Shown: piece after piece, positions 1 to 64,000 of the stretch
Position numbering within the stretch: position 1 is the stretch's first letter
How the letters are laid out: every line of letters starts with the position of its first letter
Source: Amanita rubescens
Taxonomy: Eukaryota; Basidiomycota; Agaricomycetes; Agaricales; Amanitaceae
Length of the DNA: 64,000 nt
Direction: 5' to 3'
NCBI GenBank assembly: GCA_015039365.1
Contig: WION01000061.1
Coordinates: 148,875-212,874 of the forward strand
Made by a program: the position numbers and the translations under genes
The notes under the pieces: model-generated
What the model saw: only the letters and a program-made list of their open reading frames with translations
Told to the model about the DNA's origin: nothing
Databases searched by the model: none

Positions 1-2193
1 TACCAGCATGGCCAATTTGGCATCAGCATACATGGATCAGGGAAGGTGGGATGAGGCAGAGAAGCTTCAGATGGATGTGATGAGTATAAGAAAAACAAAG
101 CTTGGATCAGGCCACCCATCCACTCTCACCAGCATGGCTAATTTGGCATCAACATACAAGAATCAGGGAAGGTGGGATGAGGCAGAGAAGCTTCAGATAG
201 ATGTGATGAATGCATTCAAAACAAAACTTGGACCAGACCACCCAGACACACTCACCAGCATGGCCAATTTGACATCAATATACAGGAATCAGGGAAGGTG
301 GGATGAGGCAGAGAAACTTCAGATGGATGTGATGAATGCATTTAAAACAAAACTTGGGTTAGACCACCCATCCACTCTCACAAGCATGGCCAATCTGGCA
401 TTAACAATGGGAATCAGGGAAGGTGGAATGAGGCAGAGATGCTTCAAATGGATGTGATGAATGCATTCAAAACAACTCTTGAATTAGACCACCCAAACAC
501 TCTCACCAGTATGGCCAATTTGGCATTAACATATGGGAACCAGGGAAGGTGGGATAAGGCAGAGAAACTTCTGGTGGATGTGACAAATGCATTCAAAACA
601 AAGCTTGGATCAGGCCACCCATCCACTCACACCAGCATGGCCAATCTGGCATCAACATACTGGAATCAGGGAAGATGGGATGAGGCAGAGAAGCTTCTGA
701 TGGATGTGATGAATGAAAGAAAAACAAAGCTTGGACCATACCACCCAGACACTCTCACCAGCATGGCCAATTTGGCATCAACATACTGGAATCAGGGAAG
801 GTATGATGAGGCAGAGAAGATTCAGATGGATGTGATGATGGCAAGTAAAAGAAAGCTTGGATCAGATCACCCAGACACTCTCACCAACATGTCCAATCTT
901 GCATCATCATACAAGAATCAGGGAAGGTGGGATGAGGCAGAGAAGCTTCATATAGATGTAATGAATGCAAGAAAAACAAAGCTTGGATCAGACCACCCAG
1001 ACACTCTCACCAGCATGGCTAATTTGGCATCAACATACAGAGCTCAGGGAAGGTGGGATGAGGCAGAAAAACTTGAGATGGTTGTAATGAATGCATTTGA
1101 AACAAAGCTTGGACCAGATCACCCAGACACTCTTATCAGCATGGCTAATTTGGCATCAACATACTGGAATCAAGGAAGGTGGGATGTGGCAGAGAAGCTT
1201 CAGATGGATGTGATGAATGCATTCAAAACAAAACTTGGGTCAGACCATCCAGACACCCTCACAAGCATGGCCAATTTGGCAATAACATATGGGAATCAGG
1301 GAAGGTGGAATGAGGCAGAGAAGCTTAACATGGTTGTGATGAATGCAAGACAAACAAAGCTTGGAACAGGTCACCCAAATACTCACACTAGCATGACCAA
1401 TCTAGCATCAACATACTGGAATCAGGGAAGGTGGGATGAGGCAGAAAAGCTTCAGATGGAGGTGATGGATGCATTGAACAAAAGGCTTGGATCAGACCAC
1501 CCAGACACCTACACTAGCATGGCCAATCTGGCATCAACATACTGGAAACAGGGAAGATTGGATGAGGCAGAGAAGCTTCAGATGGATGTAATGAATGCAT
1601 TCAAAGCAAAGCTTGGATCAGACCACCCAGACACTCTCACCAGCATAGCCAATTTGGCATCAACATACAGAAATCAGGGAAGGTTGGATGAGGCAGAGAA
1701 GCTTGAGACAGATGTGATGAATGCCAGAAAAACAAAGCTTGGATCAGACCACCCATCCACTCTCACCAGCATGGCCAATTTGGCATTGACTTGTGGGGAT
1801 GAGGGAAGGTGGGATGAGGTGGAAGAGCTTCTGACAAATGTGATGAATGCAAGAAAAACAAAGCTTGGGTCAGACCATCCAGACACTCTTACCAGCATGG
1901 CCAATTTGGCATTAACATACATGAATCAGGGAAGGTGGGATGAGGCAGAGAAGCTTCTTGTGGATGTGGTGAATAGAAGAAAAAGGAAGTTTGGATCAGA
2001 CCACCCAGACACTTTCACAAGCATGACCAATTTGGCATTGACATACAGGAATCAGGGAAGGTGGGATGAAGCACAGAAGCTTGAGATGGATGTAACAAAT
2101 GCAAGAAAAACAATGCTGGGACCAGACTACCCAGACACTCACCAGAATGGCCAATTTGGCATCAACACACAGGAATCAAGCAAGGTGAAATGA
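1..2193 (+). CDS. TPR-repeat array, C-terminal part of a NOD-like receptor (5' end outside window, frameshifted)
   Basis: About 17 tandem 42-residue kinesin-light-chain-type TPR units (core NQGRWDEAEKL, then LG.DHPDTLTSMANLA) fill this stretch, read in two overlapping frames (8-457 and 439-2193). The frames join if one base is restored near 405: sister units read acatatggg where this one reads acaatggg. The last unit has lost two bases (cactcacc for cactctcacc), so the end, ..NGQFGINTQESSKVK, is out of the TPR register. Such arrays form solenoids and in fungi usually sit behind an NB-ARC domain as the ligand-sensing half of a receptor; here the NTPase half would lie left of the window (inference). 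Units are 80-90% alike, which favours unequal crossover. The one-base deletion could be an assembly error or a real break. Confidence 0.85.
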
Positions 2194-2866
2194 AACAGAG
2201 TACATATGAAATACTACATGTGAAATAGCAGGGGTATGTATAATGTATACACACTTCAATAAAACTCTTGAGAGTCAAGGAAGATAAAGTTACATCTGGT
2301 CATCAATATCATGAATACAGTACCTCTCCTATATTTGAAATTCACCATTTAATTCACCTCAGCTGCTGGTGTTGCAGAAAGTGCTATTCTTTATACATTT
2401 TGTAGGCCAAGAAATAGTACATATGAGCAAAAAGAGAAATGTACTATTGGAAATGTATGAAATTATATGTCCCTATGACATTTGATTCACTTTTCCTCCT
2501 CTGCAAAGTTACAGGTTTCAACACAGGTGAGGAGGGCAGTGCTATGTGCTCGGCTTGGTGCGCCAACTTAAGCCAACAACTAAAAGTCATTTTCCCATCT
2601 CACAGAAATCTATGTCCTGCTATTTCACATGTGGTATTTCACATGTACTCTGTCTCATCTCACCTTGATGCTAAATTGGTCATACTGGTAAGAGTGTCTG
2701 GGTAGTCTGTTGTTTTTCTTGCATTTGTTACATCAAGCTTCTGTGCCTCATCCCACCTTCCCTGATTCCTGTATGTTGATGCCAAATTGGCCATGCTTGT
2801 GAAAGTGTCTGGGTGGTCTGATTTAAGCTTCCCTTTTCTTCCATTCACCACATCCATCAGAAGCTT
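1956..2866. repeat. Inverted duplication of the TPR gene 3' end
   Basis: The minus strand from about 2866 to 2612 repeats the plus-strand sequence of about 1956-2241: the last two TPR units, the stop region and the downstream stretch ending ..tgaaatagcag. The right arm still reads as TPR protein on the minus strand (2660-2857: ..DTFTSMANLASTYRNQ.. then GRWDEAQKL, VTNARKT), with two in-frame deletions against the left arm. About 370 bp separate the arms, so a transcript through both could fold into a hairpin of roughly 250 bp. Confidence 0.8.
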
Positions 2867-2869
2867 CCT

Positions 2870-4310
2870 GTCACACTTTGACTTAGGTAGCCCATGTGAT
2901 AATTATAGCCTGTTAAAATTTACAAAGTTTATTTGCTCTGTTCCACACCCCAACCTGTCCCTGAATGTATTCCCAACAACATACACATACTATGTGTCCA
3001 CATTGGAAAGAAAATTTGAGTGAATAACCAAAGGAAAGGCATATGAGAAGTGATCTACTTATAAATAAATCTGAGCTCAATGCAAAGGCTATACAGCCAA
3101 TAGATCACCTGAATATCATGCTGGGTGTTTCAGATAAATGATTCACAAGTAGTCCATGACTAGACAAAGTAGTACCTACCATCAATGTGAGTCACCTGCC
3201 AGTAGAGTAATGTGATCAAATCTTGATGATCAGAGTGCATAAAGTCAGGAGTAACATCAGTCTTCAGCTTCTGAACATAGCCTTTTTGCTCAAATTGATC
3301 AAAGGCTTCTGTGACTGATTGCAAGAATGGTTTATTGATCCAAAAGGATAGCTTGGCAATGATAATAATTGCTTGAAACTTTAAGCAAACATACAGTAAA
3401 TGAAAAGGAACAGTTTACCAACTAAGGCCTGACAATCACTTGGCTTATTGAAACACCATCAGTTGTGTACTACCCAAAGGAAAGAACAAAATACCTTGAC
3501 ATGAAAGTTGCTTTGGATGTCTCCAAACATGGAGAAAAGTTTGAGATTCCGAGGCCGAACGAAGTGAAGGACTCGGTCTCTTATACCGATTTTGTGACCC
3601 ATCAAATCGCGGTTTTTTCCTCTTTTGGAACACGTTAAACGCCGGTAAGTCCCGTAATACCAACTCTGCGTTTCTTAATCGACTTCAAATTGATCACTCT
3701 TTCTTTAATGTGTAATAATATTCTTTAGTCTATGCTACATGATATCCTCACATCAATTCCGGTTCTCCAGCTTCTATCTCATGACAAAATGACAATTTTT
3801 TGTTGGCAGAGTGCAAATCAATTAGTAATAATCGGTTCCAGCCTCTCAACACAATTGTCGTCTACCACCACCCCCCCATTATCATATCAGCCACTTTGGT
3901 ACCTCCTTGAACATTCAAACATCAATACAACCTCAAGTTCAGCCTCACATGCCCTCTGTCCCGGGAGGATTGAAACGAGTGGACTTGTAGATGTGGGCCA
4001 CCAAGTGGCAGATCCGAGGCCATGTATTTACTAAGGCTGATAGTAGTCAATGTGTCTATAGGTCTGGCATAAATGTCTGCCATGCTGCAAGGCACTACTA
4101 ATTATTAAATTATAAAAATGCTGGCTTAAAGGTTAGCTTTGGGTTCTCAGTGGGCAGTTGGAGTAATGAGAGACTTTAGCCTAGTGTTAGCCACATAGCT
4201 TTAGGAGCCAAGTGAATTTCCTACTAAATCTGATGTCCTTTGCAGAGAGGTTATGCTGCCTAGCTGCAGTACTATGTTCTTACTCATGTAGCAAATTTTC
4301 ACAAAGATTT
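2870..4310. other. Intergenic AT-rich DNA with one coding-like minus-strand stretch
   Basis: No complete gene is seen. On the minus strand about 3390-3195 reads as uninterrupted protein (..AKLSFWINKPFL.., ..EAFDQFEQKGYVQ.., ..HQDLITLLYWQ) and is followed by a GTGACT donor-like site, so it may be an exon or relic of an unidentified gene. An open frame at 3445-3663 (minus) is short and unrecognised. The stretch from 3700 to 4310 shows nothing else that I can support. The Helitron 3' end should fall here, but no CTRR end with a terminal hairpin was found with confidence. Confidence 0.4.
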
Positions 4311-4313
4311 CCT

Positions 4314-7300
4314 TTAAATTTTAACATAAATAACTGCCAAGGCTTCTTTGCCCCTGCATAAGCTTAATGAGTCTGCAAAGTTTTGAATTGTGCCTTCATA
4401 CAATAAGGATTGGCAAGTGGCTAACCCATCATGAAACCATATCATGCCATTATTGGTTACAACACGTGATGTAAAATGTGAATTTCCATAATACACAACT
4501 CCTCGTAGTTCATATTTAAATTCTTCATTGTTAACATATATACAGAAACTGTGATCAATGTGAAGCTGCTGGGTTGAAAAATCAATGGCTATAAATGGTA
4601 ATGGAAGAAGAAATTGATGAATAATTGCCATCTTCTCTGGGCAGGAGGTACAAGTTAAATTGGATTCCTCTTTCAGATCTTGCATCCAACCTGCAACAGA
4701 TCTAGACATTGTTGACCCTATTGTAAGTAGACAGCAGGTATTGTTGGTTCTTCTTGTTCTTGAAATGTGATCATTCTTGCACACAAAATCACTTTGGATG
4801 GCAGTGGTTGGTATTGTTAGTAGATATTCAATTAGTCTTGATATTGAAGTAAATTGCCCCCATCTGAAATGGGATGGACGAAGTTGATGTAAATAGCGTC
4901 TTATATCATCTCTTGTGGATTCCAAAGTCTTGATTCCTGATGCATGCTTTACAAAGTTGGAAGCCAAGTTGCCTAAAATATCATTCATGTTTCTAAATAT
5001 GTCAGTGTAGAAGTATTTATTACTGGACCAGACTGCATGTATTATGCACAATATAGCATCATAAGCACAGCTATTTTGGTCCCATGTAGTCCCTATTGGA
5101 GTCAAAGACTGCACATTAATGTTTGCATTATCACCATTACTTCTAGCAGTTGAACTTGTCTTACAGATCTTTGCTCTATGTTCTTCCCCTTGTGTGATTT
5201 CTTTTCTCTTGTTGCTTTTGGATGGAGCAAAAGCTATGGAATTAGATATGTCCATTTTAGATGATGAATTAGGTATTGACTCTTTTGTCACAACCTTCCA
5301 CAGCAAGTCATCTGCTATAGGATCAAGCATAGGATCATTTTTGCCCCATTTAATGGATGAATGCACTGTGCTTGGTACATAATCCATGCCCTTCTCCATT
5401 CTAAATTCATGAATTAATGCATTACGCCTGTCTCCATTTATTGAACTTGATAGTTGACCTAAGTAGCACAATTTTGTGATTTCATCAAGCAGTTCGAGGT
5501 CACGGTATTCCTGCCTTAATGCACCTGAAGCTCTTCCTGTTATCATCTTTGGATCAAAGCCTTGTAGAATAATTGTGCCATTTGCTGTAGAACTTCGAGA
5601 AAGAACAGTATAGTATGCTTGATGGGATCTGCAATTGTTCAGGTCTACTGGGTTATTTGGTCTTGTCTTCCCCTGTGATGCAAAGTCTGTCATAGCAAAG
5701 TTTGGTAAAACTTCAACTTGAGATCTGGAGACAGATACTGTGCTTCCATCTGGTAATTTACATGTAATAAATACTGTGGATCTTGTCAGTGGTACAACAT
5801 TCTCTGGTAGTCCATCTATTTGTATAGACTTTGGTGGTGCTTTCAATTTCACAAACAGGACATCTAACATTTGCTGATTATGTTGTCCTACTGTTGATTG
5901 CCAACCAACAATGGTTGCTTCCTGTCCATTTGTAATACATAGCTCAGTAGCTACATTACATTTGATCATGACAGGGAGACCCATGCAAATTGAAAGCTTA
6001 CCAGGAACAGGCTTATCTGCACTTGAATGTGGTAAGTCCCATAATATTTTTTGATGTGCAATATTAAGCTTGGTTACCCTTTTTTTGCTTGCTTTTCTTC
6101 TTTTTTCAATGCCTTCAGAGTGCTTCAAGGTATCTTCTGAATAAAAGTCAACTAATTGCTGTCCAGTGTGTTGTGCAAATAATTGGCATCCAAGTTTATT
6201 TATTTCATCCTTTTGTGCATTCTTGGCAGTTATTATTGATACAAATCTGAAGTTAGGGTCAGTTATGGAAGGTTTACCAGGAAGTGAAGATGTAATAAGT
6301 GATCTGAGGAACTGTATGTCTGCAAGAGTGCAATCCTTATGTCTCATATTCACTAAAGCCTTGCGCAGTTTATCATCATCTTTAGACTGAGTTCTTTGTC
6401 TCATATTTTGTCTCAAGATAACAACAGTATTAACTTGATGCCATAATGCTCTACCAATTGCCATTTCCTGTGCTTTTTTCCATGCTCCTGACTGGCCAAC
6501 AGTTCTGCTATACAATGCAACACTTTCATTGCCAAGAGGTGGTGGTAGCTGTCCAAAGTCACCAGCAAAGAGCATATTGAAGCCTCCAAATGGTACAGTT
6601 GGTTTATTCATTACTTTGCATAACTGTGCACTGATCTTATATATATCATGACAAGATAGCATTGAAACTTCATCCAAAAAAATATAATCTACTCCCAGTA
6701 AGTTGGTTCGCACCCGCATCAATGTTTTGGTAGCCTGAGCTTCATTGCTCATATCATTTATTCCAAGGATAGAATGATATGTTGAGCCTGACAGCAATGC
6801 TGCAGCACTTCCAGTTGGTGCAGTTATTATAAATCTGTGTGCCTCACCCCTCCTTTCAAAGAAGCTTGATACAGCACTAAGTACCCGGGATTTTCCAGTT
6901 CCACCCATTCCACCTATATACATCTTCAAGGGCTCTGAATTTGGCATGACAACATGGTTAGCTATGATTTTAAATGCTCTATCTTGTTCATCATTGAGAC
7001 TGTACTCTTGGGATATAGTATCTATCATGTTATTATGCTTTGTAGTATGAAATTTCTTTTCTAAATAAGCCTTGTCAGTAACTCTCACAACATTTGGTGG
7101 GAATGATTCAAGGGGGGCTTGCTTTGAGTTTTCAGTTTCACTGATGTCACTAATGGCTGGTTCTTCACCATCACTAAATTCTGATGAATCATTGTCCATT
7201 GTGATGTCTGAATAGTCATCATTGGCTTTACTATCTTCATGTAAATTCAAATCAGTGAATTCCATTGCATCTAAAGGTTCAGGATTGCACCCATGCTTTC

Positions 7301-10300
7301 CATATGTCAATCTATATTTTCTGCGTTCACATTGGAGTATCCATTGATACAAATTCATATTGTCAAACTCTGAAGGTCTGTAGATGTAATCATGTACAGG
7401 AGAAAAGCCAATAATTTGTTTCTTTGTTCTGATTAAAGTAACTTTGTCTGCATGTGTTGATGGGTCAACTTCCTTCCAAGGTCTTTGGGCCTCAAGTACA
7501 AATGCATGCCAGTAAAAAGGGATAAATTTATGATTAGTGTAATGATCTGGATTGCCCAGAAGGTACATGCAAACCATAGGTGCACCCATTTCTGTTTTTG
7601 TGGAAAGAGCATTCACAATCTTGTTTATAAGCTTCCTGGCTTTCTCTCTCTCAGATAATGAGCTACCTATTATGTCAGTATGTTTGTCAAATACACTTCT
7701 TATTGCTTCAAACACAACATGTGTCTTGAGACCAGTTTTGGTGATGTAATCAGTAACATATACAATAACAGCCTTCAATGCAGTACCTGACCACATGCAT
7801 GTCACATCAGTATTGCAACGCATGATATATGTGAGAACAGGAGTGAAAAAGTTGATCCAAGCTTCAAATTTTTTTATTGTTAATCCACCTGTTTCAGGAT
7901 CAACTTCTGTTTGTTCAAAGATTGGACGTGGGAATCTAGCTTTACATTTACCATATTTGTTGTCTTTACATGATGCATATTTCTTGCTCACAGAACCATC
8001 TTTGTTGGTACCCCTTTCACAATTATGTATGTTAGACTTGCTGATAAGGTCATCAACAACATTGTCAAAATACTTCCACCATTTAGTTAAATCATCACAT
8101 TTGCTACAGCACTTATTTTGAGGATGCTTAGAGTCACACAAAGGTGGTGGTTGTTGTGGCAATGTTTCAGTAGGGTCTTTATATGATTCCTGCTTGGAAT
8201 GTTCAGCTACACTTGCAAGCACCTCATTTTGGGTGCCTGTCATGAACTCTCCAATATGGCAACTTTCAAGCCAGGATATCAAGTGTTTCCTCCAGTCAGA
8301 GTTTTGATCTAAGATTTTTTCTCTCATCTCTTGTGGTGTTAAATTTCCTCTGAGCCATATGAGCATATGCAGATGAAGTGTTAATCTTCCCTGCTGTTCA
8401 ACAGTGCCATAGTATGCATTTGCATCACCATATAGACCTGCATGTTCTGAATCAAATCCTAAAATATCAGAGATAAATAATTTCACAAGGAAGTCAAAAA
8501 AGCATGCTCCTGCTACTGGATTTCTGCATATCAATCTCATGCGTTCATCATATGGTAATATTTCAACTTCAAACTTTTCTTTATTATCAGCAAAGTAGAT
8601 GCAAAGGGGATGCTTCACATCAGCAGGTGAGATTGTTATGTACCAGAATGGAGCTCCCCTATGATATATCAAAGACCAAATCCCATTTCTCATCCATTTT
8701 TTACTAGTATTTGATCCTTTTACTGGACCTGCTACATGATCAAGATCTCTAATTAATTTAAAGCACTTCTCTTCTTCTTCTGTTTCTGGCTTCACAAGCT
8801 CATGTTTACTCATGCGTTCTAATAATGATTGTAGAACATTATTATCTAGAGTTAGTATTCTCTCCTTGATATCATTAAATACAGCTTTATCAGCCAAGAG
8901 AAAACTTTGGGAAGATGCAGTTTTTATCTGCTCATGACTGAAAGCTATGAAGGGGAAATCTTGATCTGTCTGAAACCTTTTGTCATGGTACATTAAAAGC
9001 CATTTTTTGTGCTCCTTATCAGACAAGCCACCAACAGTGCCTACCCCTCCAAGACCATAGGGGAACAGCCAAGGAAACATTTGTGGATATAGCTGAGGAT
9101 TATTCCAAATGGATTCTGGTTCTTTACTATGACCTATTGCTAGAAATTTACCTTGTGAATTTAAATGTTGTAATGATTTTACTTTGACAGTGTTAATTGA
9201 CATGATGTTAAATTCTTCACCTGTAAGACCATGGACAGTGAAGGCACATTGCCCATCTGTAGTTCCATCCTCTTCTTCCATATCATGGACACTAGTCCCT
9301 TCAGGAGTTTTATTGTGCATCATTTGTTTATACTCAATGCTTACAGGAGGCATATCTTCTGGATACTCATCAAGATTAGCAGTTGAGATTAAAACATCCT
9401 CATAATCAGCATGATTCAAAATCAACCATTCAAGAGCAAGTTTTACATGATTTCGCCTCACAAGAAATGGTGTTCTTTGGAAATCTGTTGATGTAGGCTT
9501 GCATGGTCCAGTAAACATGATAGCAAGGACTTCTTCTATATCTGCCTTTGGGGGAGGAAGAATATTATATACTTTGGGTACAGGTTGCTGATATGCAATG
9601 GCATGTGCTTTCATTTTTCTCATTCCTGATGCAATTCGGATAGAGCAGATACTGTGCCTAACTCTGGCAACTAACATTTTTTCCACATAGTGCAAGTCAA
9701 AGAGGACCTTGGGAACTTGTCCTAACCATAAGCCTCTTGCAAGAGCCAATCTTGGGACATTTCCTAAGCGCAGAGCTGCACGACATGAATTGCATATTTG
9801 CTGACAAGAATGATCAATAGCATGTGGAAATTCACAGATCTTATCAGAGGCTTTGTACCTTTCTTGTCTGGTAAAGCCTGGTGCTTCCAGAATATGCAGG
9901 TAGTTCTTTACAGCAGAAAGCCTGCTGAGAGATGCAATAGAAACAAGTTGGCCACATACAGCACATCCTTTCTCCTCAAATGTTTCAGGCTTCAGTTTAG
10001 AACAAGATGCATTAATGATTTTGAGGGAAAGCTTCTTGTCTACAGGTTGTGGAGGAAAAATAGAAGCAAGATCACAAGTATCAAAATCTAAATTGTTTTT
10101 CTTAGCACGATGTTTAGCAACTCTCTGTTGTGTCTGTTGTCGAAGTAACTGTTTCTCCTCATCAGTTTTGTTGACTACAGAGAGAATGGTGACATGTGAA
10201 TGGCAGATGTTGCATGTCATATGATCTTTAAACAATAGTTTTAATTGTGCTACTGATGTTCTCCATCCAGCCTCAAGACCATGCATTATTGCAAGTTGCC

Positions 10301-11327
10301 GTGCTTGTGCAACTGGCACAAATTGAATAAGCTCATGCATAGGAAGTTTTACCTGCAAATAGCATTCTGCATAATATTGATTGTTATTGCTCATGTCAAC
10401 ATAATCAATGAAACAAAATTCCTTTGTTTCTATATCTGAGCATTTGTTTGATGTACTGCCATTTATGAAAGCAGAGATATCCATATATTTAATGATGCGT
10501 GTTCTGTGCCCTCCAGTGACAGGAGCTGCAACTTTGCATTGCAAGAGACAAGATAGCAAGACCAGGGATATGGTCAAGACACCAATGACACACATTGTGA
10601 CACACCAATGATGTAGAGTGGGAACACTGAAAGAAATGGCAACACTCAAGACACCAATTTTATGGCACATTACAACACTCCAATGGTGATGAGTAGGAAT
10701 TCTGAAGGCAACAGCAATGATCAGGACACCAATATGGCATATTACAGCACTCCAATGATGCAGAGTAAAATTATATCCAGTAAATGCCATAGTATATAGC
10801 ATAATGGCAATCAGCATATTATATGGCATGATAGCATTCAGCACTGTTTTATACACCATAAAGGCATTCAGGGCATTCATATATACCATAATGGCATTCA
10901 TATACACCATCAGGGAATTAATATATACCATAAAGGCATTCAGATACACTGCCAGGGCATTCATATATACCATAAAGGTATTCAGATACACTAGGGCATT
11001 CATATATACCATGAAGGCATTCAGATACACCAGGGTATTCATATATACCATAAAGGCATTCAGATACACCACCAGGGCATTCATATATACCATAAAGGCT
11101 TTCAGATAAACTTGGGCATTCATATATACCATAAAGGCTTTCAGATACACTGCCAGGGCATTCATATATACCATAAAGGCATTCACATACACCACCAGGG
11201 CATTCATATATACCATAAAGGCATTCACACACACCACAAAGGCATTCAGATGCAGTATCCAGTGTAATGCCAAGCACATGTCTGATATTGAGAAGCAAAG
11301 TAGTTTATAAGAATTTATTATCTGCAA
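4314..11327 (-). CDS. Helitron rolling-circle Rep/PIF1-type helicase with USP-like C-terminal domain
   Basis: One 2337-codon frame. Residues about 1-180 are minisatellite-coded 13-14-residue repeats and about 190-265 hold three similar hydrophobic units, so the true start may be an internal Met near residue 282 (MDISAFINGS). A Helitron-like N domain follows (near residue 776), then the HUH motif LTLHLHMLIW (about 985) and the two-tyrosine motif YVTDYITK (about 1190) expected of a rolling-circle nickase. The SF1B helicase has Walker A GGMGGTGKS (about 1472), Walker B FLDEVSML (about 1552), GDFGQLPP, QNMRQR and TVLSRSS. The last 270 residues carry NSCAYDAI (Cys box) and GNSHFTSR..WFHDG (His/Asp box), resembling ubiquitin-specific proteases. 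No stop or frameshift interrupts it, so the element could be autonomous. Rep plus helicase is standard for Helitrons; the protease function is inferred from motifs only. Confidence 0.9.
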   Translation of the reverse strand: MQIINSYKLLCFSISDMCLALHWILHLNAFVVCVNAFMVYMNALVVYVNAFMVYMNALAVYLKAFMVYMNAQVYLKAFMVYMNALVVYLNAFMVYMNTLVYLNAFMVYMNALVYLNTFMVYMNALAVYLNAFMVYINSLMVYMNAIMVYMNALNAFMVYKTVLNAIMPYNMLIAIMLYTMAFTGYNFTLHHWSAVICHIGVLIIAVAFRIPTHHHWSVVMCHKIGVLSVAISFSVPTLHHWCVTMCVIGVLTISLVLLSCLLQCKVAAPVTGGHRTRIIKYMDISAFINGSTSNKCSDIETKEFCFIDYVDMSNNNQYYAECYLQVKLPMHELIQFVPVAQARQLAIMHGLEAGWRTSVAQLKLLFKDHMTCNICHSHVTILSVVNKTDEEKQLLRQQTQQRVAKHRAKKNNLDFDTCDLASIFPPQPVDKKLSLKIINASCSKLKPETFEEKGCAVCGQLVSIASLSRLSAVKNYLHILEAPGFTRQERYKASDKICEFPHAIDHSCQQICNSCRAALRLGNVPRLALARGLWLGQVPKVLFDLHYVEKMLVARVRHSICSIRIASGMRKMKAHAIAYQQPVPKVYNILPPPKADIEEVLAIMFTGPCKPTSTDFQRTPFLVRRNHVKLALEWLILNHADYEDVLISTANLDEYPEDMPPVSIEYKQMMHNKTPEGTSVHDMEEEDGTTDGQCAFTVHGLTGEEFNIMSINTVKVKSLQHLNSQGKFLAIGHSKEPESIWNNPQLYPQMFPWLFPYGLGGVGTVGGLSDKEHKKWLLMYHDKRFQTDQDFPFIAFSHEQIKTASSQSFLLADKAVFNDIKERILTLDNNVLQSLLERMSKHELVKPETEEEEKCFKLIRDLDHVAGPVKGSNTSKKWMRNGIWSLIYHRGAPFWYITISPADVKHPLCIYFADNKEKFEVEILPYDERMRLICRNPVAGACFFDFLVKLFISDILGFDSEHAGLYGDANAYYGTVEQQGRLTLHLHMLIWLRGNLTPQEMREKILDQNSDWRKHLISWLESCHIGEFMTGTQNEVLASVAEHSKQESYKDPTETLPQQPPPLCDSKHPQNKCCSKCDDLTKWWKYFDNVVDDLISKSNIHNCERGTNKDGSVSKKYASCKDNKYGKCKARFPRPIFEQTEVDPETGGLTIKKFEAWINFFTPVLTYIMRCNTDVTCMWSGTALKAVIVYVTDYITKTGLKTHVVFEAIRSVFDKHTDIIGSSLSEREKARKLINKIVNALSTKTEMGAPMVCMYLLGNPDHYTNHKFIPFYWHAFVLEAQRPWKEVDPSTHADKVTLIRTKKQIIGFSPVHDYIYRPSEFDNMNLYQWILQCERRKYRLTYGKHGCNPEPLDAMEFTDLNLHEDSKANDDYSDITMDNDSSEFSDGEEPAISDISETENSKQAPLESFPPNVVRVTDKAYLEKKFHTTKHNNMIDTISQEYSLNDEQDRAFKIIANHVVMPNSEPLKMYIGGMGGTGKSRVLSAVSSFFERRGEAHRFIITAPTGSAAALLSGSTYHSILGINDMSNEAQATKTLMRVRTNLLGVDYIFLDEVSMLSCHDIYKISAQLCKVMNKPTVPFGGFNMLFAGDFGQLPPPLGNESVALYSRTVGQSGAWKKAQEMAIGRALWHQVNTVVILRQNMRQRTQSKDDDKLRKALVNMRHKDCTLADIQFLRSLITSSLPGKPSITDPNFRFVSIITAKNAQKDEINKLGCQLFAQHTGQQLVDFYSEDTLKHSEGIEKRRKASKKRVTKLNIAHQKILWDLPHSSADKPVPGKLSICMGLPVMIKCNVATELCITNGQEATIVGWQSTVGQHNQQMLDVLFVKLKAPPKSIQIDGLPENVVPLTRSTVFITCKLPDGSTVSVSRSQVEVLPNFAMTDFASQGKTRPNNPVDLNNCRSHQAYYTVLSRSSTANGTIILQGFDPKMITGRASGALRQEYRDLELLDEITKLCYLGQLSSSINGDRRNALIHEFRMEKGMDYVPSTVHSSIKWGKNDPMLDPIADDLLWKVVTKESIPNSSSKMDISNSIAFAPSKSNKRKEITQGEEHRAKICKTSSTARSNGDNANINVQSLTPIGTTWDQNSCAYDAILCIIHAVWSSNKYFYTDIFRNMNDILGNLASNFVKHASGIKTLESTRDDIRRYLHQLRPSHFRWGQFTSISRLIEYLLTIPTTAIQSDFVCKNDHISRTRRTNNTCCLLTIGSTMSRSVAGWMQDLKEESNLTCTSCPEKMAIIHQFLLPLPFIAIDFSTQQLHIDHSFCIYVNNEEFKYELRGVVYYGNSHFTSRVVTNNGMIWFHDGLATCQSLLYEGTIQNFADSLSLCRGKEALAVIYVKI
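10575..10800 (-). repeat. Three imperfect ~70-bp repeats encoding TM-like units
   Basis: Near 10604, 10676 and 10747 the phrase caatgatg(t/c)agag or a close variant returns every 69-72 bp. In the Helitron frame each unit gives about 23-24 residues: HHW(S/C)V.MC..IGVL followed by a hydrophobic run and PT. Because the spacing is a multiple of three, the frame survives. Each unit could form a short membrane helix, or the segment may be non-coding DNA upstream of the real start. Confidence 0.6.
10855..11250 (-). repeat. In-frame 42/39-bp minisatellite at the Helitron ORF 5' end
   Basis: About nine copies of a unit starting accataaaggcattc and ending gggcattcatatat, with spacings of 42 or 39 bp (for example 10927, 10969, 11008). 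On the minus strand each unit encodes 14 or 13 residues (MVYMNALVVYLNAF), so copy-number changes keep the Helitron frame open. The plus strand is also open through the array, as expected for repeats with unit length divisible by three. Confidence 0.8.
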
Positions 11328-12010
11328 ATGAAAAAAGAATCACACCAGCATCAATACCATAGAAACAATCCATGATGTGCTCAAAATTCCAGCAACAATA
11401 AGTACAAGAGAGAATGGTTATAACCATTGCCATTGCTAAGCACATGAAATATGTGAACTTAATTTAAATAATATTTGGGGCTGTGATGTGCACACAGACA
11501 TACCATTTAGCAATATCAACCCATTTTGGAACAGCACACCAGATGCAGAATGTGCAGGTATAGTAGGGACATACAACACCTTGGATACAATAAATGCTCA
11601 ATTGCATAATTGCAAACAGTAAGACTCACAGGAAAGCAAAGGAGTTGTCCTTGTAATATCAAGGCTGCTGCTGATACTAGTAGCAGCACTATCTTCATGG
11701 AGTGCAAAGTGTTCAGAAGCTGCAGTACAAACATCCTGTAAAGCAATCACATCAAGCCAGGTATAGAAGATGTACAAGACACACGCTAGTTATCACAGTG
11801 GTGGTTGCAAGGCAAAGTGATGATACCGTATGGCAGCGCTAGATCCGAGCTGCATTGTGATTATGTAATTCAGTCCCGCGCTGGACGTCACCAATGCTGT
11901 GCCGCCTTGGTCGTGGTGGGCTTCGTCATTGTCAGACGTGATTTCACTCTCACTCACGAAGTTACATGTGGGGTAGCACATACTATGTAATTTCCAACTT
12001 TTACGAGGGT
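11328..12010. other. Helitron upstream flank, no supported gene
   Basis: AT-rich DNA with short open frames on both strands (for example 11516-11746 minus) that have no recognisable domain. The Helitron 5' end (TC, inserted between A and T) should fall in or beyond this stretch, but its position cannot be fixed without another copy. Confidence 0.3.
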
Positions 12011-12069
12011 TAAATTTTTATTACATATTATTTCTACATGATATATGAACAAGTTGGGGAATGGATGAG

Positions 12070-12850
12070 GCTTGCAGGGCTGAGAGTAAGAGAGCAAGAG
12101 AGTAGGTGAGTGGCAGTGCTGAGGATGCAAACATGAGAGAGCGGGTGAGTGGCAGTGCTGAGGATGTGAACGTGAGAAAGCGTGAGTGCTGAGGATGCGA
12201 ACGCGAGAGAGCGGGTGAGCGGCATGTGAACACGAGAGAGATAGACCGAGGTTGGAGCTGAGAATGTGAACGCGAGAGAGCGGTGAGTGGCAGTGCAAGG
12301 ATGCGAACATGAGAGAGCGGGTGAGAGAGTGGGTGAGAGCGGGTGAGAGACGGGTGAGTGGCAGTGCTGAGGATGTGAACACGAGAGAGATGGGGCACGG
12401 TTGAGAGTGGTTGGAGCTGCGAATGCGAATGCGAACACGAGAGAGCGGGTGAGTGGCAGTGCTGAGGATGTGAACATGAGAGAGATGGGCCACGGCTGAG
12501 AGCAAGAGTGACCTGCGACAAACGCGAAAGAGCGGGTGAGGGAGCGGGTGAGAGAGCGGGTGAGAGAACGGGTGAGTAGCAGTGCTGAGGATGTGAACAC
12601 GAGAGAGATAGGGCGTGGCTGACAGTAAGACAGCAGATCGGAACTGCGAATGCGAACGCGAGAGAGCGGGTGAGTGAGGATGTGAACACAAGAGAGATGG
12701 GCCACGGCTGAGAGCGAGAGCGTGTTTGACCTGCGAATGCAAACGCGAAAGAGCGGGTGAGTGGCAGTGCCGAGGATGTGAGTGAACACGATAGATGGGC
12801 CGCGGCTGAGAGCAAGAGAGCGGGTCGGAGCCGAGAATGCGAATGCGAGA
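12070..12850. repeat. GC-rich degenerate minisatellite
   Basis: Degenerate units of roughly 40-70 bp are built from the blocks gagagagcgggtgag, tggcagtgctgaggatgtgaac and gagatgggccacggctgagag. Long open frames cross it in all three minus-strand frames at once (within 11954-13064), which marks them as by-products of repeat composition and not genes. Confidence 0.75.
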
Positions 12851-13059
12851 CAGACAGAGAGTACAGGCGAGTTTTTTAGACTGTGCCAGGTTGGGGATGA
12901 GAGCGTGAGACGGCGAACGAGGGTTGCAGAGAGATGAGCCGGGGCTGAAGCGGGGATAGGTGCTTGGGGCGCACCAGCGCCGTGTGCGAGGGTAAAAGGA
13001 CAGAGCGAGGGTGAGTGTCGAGTGGGGCAGACGACGCAGGGCAAGGGGATGGCTCAAGA

Positions 13060-13538
13060 GCCAATCAAATAGCTCCGGTTACTCAGCTAGCCGGTGCCAA
13101 GCCTAGCTGGCTACATGATACGACTGATGCCTCCACCAGTGTTCGGCATCAGAATTATGTTTCAAGGCCTCGCTATAGGTTGAGATAGCCGGCTGATGGG
13201 GGTGGACTTAGCATAATAAAGCGTATCGTCGAACGAAGACCCACGAAGACTTGAGTCGCCTACTAATTGGTTTGTTTGTACGTATAGATCCCGGAAGTTA
13301 CCGGTATCTTAACAGCGTTACAAGCGCCCGCGCGACCTCACCGGCATAAGACCGAAGCCTTCGTTTCACTACGGCCTCGGAATAACATTCTCGTCCATCA
13401 CGTTTGTGACTTGTGTCACATCAGGTGTGTGCTCGACCTCCAGTCGTTATCTCCTCCTCCTCCTCCTGCCATGCCAGTCTTCCCAGCCATGTTTTGACCA
13501 GCGTGGCTCCCATAGGATGTCACAAAGTACCTATCGTC
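13060..13538. other. Unique flank left of the copia insertion
   Basis: Moderately GC-rich DNA with no domain, RNA gene or repeat that I recognise. It ends in the short host frame interrupted by the outer retrotransposon. Confidence 0.3.
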
Positions 13539-13543
13539 GTCGT
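13517..13543 (+). pseudogene. Host reading frame split by the outer copia element (continues 29821-29979)
   Basis: If the element and one copy of its 5-bp duplication are removed, an ATG at 13517 (MSQSTYRRR) runs straight into 29821 (CGLALFDFSPNNEVHQ.., ..SLQVECWTFYG). A perfect GTAAGT donor follows the tyrosine codon near 29917, so this could be the first exon of a gene broken by the insertion. The product is not recognised. The frame overlaps the predicted minus-strand tail of the GTPase gene, so one of the two readings may be wrong. Confidence 0.35.
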
Positions 13544-13950
13544 TGTTAAATATAGAATTATATTTATAGAATGATTAACTACTGATTGACTATGATCAAT
13601 GTTACTCATATCGCTCGCGTCATCCTTTATGTATGACATAGAGATGACATCATAATGACTTCATTATGATATCATGGTGACATCATGATAGACTCATGAT
13701 CACATCTTATGGTGTGCTTAGCACGCCATACTTTCTCATCTATACTATATGCTTACACATATGTAGACACATATTTGTTCTCTCTTAGTATATAAACCTG
13801 TCCTGTATCGTAGAATAGGATAATTCATTCTCTTCCTCTTACTATCACTACTACGCCGAAGGGTAGTGCTAAGATCATATCGCAATAGGTAAGCTATTGC
13901 ACCTGCTCATGCTGTGGACACGCTCTCGCGTAGACCTGTCTTCTTCGTCA
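13544..13950 (+). repeat. Element 1 5' LTR
   Basis: TG..CA ends, 407 bp. TATATAAA at 13789-13796 is a likely promoter TATA box. The upstream half holds a perfect palindrome with 10-bp arms (ATCATAATGA 13649-13658, TCATTATGAT 13661-13670) and several TGACATCAT/ATCATGAT words that could bind bZIP-type factors (inference). No difference from the 3' LTR at 29409-29815 was found by eye. Confidence 0.95.
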
Positions 13951-13955
13951 GGTTA

Positions 13956-13970
13956 TGGGCCCCGCCGTCG
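13956..13970 (+). promoter_or_regulatory. Candidate tRNA primer binding site, element 1
   Basis: Five bases after the LTR, TGGGCCCCGCCGTCG begins with TGG, as expected for pairing to a tRNA 3' CCA end. The same sequence stands at the mirrored position in element 2 (about 26389-26403, minus). The tRNA cannot be named from here. Confidence 0.4.
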
Positions 13971-14847
13971 ATATTGCCAGGACCCACATCGCCGCTCGCT
14001 TGCTCGTCATCCGACATGATGTCCCACTGGTATAGTATCGCAGCAAGCCTGATATGGTCTTATCATCTTGATATAACTAATCCTTGATATGGCATATGCG
14101 CTAATGACATGCGCCCGGACCCTAGGGCTTTAGGGGGATCTCCTAGACACCCAGGGATAAGGGTACTTCCTATGTTTCTTGACGCTGGCATGGCAACGTC
14201 GGCCCCCACAGAGTTATACTTGCCCTCTGTGATGTGACTGGGGTATTCATGCACGATATAACATCATAAGCCCCTAGAGGCTTTATAATACAATATGGCT
14301 CGTATATAGAAACTTCTAGTATAAAGGACGTGCTGACACCTCATTGTGGGTGGTACACGCAGTCTATTAAGGATGCGCCCTTAGGGACTCCTTTAGTCGG
14401 AATGATCGTTAGGATCATTCTAAGTTTGGGCTCTATGGTGATCCCATAATCCCATTTAGAAGTTTCATATTGATTACCGGTCGTGCTTATATAATGGTCT
14501 GGGGGGTTTATGGACCAGACATTATTTCTATTTACAATCGCAACGGGTAAAACCGTGGTTCGCCCAAGAGTGCTTGAGCCAGCGATTGATTTTGCATGTC
14601 ATTTACAGCATTCAGGGATAATCCGAGCTTTCAAGACCGAGTGGACCTGTGGACCTGAGCTTTATCTAAGCTTGGCTTGTAACTAAGTTACTCAGGGTCG
14701 GTTGGTTTAACCGAATATGGACTGTACTCGTAACCGAGGAACTCTATATAGTCTGACATTCTAGTCTATGGCACCCTGGTAACTTAATAAAAACGAATTA
14801 GACTTTTAGCTTTAATTAAGCTTTAAGCTCATTAAATTCTCTTTTAG

Positions 14848-15399
14848 GAAAGAAAACTGGATTCCGAAACTAGTACTCCGCTACCAGTTTACGAAGCCGA
14901 AGGAGAATTATTTCCTCCTACCCGGAGATTACCTCCTTCTTACGACGCTCCAATCCCACCGTTTCCCTTAATCTTAGGGAACCGGACTTTTATTGATACA
15001 CCGGCACCAATTCCATCTTCGTCCTATTCTAGGACGATAGTTTGTGTTGTCAACGCTGACACTAGATTCGGTGTCACAACTCGTGGATCTGTCACAGTTC
15101 ACGATCGAAGAGATCACTTCCTAGCCGCACGACTTAGAAACGGTCGCACCTTACAAGACGAAATAATACATCGTCGTCAACAAGCAGCTATCGAAGAAGG
15201 TGTTACACCCACCTTAGATCTTTGGATTCCACCCAGGGGCACTTCAGTAGCCCAACACATAGCAAATAGGCGTACACGCCGTAATCTCGAAAGAGATAAC
15301 CAAGAGGTCGAAAACCTCGAAAATCAAAGAAACTTCCGTTTCTTTTGGCGTCTTTTATCAGCCTATATCATAATCATCACCACCGCCTTCCTCGTCTAA
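14848..15399 (+). CDS. Upstream open frame (ORF0) of element 1, tail-anchored-like, no ATG
   Basis: 183 open codons begin right after an in-frame TAG at 14845-14847 that is also the AG of a good 3' splice site (ttctcttttag), and end with TAA at 15397-15399, one base before the Gag ATG at 15401. There is no internal ATG, so expression would need splicing from an upstream exon or a non-AUG start; I could not place the upstream exon. The product has a proline-rich start, a charged middle (..NRRTRRNLERDNQEVEN..) and a hydrophobic end (RLLSAYIIIITTAFLV), like a tail-anchored membrane protein. Element 2 keeps the same frame with no indel or stop across about 26 changed codons, of which about 11 are silent. 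No known domain is recognised. Confidence 0.6.
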   Translation, partial: ERKLDSETSTPLPVYEAEGELFPPTRRLPPSYDAPIPPFPLILGNRTFIDTPAPIPSSSYSRTIVCVVNADTRFGVTTRGSVTVHDRRDHFLAARLRNGRTLQDEIIHRRQQAAIEEGVTPTLDLWIPPRGTSVAQHIANRRTRRNLERDNQEVENLENQRNFRFFWRLLSAYIIIITTAFLV

Positions 15400-15400
15400 T

Positions 15401-18400
15401 ATGTCTAACGACTTGACGATTCCCAGTTCCATTCCCGTTTTGAATGGAACTAACTATAAAGAATGGGAACGCATGATGCGTTTCCTATTACAAACCAAAG
15501 GTTTATATCGGTACCTAAAAACCGATTATGTTCGTCCAAGACGGATAACGCCGTTGGAACAATTCTATCTGGACACAGGGGTTCAAGCCTTTGTTCCAGC
15601 TGTTCCAGCAACAGCAGCAGTTCCGGAAACGGAAACTGAAGATGCGATACCCGCAATGCCGGCACAACCGGCACAACCAGCCATCACTCAACAAATGATT
15701 GATGATGCAGAGGCTATCAAAAAGGCCTATGATGATTGGGTCGTCGAGGATGATCGCATCCTCGGATCCATCAACATGAAGTGTACTGCTACTATACAGC
15801 AGATCAACGAACATGTAGTTTCTGCACGAGTTCTATGGCAGAACTTAGCAGAACAATACGGTGTGACAACGTCTGCCGGTATTTACAATGATTTCCAATT
15901 AGCAATAAATTGGAAATTCCAAGATAAAAAGGATCCCACACAATCCTTAAACGACCTCCTCGCCATCATAAACCGCTTAGCATCAAGCGGAATTACATTG
16001 CCTGCAAATGTACAGGCAATGATTGTACTTTCAGCTGTCCCCCATCATTGGGACAACTTTGCCGCTGTGGTTCTAGCCACAACAGAACCATCGGATCTTA
16101 CGATCCAAGGGATACTTCCCTTAATTCAGAATGAGTGGCACCGAAGGCACCCTGAATCTGCTGCAACGGCTAATACGTCGCAACAACAGCAGCAACCATG
16201 GCAACAAGTACGTGGTCGAGGACGAGGACGTGCTCGCGGACGTGGCCGCGGAGCAGGTCGTGGACGTGGGGGAAGGCCTTATTCTAGGCCTCCACAAGGC
16301 GCTCAGACACCGGCTCCTACTGCTCCTCCAGCAAATCAAAATTGGCCGGGTAAAGTTGAGGGCCAAACACGTGGTCCTAACTGGGAGAGGAACCGAGAAC
16401 GCCGAAAGGCAGATGCAGCCGAGAAGAAGGCTGCCAAAGCCACAGAACATACTATGAGTTCTGCACATACTGTCGCCCGTATTGGACCTTATGACATCAC
16501 TGAGCCAGTTGCCGGCTCTAGCAAAGGCAAACAAAGAGAAAAGGACGAACAGGACTTTGAGTCCTATAAATCGAACCAAGGAATGGGGATATCGTCAGAC
16601 GATATCGATTACAAAAATATGGATATAGATCAGGAAGCTGAACTATATTATGACGATTATTACTATGAAGATAACGGCGAACAATGGTATGAAACCATTA
16701 AGAAACTGGAAATGGCTAACTTTCTCTTTATAGAGGCAGCGATGAAAATGGTGTTCCCCAAATTGGGACATCATCGTCGTACTATAAATTCCTTCTTTGA
16801 ACAATCTGTACTATATGATAGTATAAATTATAAAGAAAATTTAGACGAAACCTGCCTCGTAAGAGATAAGTTGTGTGACACTGCCATTTATAATGCAAAT
16901 ATGATCGAACGATCATATAATATTGGTAACATGTTTAAGAAACCTTTTACATGTTTAGCGGTCAATAAAAGAAAATTTAAAGATAAAGTACATCCGACAT
17001 GTCCCTGTCCGGAATGTGTTGAGAAACGTACTGGAGATACACTATGGATGTGTGACTCCGGTGCATCCGATCACTTTACCTTTAGTAGGAAAGACTTCTC
17101 TGAATACAGAGAATTTCCTGCAAATGAAAACCACAGTGTTAAAACTGCTAATGGTTTAGATCGTCTTGAGGGACTTGGCACAGTTATTCTTGAACACAAG
17201 TTATCCACAGGGGAAACAACACTCGTAAAGCTCTTTCCTGTCCTCTATATGCCACGGGCAACTGCACGCTTGATTTCAAACGGCAGATTGATCCGACAAG
17301 GATTAACTTGTAAACAAGATGAAAAGATGGTAGTCTTTTCCTTTACAGACTCGGGTAGAACGTGTATCGAAGGACATTACCTTATGCCCGATGATACATT
17401 AGTTTACGCTCGAGGTAGGATCATTATAATGAACCCTACACTGGTTTCCAGTCCTGGCTTAGCCAACAGGAATTCTAAATTAATTCTTGGAAGACCGACA
17501 AAGAAACCAAACGCAGAGTCTATAGAAAAATTATTAGACTATGAGACCTGGCATAAACGTTTTGGTCATCCATCTAACGAAGTCTTTTCGAAGATACCGT
17601 TAAATGTCAATGGATGGAAAGAAGTTACACTTCCAGAAGGAAAACTACGTTGTGAAGGTTGTCTAAAAGGCAAAATGAAGGCAAAACCTTATAAACTGTC
17701 TTCAAAGAGAGCTACTCGTCCCTTTGAGTTACTCCATATGGATCTTATGACCGTACCGGCCATATCTTACCACAAATACAAATATATTGGTGTCATCGTT
17801 GACGATTTCACCTCGTATACGTGGATTGGTTTATTAAAAACCAAAGATCAAACTCTAGAATATTTTACCGGATGGTATAATGAGTTTGTAGATCCTAAAC
17901 AACCTATTTCTCACCTCCGTTCTGATCGAGGGGGGGAATTTGTAAATAAAGCCTTTGAAGAATTCCTTAAATCCAAAGGAATTAAACATCAACAGACAGC
18001 TCCTTACACCCCACAACAAAATGGTCGCGTTGAATGCATGAATCAGACTTTGTCAGACAAAGCTGAGGCTATGCGATTAGACGCAGGATGTCCGAAATCT
18101 TGGTGGGAGTTCTCATTCAGAACGGCTGTGCATGTGTACAACCGCACTCCCCTAAAAGGGACTAAATGGAAGACCCCTCTGGAAAATCTTCTTAATAAAA
18201 AACCAGACGTATCATACTTTCGAGTATTTGGATGTGAAGCCTGGGTATTTATCCCTGATCAACGGAGACCGGATAAGCTGTCCGAAAAATCCGTTTTATG
18301 CACTTTTGTAGGATATGAATCAGGAACCAAAGGCTATAGGTTCATGACGTCGACAAACACACTGGTCATATCCTCCCAGGCTACATTCTTTGAAAACAGG

Positions 18401-18682
18401 TTTCCGCGCAAAGGAAAGACTGCAGATATAATTACTGAAGATCTTGGTCCGATCTGGGAGGCGATTCCTCAAGAGGAACCTAACCGCCCTCCACAAAATT
18501 TGGATTTAGATGACTTACTCCCAGAGAACCGTAGACGTTCTCCGAGCCGTAGACGCTCACCGAGTTTGGATCGAAGGGGTGCATCTCCTGATCGACAGCA
18601 GTCAGACCCTTCTGATGATTCAAACGATGATGATGACGGTGATGAATTTGCCGATCGTCAAAGAGATTTCCTGGATGATAAT
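15401..18682 (+). CDS. Element 1 Gag-Pol, N-terminal part (Gag, protease, integrase), cut by element 2
   Basis: Starts MSNDLTIPSSIPVLNG, a typical UBN2/copia Gag start. Gag carries an RG-rich tract (VRGRGRGRARGRGRG) where a CCHC zinc knuckle would be expected. The protease motif is CDSGASDHF, then the integrase HHCC region (HKRFGHPSNE..CEGCLKGK) and DDE core (LHMDLM, RSDRGGEF, E in GRVECMNQ; element 2 has R in place of that Cys). The frame stops at the inner LTR and resumes in phase at 26821. The N-terminal ~120 residues of Gag differ strongly from element 2, while later parts are nearly identical. Confidence 0.93.
18678..18682. repeat. Target-site duplication of element 2 (left copy)
   Basis: ATAAT at 18678-18682 is repeated at 26816-26820, directly outside the two inner LTRs. 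The sister element reads continuously through the corresponding site. Confidence 0.95.
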
Positions 18683-19089
18683 TGACGAAGAAGACAGGTC
18701 TACGCGAGAGCGTGTCCACAGCATGAGCAGGTGCAATAGCTTACCTATTGCGATATGATCTTAGCACTACCCTTCGGCGTAGTAGTGATAGTAAGAGGAA
18801 GAGAATGGATTGTCCTATTCTACGATACAGGACAGGTTTATATACTAAGAAAGAACAAATATGTGTCTACATATGTGTAAGCGTATAGTATAGATGGGAA
18901 GATATGGCGTGCTAAGCACACCATAAGATGTGATCATGAGTCTATCATGATGTCACCATGATATCATAATGAAGTCATTATGATGTCATCTCTATGTCAT
19001 ACATAAAGGATGACGCGAGCGATATGAGTAACATTGATTGTAGTCAATCAGTAGTTAATCATTCTATAAATATAATTCTATATTTAACA
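18683..19089 (-). repeat. Element 2 3' LTR
   Basis: 407 bp with TG..CA ends on the minus strand. The adjacent purine-rich tract (minus strand ..aagcgaaggggtg, plus 19090-19105) is the likely polypurine primer for plus-strand synthesis. Confidence 0.95.
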
Positions 19090-19111
19090 CACCCCTTCGC
19101 TTAGATATCCT

Positions 19112-22100
19112 TTATTTAAAGTCTATGATGTTCTCGTCATAGAAGGGATCTATATCCGATTCCTGTTGATCAATAAGACCATCAAGAAGTTCCATCAACT
19201 TCTTGTGTGATAGACGATCAATATTATCTAATTCAAGATTTTGCCAATCAAGAATAAATTTCGTCAGATCACGGATTTCCTCAGTTTCTAATCGATCTGG
19301 TCTTTTGATTAGTGCATTTGTAGAAGTCGGATATTCTTCTAAGGAAAGTCCCAATCGTTCTCTAAAGAATTTGACCTTTTCAAAGGATAAATTCTTAGTC
19401 ATGAGATCCGCATTCTGTTCGTTGGTTGGTATGTATTCGAGGACTACCTTTTTAGTCTCGATCAACTCGCGAACGAAATGATAGCGAATATCTATGTGTT
19501 TGGAACGATGTTCTTGTGCAGGATTTTGTGCCCAAAATATAGCGCCTTGGTTATCTACACTAAGTAAGATGCTTTTAATGGGTGCACCTATTTCGTAAAA
19601 TAGATTTTCAACCCATGCAATCTGTCTTGCAGCATCTGATAAAGATATGTATTCTGCTTCAGTCGAAGACAGAGCTACAGTCTTTTGTTTTCTACTCGTC
19701 CAAGCTACCGCACCACCAGCTAACATTAAGACATAACCGTTTATAGATCGTCGTGTATTACGATCAGCGGCCCAGTCAGCATCAGCGTAGGCTCTAAATT
19801 TATTATTGCCTTTGGCGCTATAAACGATTTTGACGTTTAAGGTATGAGCAATGTATTTGACTATATACAATGCTTTTTGAATGTGTTCTTGGGACGGGTT
19901 TGATGAAAATTGGGACATCAAAATTACTGCATAAATTATATCAGGCCTAGTTCCTAAGGCAAGATATAGAAGGGATCCTATTATCTGTTGATAATAAGAA
20001 CGTTCCTGTGGTGTGCATTCTCCTTCATTCTTTATAGGAGCATACCCAGCAGGTAACGGTGTGCGTACAGACTTGCAATCTTCAAGTCCAAATCGCTTAA
20101 CAACCTTCAAGGCATAAGGGCCTTGATCTATTACTAAGAATCCTAAATCACGGTTGTAATTGACTTGAATTCGGAGATACTCTTTGATCTTTCCAAGATC
20201 ACGACATTCCCACATCTCCATAAATTTCTTTTTAATGGATACGATGGTGGAATCGTCATTTCCCATAAAGAGTATATCGTCGACATACAATATGCATATC
20301 GTAATAGTATTCTTGCCTTTACGAACGTAAACGCCAGAATCAGACAAGCATCGCTCGAAATGCAATGATTTCAACGATTTATCAGCTTGTTTATTCCAGG
20401 CATATGATGCCTGTTTCAATCCATATATGGCTTTCCTCAGCCTATATACTTTAGATTCTTGTCCTTTTACAACGAAACCTTCTGGCTGGGCCATGTAAAT
20501 ATCTTCATCAAGATCGCCATATAAGAAGGCAGTTTTTACATCTAGGGCTTGTATATCCCAGTTTTCAAGCACTGATGTGGCCAGAAGTATTCGGATTGTT
20601 TCATATCTCGCTACAGGCGAGAATGTTTCGTCGTAATCTAATCCGGGACGTTGACTAAAACCTTTAGCTACGACGCGAGCTTTTTTGCGTCCATCGGTTT
20701 TTAAGTCGAAAACCCAACGACATCTGATTAGGTTTCGTCCTTTTGGAAGATCAACTAACTCCCAAATATCTCTAGATTGAAGAGATTTAAATTCGTCATC
20801 CATTGCAATCTTCCATTGTTTATACAATTGAGGATTACTGGAGCGCATTTTAGATATATCTCTATAGTCATATGGAATATTATCCACAAGGGGGACAGCC
20901 GCCTTTAGAAGAAAATGAAGGAATTCATTTCCAGATTCATTAATCATTCGGGTTAAATGATCGTGTTCTGCAGATTTTAATTCAGATTTTAAAGCAAAGA
21001 TTTCTTTTAGTAGAGAAGCAGATTCATTCATTCTATCAGGGTTCCTGTCTGCTGACGGTGGATCCTGAGTCGAAGAACTCGGAGTTTTATCTTTTAACTG
21101 CTCTCGTAAAGCATCTCGCTTTTGCTGAATTTCTGCTTCTATCTGTGCAGGAGTTTTATCTCCATACGCGTTGTCTCTTTGTACCCTTGGAACTGGAAAA
21201 CGACCGGAACGGCGAGGACCTATTTGTACAGAGGGTGGACCAGGATCAGATATGATCGGTGGAGGAGGTCTAGGTCTCTGAGCAAATTCTCTAAAACGAT
21301 CTCTTTGACGTTGTTCAAATTGATCAAATTCTCGATCCGTCATAAATGGGTTTTCTATTTCATCACGATCCCTTTGATTCAAAGAGAAGGGATTATCTTC
21401 ATTCATAGGACTACGAGGCGAAGGTGGCCTAGATACATATGGTATCGGTGTTATAGGCCTAGAAGGAGCAGGAGTTTCCTCCTTTATTTGTGGAGAGGGA
21501 GTACGTCTAAAGGGTTCAGGAGTTTTACGTTTCTTAAACATATCACTCATTTGACGTTTGAATTGATCTCGTAAACGAGACTGTTTATCAATTCCTTGAC
21601 CCTTTTTCCAATCATCGCGCTGTCTACGATAATTGTTACGTCTTTCTTGTTCTCTTTCTTCCCTTTGCCTTCGGATATCATCATCCAAAAAATCTCTTCG
21701 ACGATCGGCAAATTCATCACCGTCATCATCATCGTTTGAATCATCAGAAGGGTCTGATTGCTGTCTATCAGGAGATGCACCCCTTCGATCCAAACCAGGT
21801 GAGCGTCTTCTGCTCGGAGAACGTCTACGGTTCTCTGGGAGTAAGTCATCTAAATCCAAATTTTGTGGAGGGCGGTTAGGTTCCTCTTGGGGAATCGCCT
21901 CCCAGATCGGACCAAGATCTTCAGTAATTATATCTGCAGTCTTTCCTTTGCGCGGAAACCTGTTTTCAAAGAATGTTGCCTGGGAGGATATGACCAGTGT
22001 GTTTGTCGACGTCATGAACCTATAGCCTTTGGTTCCTGATTCATATCCTACAAAAGTGCATAAAACGGATTTCTCGGACAGCTTATCCGGTCTCCGTTGA

Positions 22101-24958
22101 TCAGGGATAAATACCCAGGCTTCACATCCAAATACTCGAAAGTATGATATGTCTGGCTTTTTATTAAGAAGATTTTCCAGAGGGGTCTTCCATTTAGTCC
22201 GTTTTAGGGGAGTGCGGTTGTACACATGCACAGCCGTTCTGAATGAGAACTCCCACCAAGATTTCGGACATCCTGCGTCTAATCGCATAGCCTCAGCTTT
22301 GTCTGACAAAGTCTGATTCATGCGTTCAACGCGACCATTTTGTTGTGGGGTGTAAGGAGCTGTCTGTTGATGTTTAATTCCTTTGGATTTAAGGAATTCT
22401 TCAAAGGCTTTATTTACAAATTCCCCCCCTCGATCAGAACGGAGGTGAGAAATAGGTTGTTTGGGATCTACAAACTCATTATACCATCCGGTAAAATATT
22501 CTAGAGTTTGATCTTTGGTTTTTAATAAACCAATCCACGTATACGAGGTGAAATCGTCAACGATAACACCAATATATTTGTATTTGTGGTAAGATATGGC
22601 CGGTACGGTCATAAGATCCATATGGAGTAACTCAAAGGGATGAGTAGCTCTCTTTGAAGACAATTTATAAGGTTTTGCCTTCATTTTGCCTTTTAGACAA
22701 CCTTCACAACGTAGTTTTCCTTCTGGAAGTGTAACTTCTTTCCATCCATTGACATTTAACGGTATCTTTGAAAAGACTTCGTTAGATGGATGACCAAAAC
22801 GTTTATGCCAGGTCTCGTAGTCTAATAATTTTTCTATAGACTCTGCGTTTGGTTTCTTTGTCGGTCTTCCAAGAATTAATTTAGAATTCCTGTTGGCTAA
22901 GCCAGGACCGGAAACCAGTGTAGGGTTCATTATAATGATCCTACCTCGAGCGTAAACTAATGTATCATCGGGCATAAGGTAATGTCCTTCGATACACGTT
23001 CTACCCGAGTCTGTAAAGGAAAAGACTACCATCTTTTCATCTTGTTTACAAGTTAATCCTTGTCGGATCAATCTGCCGTTTGAAATCAAGCGTGCAGTTG
23101 CCCGTGGCATATATAATACAGGAAAGAGCTTTACGAGTGTTACTTCTCCTGTGGATAACTTGTGTTCAAGAATAACTGTGCCAAGTCCCTCAAGACGGTC
23201 TAAACCATTAGCAGTTTTAACACTGTGGTTTTCATTTGCAGGAAATTCTCTGTATTCAGAGAAGTCTTTCCTACTAAAGGTAAAGTGATCAGATGCACCG
23301 GAGTCACACATCCATAGTGTATCTCCAGTACGTTTTTCAACACATTCCGGACAGGGACATGTCGGATGTACTTTATCTTTAAATTTTCTTTTATTGACTG
23401 CTAAACATGTAAAAGGTTTCTTAAACATGTTACCAATATTATATGATCGTTCGATCATATTTGCATTATGAATGGCAGTGTCACACGACTTATCTCTTAC
23501 GAGGCAGTTTTCGTCTAAATTTTCTTTATAATTTATACTATCATATAGTACAGATTGTTCAAAGAAGGAATTTATAGTACGACGATGATGCCCCAATTTA
23601 GGGAACACCATTTTCATCGCTGCCTCTATAAAGAGAAAGTTAGCCATTTCCAATTTCTTAATGGTTTCATACCATTGTTCGCCGTTATCTTCATAGTAAT
23701 AATCGTCGTAATATAGTTCAGCTTCCTGATCTATATCCATATTTTTGTAATCGATATCGTCTGACGATATCCCCATTCCTCGGTTTGATTTATAGGACTC
23801 AAAGTCCAGTTCATCCTTTTCTCTTTGTTTGCCTTTGCTAGAGCCGGCAACTGGCTCAGTGATGTCATAAGGCCCAATACGGGCGACGGTATGCGCAGAA
23901 CTCATAGTATGTTCTGCGGCTTTGGCAGCCTTCTTCTCGGCTGCATCTGCCTTTCGGCGTTCTCGGTTCCTCTCCCAGTTAGGACCACGTGTTTGGCCCT
24001 CAACTTTACCCGGCCAATTTTGATTTGCCGGAGGAGCAGTAGGAGCCGGTGTCTGAGCGCCTTGTGGAGGCCTAGAATAAGGCCTCCCCCCACGTCCACG
24101 ACCTGCTCCGCGGCCACGTCCGCGAGCACGTCCTCGTCCTCGACCACGTACTTGTTGCCATGGTTGCTGCTGTTGTTGCGACGTATTAGCTGTCACGGCA
24201 GATTCAGGGTGCCTTCGGCGCCACTCATTCTGTATTAAGGGAAGTATCCCTTGGATCGTAAGATCCGATGGTTCTGTTGTGGCAAGAACCACAGCGGCAA
24301 AATTGTCCCAATGACGAGGGACAGCTGAAAGTACAATCATTGCCTGGACATTTTCAGGCAATACAATTCCGCTAGATGATAAGCGGTTTATTATGGCAAG
24401 GAGGTCGTTTAAGGATTGTGTGGGATCCTTTTTATCTTGAAACTTCCAAGTAACAGCTAATTGGAAGTCATTATAGATACCGGCAGACGTTGTTACACCG
24501 TATTGATTTGCTAAGTTCCGCCATAAAACTCTGGCGGCATTTACTTCTGAATTGATCTGCTGTATGGTAGCAGAACATTTCATATTTATTGATCCGAGGA
24601 TGCGATCATCCTCGACGACCCAATCTTCAAAAGCTTTTTTAACGGCCTTTGCATCATCAACCATTTGTTGGGTGATAGCTGGTTCACCCTCAACGGCTGG
24701 TATTGCAGGTGTTGCTGGATGTGCACCATGTGCGGCAACTGCTGCTACCGCAGGTTGTGGAGTTATGGCTGCACGAACACCTGTGTCGATGAAGAATTGT
24801 TGTAGCGGAGTAATCCGCGGAGGATGAACATAATCATCCTTAAGGTACTGAAACAGTCCCTTTGTTTGTAATAGGAAACGCATCATGCGTTCCCATTCTT
24901 TATAGTTAGTTCCATTCAAAACGGGAATGGAACTGGGAATCGTCAAGTCGTTAGACAT
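19112..24958 (-). CDS. Element 2 Gag-Pol polyprotein, intact
   Basis: 1948 codons without interruption. Order: Gag (UBN2-like, RG-rich tract near residue 275), protease CDSGASDHF (about 551), integrase zinc-binding region (about 712-760) and catalytic D, D, E (LHMDLM about 783, SDRGGEF about 845, GRVERMNQ about 880), an acidic Arg/Ser-rich linker, reverse transcriptase with YVDDILF (about 1558) and RNase H with YADADWA (about 1724), SSTEAEY and SKHIDIRYHF. All catalytic residues I can check are present. Gag lacks a CCHC knuckle; the RG-rich tract may bind RNA in its place (inference). Gag and Pol are one frame with no programmed frameshift, as in plant copia. Ends ..DPFYDENIIDFK. Confidence 0.97.
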   Translation of the reverse strand: MSNDLTIPSSIPVLNGTNYKEWERMMRFLLQTKGLFQYLKDDYVHPPRITPLQQFFIDTGVRAAITPQPAVAAVAAHGAHPATPAIPAVEGEPAITQQMVDDAKAVKKAFEDWVVEDDRILGSINMKCSATIQQINSEVNAARVLWRNLANQYGVTTSAGIYNDFQLAVTWKFQDKKDPTQSLNDLLAIINRLSSSGIVLPENVQAMIVLSAVPRHWDNFAAVVLATTEPSDLTIQGILPLIQNEWRRRHPESAVTANTSQQQQQPWQQVRGRGRGRARGRGRGAGRGRGGRPYSRPPQGAQTPAPTAPPANQNWPGKVEGQTRGPNWERNRERRKADAAEKKAAKAAEHTMSSAHTVARIGPYDITEPVAGSSKGKQREKDELDFESYKSNRGMGISSDDIDYKNMDIDQEAELYYDDYYYEDNGEQWYETIKKLEMANFLFIEAAMKMVFPKLGHHRRTINSFFEQSVLYDSINYKENLDENCLVRDKSCDTAIHNANMIERSYNIGNMFKKPFTCLAVNKRKFKDKVHPTCPCPECVEKRTGDTLWMCDSGASDHFTFSRKDFSEYREFPANENHSVKTANGLDRLEGLGTVILEHKLSTGEVTLVKLFPVLYMPRATARLISNGRLIRQGLTCKQDEKMVVFSFTDSGRTCIEGHYLMPDDTLVYARGRIIIMNPTLVSGPGLANRNSKLILGRPTKKPNAESIEKLLDYETWHKRFGHPSNEVFSKIPLNVNGWKEVTLPEGKLRCEGCLKGKMKAKPYKLSSKRATHPFELLHMDLMTVPAISYHKYKYIGVIVDDFTSYTWIGLLKTKDQTLEYFTGWYNEFVDPKQPISHLRSDRGGEFVNKAFEEFLKSKGIKHQQTAPYTPQQNGRVERMNQTLSDKAEAMRLDAGCPKSWWEFSFRTAVHVYNRTPLKRTKWKTPLENLLNKKPDISYFRVFGCEAWVFIPDQRRPDKLSEKSVLCTFVGYESGTKGYRFMTSTNTLVISSQATFFENRFPRKGKTADIITEDLGPIWEAIPQEEPNRPPQNLDLDDLLPENRRRSPSRRRSPGLDRRGASPDRQQSDPSDDSNDDDDGDEFADRRRDFLDDDIRRQREEREQERRNNYRRQRDDWKKGQGIDKQSRLRDQFKRQMSDMFKKRKTPEPFRRTPSPQIKEETPAPSRPITPIPYVSRPPSPRSPMNEDNPFSLNQRDRDEIENPFMTDREFDQFEQRQRDRFREFAQRPRPPPPIISDPGPPSVQIGPRRSGRFPVPRVQRDNAYGDKTPAQIEAEIQQKRDALREQLKDKTPSSSTQDPPSADRNPDRMNESASLLKEIFALKSELKSAEHDHLTRMINESGNEFLHFLLKAAVPLVDNIPYDYRDISKMRSSNPQLYKQWKIAMDDEFKSLQSRDIWELVDLPKGRNLIRCRWVFDLKTDGRKKARVVAKGFSQRPGLDYDETFSPVARYETIRILLATSVLENWDIQALDVKTAFLYGDLDEDIYMAQPEGFVVKGQESKVYRLRKAIYGLKQASYAWNKQADKSLKSLHFERCLSDSGVYVRKGKNTITICILYVDDILFMGNDDSTIVSIKKKFMEMWECRDLGKIKEYLRIQVNYNRDLGFLVIDQGPYALKVVKRFGLEDCKSVRTPLPAGYAPIKNEGECTPQERSYYQQIIGSLLYLALGTRPDIIYAVILMSQFSSNPSQEHIQKALYIVKYIAHTLNVKIVYSAKGNNKFRAYADADWAADRNTRRSINGYVLMLAGGAVAWTSRKQKTVALSSTEAEYISLSDAARQIAWVENLFYEIGAPIKSILLSVDNQGAIFWAQNPAQEHRSKHIDIRYHFVRELIETKKVVLEYIPTNEQNADLMTKNLSFEKVKFFRERLGLSLEEYPTSTNALIKRPDRLETEEIRDLTKFILDWQNLELDNIDRLSHKKLMELLDGLIDQQESDIDPFYDENIIDFK

Positions 24959-24959
24959 G

Positions 24960-25511
24960 TTAGACGAGGAAGGCGGAGGTGATGATTATGATATAGGCGG
25001 TTAGAAGACGCCAAAAGAAATGGAAGTTTCTTTGATTTTCGAGGTTTTCGACCTCTTGGTTATCTCTTTCGAGATTACGGCGTGTACGCCTATTTGCTAT
25101 GTGTTGGGCTACTGAAGTGCCCCTGGGTGGAATCCAAAGATCTAAGGTGGGCGGAACACCTTCTTCGATAGCTTCTTGTCGACGACGATGTATTATTTCG
25201 TCTTGTAAGGTACGACCGTTTCTAAGTCGTGCAGCTAGGAAGTGATCTCTTCGATCGTGAATTGTGACAGGTCCACGAGTTGTGACACCGAATCTGGTGT
25301 CAGGATTGACAACACGAACTATCGTCCTTTGATAGGATGAAGATGAAATTGGTGCCGGTGTATCAATAAAAGTTCGGTTCCCTAAGGTTAAGGGAAATGG
25401 TGGGATTGGAGCGTCGTAAGAAGGAGGTAATCTCCGGGTAGGCGGAAATGATTCTCCTTCGGCTTCGTAAACTGGTAACGGAGTACTAGTTTCGGAATCC
25501 AGTTTTCTTTC
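24960..25511 (-). CDS. Upstream open frame (ORF0) of element 2
   Basis: The same 183-codon frame as in element 1: bounded upstream by the TAG of a ctcttttag acceptor and ending TAA one base before the gag ATG (TAA-C-ATG). Against the element 1 copy there are no indels and no stops. It ends in the same hydrophobic segment (..RLLTAYIIIITSAFLV). There is no ATG, so its start is unknown. Confidence 0.6.
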   Translation of the reverse strand, partial: ERKLDSETSTPLPVYEAEGESFPPTRRLPPSYDAPIPPFPLTLGNRTFIDTPAPISSSSYQRTIVRVVNPDTRFGVTTRGPVTIHDRRDHFLAARLRNGRTLQDEIIHRRRQEAIEEGVPPTLDLWIPPRGTSVAQHIANRRTRRNLERDNQEVENLENQRNFHFFWRLLTAYIIIITSAFLV

Positions 25512-26408
25512 CTAAAAGAGAATATAATGAGCTTAAAGCTTAATTAAAGCTAAAAGTCTAATTCGTCTTTATTAAGTTACCAGGGTGCCATAGACTAGAA
25601 TGTCAGACTATATAGAGTTCCTCGGTTACGAGTACAGTCCATATTCGGTTAAACCAACCGACCCTGAGTATCTTAGTTACAAGCCAAGCTTAAATAAAGC
25701 TCAGGTCCACAGGTCCACTCGGTCTTGAAAGCTCGGATCATCCCTGAATGCTGTAAATGACATGCAAAATCAATCGCTGGCTCAAGTACTCTTGGGCGAA
25801 CCACGGTTTTACCCGTTGCGATTGTAAATAGAAATAATGTCTGGTCCATAAACCCCCCAGACCATTATGTAAGCACGACCGGTAATCAATATGAAACTTC
25901 TAAATGGGATTATGGGATCACCATAGAGCCCAAACTTAGAATGATCCTAACGATCATTCCGACTAAAGGAGTCCCTAAGGGCGCATCCTTAATAGACTGC
26001 GTGTACCACCCACAATGAGGTGTCAGCACGTCCTTTATACCAGAAGTTTTTATATACGAGCCATATTGTATTTTAAAGCCTCTAGGGGCTTATGATGTTA
26101 TATCGTGCATTAATACCCCAGTCACATCACAGAGGGCAAGTATAACTCTGTGGGGGCCGACGTTGCCATGCCAGCGTCGAGAAACATAGGTTGTACCCTT
26201 ATCCCTGGGTGTCTAGGAGATCCCCCTAAAGCCCTAGGGTCCGGGCGCATGTCATTAGCGCATATGCCATATCAAGGATTAGTAATATCAAGATGATAAG
26301 ACCATATCAGGCTCGCTGCGATACTATACCAGTGGGACATCATGTCGGATGACGAGCAAGCGAGCGGCGATGTGGGTCCTGGCAATATCGACGGCGGGGC
26401 CCATAACC

Positions 26409-26815
26409 TGACGAAGAAGACAGGTCTACGCGAGAGCGTGTCCACAGCATGAGCAGGTGCAATAGCTTACCTATTGCGATATGATCTTAGCACTACCCTT
26501 CGGCGTAGTAGTGATAGTAAGAGGAAGAGAATGGATTGTCCTATTCTACGATACAGGACAGGTTTATATACTAAGAAAGAACAAATATGTGTCTACATAT
26601 GTGTAAGCGTATAGTATAGATGGGAAGATATGGCGTGCTAAGCACACCATAAGATGTGATCATGAGTCTATCATGATGTCACCATGATATCATAATGAAG
26701 TCATTATGATGTCATCTCTATGTCATACATAAAGGATGACGCGAGCGATATGAGTAACATTGATTGTAGTCAATCAGTAGTTAATCATTCTATAAATATA
26801 ATTCTATATTTAACA
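26409..26815 (-). repeat. Element 2 5' LTR
   Basis: 407 bp, no difference from 18683-19089 seen by eye; followed on the minus strand by a 5-base gap and TGGGCCCCGCC, the candidate primer binding site. Confidence 0.95.
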
Positions 26816-26820
26816 ATAAT

Positions 26821-29385
26821 ATCCGAAAGCAAAGGGAAGAAAGAGAACAAGAAAGACGTGACAATTATCGTAGACAACGCGATGATTGGAAAAAGGGTCA
26901 AGGAATTGATAAACAGTCTCATCTACGAGATCAATTCAAACGTCAAATGAGTGATATGTTTAAGAAACGTAAAACTCCTGAACCCTTTAGACGTACTCCC
27001 TCTCCACAAATTAAAGAGGAGACTCCTGTTCCTTCTAGGCCAATAACACCGATACCATATGTATCTAGGCCACCTTCGCCTCGTAGTCCTATGAATGAAG
27101 ATAATCCCTTCTCTTTGAATCAAAGAGATCATGATGAAATAGAAAACCCATTTATGACGGATCGAGAATTTGATCAATTTGAACAACGTCAAAGAGATCG
27201 TTTTAGAGAATTTGCTCAGAGACCTAGACCTCCTCCACCGATCATATCTGATCCTGGTCCACCCTCTGTACAAATAGGTCCTCGCCGTTCTGGTCGTTTT
27301 CCAGTTCCAAGGGTACAAAGAGACAACGCATATGGAGATAAAACTCCTGCACAGATAGAAGCGGAAATTCAGCAAAAGCGAGATGCTTTAAGAGAGCAGT
27401 TAAAAGATAAAACTCCGAGTTCTTCGACTCAGGATCCACCGTCAGCAGACAGGAACCCTGATAGAATGAATGAATCTGCTTCTCTACTCAAAGAAATCTT
27501 CGCTTTAAAATCTGAATTAAAATCTGCAGAACATGATCATTTAACTCGAATGATTAATGAATCTGGAAATGAATTCCTTCATTTTCTTCTAAAAGCGGCT
27601 GTCCCCCTTGTGGATAATATTCCATATGACTATAGAGATATATCTAAAATGCGCTCCAGTAATCCTCAATTGTATAAACAATGGAAGATTGCAATGGATG
27701 ACGAATTTAAATCTCTTCAATCTAGAGATATTTGGGAGTTAGTTGATCTTCCAAAAGGACGAAACCTAATCAGATGTCGTTGGGTTTTCGACTTAAAAAC
27801 CGATGGACGCAAAAAAGCTCGCGTCGTAGCTAAAGGTTTTAGTCAACGTCCCGGATTAGATTACGACGAAACATTCTCGCCTGTAGCGAGATATGAAACA
27901 ATCCGAATACTTCTGGCCACATCAGTGCTTGAAAACTGGGATATACAAGCCCTAGATGTAAAAACTGCCTTCTTATATGGCGATCTTGATGAAGATATTT
28001 ACATGGCCCAGCCAGAAGGTTTCGTTGTAAAAGGACAAGAATCTAAAGTATATAGGCTGAGGAAAGCCATATATGGATTGAAACAGGCATCATATGCCTG
28101 GAATAAACAAGCTGATAAATCGTTGAAATCATTGCATTTTGAACGATGCTTGTCTGATTCTGGCGTTTACGTTCGTAAAGGCAAGAATACTATCACGATA
28201 TGCATACTGTATGTCGACGATATACTCTTTATGGGAAATGACGATTCCACCATCGTATCCATTAAAAAGAAATTTATGGAGATGTGGGAATGTCGTGATC
28301 TTGGAAAGATCAAAGAGTATCTCCGAATCCAAGTCAATTACAACCGTGATTTAGGATTCTTAGTAATAGATCAAGGTCCTTATGCCTTGAAGGTTGTTAA
28401 GCGATTTGGACTTGAAGATTGCAAGTCTGTACGCACACCGTTACCTGCTGGGTATGCTCCTATAAAGAATGAAGGAGAATGCACACCACAGGAACGTTCT
28501 TATTATCAACAGATAATAGGATCCCTTCTATATCTCGCCTTAGGAACTAGGCCTGATATAATTTATGCAGTAATTTTGATGTCCCAATTTTCATCAAACC
28601 CGTCTCAAGAACACATTCAAAAGGCCTTGTATATAGTCAAATACATTGCTCATACCTTAAACGTCAAAATCGTTTATAGCGCCAAAGGCAATAATAAATT
28701 TAGAGCCTACGCTGATGCTGACTGGGCCGCTGATCGTAATACACGACGATCTATAAACGGTTATGTCTTAATGTTAGCTGGTGGTGTGGTAGCTTGGACG
28801 AGTAGAAAACAAAAGACTGTAGCTCTGTCTTCGACTGAAGCAGAATACATATCTTTATCAGATGCTGCACGACAAATTGCATGGGTTGAAAATCTATTTT
28901 ACGAAATAGGTGCACCCATAAAAAGCATCTTACTTAGCGTAGATAACCAAGGCGCTATATTTTGGGCACAAAATCCTGCACAAGAACATCGTTCCAAACA
29001 TATCGATATTCGCTATCATTTCGTTCGCAAGTTGATCGAGACTAAAAAAGTAGTCCTCGAATATATACCAACCAATGAACAGAATGCGGATCTCATGACT
29101 AAGAATTTATCCTTTGAAAAGGTCAAATTCTTTAGAGAACGATTGGGACTTTCTTTAGAAGAATATCCGACTTCTACAAATGCATTAATCAAAAGACCAG
29201 ATCGATTAGAAACTGAGGAAATCCGTGATTTGACGAAATTAATTCTTGATTGGCAAAATCTTGAATTAGATGGAATTGATCGTCTATCACACAAGAAGTT
29301 GATGGAACTTCTTGATGGTCTCATTGATCAACAAGAATCGGATATAGATCCCTTCTATGATGAGAACATCATAGACTTTAAATAA
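26821..29385 (+). CDS. Element 1 Gag-Pol, C-terminal part (reverse transcriptase, RNase H)
   Basis: Continues the 15401-18682 frame in phase; the first ATG is only at 26947. Reverse transcriptase motifs (KTAFLYGDLDEDIYM, YGLKQASYAW, YVDDILFMGND) and RNase H (YADADWA, SSTEAEYISL, SKHIDIRYHFVR) are intact. The fragment has lost its LTR promoter connection because the inner element lies upstream. Confidence 0.93.
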   Translation: MRKQREEREQERRDNYRRQRDDWKKGQGIDKQSHLRDQFKRQMSDMFKKRKTPEPFRRTPSPQIKEETPVPSRPITPIPYVSRPPSPRSPMNEDNPFSLNQRDHDEIENPFMTDREFDQFEQRQRDRFREFAQRPRPPPPIISDPGPPSVQIGPRRSGRFPVPRVQRDNAYGDKTPAQIEAEIQQKRDALREQLKDKTPSSSTQDPPSADRNPDRMNESASLLKEIFALKSELKSAEHDHLTRMINESGNEFLHFLLKAAVPLVDNIPYDYRDISKMRSSNPQLYKQWKIAMDDEFKSLQSRDIWELVDLPKGRNLIRCRWVFDLKTDGRKKARVVAKGFSQRPGLDYDETFSPVARYETIRILLATSVLENWDIQALDVKTAFLYGDLDEDIYMAQPEGFVVKGQESKVYRLRKAIYGLKQASYAWNKQADKSLKSLHFERCLSDSGVYVRKGKNTITICILYVDDILFMGNDDSTIVSIKKKFMEMWECRDLGKIKEYLRIQVNYNRDLGFLVIDQGPYALKVVKRFGLEDCKSVRTPLPAGYAPIKNEGECTPQERSYYQQIIGSLLYLALGTRPDIIYAVILMSQFSSNPSQEHIQKALYIVKYIAHTLNVKIVYSAKGNNKFRAYADADWAADRNTRRSINGYVLMLAGGVVAWTSRKQKTVALSSTEAEYISLSDAARQIAWVENLFYEIGAPIKSILLSVDNQGAIFWAQNPAQEHRSKHIDIRYHFVRKLIETKKVVLEYIPTNEQNADLMTKNLSFEKVKFFRERLGLSLEEYPTSTNALIKRPDRLETEEIRDLTKLILDWQNLELDGIDRLSHKKLMELLDGLIDQQESDIDPFYDENIIDFK

Positions 29386-29408
29386 AAGGATATCTAAGCG
29401 AAGGGGTG

Positions 29409-29815
29409 TGTTAAATATAGAATTATATTTATAGAATGATTAACTACTGATTGACTATGATCAATGTTACTCATATCGCTCGCGTCATCCTTTATGTATG
29501 ACATAGAGATGACATCATAATGACTTCATTATGATATCATGGTGACATCATGATAGACTCATGATCACATCTTATGGTGTGCTTAGCACGCCATACTTTC
29601 TCATCTATACTATATGCTTACACATATGTAGACACATATTTGTTCTCTCTTAGTATATAAACCTGTCCTGTATCGTAGAATAGGATAATTCATTCTCTTC
29701 CTCTTACTATCACTACTACGCCGAAGGGTAGTGCTAAGATCATATCGCAATAGGTAAGCTATTGCACCTGCTCATGCTGTGGACACGCTCTCGCGTAGAC
29801 CTGTCTTCTTCGTCA
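29409..29815 (+). repeat. Element 1 3' LTR
   Basis: 407 bp, identical by eye to 13544-13950; preceded by the purine tract aagcgaaggggtg (29396-29408) and followed by the GTCGT target duplication (29816-29820). Confidence 0.95.
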
Positions 29816-29940
29816 GTCGTTGCGGACTGGCACTCTTCGATTTCTCGCCGAACAACGAGGTTCATCAGAAGGTGCAGGCAGATAAGAGTCTGCAGGTGGA
29901 GTGCTGGACGTTTTATGGTAAGTCGCAGCTGTTTCCGGGG

Positions 29941-32900
29941 TTATCGAGGTCGCTGAATCCGATGTTGACGTCGGCGTAGCGCGAAATTTGATTGCGGATC
30001 GGCTAGAGCGCTTTGAAGCGTTTTCTCTCCTAGAAGATGAGCTGGCATCATGCCAGTGTTCCCTATGCCTCCAGAACGTTCAGGTGGTCCATTAGGATCG
30101 TCTCCATCGTCGTCACCATCGTTTGTCACATCCAGAAGGTCTTGAAGGTCAACAGATGAGTCTGAGTCACATTCTGGCTCAATCTGCTCTGAGGTGTAAT
30201 GATTATAAGCAGACAGAGGGGAAACATCACTTACTTCCTGTTATTAATGCAAAGAACTTTGTTGAGACTGTCTTTTTGATAATAGTATGTCACCAACTTT
30301 CTGTTGTTCATTGAGTTGCATATGTTTGATAAGCTGCACAAACATTAATGTTGCTTACTTTCTTTAAGCAGGTCAAGTGTGATGTGAAGCAGTGTTATAT
30401 TACTCACTCCCTGTCCATGAGAAGCTGGATTGACAAGTTTGCTTGCAATGATAGATTAACTCACTTGCTGATGCACAATAAGATCATTTACCAAAAATCA
30501 AAATTGAATCATGTCACTCACTTCCTGTAGATTATGGGACAAGTAGGGACAAGATTCCTGATCACAAAAGGAAGGATTTCTCACAAACTGTTGTCATGAA
30601 ATGAGATGTGAGATCTATGCTAGTTCAATGTCACTCACCCACTGATATTAATGTCTTCAGATCCTGCCAGCAAGAAGAAGGTGACAACTCACCTGTGTTT
30701 CACTCAGTTGTTCATTGGCCATCTGAAACATGATTAATCTTGTTCTCATGTGAGGGCATTTGAGTGTTACTTACCTCCCAATGAACTGTTACAAGTATTT
30801 ATCATTCCATATAAGCCCACCTACCTCACTGTCCACCTATTGCCATTTAACCTTTCCAATGCTAATGTGCAGTTTAAAGAAAATGCATACCCAGAGATGT
30901 GGAAATTTTGAGAAAACTATGAGAATGACATCATCCCATGTCCAATGTTTATGTTTCAGAACATGTCTGAACAATGTTGATGTTAGTAAGTGACATGTTG
31001 AATGGGACCCTCACTGAAATGCAGATTTAACACAAAGGTCAAGATTATTCATCTGTGTTGAAACAAACAGCTGATGTATGCCGCCATCATCTATTGCATC
31101 AGCAGTTTGCTGAGTTAATTCAGCACAATTCTTCTCTGGTAAATCCATGTCTATGGAACAACATTACACCAATTTTTCATGAAGAAATAAACCCCCATCA
31201 CTCTCACCTTCCAATTGCACATATGCCTTGGGAGGATATTTGGTATCCAAAACTTTAGGAAGATAAACTTTCTGAAAAGTGATTTCAGCAATTTCACTGG
31301 CTCTCTTCCACTTATCTTCATCCTTTGCATCAGGCAAGTTGACAAATTCAGTGGCTATTTGACCATCAAATTTAGTGAATATAACCACCAAAGCAACTGT
31401 AAAGGAAATATTTACTAGTCAGTACAAGTAGATTTTGTGGCAAGTTGGCCAATGGAAAGGAGTTAACAGTAGTTAAGGGTAAACAATATCCCCAAAACCA
31501 ACAAGTTACAAGATGAGATATGATAGGACTTGCCTCTGCCTGTCCCTTTATTGAAGAATTCAAGTTCTGCAGGTAGAATGGGACAAGGGCTGTCCATGGG
31601 TATACAGTACCTACAGAATGCCAGGTCAGACAGTACTGTAAAGAGATAAAGCAAGATACCAAATTACATGCAACTGGTTCTTCAGCTCAGTTTCTGCAGA
31701 CTTCTTTTCAATGAACTTCCAGGCAATCTCCAATTCCTCAGTTGAACCAGATTCAAAACCCTGTGAGTCATGGAAGACAAAGTTACTTCCAGGGTGTGTA
31801 ATTTGATGCCAAATATCATGCATGCCTCTCTGTTATCATTGCATGTAAATGGGTACATCCCTGCACCATTATTAGTGTTTCTATTTCCAGTCTCTCAGGA
31901 CCGAAAAAGACCGGAACTGGACCGGACCAGGACCGATTTGGACCGGACTGCAGTCTCAGGTCTTAGGAGGTCCAAGGGCAGTCCGGTTCCGGTCTTTTTA
32001 AATTTTTAAAATCAAAAAAACTGCAAAAGACCGGTCTAGACCGGTCCTAGACCGCTAATTGTCACATGTGACCAACACAGTCATGTTCTCCTATATTTTA
32101 GCTTTTTTTTGAGTATTGAAACATAAAAAACAGTTGAGATTTGAGTTCACAGTAGTAAAGTTTGTCAAAAGTTATATATAACATGTGAATTTTGAAATCA
32201 TCTGTTGTTGCAACACTCCAGGTAAGGTATTCTGAAATTAACTAATCTAGGTATGCTCTAGTACATCCAATGGAACATAGTTGAACAGTGGGAGGGTGAG
32301 GGTCAGCAACACTGGGCTTCATTCTCTCTTTGGTGATCTCTTTGGCAATCTCTTTGGCAATGTTTGGCAGTCTCCTGGCATCATTAAAAATGGTTTAATG
32401 TGGCTTATCTGGAGTGCAACTGGGTGTGAGATGATGTGAGGGGGTGGAGTGGGGTCTAATGGGACAAGCTGAGCAGTGGGAGGGTGAGGGTCAGCAACAC
32501 TGGGCTTCATTCTCTCTTTGGTGATCTCTTTGGCAATCTCTTTGGCAATGTTTGGCAGTCTCCTGGCATCATCAAAAATGGTTTTATGTGGCTCATCTGA
32601 GTGCAGCTGGGTGTGAGAGGGTGTGAGAGGGTGAGGGTTAGGAACATATTGATATTTATGAAGTTTTGTAGTTTTAAATTGTTGTATGGGAGACATAGGG
32701 ACATAGAAACTAATGTAAGGACTGGTCCAGACCAGTCCAAGACCGGTCCAGATCAGGACCAGTCCTGGACCGGTCTTAACCAGTCTTTTTTTTAAATTAA
32801 GACCGGTCTTGCGGTCTTAAGCGGTCCGGTTCCGGTCTTTTCGATATCAGGGACACCCTGAGACCGGTCCGGTTTCGGTCTTTCCAAAAAAGGAAAAAAA

Positions 32901-33416
32901 ACCGGACCGGACCGGACCTTGAATCACTAACCATTATCCAACTCACCCCAAGTGATGGCATCAAATGAATCACAGACTGTTCAAGCTGATTCCCTGCAAG
33001 AAACTCACAGTCAAAGGAAGCACAAAACTCAGAGTGATTTACCATCTTTATCACATATGATGGGCTTTGTCCCCTTTGCTATGCCACAAACCTTCTCAAG
33101 GATGGTTGTCTTGCCTGCATTAGCCCTCCCAATGACAAGGATGCGAAAATGTGGGCATAGATAGTGTTCCCTGAGGATTTGAACATGTGTCTCATCAGGA
33201 TCTGATATGTGTCAGTCAAGGATTAGCATTGTCATAGCAATCCTGAAACACATAAATTAATCTACTCAAAGAAGGTGCAGCAGTTGTAGCTGCCATGACT
33301 GATGTTGTGCCAGGAGCATGAGTTTGTGTGTGAGCTGCCTTACTTGCTGAATCCTGCTTAAATTTCTGGGCCAACTTTCCCAGCATTGAGCCAATAACAT
33401 TTTTTTTTCCAGACAT
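29941..33416 (-). CDS. P-loop GTPase (AIG1/septin-like G domain) gene with a chain of 3-nt exons near its end
   Basis: Predicted exons: 33266-33416 (MSGKKNVIGSMLGKLAQ..), 33043-33201 (G1: ILVIGRANAGKTTIL), 32947-32993, 31660-31829 (G3: NFVFHDSQGFESGS), 31534-31610 (WYCIPMDSP), 31208-31396 (G4: VVIFTKFDGQI), 31015-31150, 30891-30966 (HVLKHKHWTWDD), 30825-30836 (VDSE), 30693-30722 (MANEQLSETQ), eight 3-nt exons, and a terminal acidic exon 29941-30183 (IEPECDSDSS..NDGDDDGDD). All phases agree across these joins. Introns are 46-137 nt, except intron 3 (1117 nt), which holds a repeat insertion. The intron at 31397-31533 starts with GC. The family is common in agaricomycetes and hydrolyses GTP; its role is unknown. 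The last exon and the stop are the least certain parts. Confidence 0.8.
30235..30641 (-). other. Eight consecutive single-codon (3-nt) exons in the GTPase gene
   Basis: On the minus strand the pattern (C/A)AG-NNN-GT(A/G/T).G(T/C/A) returns eight times: TGG 30639-30641, TTT 30585-30587, GAA 30522-30524, CAA 30465-30467, GGA 30408-30410, AAA 30359-30361, AAA 30298-30300, GAA 30235-30237. Intervening introns are 51, 51, 60, 54, 54, 46, 58, 60 and 51 nt, the usual size in this gene. The introns are unrelated in sequence, so the spacing is not a repeat artefact. Each exon adds one residue (W F E Q G K K E) in phase 0 between MANEQLSETQ and the acidic terminal exon. Confidence 0.7.
31895..32922. 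mobile_element. GACCGG-rich repeat element inside GTPase intron 3
   Basis: Both ends (about 31895-32060 and 32720-32922) are packed with gaccgg/ccggtc words in both orientations. The core contains a direct duplication (about 32283-32450 and 32471-32640, offset 188 bp) with the phrase ctctttggcaatctctttggcaatg. There is no coding capacity. It looks like a non-autonomous DNA transposon with subterminal repeats; exact ends and target duplication could not be fixed. It lies wholly within the intron between 31830 and 32946. Confidence 0.5.
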
Positions 33417-35600
33417 TTTTGGGACCAGCTAGACAACAAGGTTACAAACTCCCCCATCAAGATTAGATTGTTTGATAGGGTCACGGTGGTGAAAAGGAAA
33501 TGCACACCAGAGATAATGGAAAAAAGCAATGATAGTAGCTGGGTGTGACTCGTGAGAATCAAGAAGTGTATGTCGGACTTAGACTGTGACAGAGGTAATG
33601 GATGATGTTTCTGGTGTTTGGATTCCGATTATGACTCTATGAGATTGGAGGGAATAAGGAATTAGATGGTGATACCTACTCGTAGACTCGTAGTACGCGA
33701 GGCACAGAAGCAGTAGCCTAGTAGGGCTCAGCTCAAGCGCTCGTGCCACCTCAGATGACCGTGGGAAAGGCTTCAGCTAGAAACGATAGGCTTGAGCTGG
33801 ACGCGCAGAGCGATGCAAGTGTACCGGGTGAAATCGAATGGTGCGTCTGGTCAAAGGGTTGAGAGCGCGCAGGACTGAAAGTTCAGGCGGCACTGACCGG
33901 GGACCCTGGGTTGCTCTCAGGCCCAGTGGTACATATTTGAATAACCTCTCTATTGGGCAACGTGGGTACCCTGGACTCTCAGGTCAACGTTCAACGTTGT
34001 CAAGAATGATATAGACGGACGCTACGCTTGCGAAGGTGCTCTGTCCTTCCGCTGACTCCCCGCTTCCACACACGCTGTCCAACCACCACCTTGTCCATCG
34101 CAACCTAACCAATCTTATAATCAAGCCAACTTGAAAGACGGGAGTAGAAGACTGATGTATTGTCTATTGAGACAGTACCCGTCACCTCATGAGTCGGAAT
34201 AGCTGCCTGGTGCACCAGTCATGACTTACACAAGGCGCAAAACTCGACGGTTCATATCCTCATCGCCCTTATATGTCTGACTACTGAGCGTAACGGCGAC
34301 TGTAACCACGTATTCATCGTCACTCGCTATCCCTTTGATATTAATCCCACCACGATCGAACCTCTGTACAAGAACCCAAAGGTGTGCCCACAAATCCTTA
34401 CTACGCTTTCTCGCTCAACCTAATGGTCTCCGACAGTTCAATGGCGGGGTGAGATTTGGACGTACAACCATGGCGCGATGCGAAGGGTAAGGTTAAACGA
34501 GAATCGATTTCACTTGAACGCTCCCTTCGCTATGCTTGGTGAATGTGTTGACAAGGAAAGACATGTTCTTTTCTCGTTGACATTGCCCCTCTACAGAGGT
34601 ATGCCAGCCGTGCACAGCGCAAGAGTGGATTGGATTGCAAAACGAGGGATACAGACTAATAACAAGGGTGAAGGTGTGGTCGTCTATTCCTATATATACG
34701 TGGATTGATCCCCTTCCGTAGGCTTCATGTATGCTTCCAAAATGCTTTATCCACACCCTGCATCCGACCATCACCCAAACCGTGACTTCGGCCCTCTTGT
34801 CCTCAAAGCTTAGGCCAATTTTCGCCCGTTTAGCTCTTCCAGAATCTGACTCGTTTGTCGCCAGCACTCCAACACCGGTTATCAAGGCAAAGGTCGCAGA
34901 CTTTATGGCGTGAAAGAGAGATATGGTCATATCGGGTACTACGCTCATGAAGGTGCTGTCATCTTTCCCGTATACGCAGCGGACTGACCCTTCACAAACC
35001 ATCGATCCACGCTGCGTATTGATGCTGCTCATCCATTCGAACCCTCACCGACGAACTCTGTGAATGTAAAATGTTACCTTAACGCGGTATCGCCCGTCTT
35101 CCTCCAATCCAATCAGTCCAGCCTAGTAACAATAACCCTTCTGTCTACTTTGGATTTGTCATTATCCGCTGCAACTCTTTAATTCTGTTATAAGCGGTCC
35201 TGAATATATCTGAACCACCGCCTTGCGATTTGCAGAGGATAGGGCTACAGCTAAGCGAGAAGTCATCTCGCTTAGCGCCGTGATCTCGGCTCTGAACGCC
35301 CCCTCTCTCGTTGTCATCGACGAATGTGCGATATGCGGGCTGTTCAGGCTATACGGCGCAAGGGCGGAAAACGAGGGAGACGGACAGAAGGGTCCAGCTC
35401 TTACGAAGGTGCCTTCATCCCTTTCTGTATATACCTTGTCTCACCCTGTTCTGCAGGCTCATTCAGGCTTCCGGCACCCTTTATCCACGCCCAGCGCCAT
35501 TATTGGATCTTTTCGCGTGATCACAAGAGATTCGCGACGAAAACCCAGCTTTGCCGAGTCTTGAGGTAGCATGGGAGTGAATGGTATATGAAATCTGAGG
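33417..35600. other. Decayed GC-richer DNA with degenerate repeats, no supported gene
   Basis: Three weakly similar segments (about 34620-34770, 34910-35040 and 35340-35500) share phrases such as aacgaggga.acagac and ctt(t)atccac.cc. The minus frame 34493-35032 (179 codons) crosses two of them and has no recognisable domain, so I do not call it a gene. Confidence 0.35.
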
Positions 35601-35604
35601 GTGC

Positions 35605-36745
<1,141 letters not shown>

Positions 36746-36749
36746 GCAC

Positions 36750-38220
36750 GGCGCCAAGGTCCTGTCAGGCACGCTTGACCCTAGCTACACGTGCTGCCTC
36801 CACCAGGAGTGTAGACTCCGGCAACTCGCCACCACCTCAGCTTCGTAAGTTCTTCTCTGGCGTTTTCTCATTCTTCAAGTTACCCGTTTGCTCATTTACG
36901 GTTTTTATCTAGTCGGCTCAGGCCGTTCAACAACTTTCTGGCGGCTGGCCCTAAGCCCAACGCTCGGAAGTGACGGGCGACATCAGGAAAAACGGAGAAC
37001 TCTGTTTAGCTCCGATTATACGTATATAGGCAGAATTTGATCTAATTACGCCAGGATTAGATTAATTCACCCCCCCTATATTTTTGTCTAAGTTATGCTT
37101 AATAAGCATTAAAAGAACCACATTATACAAGATTTTACAGAATAAGTATTGGCATTTTCCTCGAGATCTCTCAGATTTACGATGACAAAACTAAATATAT
37201 TGCTATTAAAGAGGGTATCTAGACTATAACATACTGTGTTACTAACACAGGTGCTACGCTTACCCATACCGTTTACAGGTTCGCACGTTTGTAACAAATC
37301 TTATGGCCCACTGCGGGTCATCAACAATGATTGAGTTGCGACAAAGAAAGGTTTGACACCCATTCCCATCGCGAGTTTTCCTGTCGTCCTCGTGTATCCA
37401 TAGTCCTGGTATTAAGTGAGAAAGGGAGAAAAGAGGGTATTGACGATGTACGCAAGTTTAATTGAAAAGGGTTGAACGCAAGATGGGGAGCAAGACAGGT
37501 TACGTGCATGTCCAAGATACAAAGAGGGTCCTGGCAGGTCCTGGCAAAGGCGCGGAGGTGCAGCTAGCAAGGAGAGCAGAGACTGACGGCAATAGCATAT
37601 TTGGAAGAAGAAGGCGCGCTTATGGTTGAGCCTAACGTCAGGGAGCCGCAGGTTGCCGAGACCAGTGGCGGAGTGAACAAGTATTAACGTAGATAGAGAC
37701 CTCGTTGGAGGCTGATGGCGTGCGATAGGGTGATATCAATACAGAGCATTTAGCAAGTGTTTTACGCTCACCAGAACCCGAGACTGCCTGCAAGCAGCCT
37801 CTCCCTTCCTCGGCTCTCTCAAGAGAACGTGGGGGAGAATATCTCAAGTAAGCCATGACCGAGAAACTAGAGCGCATTCGAGGCACCCCTTCGCTTGCAA
37901 CATGTCCCTTCCAAAAGCTTGACCGACACACAAGTGGCAGAACTCGAAACTGGATGGTCTGATATCAATGATATGCTTAATGTTGTCAGCGAGAGAACAA
38001 TGAGTGCCAAAAGAAGGGCGAACGTTCAAGTTCTGAACCGAGCGGGCACATCTCATTCGAGGTCTGGTTTTCCGGAGCAAACGTGAGTGAGGGGATGAAG
38101 CTACAGCCAGTGAATTCGTCATTCACCTTATTGCATGGGCGATGGTGGGAGAAGCTGACAGCTTATTAGGAAGTTGAACATGTCACGTGACAAACAGAAG
38201 CAAATAGTGGACTTAACATT
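36750..38220. other. No supported gene
   Basis: Short open frames only, none with a recognisable domain. 37010-37300 is AT-rich and unlike its surroundings. Confidence 0.3.
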
Positions 38221-38224
38221 TTTG

Positions 38225-39610
38225 CGGATGATTCCCCTTGCACAGGGCGCTATTCTCGCTGATGACAAAAGCGCGAGTCCTCATTGATGTCAACTCTTTT
38301 ACTCTCGGTACTGTCGTTCCCACCTGCAGGGGTCGGATGTGGGTAACCGTAATGGAAGGAAAGACGGGAGTCGTCGAAAACTTGGAAGGCCCGGGCCAAC
38401 GGGCGACTCCGTCAGCTGTCGCCTTCACGAAACACGGAGAGTCTTCCTGCAAAACGTCAGGTGGTCGTTAACTCAGCTAATACCGTTTTTGCCTTCGGCC
38501 GCAAACGGTTGATCAGACATAGACAGAAATTCGTATGTTTCACCGTCATCTCCATAAATCAGACCACTCAGTCTTGATATAGTCCCCCAAGGGACTATTT
38601 GCCATGGTCCTAGTCAAGATGTGTGATACTGCGAGTCAGTATATCAACAAACCAGTGAAGTAAGTCCTCGCCGATGAACCACGTCATCCGACACTTGAAT
38701 CAGTCATGCAGCCGTAATGGTACCGGCCTACTTCAACGATGCTCAACGGCAGGCGACGAAAGGATGCCGGTCAAATCACTGGTCTCGAGGTTCTTCGTGT
38801 CATCAACAAACCTTACCGCCGCTGTGCTCGCTTATGGTCTAGACAAGCAGAAAGTGCCGTTATCGCTGTCTATGACCTTGGTGGTGTACCTTTGGTATCT
38901 CTACCCTCGAAATGCAGACGGATTCGTGAAGCTGCAGAAAAGGCGAAGATTTGCGCTTTCGGCGACTACCCAGGCGGAAATCAATTTGCCCTTCATCACT
39001 ACGGATGCTACTGGGCCAAAGCACATTAATACCAAGCTCTAAGGTCGCAGTTCGAGTCCCTTGTCGACCCCCTTATCCAACGAACCATTGACTCGTGCAA
39101 GAAGGTTCTGTGTCGAGATTAACGAGGTCGTCCTCGTCGGTGGCCAGTCAACAAAACACTATTTGGACGTGAATCTAGCAAGGGTGTCAACTCCGACAAG
39201 GCCGTCGCTATTGGTGCAGTTATTCAAGGCAGTGTATCGGCCGGGAAGATATTTTTCTCGACGTCATGCCCTGAGTCCTTGGTGGTATCATGAATCAACC
39301 CACTGTCCTCATCCAAGTCTTCGAGGGTGAACGTTCGCTCACAAAGGACAACAGCTTGCTCGGCAAGTTTGAACTCGCCGTATTCCTGGCGGTGCTCCTC
39401 AAATCAAAGTCGCGGTCACGTTTGAAATTGACACCAAGGTCTCGGCCGCCGACAAGGGAACGTGAGTACGTTTGTTTCATCTTAAAATGTTGTCCATTTA
39501 ACATGTTCACAGTGGTAAATCCGAGAGTATTACCATCAAGAACGAAAACGCGATGCAGATGGCGATATGAACATGAACCACATCTCCCCATTGCGCATCG
39601 CAAACCGTAG
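38225..39610 (+). pseudogene. Mitochondrial-type HSP70 pseudogene
   Basis: HSP70 pieces appear in the right order but in changing frames: VMEGKTGVVENLEG..TPSAVAFTKHGE (about 38350), KDAGQITGLEVLRVINKP (about 38760), AESAVIAVYDLGG (about 38850), REAAEKAKI, TTQAEINLPFITTDATGPKHIN (about 38960), FESLVDPLIQRTID (about 39050), INEVVLVGG (about 39120) and [17 protein letters not shown] (about 39320). Large internal stretches are missing and at least six frame changes are needed. Motif spelling resembles the mitochondrial Ssc1 class. Confidence 0.85.
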
Positions 39611-39619
39611 CACTAGTAT

Positions 39620-41300
39620 GGCCGCTCCCCACCGCAGTGATCGACATCTGCAAATCAACGGGTGCCTATGATACCTCAGGACTTAAGTAGTGATACAGTG
39701 CTGGTCATTTCGTTGTCAATCCATTCAATATCCCAGACACCTATATTCTTTTTAACTAAGCAGATTGGACAAAATATTGTATGATTTATTAGTAAATTAG
39801 ACTCGAATATCTGGGCTAGACATTATTAGTCATATTAGATGTAAATAGTGATTATTGGGTCTAAACGGCCATCGACGTTTTTCCTGATGGATTCATACCC
39901 CCAATTTTATCACGTCATCCGCCGCTTTACTACTGCAGGACTCTCGCCTTTGACTCGCCTGCTCACAACCTCAGCGCCTTTAGATAATTGAGTGGGATTT
40001 CATCATCCCACCAGATAATACCCTTCAATAGACAAGAAGAGGCACCACCGCTATTCGCGCTCGTTAACTTCTGGCAACGAATAACACTACCGACCATGCC
40101 CAACCATACCCATATCTATACCAACTTCCGAATTCATAGCAATCTATCATCAATCAACATTTGAAATGTATGAAACTTTAAAGGATTGCAAAACTGTCAT
40201 CTCATCCTTCGACATGTCGCCGTGATAGACAACATCAATACTTCGCCCGCGGTCAAGCTATACCAACATGAACGTTATATGCGGGAACCTCGCCAATTGG
40301 GCGAAAAGGTTGAGCCAGTCTGCTTTCGACGACGTCGACGTTCGACTGCTGGTGACCGCGGACAACTTCACCAGTCTTATTGTCTCCGGTTTCCGCCGTT
40401 TCTATGACAACATCCAGCTCCCTTCTTAACTCTCACTCTAGCGCGATCTCCCTTCGTCACCTCGGATACATCTACCTCGCCAATCTCGTCAGCTTCCCCG
40501 TCATCTTCAACGTCGTTTCCATCTCCCGCCTCTACGGCTGCGTCCCAAATCTCGCTTTTCAAAACTTCCGAGGTCCTATCTCCAATCCTCGTATCCTGTT
40601 AGCTTCTGTCCCAGGCGCCGCCGTCTTACCTGTCATCCTTTGGTTCGTATGCGAGCGGTGCTGCTGCCTTCACAAGGATGATATGCACGTTCGATTGGAG
40701 AAGAGATCGCGGTGGGGAAGACTATTCGCTCAAGGTGCCCGGCCCAGTTAAAGACCTGGATATGGTAGAAGCAGAGAAGGACGAGTTGATGGATGTTGAA
40801 CCTCCGGGACTCGGTTCGGATGAAGAATGGGATATTCCCTCGGGAATCGAGGAGCACATCGATCAGGACCCATTCATTCCCTATCTAGCCCGATAAGAAA
40901 CGATGTCCTGTCCGAAACTCGGGTAGGACATCCTCCCCACCATTATCATCGCCGACATGTCTTCCTCCGGTTTGGGGACGATGATGACGGTAGCGACTAG
41001 GAAGACAACTATTCCGACGGGGAACCTGGCAAGAGTCGGTTGCAGGTTCCTCGGAAAAAGTTGCGGCACACGAGCGTCATTCTCGCAAGAGTGGGCAAGG
41101 AGAGGAGGTGGATGGCAGATTCGATGGAGGCCTTCGTGCCGGGGCAACGTTGTCATCGACTGCCAGATCCGGAGGAACGAGCGTGGACAAGCGGGGGGTG
41201 TGCATCATAGCGGGCTACTGCAGCTCAGAAGGATGGATCGTCAACGAATGCCAGTAGCGCTCCTCTCGAGCAGTACCTAGCAAGAAGAGGACGCTCTACA
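39620..41300 (+). other. Coding-like remnants of an unidentified gene
   Basis: About 40270-40420 reads NLANWAKRLSQSAFDDVDVRLLVTADNFTSLIVSGFRRFYDN, then a frame change, and 40678-40896 reads ..DYSLKVPGPVKDLDMVEAEKDELMDVE..GSDEEWDIPSGIEE. This is protein-like, acidic and apparently broken. No family is recognised. Confidence 0.35.
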
Positions 41301-41440
41301 AGACGAACGCAATTTACGATAGTATCTATTATTCTATTATCTACAATACAGGGGTGTGCATTCATCCCTAAATTGTCATCCTCGCAAGTGCATCATTCAT
41401 TCTTTGGAGCTTCGTGTTGACATTAAAACCCCTACATACA

Positions 41441-42230
41441 TAAATCTGTCCGCTTATGTTAGCTTCTCTTCTTTAGAATCCACATCTGCGCGCATGTACT
41501 TACATCGTTTATCGGTACCATTGGCGCTGGTCGTCGATCCAAACATACTCCATCCTTGAATATCGATATCATGGAGGCGATGACCGGCCTTCCCGCTCGA
41601 GCGTCGAGCCTATCCTTTACATAGGTATACGCGCACGAAGTAGCACGAGAGATAGGATGAATATAATGAGTTTTTTGTGTCGGAGATATTGGATCTGCGT
41701 CAAGGCCAAGTTTTCCCCCGGTTTGACTGATAATGATAGACAGTGATGGAGGAACAGAGCGTGTATCAGGTGATGAGCCCAGATAGTTGCGTTCGGGATA
41801 CGAGGAGATAGTTCCTCTAGTGCATTGGAACGACCGATTGCCAATTGATGCATAACGAAATTACGAAGGTCCCGGTCTTCAGCTTCTCCATCCCGCCGTA
41901 TTACTCATTGATGCAAATAGGCTGACCTTGAGCGCGTCTCGCTCGCTGATGCATAATTGTGTTCGCTCTGGTAGCGTCGATGCTGAGCACAGTACCAGTT
42001 GGTCCATCTCGACTACCAGTCCAGCGCTCTACTTGTTTGTCCAAGCAGGAAATGGCTGACCGACCGTGTGGTTGAAATTGAAACTAAACCTGTCTGCATA
42101 TGTTAGCTCCTCTTCCTTAGAATCCACATTTACGCACATTTACCATGCTCGCCATCACATCCTTCATCTCTGCCATGGGCGCTGATCGTCAATCCAAACA
42201 CACTTCATCGTTCAAAATCGGTGCCACCGA
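41441..42230. repeat. Diverged direct duplication
   Basis: 41441-41560 (..gcttatgttagcttctcttctttagaatccacat.., ..gcgctggtcgtcgatccaaaca) matches 42090-42220 (..gcatatgttagctcctcttccttagaatccacat.., ..gcgctgatcgtcaatccaaaca) with small deletions in the first copy. Confidence 0.65.
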
Positions 42231-42495
42231 CGCGATTGCCGGTGTTCTTCACGTCAAAGTTGTCAAGGATGAGGAAAAAACCTGTCATCATCCTTTGACA
42301 TTCAAGGATGGCTGGCGTGCCACTGCCGCCGCGTTCAAAAAGTGGAAAACGCAAATTGCCAGGAAAATCACAAAAGATAAGCGCTCCCTTCTTCCTAATG
42401 CTGACGCGGAGGATTTTGCACCATGCGGCTTTCCTCGTCGCTATCAAGGCGGGTCAGAAGTTGAAAGCGTCGACGGCGGTTTTCTGCACCTCTGA
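42145..42495 (+). CDS. Unrecognised short open frame
   Basis: 116 codons (MLAITSFISAMGADRQSKH..), Lys-rich, starting inside the second copy of the direct duplication. No domain is recognised. It may be an exon of a small gene or chance; there is no intron evidence. Confidence 0.25.
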   Translation: MLAITSFISAMGADRQSKHTSSFKIGATDAIAGVLHVKVVKDEEKTCHHPLTFKDGWRATAAAFKKWKTQIARKITKDKRSLLPNADAEDFAPCGFPRRYQGGSEVESVDGGFLHL

Positions 42496-43051
42496 GTAAT
42501 TTGACGCGACGTTCCCTCCACATCTTCACTATATCAGCAAGGCTTGGGAAGACGAAATCTCGGGGAAAATCCGGGAGGAGCTGCGGAAGTAACCCAGCCC
42601 TGTAAAGGGAGGTAGGAGGCGCGAATTTCGTTTGACTTTTTTCTATTCCTTTATCCACGGTATGGGCTGACGTATTGTGTTTTTTTAAATCCAGATCCTC
42701 GCCCACGATGTTTGTCGCCCGCCCCGTTCGCCCATCGCGTCAGGACCGCCCCAATCCTTGGAACGACTCCGGATGATGATGATGAGGAGGAGGAATGGGA
42801 AATAATGTGCCTTTTACGAGAGGGTGAAGAGGTTAAGTGGGGCAGGAAGAGTCTGAGAGCGCATGTTAGTGTCTTCTGTGCACGGAAGACCTTACGACTC
42901 ATGGCATTGAGATTAGGCAAACAAGACGGGTCCTGCGGTCATTGCGGCACGCAATGTTTGGTAGTGTTTGGCTGAATCATGCAAATCTAATCGATAAAGA
43001 CTTGCCTTAAACCTCCACCACGCTTGAAACAACCATACTCTTTCGTCTAGA

Positions 43052-46000
43052 ATGTCTAGCGCCGGAAACATCAATATCTCCGGCAGCCAGTTCACCGATG
43101 TTGGGGGTAATCAGATCAATAATTACGGCCTTATTACTGGCAACTTGAACATGCCAGTGCATTATGGGAGCACTCGTGCGCTGTTTGCTTCCTACTCGTA
43201 GCTACCGGGTCGTGACCACATAGATACAGGGACTGTCTTTGATATCTTGAAGGACTCGAATCAAATTGCTATTCACGCCGCCTATAATTCTGCAGAACGC
43301 GAGTCAGAACATGCATCAACCTGTCAAGAGGGTACTCGCGAAAGGGTTTTGTCAAAGCTCATGCAGTGGTCCAGAGCTAGTGATGGATACCCAGTGTGTT
43401 GGCTCGAGGGACCTGCCGGCTCAGGGAAGTCGACAATCTTGCATACCATCGCGAAGCAATGTGACGATGAGGGGCGGCTCGCATTTAGCTTTTTCTTTTC
43501 AAGAGGCAAAGCCGATCGCAGCGATACGGTTAAAGTCATCCCCACATTTGTGTATCAGCTTGCTCGATCCCTTCCCGCAATTCAATCACCTTTGCTGCAT
43601 GTGCTCACAAAGAGTCATCCATTCGCTCCTTATCTCCGCTTGCACGATCAGCTCAAAAATCTCATCATCGATCCCACTCTTAGCATTCAGCAGGCCACCC
43701 TGCCCATGGTTGTCATTATTGATGGCCTTGATGAATGTAGTGGCGAGAATCTCCTACCGCAGCTCATTCACGCACTTGTTGATGCAACCTATTACCTTCC
43801 ATTCCGATTTCTCTTTGCAAGTCGGCCTGAATCTCATATCCGACAAACATTTGAATCCCCTTTGATCAAACCAAAGGCAGACTTCCTCTCACTTCGAGAC
43901 TTTCAGGCTCATCATGATGTCAGCAACTACTTGAAGCAGCATCTTACAGAAATACACAGGCAAAATTACACCATCATGCAAAAAGTACCCCATCCTTGGC
44001 CATCAGCAGAACAGCTTGTTGCTCTTGTCCAGAAATCAGAGGGTTTATTCATCTATGTGTCAACCCTGGTCAAATTTGTGGGTGATAGGCAAGGGCTTCC
44101 CCAGGAGAAGCTTGAGTTAGCTATAACAGCACATCATGGTGTTGATCCTCTATATGAGCAGGTTTTATCAAAAGCTCAAGCTGAGTCTGCTCACTTTTCC
44201 AGTGTAGTGGGTACCATCATATATCTCCACCACCCTCTTGCCATACATGACCTGGAGCAACTTCTACAGCTATCATCTGACCATATTCGACAAGCATTAC
44301 AGGGTTGCCAATCTATTTTTGTCCTTCCCAACACTGAAGAGGAATCAGTTCACCCATATCATGCATCATTGAAAGATTTTCTTAGTGATATGAACAGAGC
44401 AAAGGTTCATTTTCTTGACCCCAAGATGTACCATGTTACCATTCTGGCCAACTGCTTGCAGTTGATTGGGCAGGTGCATGACTCAAACCATGGTGTTCAG
44501 CCTCTGAAATATGCATATCAACAATGGTATTATCACTTCTCTTTGGCACTTTCACATCAGGCAACAATTGATTTGATGAAGAACTGTGGAAACATAGAGG
44601 TGTTAATGGTGAAGTTGAGCAGAGAGTGGTTAAAAACTTGGATGTATGGGCTGGAAGATGGATTAATGACTTTTTGTCAAGGTTATGATTCTGTTCTTAA
44701 ACAATTACAGGCAAGTTGTATTTAAACCACTATTGGAATATGTGCTCAAGCTTGTCAATCAAGCCACTGCAAAGAGAGTGGAAAGTTGTTACAGAGAGTA
44801 TGAATCAAATATTGGAGATTTCTAAGGTGAATAATCCCTTATGAAACATAATAGAAGGAAAATAACTTTGTTACTCTGCTTAGAATGTATGTAGCTTGAT
44901 ATAACATTGTGGCTCAAGTTGACTATCTTGTGCCTGAATAAATATCAGCTGGTGTGTATTTTGTCAATCTTTCTATAGCAAAGCAGCATTTCTCAAGCAA
45001 TTATCTCTAGAATGTAAGCAAGTTGAATTTGTTGGTATAATTGTCAAAATCTATTAATAATTGCTGTTCTAGAATGTAATATTTGTGCAAAATCAAAAAC
45101 CAAATATATTGCTAACTGATATTTTGTATTTCATTACTGTATCATTAGAAAGTAAGTTGCTTTGTTTTACATGTTTGATAACTAGTAGATGGTGGTATTG
45201 ATCACAAAATGTCTTAGTTTGTAAGTGGTACTTTCAAACATGAACATAATATTCTGATTATCACTTTGTGGCAACAATCTGTGTACAGCAAGTAAGTGAT
45301 TCATGTTGACATATGCAGAACCTCTTGGTAATGGTTTTGTGACATCCGGCTGTGTTCAGTATGTAAGTGATTCAGGTTGACATGTGCAGAACCTCTTGGT
45401 GATGATTTTGTGGCATCTGGCTGTGTTCAGTATGTAAGTGATTCAGGTTGACATGTGCAGAACTTCTTGATGATGATTTTGTGGCATCTGGCTGTGTTCA
45501 GCATGTAAGTGATTCAGGTTGACATGTGCAGAACCTCTTGGTGATGATTTTGTGGCATCTGGCTGTGTTCAGGGTGTAAGTGATTCAGGTTGACATGTGC
45601 AGAACCTCTTGGTGATGATTTTGTGGCATCTGGCTGTGTTCAGCATGTAAGTGATTCAGGTTGACATGTGCAGAACCTCTTGGTGATGATTTTGTGGCAT
45701 CTGGCTGTGTTCAGTATGTAAGTGATTCAGGTTGACATGTGCAGAACCTCTTGGTGATGATTTTGTGGCATCTGGCTGTGTTCAGTATGTAAGTGATTCA
45801 GGTTGACATGTGCAGAACCTCTTGGTGATGATTTTGTGGCATCTGGCTGTGTTCAGCGTGTAAGTGATTCAGGTTGACATGTGCAGAACCTCTTGGTGAT
45901 GATTTTGTGGCATCTGGCTGTGTTCAGTATGTAAGTGATTCAGGTTGACATGTGCAGAACCTCTTGGTGATGATTTTGTGGCATCTGGCTGTGTTCAGTA

Positions 46001-48371
46001 TGTAAGTGATTCAGGTTGACATGTGCAGAACCTCTTGGTGATGATTTTGTGGCATCTGGCTGTGTTCAGTATGTAAGTGATTCAGGTTGACATGTGCAGA
46101 ACCTCTTGGTGATGATTTTGTGGCATCTGGCTGTGTTCAGAGTGTAAGTGATTCAGGTTGACATGTGCAGAACCTCTTGGTGATGATTTTGTGGCATCTG
46201 GCTGTGTTCAGGATGTAAGTGATTCAGGTTGACATGTGCAGGACCTCTTGGTGATGATTTTGTGGCATCTGGCTGTGTTCAGGAAGTAAGTGATTCAGGT
46301 TGACATGTGCAGAACCTCTTGGTGATGATTTTGTGGCATCTGGCTGTGTTCAGTTTGTAAGTGATTCAGGTTGACATGTGCAGAACCTCTTGGTGATGAT
46401 TTTGTGGCATCTGGCTGTGTTCAGCGTGTAAGTGATTCAGGTTGACATGTGCAGAACCTCTTGGTGATGATTTTGTGGCATCTGGCTGTGTTCAGTATGT
46501 AAGTGATTCAGGTTGACATGTGCAGAACTTCTTGGTGATGATTTTGTGGCATCTGGCTGTGTTCAGCATGTAAGTGATTCAGGTTGACATGTGCAGAACC
46601 TCTTGGTGATGATTTTGTGGCATCTGGCTGTGTTCAGGGTGTAAGTGATCCAGGTTGACATGTGCAGAACCTCTTGGTGATGATTTTGTGGCATCTGGCT
46701 GTGTTCAGCATGTAAGTGATTCAGGTTGACATGTGCAGAACCTCTTGGTGATGATTTTGTGGCATCTGGCTGTGTTCAGGATGTAAGCGATTCAGGTTGA
46801 CATGTGCAGAACCTCTTGGTGATGATTTTGTGGCATCTGGCTGTGTTCAGGATGTAAGCGATTCAGGTTGACATGTGCAGAACCTCTTGGTGATGATTTT
46901 GTGGCATCTGGCTGTGTTCAGGATGTAAGTGATTCAGGTTGACATGTGCAGAACCTCTTGGTGATGATTTTGTGGCATCTGGCTGTGTTCAGTTTGTAAG
47001 TGATTCAGGTTGACATGTGCAGAACCTCTTGGTGATGATTTTGTGGCATCTGGCTGTGTTCAGAGTGTAAGTGATTCAGGTTGACATGTGCAGAACCTCT
47101 TGGTGATGATTTTGTGGCATCTGGCTGTGTTCAGTATGTAAGTGATTCAGGTTGACATGTGCAGAACCTCTTGGTGATGATTTTGTGGCATCTGGCTGTG
47201 TTCAGGATGTAAGCGATTCAGGTTGACATGTGCAGAACCTCTTGGTGATGATTTTGTGGCATCTGGCTGTGTTCAGGATGTAAGCGATTCAGGTTGACAT
47301 GTGCAGAACCTCTTGGTGATGATTTTGTGGCATCTGGCTGTGTTCAGTTTGTAAGTGATCCAGGTTGACATGTGCAGAACCTCTTGGTGATGATTTTGTG
47401 GCATCTGGTTGTGTTCAGTATGTAAGTGATTCAGGTTGACATGTGCAGAACCTCGTTGTGATGATTTTGTGGCATCTGGCTGTGTTCAGACAGTAAGTCA
47501 ATTAGCTTGACATTATGCAGAACCTCTTGGTGATGATTTTGTGGCTGTGTTCAGACAGTAAGTCATTCAGCTTGATATGTGCAGAATCTCTTCAAAAGTG
47601 ATAATTTTGTGACCCTTTGCTGGTACTTAGTTTGTAAGTTGTTTTCTTAGACTCAAAAAAAAAAAATTTTAATCATACATATTTGTATTTAGAATGTATG
47701 TCACTTTTTATTTGTTGGGACATTTGCTAATGTCCCTCTTGCTCATAAATCAGAATGTATGTACTTTTGTTCATTCCTTTACACCTGTGCTTCAGCACTC
47801 AAAATTTGTAGTGGGCATGTTACTTTTTTACATTTACATTCAAATTATGCTAACATTGTTTATTAATGTTATCAGAAGGTTAGTGGATTTTTTAACTAAT
47901 TTAAATTCAAATCTTTACTCTTTCTCTTGTCAGGAGGTATATGTAATACATCTTTTCTATCTCTGATTTGTATGCTAACTCTACTATTGTCTACTAAACT
48001 TAGTTGGTATGTTTCTTTACTCTTTTATGCTTAATAACTGAATTAATGTTATTTTTTGACTTCATTTTCAGATTGTATGGTTCTTCATCTGCAGTGCAGT
48101 GCAGAACTTTCTCATCTTTTTTCCTTTAGGATGTCAGTTTGTTACTCCTCATTTCAATTTTTATTGATGCAAAATTCAAATTGGGAATTTGCTAGCATGT
48201 ATGTATCCTCTTTGTTCTATACATAGCATACTAACATTTACCAATTACTTGTCTTTGAAGTACTTTGGTGCTGTTTTTAATTTTTCTATCTGTTTCCTGT
48301 TGTCATTAAAATATTCTACAGACAATTTTGTGCAACATTCCAAGTTGGATTGCACTCCCCCTCTCACCTAA
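43052..48371 (+). CDS. NACHT-type NOD-like receptor whose C-terminus may be built from 49 single-codon exons
   Basis: Exon 43052-43156 (MSSAGNINISGSQFTDVGGNQINNYG..) is followed by a 45-nt intron (43157-43201) that removes the only in-frame stop. Exon 43202-44710 carries Walker A GPAGSGKST (residues 105-113), Walker B VIIDGLDEC (about 206-214) and a C-terminal NACHT helical region. A GC-AG intron (44711-44763) leads to 44764-44826 (PLQREWKVVTESMNQILEISK). Then come 49 AG-NNN-GT units up to 48198, a 7-nt exon (48261-48267) and a terminal exon 48322-48371 (..NFVQHSKLDCTPPLT, stop 48369-48371). Every junction is phase 0 or balanced. NACHT proteins are STAND NTPases sensing non-self or damage. 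The alternative is a one-base indel near 44712, which would give FKPLLEYVLKLVNQA.. ending at 44825, with everything after it non-coding. Confidence 0.65.
44884..45291 (+). other. Seven single-codon exons upstream of the 71-bp array
   Basis: Triplets lie between a 3' splice AG and a 5' splice GT: AAT 44884-44886, CTG 44949-44951, AAT 45011-45013, AAT 45073-45075, AAA 45149-45151, TTT 45218-45220, CAA 45289-45291. Introns are 57, 62, 59, 59, 73, 66 and 68 nt. The first six differ in sequence. The 45076-45148 intron has a canonical gctaac branch site. Confidence 0.65.
45292..47489 (+). repeat. 31-unit 71-bp tandem array: 68-nt intron-like core plus a hypervariable triplet
   Basis: Each core starts GTAAGTGATTCAGGTTGACA and ends GGCATCTGGCTGTGTTCAG; the next three bases precede the next GTAAGT. 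Triplet positions are 45360 + 71k for k = 0 to 30, without a single slip. Counts: TAT 10, GAT 6, CAT 4, TTT 3, GGT 2, CGT 2, AGT 2, GAA 1, ACA 1. Across the core copies between k=0 and k=29 (about 2 kb) I count only about 13 substitutions, four of them the same GTAAGC donor change. Core length matches neighbouring introns, donor and acceptor are near perfect, and the branch site is less clear (candidate gtgatg). Confidence 0.85.
47490..48198 (+). other. Single-codon exons at and downstream of the array end
   Basis: After the last array triplet (ACA 47490-47492) come ACA 47555, TTT 47631, AAT 47693, AAT 47754, TGG 47812, AAG 47876, GAG 47934, TTG 48004, ATT 48072, GAT 48130 and CAT 48196 (first bases given). 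Introns are 62, 73, 59, 58, 55, 61, 55, 67, 65, 55 and 63 nt. The intron after TGG begins GC. From 47634 the introns no longer resemble the repeat, and several have canonical branch sites (gctaat 47729, gctaac 47854, actaat 47896, gctaac 47973). A 62-nt intron with actaac leads to the 7-nt exon at 48261. Confidence 0.65.
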
Positions 48372-49000
48372 AAGACTGCATGTGTCAATTCAGCAGATAT
48401 AGTATGCACATTCCCTTGATTTTTGATCCATTCTGACATTCCCCACAACTCCTAGCATGCCTTTTCTTTCATTCCATTTATTTTTGTAATTTACTTCTAC
48501 TGTATGATTAGAGACTGAGTTTTTCATTTGTATTTGAAAGTTTGACAATATGAGTAAAACCCTTGACTTCCATGTAGAGACTTGTGGCTAAACCTTTTGT
48601 GATAAAACAATCACAAAATATGCCACTGACCATAACAGGCTGCCAGAAGTTCATGAGAAGCCAATTTCATGTGCTTTGCCTTGCCAATTTCACAGACAAT
48701 TTCAATACTTTGCCTATACAATCACACCTAATTTGTTCATCAACATCAATCTTTATAATATGTTTACTACTAGTAAGCGTCAGAAACTTCATGAGTCATA
48801 CATGGTCAACACTCAGGCCAATTCTGTCATTATCATCACCCTCAGTCCTTCACCATCCCAATTTTGTTCACCTGTCAATTCACTTACCTCAGCTTCTTCA
48901 ACTGGCATGGTTGATTTGTACTGCATGCTCCATTCTGGACTTGGCCAATATGAGCTGCCACTTCATGTGGCAGGTCCAAGGCCTTTTTTTTTGATCTTAC
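48372..49000. other. Intergenic DNA between NACHT gene and a minus-strand exon
   Basis: The plus-strand frames here (48584-48994, 48676-49080) are not domain-bearing. On the minus strand a short exon may exist near 48880-48893 (VEEAE before a GTAAGT donor), probably belonging to the gene represented at 49001-49195. Confidence 0.3.
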
Positions 49001-49195
49001 CCAAGGTATCAACATGCTGCACCCCTGCAAAAGTAATCTGTGTTGCATCCAGAAATTCTTCAACTGATTCTGCTAACTGATTATGAATATGATCTACTGG
49101 CAGTGAGAGCTCACTTGATAAGGTTGTATACTCAGCACATACATTTTCCCTTGTTATTTTGATGAGTTGTAGCAAGGTTTCAGGCTGAAAAAGTT
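49001..49195 (-). CDS. Exon of an unidentified minus-strand gene
   Basis: Bounded by an acceptor (tccatgcag, 49196) and a GTAAGA donor (49000-48995). It reads LFQPETLLQLIKITREN.., ..SELSLPVDHIHNQLAES.., ..DATQITFAGVQHVDTLG, a helical, protein-like sequence in AT-rich receptor-type composition. No family is recognised. Upstream exons would lie above 49200 but are masked by the palindromic element at 49385. Confidence 0.45.
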
Positions 49196-49384
49196 CTGCA
49201 TGGAGAAGTGAGTAAATACTAAGCAACTGAAGAAAAATGCATTTGAAACAATATTGTATGGTACCCAACCCTTGATGTTCTTCATAGATTTTGCAAACAA
49301 CTATAGAAATATTCCCTTTGCCCCTGCACTGCCGGTGGTTGGTCACCATGAAAAGGTCAAACTCTGTATAAACTTTAGGGAACA

Positions 49385-49465
49385 AGAGGGGTTGGGCAAA
49401 CTCCAGGGTTTTTATGGGGAGTTTTGGAGGGGCAGGGGTGGGGGTTGGAGGTGCCCAACCCCTCT
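49385..49465. repeat. Small palindromic element (MITE-like)
   Basis: Perfect 13-bp inverted arms agaggggttgggc (49385-49397) and gcccaacccctct (49453-49465) enclose a G-rich centre that itself repeats the gttggag/gggttgg theme. Size and structure suggest a miniature inverted-repeat element or regulatory hairpin. Confidence 0.5.
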
Positions 49466-49816
49466 TGACCCTCCACTGTATATCAGACTCAAGAGATGAA
49501 ATCTGATGGAGGCTGCCAAGGCAAGAACGGTGCATTGGGTACAAGATCGAGGGCAAGGGGGTAACAGGCACTTCGCCAAGCTCAAGAGTTGAGTGTGTGG
49601 GCCAAGGCTTGGGCTCCAGGGTTTACTATGTGATGCATGACCCGGGGACCACCCGGTGCGTTGCATCCGAGACACCCGCGGTTGGAAGCTCAGGATCTCA
49701 TGCTTAGGCCACCGTTGAGCCATGAATGTTCACAGTTCTACTGCTGCCAGCCTGAGAGATGTGATGATTACGCAAAACAAAATGGTTATACACTAGCAAT
49801 ACAATGTCAAAATACG

Positions 49817-51270
<1,454 letters not shown>

Positions 51271-51384
51271 GGGTTAAAGATGACAAGCACGTCAAAGTTG
51301 GGAAGCATAATATTGATTACGGTATCCAAATCCATTATCTTATCAACGAAATAAATGTATGTAGTATAGATGATAATCCCGAGA

Positions 51385-52496
51385 TCACTCCTCTAGATGA
51401 ATCCGAACATGTTGTCCTAAATTATCCCTTCTGCTGAACGACTTTCCGCACCCTTTGTGCGGGCAAACATGTGCTACGCGAGAGATCAGACAGCAACCAG
51501 GAAAGAGACCGTAGGTACCACTTACGCTTGTCGTCGGTATGAATACTCCTAACGTGCCTCTTCAAGTGCTCACCACGCACAAAGCATTTCCCACATCCGG
51601 GAACCATACAGATAAACGTTCGCTCTTCAACGGGCGCGTCATCGTCCAATTCACTTGCTGCCGTCCTTCTTCTGCCCCTGCGACCACTAGGGGTCAATGC
51701 CACAATGTCAGTGACAGGAACGCCTTCTCCGATTCCTTCTCCCCCGCGCAGCACTGGAACATATGGTACCTTTCTTCCGCGACTCTTCTTAATCAAATTC
51801 GGTACAGGAACAGGTAGCGGGGCCCGCCTTGTTCTACTGGCACCTTCGGTAGATGCGCCCCCTATCGAAAGACCATCTCCGTCAGATAGATCAGGATACC
51901 TGAGTTCCAAAGAGTCTTGCTCTTCTCTTGCTTTAGTGACCATAGCCAATGCACGGGCTGCGCTGCCCTAACGCCTTTCCTTTACCTCTCCCCCGTCCCC
52001 TTTTGCCTTTGACAACGGTTGTCGACAGCTCATCAGCTATTGATGGAGACGCAGATGGACTTGGAGACGTGACCACAAAGGATGGAAGAACAGGTGAAGG
52101 CGATCGAGATGGGATATATGCGTCGGAATCATCGTTCCCAGAACCATTCTCGCCCTCATCGTCGCTTCCCAAAACCAAGTCAAAATCGAAAGAAGCATTT
52201 TGCATCTTTTTCCGAGTACTTCTATGGACATAATTATCCTCGGATCGGTTCACGCGCTGGCGCTTGACAGGGATGGCCGTGGACGGCTCTATTTGATCCC
52301 TTCCTCGTTTCTGGCTCGACTTGCTCGAATCGCTAGTGCTTGGAGATCCACCCCTTGGTGCCAAATCTTGTTGATCCGTCCCAAAGATATCCGTGCCGGA
52401 GAGTGTCAAAGGTTGACTGGTTATCGGAAGTAGATGGATAGTGAACGCCCTGTTGTTGCTCTCCAGTAAGCGCCTCTCCAACGCGGGCTGGGTCAA
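51385..52496 (-). CDS. C2H2 zinc-finger transcription factor (Msn2/4-type fingers), 5' part uncertain
   Basis: Two adjacent fingers split by an intron: CMVPGCGKCFVRGEHLKRHV..H and, after the intron, CPHKGCGKSFSRRDNLGQHV..H, each C-x4-C-x12-H, ending ..RIHLEE (stop 51385-51387). Contact residues RGEHLKR and RRDNLGQ resemble stress-response-element binders such as Msn2/4 (family inference). Upstream lies a long Ser-rich, basic and acidic disordered region (..KRGRGRGKGK.., ..SDDEGENGSGNDDSD..). The frames before and after about 51965 differ by one base (run of G), so a frameshift or sequencing error is present. No ATG opens the upstream frame; its first exon is unresolved. Confidence 0.7.
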
Positions 52497-52803
52497 TATT
52501 TGCCACTGGCTCTTGAAACTAGCTCAGAAAAGCCTCTTCTGTGTTTGGCATACCAGGTAATGAGAACGAGAATGACGGCTGAATGCCACCCGAGGCTGAC
52601 ACCAAAGGTTCCTGCGCTTGCTCGAGTCCTTGCTGAAGATGATGAATGTCATGAGCCGAGGACGTCACGTCGTAAATGCCATTGTCAGAGAAGGATACGT
52701 GGCGGGTATCAGGAGCTGGAGGTATGGTCGGACCGGTTCACGCGCTGGCGCATGACAGGTGTGGCCGTGGACGGCTCGTTTCTGGCTCGACTTGCTCGAA
52801 TCG
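52497..52803 (-). repeat. Partial duplicate of the zinc-finger gene 5' region
   Basis: 52725-52813 repeats 52237-52346 (minus strand STSDSSKSSQKR.., gccgtccacggcc, gcgccagcgcgtgaaccg) with a deletion of about 15 bp. The repeat abuts the end of the TBC gene and supplies its stop codon. Confidence 0.7.
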
Positions 52804-55409
52804 CTAGTGCTTAAGATACCCGTCCTTGTTCTTGTCATGGAGGTTGAGGAACCATTCAATGTTCTCCATCAAGTCATTGAACATGACACCATCCAAGCCC
52901 GATACAAGATCCTGCAATCATCAGGCAACAAATCAGAAAGAAGAACCACAACGATTAAAACTTCCACGTACCTGGAACGACAACGCACCCCGACATGACG
53001 TATCCCAAAAGTAGAACAACCGGTCGATAAACTCATGTTCAGCGACCTCACGATCCACACGCCGCTTATCAAACGAGCAAAACGTCAGAAAAGATTCTTC
53101 ATGACAAAACGGGAGCTCACCGTCAAACCATTCATAACGATCTTCTCATCTCGAGCCCACGTCGCAATCTCACTCAAAAAGTGGCGGAACGTCCGCAATC
53201 CGATCCTCGTCTCAGGCTTCTCCTCATGACCATCGTTGGTCGTGAACAACGACGGTGGTGGCGCAGCCGCAGGTGGCGCCGGCTCAATACACATCGCTTT
53301 ATACAAGGCATCGTAAATGAGCCCCGCTTGTTCCTTGCTGAATCTACCGAGAGTCTTGAGATTCCGAACCGCAGCACGCTTAGAGAAGGCTTCGATATTG
53401 TAGATGATCTCGTTTCGGAAACGTTTCCGTTCCGAGAGGATCATTTCCTCTGTAATAACGGAAAACTCTCGGAAGGATATGAGAAGGAGTTCTTGGAAGC
53501 GCGTGATGGCACGCGAACGGGGGTCACTTGAGCTTGGATGGGCTGATTGGTCAAGGGAGGCGAAGTATTCCCTCATCACACTGAACGGTAACGTGAGTGG
53601 TATGATCATCGAAAGGGTTCTAGTACGTACTTGAGGAAACCGCCGTCATCCTGAACTTGTAGTAGCTTCTCCCCATTGATCTTGAGAATAGCTATAATAT
53701 GTTCCATCGTAAGTCACGGTATCATCGTCGAAGCTGGAAGTCAGACCTAATCTATCAAAAAGTCATTAATACGAAGAATTCAACATAAAAAAGGTTTACA
53801 TACCCTACTTGGAACAAAACCTTTGGCCCCATACAGAAGAAACAGTCCACTATCCGGAACGCGAAGACCATAGGCATACTGTTGATATATCTGAGACCTC
53901 TGTCAGCTCCTGATTGCAAAATGAGTGAAATTTCACGTACAAACTGAGGAACCAGGGAAGCGATGCGACCGATAGTTGCACGTCAACCGTTTCGAAATGA
54001 GTGTGGATCATAGGAAGACATCTGGCTACCAGAGCTTCGAAGACGCGTTGATCGAGGAGCGTCCCGTGCATCGATGGCCTGTAGAGCATATATATATCAT
54101 TAGTAATGAAGAAAATGGAGAGATGGCAACGTACGAGTAGTATCCTGGTAGTAATCTATCGCATAGCACTTCCAGAAGCCAAAATGCCTGCTCTTCCGAC
54201 ATATAACTGCCAATCGCGTTTGATAAACGACTCAAGGGGGACAAAAAAGGGGAAGACCCTACATTAGGATCGCCGCTGCAAGTATGTTCATCGCCTATAT
54301 ATCAAGTTAGCACCTGGTTTCGCGAAAAGGGGAGAAACCAACCTGGCAGTACCCAAGTTCCGGGTTCTTGAACGAATACGCTTGTAGCACTCGGCGGAGC
54401 GCGCCTATGCCTTCCTCAGACTGGTAACCGGCATATTCGGGTAGACTTCTGTGTAAATCCTTCTCGATATCTTCTGTGCTTGTACTAGTTTTACCCTTGT
54501 GTTCTTCTAGTAGCCGTTCGTAATAGCCAGGGTTCGTGAAACGAAGGAAAATGGATCCAGAAAGGGTTTCCCATATTTCTCCACGTAGTCTGTTTGGAAG
54601 CCCGACTTGAACTAGCCTTGTACATTGAGGATAACGCAACAAAGCCAAGTTCCGGCCGTGAGCTAAAAAACTCGTGAAATAGCAGAATTTAATGATAAAT
54701 GAGACTGTACTTTTCAAATATGTAGTCCATAGCTTGATCTTTGATGCTTCCCTCAGCCTAGTTCGAGGTTAGTGAAAAAAACATCTCCTGTTGAGATAGT
54801 CTACAGACTTTTTAGGATCACCAAGAAACTTGAAGCGAAGACCCAGTCCGCCGTGGTATAGATGCTCTCTAGCAGGTGCACCATCCGTCTCTTCGCTAAT
54901 TAGACTACCATCTTCTCGTTCATTATCTGCAACGTTGGACGAGGTGGATATAAGAGCCTCTGAATAACACGTCTTGACAAACGTCTTGACGGCCTTCATC
55001 TGACCCTTTTGTAGCTCGATTTTCAGCGCATCCCGAAATATGGTGCAAAACGCGTCCGCGGTTGGGCGTAAAGACGTCAGTTGAACGACCTTGAAAGTTC
55101 GGTTCAAGTTATAATGTAGTTCCGTGATGGATGGGCTACGTACGAGTCGTGGACCGTGCCAGGTTGATACGCTGAGCGCATATATGCCCGCTCTGGCGTT
55201 CAACCGTTCAACGCGACGGACGGTTGCGAGGGGTATTGTGAACCGGACGGATTTGCGATCCAACGACGCAAACGAGAGGTAGGGCGGCATGAGGTAAAGC
55301 TTCCCCGCCTATTCGAATCGTACGGTGAGCAAAAGCCGTTGAAGCGCTGATAACTCACGTATGATTCTTCCTCTGCGTCTCCCAACGTCAAGACCGCGTT
55401 GATGTCCAT
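52804..55409 (-). CDS. GRAM-TBC Rab GTPase-activating protein (Gyp2/Mdr1-like), 3'-truncated
   Basis: Begins MDINAVLTLGDAEEESY (55359-55409). The GRAM domain follows (LYLMPPYLSFASLDRKSVRFTIPL..), then HGRNLALLRYPQ, GLPNRLRGEIWETLSGS (TBC motif A), EKDLHRSLPEYAGYQ, LRRVLQAYSFKNPELGYCQ (glutamine-finger region), YMSEEQAFWLLEVLCDRLLPGYY and SMHGTLLDQRVFEALV. The C-terminal region runs to DLVSGLDGVMFNDLMENIEWFLNLHDKNKDGYL, an EF-hand-like segment. At least nine exons join in frame with 45-70 nt introns. Such proteins accelerate Rab GTP hydrolysis at membranes. After GYL the frame meets the duplicated zinc-finger segment and stops (KH, stop 52804-52806), so the usual tail is missing, though the catalytic part looks intact. 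Confidence 0.85.
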
Positions 55410-56272
55410 CTTGTCGATATCATTGGAAGTAGAATCCGCGATTGTTGATGGAGGTAAATGTGGGTAAGTTCATCCTTTGTGGGCTCTTTAAAGTTGCGGA
55501 GAGCGGTTGAGATCATCGCGATCTCATGCGTGTCGCTTGCGGTTGGATGCTCTTGCGGCGCGTGATGAACTGTTGCCTTTTTTGGAATGGGCGCGTCTCT
55601 CACTTTCTGTCAGTCGAGCGTCGAAGCACTCTTTCCTAGTATGACTACAATCTATTATTGGCCAGTGTAAGTAGTCCAAACTGCATCCATCGCGTATATG
55701 TTGATCCAAGCATTGGCAGCGCGTTCCCCTCAATGTTGCCTTTTAAAACTAAAGACGAATTTTGTTTTTACTTTTTTATGCTCTCATATGAGTCCCTGTA
55801 CACACGAAATTGAGTCAACCGTCATTGGTGGAAAACGGGGAAGAAATATCTGTGTCCATGTTAACTCCAGCGAATCGACGGTGACTCGTTATTGAGACTT
55901 ACAAAGTCTTTAATCTTCGACCTTTGCTGTTTTCCTGTTGAATGCAGTCGACCTTCAGTAGCTTCCTCCACATGCATCAAATAGTCCACATCTTCAAGTT
56001 CCCCGGCCCTTTCAAGACGGACTGATGAGACTAAGACTTGCCCGACGAAATCACCATACGAACGGCGCGTGACAGTGACATCCAAACCGCCATCTGCCGA
56101 ACTATGCCGAGAGCTCTTTTCCATTTTCCATACGAAGTCCCGCGTGACACATTACATCACTTCCTTTCTTCTGACCACCATATAGCATCATTCATTGCAC
56201 AGCACCAGGTAACCTCATTTTGGTCCATTCTGGGTATAATTCTCAATTCCATGTACATAGACTGTGATCACC
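55410..56272. other. Intergenic; possible minus-strand first exon at 55861-56124
   Basis: The frame 55861-56124 (minus; MEKSSRHSSADGGLDVTVTRR.., ..GELEDVDYLMHVEEATEGRL..) is GC-rich and protein-like but unrecognised. It may be the start of the neighbouring conserved gene cut off by the AT-rich receptor block that begins near 56130. Confidence 0.35.
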
Positions 56273-57438
56273 ATGTCAACAGATCCACCTCAGGTAGTGA
56301 ATACTGGTACCTTTGCTGGATACCAGAATGTTGTTATCATGGATAGCCAATTCATGGAGGTATTGCATTTCACCATTTTTTCACCCAGATCTTGTTAATA
56401 AAAATTCTTAGATCAACTATTATCTTGCAGACCCCTCCAACATTGATCTACCTCCTTTACCTCCTATTAAACATTCTAGTACTTTCTTTACAGGCCAAGA
56501 TAAGTACTTGCAAAAGCTGAAGGATCACTTTACCTCCAATATTGGGGGTCAAAGAAAATTCTTTACTTTGCATGGTTTAGGTGGCATTGGAAAAACTCAG
56601 ATTTGCCTTAAATTTATTGAAGAAAATCCTGATTTGTGAGTATTTGATGCATTAGTATAGTAATTCAAAATAGCTGACCTATTCAAGGTTCTCTGACATG
56701 TTCTGGATTGATGCTTCTTCAGAGAAAACTGTTGAATTTGTACTCACACAAATATCCTCAGCCTACAGCACTTCACCAGATGGTAGACCCTCGGCTGGAT
56801 CTGCTCTCAAATGGATTTCTGAAAGGCCCAACTTTTTGATGGTCTATGATGGAGCAGATGGACATTACTCAGTAGTTGAGAAGTTCCTCCCACCAGGAAA
56901 TGGAGGAAATGTTTTGATAACAAGTAGAAATATTGGGTTGAAGAGGCTTACATTGAGCAACTCAACAGAGATTCATGGCATGGAAGATGAAGATGCTATT
57001 TCTTTGCTTTTGAAGTCAGGCATGCTTGACAACACAGATGATGATATCTGTAATCTGGCCCAGCAGCTTGTGTCACAATTGGATGGAATCCCTCTTGCCA
57101 TTGACCAAGCAGGAGCATATATGCATTCCTGTGGTTGCAGCATCAATGATTATTTGGAATTGTACACAAGATACAAGAATAAGTTAATGATGGATGCTCC
57201 AGGATTTCAGGGTGCTTCAGATTATGGGACATCTACATATGGGACATGGGATATTTCCATGAAAAAGATGGAGGATAGAGCTGCAAAGGACAGTTCCCAG
57301 GAATCTGCTGGAGCACAAAGTGCCATCAAGCTCTTGAGGATCTTTGCTTTCCTTGATCATGCTAATATACCAAAAGAATTGTTCAAAAATGCCACTGAGA
57401 ACTACATGAAAAGACATATTGTAAAGTGGTTAAGATGA
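56273..57438 (+). pseudogene. NB-ARC NOD-like receptor, truncated by a retroelement LTR
   Basis: Putative first exon 56273-56359 (MSTDPPQVVNTGTFAGYQNV..). Exon 56431-56635 has NIDLPPLPPIKHSSTFFTGQD and the P-loop GLGGIGKTQ; an intron (56636-56687) leads to exon 56688-57438 (MFWIDASSEKT.., FLMVYDGADG as kinase-2, NVLITSRN as RNBS-B, GIPLAIDQAGAYM as GLPL). The frame ends KWLR-TGA exactly where the LTR at 57436 begins, so the winged-helix end and any TPR array are lost. The join of the first two exons is out of phase by one base as I place it, so a small exon or different acceptor is likely. Similar in style to the TPR gene at the window start. Confidence 0.75.
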
Positions 57439-57715
57439 TAGTGGTTATTCCTTATACAAACACCCGTTGCGCCAACAGTGTGCACTGGACCAAGATATAT
57501 TCTTGAGACGTGCTATGTAGCGTAGGTGGGTAAAGTATAGGATGATTATGTAATGTGTCAATGCGTGAATATACAGTCACGCGTGACTTCAACTATATAC
57601 AGTATATCTATGGGAGTTGTCCACAGCTCCCCGGTCTTCAGGCTTGGAGATCCTCTGGATCTCCGACATCATGAATATCCATATGGCTTCAGGCAGCTCT
57701 TGTAGCTACCTTACA
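57436..57715 (-). repeat. Putative 3' LTR of a minus-strand retroelement
   Basis: On the minus strand the purine tract GTGGGGGAGAG (57716-57726) is directly followed by TGTAAGG.., and 280 bp later ..CCACTATCA ends at the point where the NB-ARC gene breaks. TG..CA ends plus an adjacent polypurine tract fit a 3' LTR. The partner LTR is not in the window, and no target duplication can be tested. Confidence 0.55.
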
Positions 57716-57726
57716 CTCTCCCCCAC

Positions 57727-60200
57727 AAGATCATGTAATGATCTTAAATTGAAACAAAGATGCTAACGAAAATTCGGGCTTGAGGACATCATTTCATCTT
57801 GAGAAAATTCCCCAAGGTGATGGTGTAGGCCTCACATCCTCCCCCACTTGCCACAAGTTACGGGGCAAGGGTAGAAATTGAGGGGGAAAATATTTCCGTG
57901 CAAAATTCAATGTAGGGGCACCATTTTCCGTGGAGAGACAGTAAATCGTCATAGGAATTTACTTCTTCTATCCTCGGAGGTGTAGAGTAGTTATAGGCGC
58001 TTGTTCCTTTCGAAAGCGAACATTTCCGACGTGATGTGAGTGAGAACGAGTCTTCTGAACGTTTGACGAGGGTGCGCGTCGAAATTCGACGTTCCTTCCA
58101 TGTTTGGAAGTTCGTGACTGGGTGTGACCGACCAGAATTCGAGAGAGAGGTTGCAGGCATTCTCAAGTGGCGTAGATGAGATTTCGACTCGTGAAGAGAT
58201 GCCTTTGTATATAGACTTCACTCAGAGCAAGTTTGAAGTCTAGACATCGAAACGGTGGGTCGGTGTGAACGTTTGAAGCTTGGGCGCGTCAGCGTCGGTG
58301 TGACTTCCGAATAAGGAAGGTCGCGGGTCGCCTGGGTCTTCATGGTCGTAGTGTGCTGTACTTCAGCACAAGGTTGAGGGGGGTGTTGGGAGCTTCCCAA
58401 TGTGAACTTCTGGCAGCATCCAGCTGCCTGAGTGAGGTCCGAGCCTCACTAGATTGGGACGTGACGCGCGCGTCGGGATCTTGATGAGCCTTCCAGATTT
58501 GGAAGGTCGGTGGTCATGTGACACGCGCGACTTGTGCGTCAAGTCTGTTTATCGCTAGGGCTACCCAGCGATAACGATGAGAAGGGGAGCTCCTATCGAC
58601 TGGAGCTCATCAAACAATATGGTGACGGCTACAAGAGCCATCTGGATCCCTTCTGCGCAGTAGAGAGGCAGGGAGAACGAGAGAGAGAGAAGGGGGTGAT
58701 GACAGCATGTGGTTAAGAGGACGAGGTAAGTTCCTCGTTTCTTTCTTCTTCTTTCTTGCGACTGACTGACGTCGATGGTCGTGTTAGGAACTGTACGATG
58801 TCAACGTAATCGGGTACCGCGGTGGGAGGTGTGGATAAGATGGTATAGGCGCAATCTCGGGAACCACTCAATGGTGAGCAGTTGGGTGAATTCTCCCCCA
58901 CAGAGCCTGTCCTGGGGAGAATGAGAGATGTTCTCGATACCAGGCGAGTACCCGGCATCGTTCTTGTTGAAACGGCTGACACGCATCTGTATTAGACGCA
59001 TACTTCGACTCGACAACGAGGATCCAGTCTTGCGTGTCTCAGCAGGATGGGGACGGGATCAGGAGATGCCCATGCGATGTTGTCGATGGACGGTGAAGCG
59101 CGGGAGTGCTGAGAAGGATACAGGTGGCGAGACAGGACGAGGATGAGGATTTGGGGCACGGTATGCTTTCCTCATCTTTCCTCTTCCGTATTCTCGCTGA
59201 CTGTTTCTCGTAGCGTTGTCGTACAGGTGCGGTAGACCTTGAACGGACCGACGTGAATGGGAAAACTCAAAGCTAGGATGTTTATTGCGCCTTGGAGAGT
59301 TCATCGAAACTCTCCTGCGCCTTTGGAGATACTAGGATCGACTTTGATTCGTTCGCGAGTCTCTTCCCCACAGAAGGAAAAAAAAAAAATTCGGCGGAGA
59401 TAGTTATTGGGATTCTCGGGATAGCTTCCCAAGAGTACAAGCATAGTAGGTAAGTCCTACTACGTTCGTGGTGGCGTCTTTGTTGACGACGTTGAACCAG
59501 CGCCTCGTATGTGCATTATCCGGGTAAGCGGCCCACGAAATTGATAGTGAGGAGGGAGCGGGATGATTTCGAGACTAGGTAAGTCTCGTCTTTCCTGCTT
59601 TCCATCCTCGTATTGGCAGTTTGAAGAAACCGGCGTGGTTTCTCGGGTAGACGGATTGAAAGGGAGGACTAGCACTGGACCTCAAGAGTGTTTCCAAGGC
59701 CTGGACAGTATGTCGGCCTCGAGGTTAGGACTTAGCGTCGACCTCTCATTCGTCAGCATTAACAAGTTGACCAAATAGGGAGTCGCAAGCACAGGAGAAA
59801 GGGATCGGGTAAAGGACGGAGACTATCACTTGCGTATGTCTCTTTTTCCTTTCGGCTCTCCTGTACCTCCACTAACTGCGGCATGCGCTAGACGTGGTTT
59901 TCCTGAATACGCGAGTGTCCAATGGGTAGGTCAGAAGACTCAATAGTATCTTCCGTAAGTTTTCCGAGATTTAGCTTAGCTTTCGGTTGGTTTATTATTT
60001 CTTAGCGAATCGCGATTGACTCGCCGAGTCCCTTCCCCTTCAAACGAAGAGGAGCAAATTAAGTGTTCGGAGACTCTGGTGTGTCTCCGTGGTTGTAATT
60101 GATTAAGTTGATTAATTAAGTGAGTCGTTAACTCGGATATAGTCGTTTTGCTGATAAATATCTTCATAATTTACAGGATTTACAAGCTTGAGGGACTCGG
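57727..60200. other. Retroelement interior or spacer; spliced-looking but no gene product recognised
   Basis: Open frames on both strands are short. The plus strand holds several convincing intron signals (GTAAGT 58726 to gttag near 58788; GTATGC 59161 to cgtag near 59214; GTATGT near 59834 with ctaact to gctag near 59892), so a spliced transcript is possible. Three of the GTAAGT donors lie in hairpin loops (58727, 59450, 59578). Confidence 0.35.
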
Positions 60201-60202
60201 AA

Positions 60203-61927
60203 TCACGGTGAAGCCAACACCGAACGACACGAACGAGAATATTGACAACGCGGAGATTCCGCGCAACGCTCGTGGGTCAGGGAGTGACCCGACTCAGTCG
60301 TTGTTTCGGCCTCAGGACCGGGATCATTTCCGAGTACGAAATTCATTGATTTGGGCGGCATCGTTTCCGCCCAGTGTAGATGTGAGTGATGTTCACTCAT
60401 AAAGTTTGTTTTATTGACGACACTATAGTTTTGTCGTCTGTAGTTAACCGCTACGTCGGGCGGTTTATGACGGGTGCGCCAAATACGTTTGACGCACGTG
60501 GAATCAGGAGTTTCCGCCCACCACGAAGGCTCGGGTGGAAGAGACGGTGGCGCGTTTGCTGCGGCCTTGGCGTCGACATAGGGATAAGAAGGAGGGGCTG
60601 AAGTGGGAGTCTTGTCGTCCTCGTGGATGATTGTGTACTCCGTCTCTTCAGCCTCGCGATTGTGGATTGCGCGGAAGGTAATGGCACTGAAGACCCACAT
60701 CATTCTCAACGACGTGCCAAGACTACAGCCAAGGTCAAAAGCGACGACTTGGCTAGCGCGTTTGAGTATAGGCGGTGTGAGCACCACCACGGGTTGAGGT
60801 GAGTACGCAGCGGCACTTGGGTTGAATAACTGGCTGATGACATTACAGGGATATCGTCGGAGCGAAAAGGACCAGTCGAGTTCGTTACTCGATTGCTTTG
60901 AAGATCCGACCAGTTGACGCAACGCACTATTCAAAATGTCTAGGATTTGTCGTTGGGATGAATCAAGACAGTCGGGGACACAGCCCAACTGTGTGGGGTG
61001 TTGGACCAGCTGATGCGATTCGAAGGAGATGTCCTTCAGCTGGTGTGGTGAAACGGCCTGCGTAGGAAGGGTAGCCATATGCGTGAGTGGAGCGAGGGCC
61101 ATACAAGGACCAGGTGAGTGCAAGTTGCTACTCATTTCCTCGTTATTGAAAACATATGGGCCTCGTAGTCGCGTTTCTTCCTCGTTGGACAGCGCTAGGT
61201 CTTGAGGGGTGTCTTCAACACGTTCCTTGACGTTGACGGACTCCGGGAGTCTTTCCGCACGACTTTCCGAGACCTCAACATGGGAGATTCCCAATGTAGA
61301 CTCAGGATGGTGCGAGACCGGGTTTGAACAAGTGGTAGAGAGCCCAATGGCTCTCGGGACGTAGAGCTGCTGAGGAGCAGCTTTGGGCTGAACCGGAGAG
61401 GATTCGGGTTCTTCAGGTTCAAGCCTTGGTGAGCATGAGTCCACGCTCGCCTCTGTTTCTTTTCTAATAACAGACAGGGCTTGTCGTAGGGATGCGAACT
61501 CAGCTTCCGACTTATCGGGTGGACCCTTAGAAGCACGACGAACATTTCCGTCGTAATCAAGTGAGCGTCTGCGTTTGCGTTCTTGAACGTACGCTGCAGC
61601 GCTCGCTAAATGCCTTCCTTCTGAAACTTCAGAAGGATAGTTGTTGGGGTTAGACTGCCTTCGAACAGTCTGGGAGTTCCGTGAGTATACCTTACTCACT
61701 GTTGTTCTGTCATTGACAACATTTAGGCCATGTTGTCTAGATACTGCCTCAATAGGTGGCCTGTCCTCGTCTAGTGGGTGACGAGGAGCCTCTGCTTGGA
61801 CGGAAGAGGTAGCGGGAGCAGGGACGGATGGCATGGACGCTACCGAGGCATTAGGTGAGGACATTTCCTCACTTATGTGCTGTATATTAACGACGGTGGT
61901 GTCGTAGATCCGCCGTTTCTCCCCCAA
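60203..61927 (-). CDS. Long disordered, repeat-bearing ORF, function unknown
   Basis: 574 codons (GEKRRIYDTTVVNIQHISEEMSS..), rich in Ser, Pro, Arg and Glu, without recognised domains. Two motifs, (R/E)..NVVN followed by SKVYS, and SEGRHLASAAAYVQERKRRRS, recur in the minus-strand frames further right (SEGRPHVKAVVHVQERTVRRS at 62440-62533), so the coding units look tandemly duplicated at about 0.9-kb spacing. A middle part is more ordered (YPCNVISQLFNPSAAAY..). It lies upstream, on the same strand, of the putative 3' LTR, so it may be a retroelement ORF; a host gene is also possible. Confidence 0.45.
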   Translation of the reverse strand: MGEKRRIYDTTVVNIQHISEEMSSPNASVASMPSVPAPATSSVQAEAPRHPLDEDRPPIEAVSRQHGLNVVNDRTTVSKVYSRNSQTVRRQSNPNNYPSEVSEGRHLASAAAYVQERKRRRSLDYDGNVRRASKGPPDKSEAEFASLRQALSVIRKETEASVDSCSPRLEPEEPESSPVQPKAAPQQLYVPRAIGLSTTCSNPVSHHPESTLGISHVEVSESRAERLPESVNVKERVEDTPQDLALSNEEETRLRGPYVFNNEEMSSNLHSPGPCMALAPLTHMATLPTQAVSPHQLKDISFESHQLVQHPTQLGCVPDCLDSSQRQILDILNSALRQLVGSSKQSSNELDWSFSLRRYPCNVISQLFNPSAAAYSPQPVVVLTPPILKRASQVVAFDLGCSLGTSLRMMWVFSAITFRAIHNREAEETEYTIIHEDDKTPTSAPPSYPYVDAKAAANAPPSLPPEPSWWAETPDSTCVKRIWRTRHKPPDVAVNYRRQNYSVVNKTNFMSEHHSHLHWAETMPPKSMNFVLGNDPGPEAETTTESGHSLTHERCAESPRCQYSRSCRSVLASP

Positions 61928-61995
61928 TTCGATTGAAAGTAAAGAAGATTGGACCCGTATGTTAGAAGGTCCAGGAATTGACGTAGAGCGTTCGA

Positions 61996-63881
61996 TTACG
62001 CTCTCTTTTGACGTTCGAGAGGCGCAGGTGCGTTCCTCTCGACTTCAACAGTTCTTTTGAGCTGTTGCGGCTTTCTCGCAGAGGGAGCGAGTAAATTCTT
62101 ACCAGCCCGCACGTTTAAGGCTGGCTCAGGGACTCTAGAACGGACTTCATTCTTTTGGTGAGTGACTTTACTCACTACCAGTTTCTTGTTCGTAACGTGA
62201 ACCTCACGTCGTTTAGAAACACGAGGAGGTGAACGGATTAGCTCATTTTGGAGCTGTGAAGAGGGGATGGCCGGTGTAGGGGAGACTGGCGAAGGTTTTG
62301 GCACCAAGGAAGTTTTCCTTGGCAAAGGGCATGTATTCTGTCCGACTTGCTAGCTTTCTTGTACTGACCGCTGTGTCTCCAATTCGAGACTTCGATTCGG
62401 ACACAGTAGCGACTGTTCTGCTAGGTAGAACCTTCGGGATCCGACAAACGGAGTCGTTGAGGATAGAGGAGCGTCGAACTGTACGCTCCTGAACGTGTAC
62501 CACGGCTTTCACATGTGGTCTTCCTTCCGACACTTCGGAAGGAGTTTCAAGAGTTCGGACTGCTTACGAGCGGTCCTAGGGTACGGTGAGTATACTTTAC
62601 TCACTCTTGATGGCTTTGAGCTGCTAACGATGTTTGGATCATATTGTTGTGATACCACCTTAGCAGATGATTCATCCTCGTCTGCGGGTTCACCAGAGGG
62701 TTCGGCTTGAACAGAGAGGACGGGAAGGATGACGGGATTGGGAGCTGACAGTGTAGGGACTGCCACGTCATCAGTTGAGGAGGCTTCCTCACTTCCTCGA
62801 TGTGTACTGACAATGTCATAGTTACGTTGTCTCGGTAACACCTCAATAGGTGTTGTAACCTTGGGAGACCGACGAGGAGAAGTACCACGAGTAGGAGGGA
62901 CAGGTGAGGATCGGACTTCCTCGTCTACGTTGTCGTATATATTGACAATGTTCAGGCTGCATCGTCTCGATACCACCTCAGCCGGTGGTGAAGCCTCATC
63001 TGGAGATTGACGAGTAGGCATGTTACGTGCAGGGAGAGCAGGTGAGGAAACTTCCTCATCTTCGTTATTGTGTATACTAACGATGTTTAGGCTACATCGT
63101 AATACTGGTACCACCTCAAAGGGTGGTAGTATAAGTCCGTTTGAAGGTGCGCGAGCAGGTGCAGTTGGGAATGCGGGAACAGTAGAGGCGACAGAAGAGG
63201 GGACTAGCGACGTGGAGTCTTCCGGGACCAGTGAGGATACTTCCTCACTTTCGACATTCTGTATACTGACAACGGCATCGCAAACTTGCCGTTTCTCCCC
63301 ATTTCACCAGAAAAGGAAGAAATATAGCCGGGCGCGCTCACGAATCCAAGAGCATCAGGCGAGCGCGCGGGTATGTGCTCATTTGAGATTTCGGGAAGTA
63401 AGGGTGAGCTCCCCTCTACTTCTATAATTTGTTCGAGTTGAACTACCTCTCGTACAGCGGGAGGTTCGCTGATTGCTGACTTTGTGGTGACGACACGATC
63501 GCATCGTTTAGGAAGCCACGAAGGCGCGAGGGTTAGCTCATGTTTGAGCTGAGCTGAAGGATTGGCCCGTATAGAGGTGACGGGCAAAGATTCAGACAGC
63601 GAGAGGGCTGTCTCGGTTGAAGGTGCGTATTTGACTGCGCTCTCTTGTTCCTTTGTGCTAACCAACTTATATCCAATTCGAGACTTCGATTTGGACTCAG
63701 CGCGAGGGATAGGAGCACAACGTGCGACGGCGGCGACAACTTGATACTTTGACGAAGATCCGACAACTCTCGTACTTTTGTCTGGAAGTTTCCGGACAAA
63801 CACGGAGGGTTCCAACATTGGCGGCGGTATACGCTTATCACGCGTATTGGATTTCCGAGACGGTGTATGAGAGACGGACAA
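61996..63881 (-). CDS. Further minus-strand repeat-module frames, same family as 60203-61927
   Basis: Overlapping frames 61996-62325, 62243-62533, 62509-about 63300 and 63204-63881 share modules. One is (C/Q)SLNIV(S/N)I followed by EEVSS, repeated at least four times between 62780 and 63290. Another is SKSRIG..(L/V)STK with a following PSAQLKHEL/PSSQLQNEL block and a KR(C/R)..VVT(T/N)K tail, present twice (about 63680-63440 and 62400-62170). Frame changes between them could be introns or indels. No domain is recognised and the gene start is probably beyond 64000. Confidence 0.4.
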
Positions 63882-64000
63882 TTCCGTCTTCTTAGACGAT
63901 TCCGAGGGAAGTTTCCCTCGTGAATCTAAACCACGAGCTATTGCTGGCTCGTTGGGCTTACTCGGTGAATTCCTTTGGAGTTCACGAGATGCGGGAGTGA

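Follow-up and report, generated by a model that had tools for sequence, protein, structure and literature searches.

The stretch between positions 44,884 and 48,371 very probably encodes, in microexons, the tail of an NLR-like (NACHT) receptor of fungal type, with 49 consecutive codons each predicted to occupy an exon of their own. The window, meaning the whole stretch of 64,000 nucleotides that was analysed, corresponds to C557:148,875-212,874 of the Amanita rubescens genome of 75.7 Mb, and the elements of the gene as predicted from the DNA are as follows.

43,052-43,175 (+): first coding exon (MSSAGNINISGSQFTDVGGNQINNYG...), with a similar start in the A. rubescens protein P0001
43,230-44,710 (+): NACHT exon (Pfam NACHT 4.1e-12, NPHP3_N 1.6e-25)
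44,711-44,763 (+): GC-AG intron of 53 nt, donor GCAAGT, frames joining at phase 0
44,764-44,826 (+): exon PLQREWKVVTESMNQILEISK, like contiguous segments in Tricholoma matsutake P0038/P0041 (by eye) and also in P0058
44,884-45,291 (+): 5' run of 7 putative one-codon exons, N L N N K F Q
45,360-47,421 (+): hypervariable run of 30 putative one-codon exons (YYHGHYYRYYYSDEFRYHGHDDDFSYDDFY), within a 71-bp tandem array
47,490-48,198 (+): 3' run of 12 putative one-codon exons, T T F N N W K E L I D H
48,261-48,267 (+): 7-nt exon TACTTTG, followed by a last intron that is 54 nt long in 7 of 8 loci
48,322-48,371 (+): terminal exon DNFVQHSKLDCTPPLT and stop

The predicted spliced protein comprises 623 residues, contains a NACHT NTPase domain (Pfam NACHT 6.9e-12 and NPHP3_N 2.4e-25) and would read across the tail as ILEISKNLNNKFQ...TTFNNWKELIDHYFD; NCBI models of three paralogs show additional exons upstream of the first coding exon. 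The chain was found largely as an earlier sequence-only reading had described it: each of the 49 triplets, from 44,884-44,886 to 48,196-48,198, is preceded by AG and followed by GT or GC (49 of 49), the introns between them measure 55-73 nt, none of the triplets is a stop codon, and the chain leads into the 7-nt exon and then the terminal exon with its own stop at 48,371. That reading had counted two GC donors in the chain, of which there is one (GCATGT after TGG), the other 48 donors being GT; the further GC-AG intron at 44,711-44,763 lies upstream of the chain. The homolog P0002 ends in V-S-C-I against A-S-C-I elsewhere, which, judged from the protein, would fit a GTAAGT donor.

The core of the array is a 71-bp repeat present in 32 copies at 45,265-47,545 with a 96% match, and the model of the paralog protein P0001 ends ahead of such a tail. 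Both features would be expected of an ordinary minisatellite, in which an AG-NNN-GT unit was copied in tandem and coding would stop within the GC-AG intron, at 44,725, but the 3-nt spacing is held by 17 flank units and by an unrelated GTPase-like family as well, which makes this explanation highly improbable. The earlier claim that the spacing extends through array and flanks alike was borne out, as the chain exceeds shuffled sequence outside the array: on the 5' flank the longest chain is 6, with a maximum over 2000 dinucleotide shuffles of 2 (strict) or 4 (loose), and on the 3' flank it is 3 against 2 under strict rules (2000 dinucleotide shuffles) and 10 against 5 under loose rules, where GC and any AG are permitted. 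When spacings of 0-14 nt were scanned, long chains appeared at 3 nt only, apart from those at 7 nt, which arise mostly because the second GT inside GTAAGT echoes the first; on the 3' flank the chain reaches 6 at 3 nt and 5 at 7 nt, and the latter is still 4 after echo masking. The flank units are also mostly unrelated to each other, as had been asserted, with 16 flank introns about as unlike (mean identity 0.580) as shuffles (0.539), and 29 array introns 0.989 alike. Branch-point motifs are weakly enriched among 18 introns of the flanks (CTAAY in 6 of 18, p 0.04; CTRAY, p 0.16; YTRAY in 14 of 18, p 0.07), and this was counted against the microexon reading.

The array is present at eight loci including the window copy, and the NACHT exon is open in seven of these and broken in L014 (C605). 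With a direct pattern that permits array exon lengths of 0-14 nt, and that misses some units of L015 because its introns are more diverged, all 172 array exons of six intact loci were 3 nt long with no stop (window 32, L009 27, L011 35, L012 21, L013 35 and L015 22). The broken copy L014 has 22 array exons, 16 of 3 nt including two stops, and six of 2 or 4 nt. At L010 (C321), where the NACHT exon is intact, 31 array exons of 3 nt occur together with three consecutive exons of 4 nt at 6374-6521, which total 12 nt and lead to in-frame stops unless skipped; this copy may be a pseudogene of recent origin, or else a natural test of whether such exons are skipped. A path finder that penalises exon lengths other than 3 placed 280 chain exons in the six intact loci, 276 of 3 nt and 4 of 6 nt, again without a stop.

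Differential conservation was observed along the chain. The seven triplets of the 5' run are identical in L015, with indels in the introns, and the last two places of this run are occupied by TTG or a 6-nt exon in five other loci; the last 10 residues of the 3' run are the same in 7 of 8 loci and are matched by the protein P0058. Among the four pairwise comparisons of flank units made between loci, the window copy and L015 show exon changes in 0 of 51 bases and 0 of 17 lengths versus 45 of 963 bases and 13 indels in the introns; the chance of zero exon substitutions at the intron rate is 0.087, which is not significant alone, so that the intron indels are the stronger part of this evidence. 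Between the window copy and L013, 3 of 51 exon bases differ versus 6 of 980 intron bases, an excess of exon over intron seen in some pairs and due here in part to one exon being 6 nt long in L013, and these differences indicate that the 5' end is not frozen. Elsewhere among NACHT genes, 20 loci (L025-L044) of about 77 further matches, scanned on both strands over about 1.5 kb each side of the NACHT match, a range that a tail farther out would escape, gave strict chains of at most 2 and loose chains of up to 7, and four stretches on viral contigs fitted a pattern with none related to the NACHT protein.

The AG-NNN-GT spacing resembles recursive splice sites, and introns of 3 kb are unusual in fungi and would require stepwise removal, so the triplets might be relics of an intron-removal scaffold, the 3.4-kb region being one intron removed by recursive splicing with codons of no relevance. 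Such a scaffold is very unlikely, for intact loci avoid stops and keep their exon lengths strictly to multiples of three, a pattern that decays in the broken copy, the end codons are largely conserved, and proteins carry the same residues. The reading of the triplets as coding one-codon exons, proposed before these comparisons, is supported by the paralogs, by the decayed-copy control, by hypervariability that is restricted to the triplets, and by a homolog whose protein carries the end residues contiguously.

The array codons are hypervariable within nearly invariant introns. Diversity in the three exon columns is 0.683, 0.602 and 0.364 versus an intron mean of 0.016 and maximum of 0.116 over 68 columns, a ratio of about 23 to 43 fold, as calculated from 180 of the 186 units whose introns are 68 nt long at seven loci (L014 excluded), where the six units dropped for intron dissimilarity bias the set toward low intron diversity. 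The evenly spread mutation expected for a functionless minisatellite was not observed (exon 0.36-0.68 against intron 0.016), and the variation falls precisely on the three exonic bases. Only 14 of the 64 codons are used in the 180 units, mostly TAT, AGA, GAT, GGT and TTT, with T or A as the sole third bases. None of these codons is a stop, while column permutation gave a mean of 15.6 and a minimum of 5 stops in 20,000 permutations, figures to be taken as a guide and not as a p-value because duplicated units are not independent. So large a ratio is more than selection would readily produce by itself, and it would suit targeted hypermutation of the triplet as the source of diversity in place of selection; this is decidedly unlikely given the restricted codons, the absence of stops and the T or A third bases, and the codon restriction indicates that the product is at least filtered.

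The arrays differ between loci in length and codon order, the longest common codon string being GYYYRRFR. Near-identical introns around differing codons, together with the contiguous tail of P0058, might be taken for a burst of introners, in which copies of one mobile intron were inserted at each codon boundary of an exon that already existed, so that the introns would be younger than the codons. This origin is unlikely, since the arrays differ in length and order and share only short strings, the 16 flank introns are mutually unlike, and 49 successive insertions at boundaries would demand an implausible precision.

Protein relatives encompass the tail to differing degrees. P0058, from a JGI contig of 2,387 bases, is a 585-aa protein that runs without interruption. 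It has about 50% identity over the NACHT part and stays colinear with the prediction up to the C-terminus: NLNNKFQ corresponds to NKLHAKFR, the variable middle is of comparable length, and at the end TFNNWKELIDHYFDNFVQHSKL of the prediction aligns with TIGNWKSLVDHFFEHHQKESVL (score 64, the highest of 2000 shuffles being 39). P0058 may derive from a transcript or from an intronless gene, and in either case it indicates, at the level of aligned sequence, that the end codons encode a conserved protein segment. Among the best 120 of 742 NACHT relatives, it is the one with a clear C-terminal motif, the next best score of 40 being near the shuffle maximum; the named organisms among these 120 are Amanita rubescens, Tricholoma matsutake, Piloderma croceum and Sphaerobolus stellatus. 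The spliced tail itself found three matches from 24 candidate proteins, all of them A. rubescens models. The NCBI models P0121, P0122 and P0123, assigned to L010, L011 and L012 with codon strings among the criteria, include runs of one-codon exons (YYDDDDDDD, YSDGDGRYG) together with pieces of intron. P0001, which is NCBI's model for the C716 copy and matches locus L015 exactly from residue 41 on, has no tail, its end being read through the GC-AG intron, and the models of Tricholoma matsutake stop shortly past the pre-tail exon. In the public models examined, such tails are thus missed or garbled.

As a mechanism, the spliceosome would excise about fifty introns of 55-73 nt and leave one codon per step. 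Short introns are usually recognised across the intron in fungi. Two introns around a 3-nt exon could hardly be bound together, so that stepwise removal is probable, with the growing exon gaining one codon each time. The tail so added would consist of NLNNKFQ, about 30 variable residues, TTFNNWKELIDH and YFDNFVQHSKLDCTPPLT, with largely conserved codons at the ends and central array codons presumably under diversifying selection, while recent tandem duplication and exchange would keep the introns near-identical. The array would thus serve as an intron-made shuffling scaffold in which single codons are the variable letters; as every exon consists of whole codons in phase 0, the gain, loss or skipping of any unit would leave the frame intact. 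The tail most likely forms a variable recognition surface after the NACHT module. If codons are the selected variable and introns the shuffling frame, the introns would serve receptor diversification directly, and tens of 3-nt exons in series probe the lower limit of exon size, at which the spliceosome must go intron by intron.

A second chain was observed at the end of a GTPase-like gene in the window.

30,235-30,641 (-): 8 putative one-codon exons, W F E Q G K K E

The exons before this chain read RILVIGRANAGKTTILEKV, which by motif (by eye) looks like a P-loop GTPase-like protein unrelated to the NACHT family. PF01926 (MMR_HSR1) is precomputed in 6 of 52 relatives of this protein, and its relative P0124 is without a Pfam hit. 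The family has at least 40 matching loci including the window, and the chain is present in all six inspected, where the window and five further copies, two of these five with identical codons, have exons of 3 nt in 48 of 48 cases and introns of 46 to 65 nt; 3 nt is the sole fitting exon length among 1-12 nt in 37 of 42 steps. One copy, at C437:18,900-22,880 (L066, L069, L070, L071), has a chain of at least 61 consecutive microexons, all of them 3 nt long except for a single 6-nt exon, without stops and continuing at the end of the DNA examined. It includes a separate array with introns of about 62 nt, in which exon diversity is 0.72/0.67/0.49 versus an intron mean of 0.080 (9 of 13 units). With YAG acceptors only, this region gives a chain of 6 at 7-nt spacing versus 5 at 3-nt spacing, and with any AG the 3-nt spacing gives 15.

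The GTPase-like tail also has contiguous counterparts in proteins. The 386-aa frame of P0124, from a contig of 1,446 bases, reads NEQLSETKWFEKGKKESDREI uninterrupted, the C437 chain reads WFERGKKDIDREM, and the WFEQGKKE of the window exons is found as contiguous WFEKGKKE in P0124 and WFEHGKKD in P0126. The C437 chain scores 66 with P0124 (best of 5000 shuffles 63) and 61 with P0126 (54), and the eight residues of the window tie the best shuffle with P0124 (44) and score 40 versus 38 with P0126. P0130 and P0132 appeared alike by eye and were rejected as relatives of this tail, as their scores fall below shuffles (29 versus 54 and 37 versus 49). The parts of P0124 are spread across about 3 kb in the window gene, so P0124 would most simply be a spliced RNA or a copy thereof; it may also be an intronless gene, and part of the 3 kb may be an inserted element. 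At about 32,900-31,900 (-), an intron of the gene holds a stretch rich in GGACCGG-type motifs with the look of an inserted element (by eye). The window copy diverges from its relatives at 30,192 (-), right past the eighth one-codon exon. Of the 40 matching loci, 38 stop at or before query position 1061, and beyond it lie the window and one identical stretch of C321; since Copia-type elements adjoin the window copy, its tail is probably cut short.

Taken tentatively, the two unrelated families (8 NACHT loci and at least 40 GTPase-like loci, six of them inspected) may reflect a codon-by-codon diversification of receptors in Amanita, with introns as the recombination scaffold and in-frame skipping yielding a repertoire of tails per gene. 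It is possible, though less than even in our estimation.

Long series of tiny symmetric exons that encode variable proteins are known from the micro-exon genes of Schistosoma, where the exons are longer and of mixed sizes and the proteins and organism are other than in Amanita. The sequence-only reading had known of no described gene with such a series, a statement that does not hold, as NACHT-ANK (nank) genes with tens of codon-sized or 3-bp, alternatively spliced exons are reported for Tuber melanosporum in the excerpts of papers citing Iotti et al. 2012 (PMC4986451, PMC10197012, PMC3689799, PMC9815663). On these excerpts, the design has a precedent in Ascomycota. Both cases concern an ectomycorrhizal fungus with an expanded NACHT family, and in both the C-terminal part is diversified through tens of codon-sized exons (by sequence, 49 of 49 in the window gene), whereas Amanita belongs to Basidiomycota and has a GTPase-like family of the same design. 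The 623-aa model contains no ANK family at E 0.1 (Pfam), and the excerpts report alternative splicing of the microexons for Tuber. The excerpts of PMC9815663 also describe variable repeats after the NACHT module of fungal NLRs, which are highly similar, have few positively selected positions and are reshuffled between copies. Near-identical units with few variable positions are thus common to these repeats and to the Amanita array, but the conserved frame is protein in the former and intron in the latter, where one codon is the variable unit. Titles and abstract starts among the matches listed, with thin coverage of subscription papers, gave no basidiomycete or GTPase case, and no paper on such exons was found for Amanita; PMC12308204, where the words '3 bp exons' also occur, deals with mitochondrial genomes. 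As far as literature searches show, the occurrence in another phylum, the second family and the hypervariability limited to codons are new, and the design extends beyond one truffle family.

Various other elements were observed in the window. Copia-type retrotransposon frames lie at 15,401-18,685 (+), 19,112-24,958 (-) and 26,947-29,385 (+), the second with Pfam RVT_2 and integrase and the other two assigned by eye, and a Helitron-like helicase frame of 2337 aa at 4,314-11,327 (-). A tetratricopeptide array of 126-bp repeats (17 copies, 83% match) at 2-2,193 (+) is of the type of a further receptor-like repeat gene, and an NB-ARC fragment is present at 56,698-57,438 (+).
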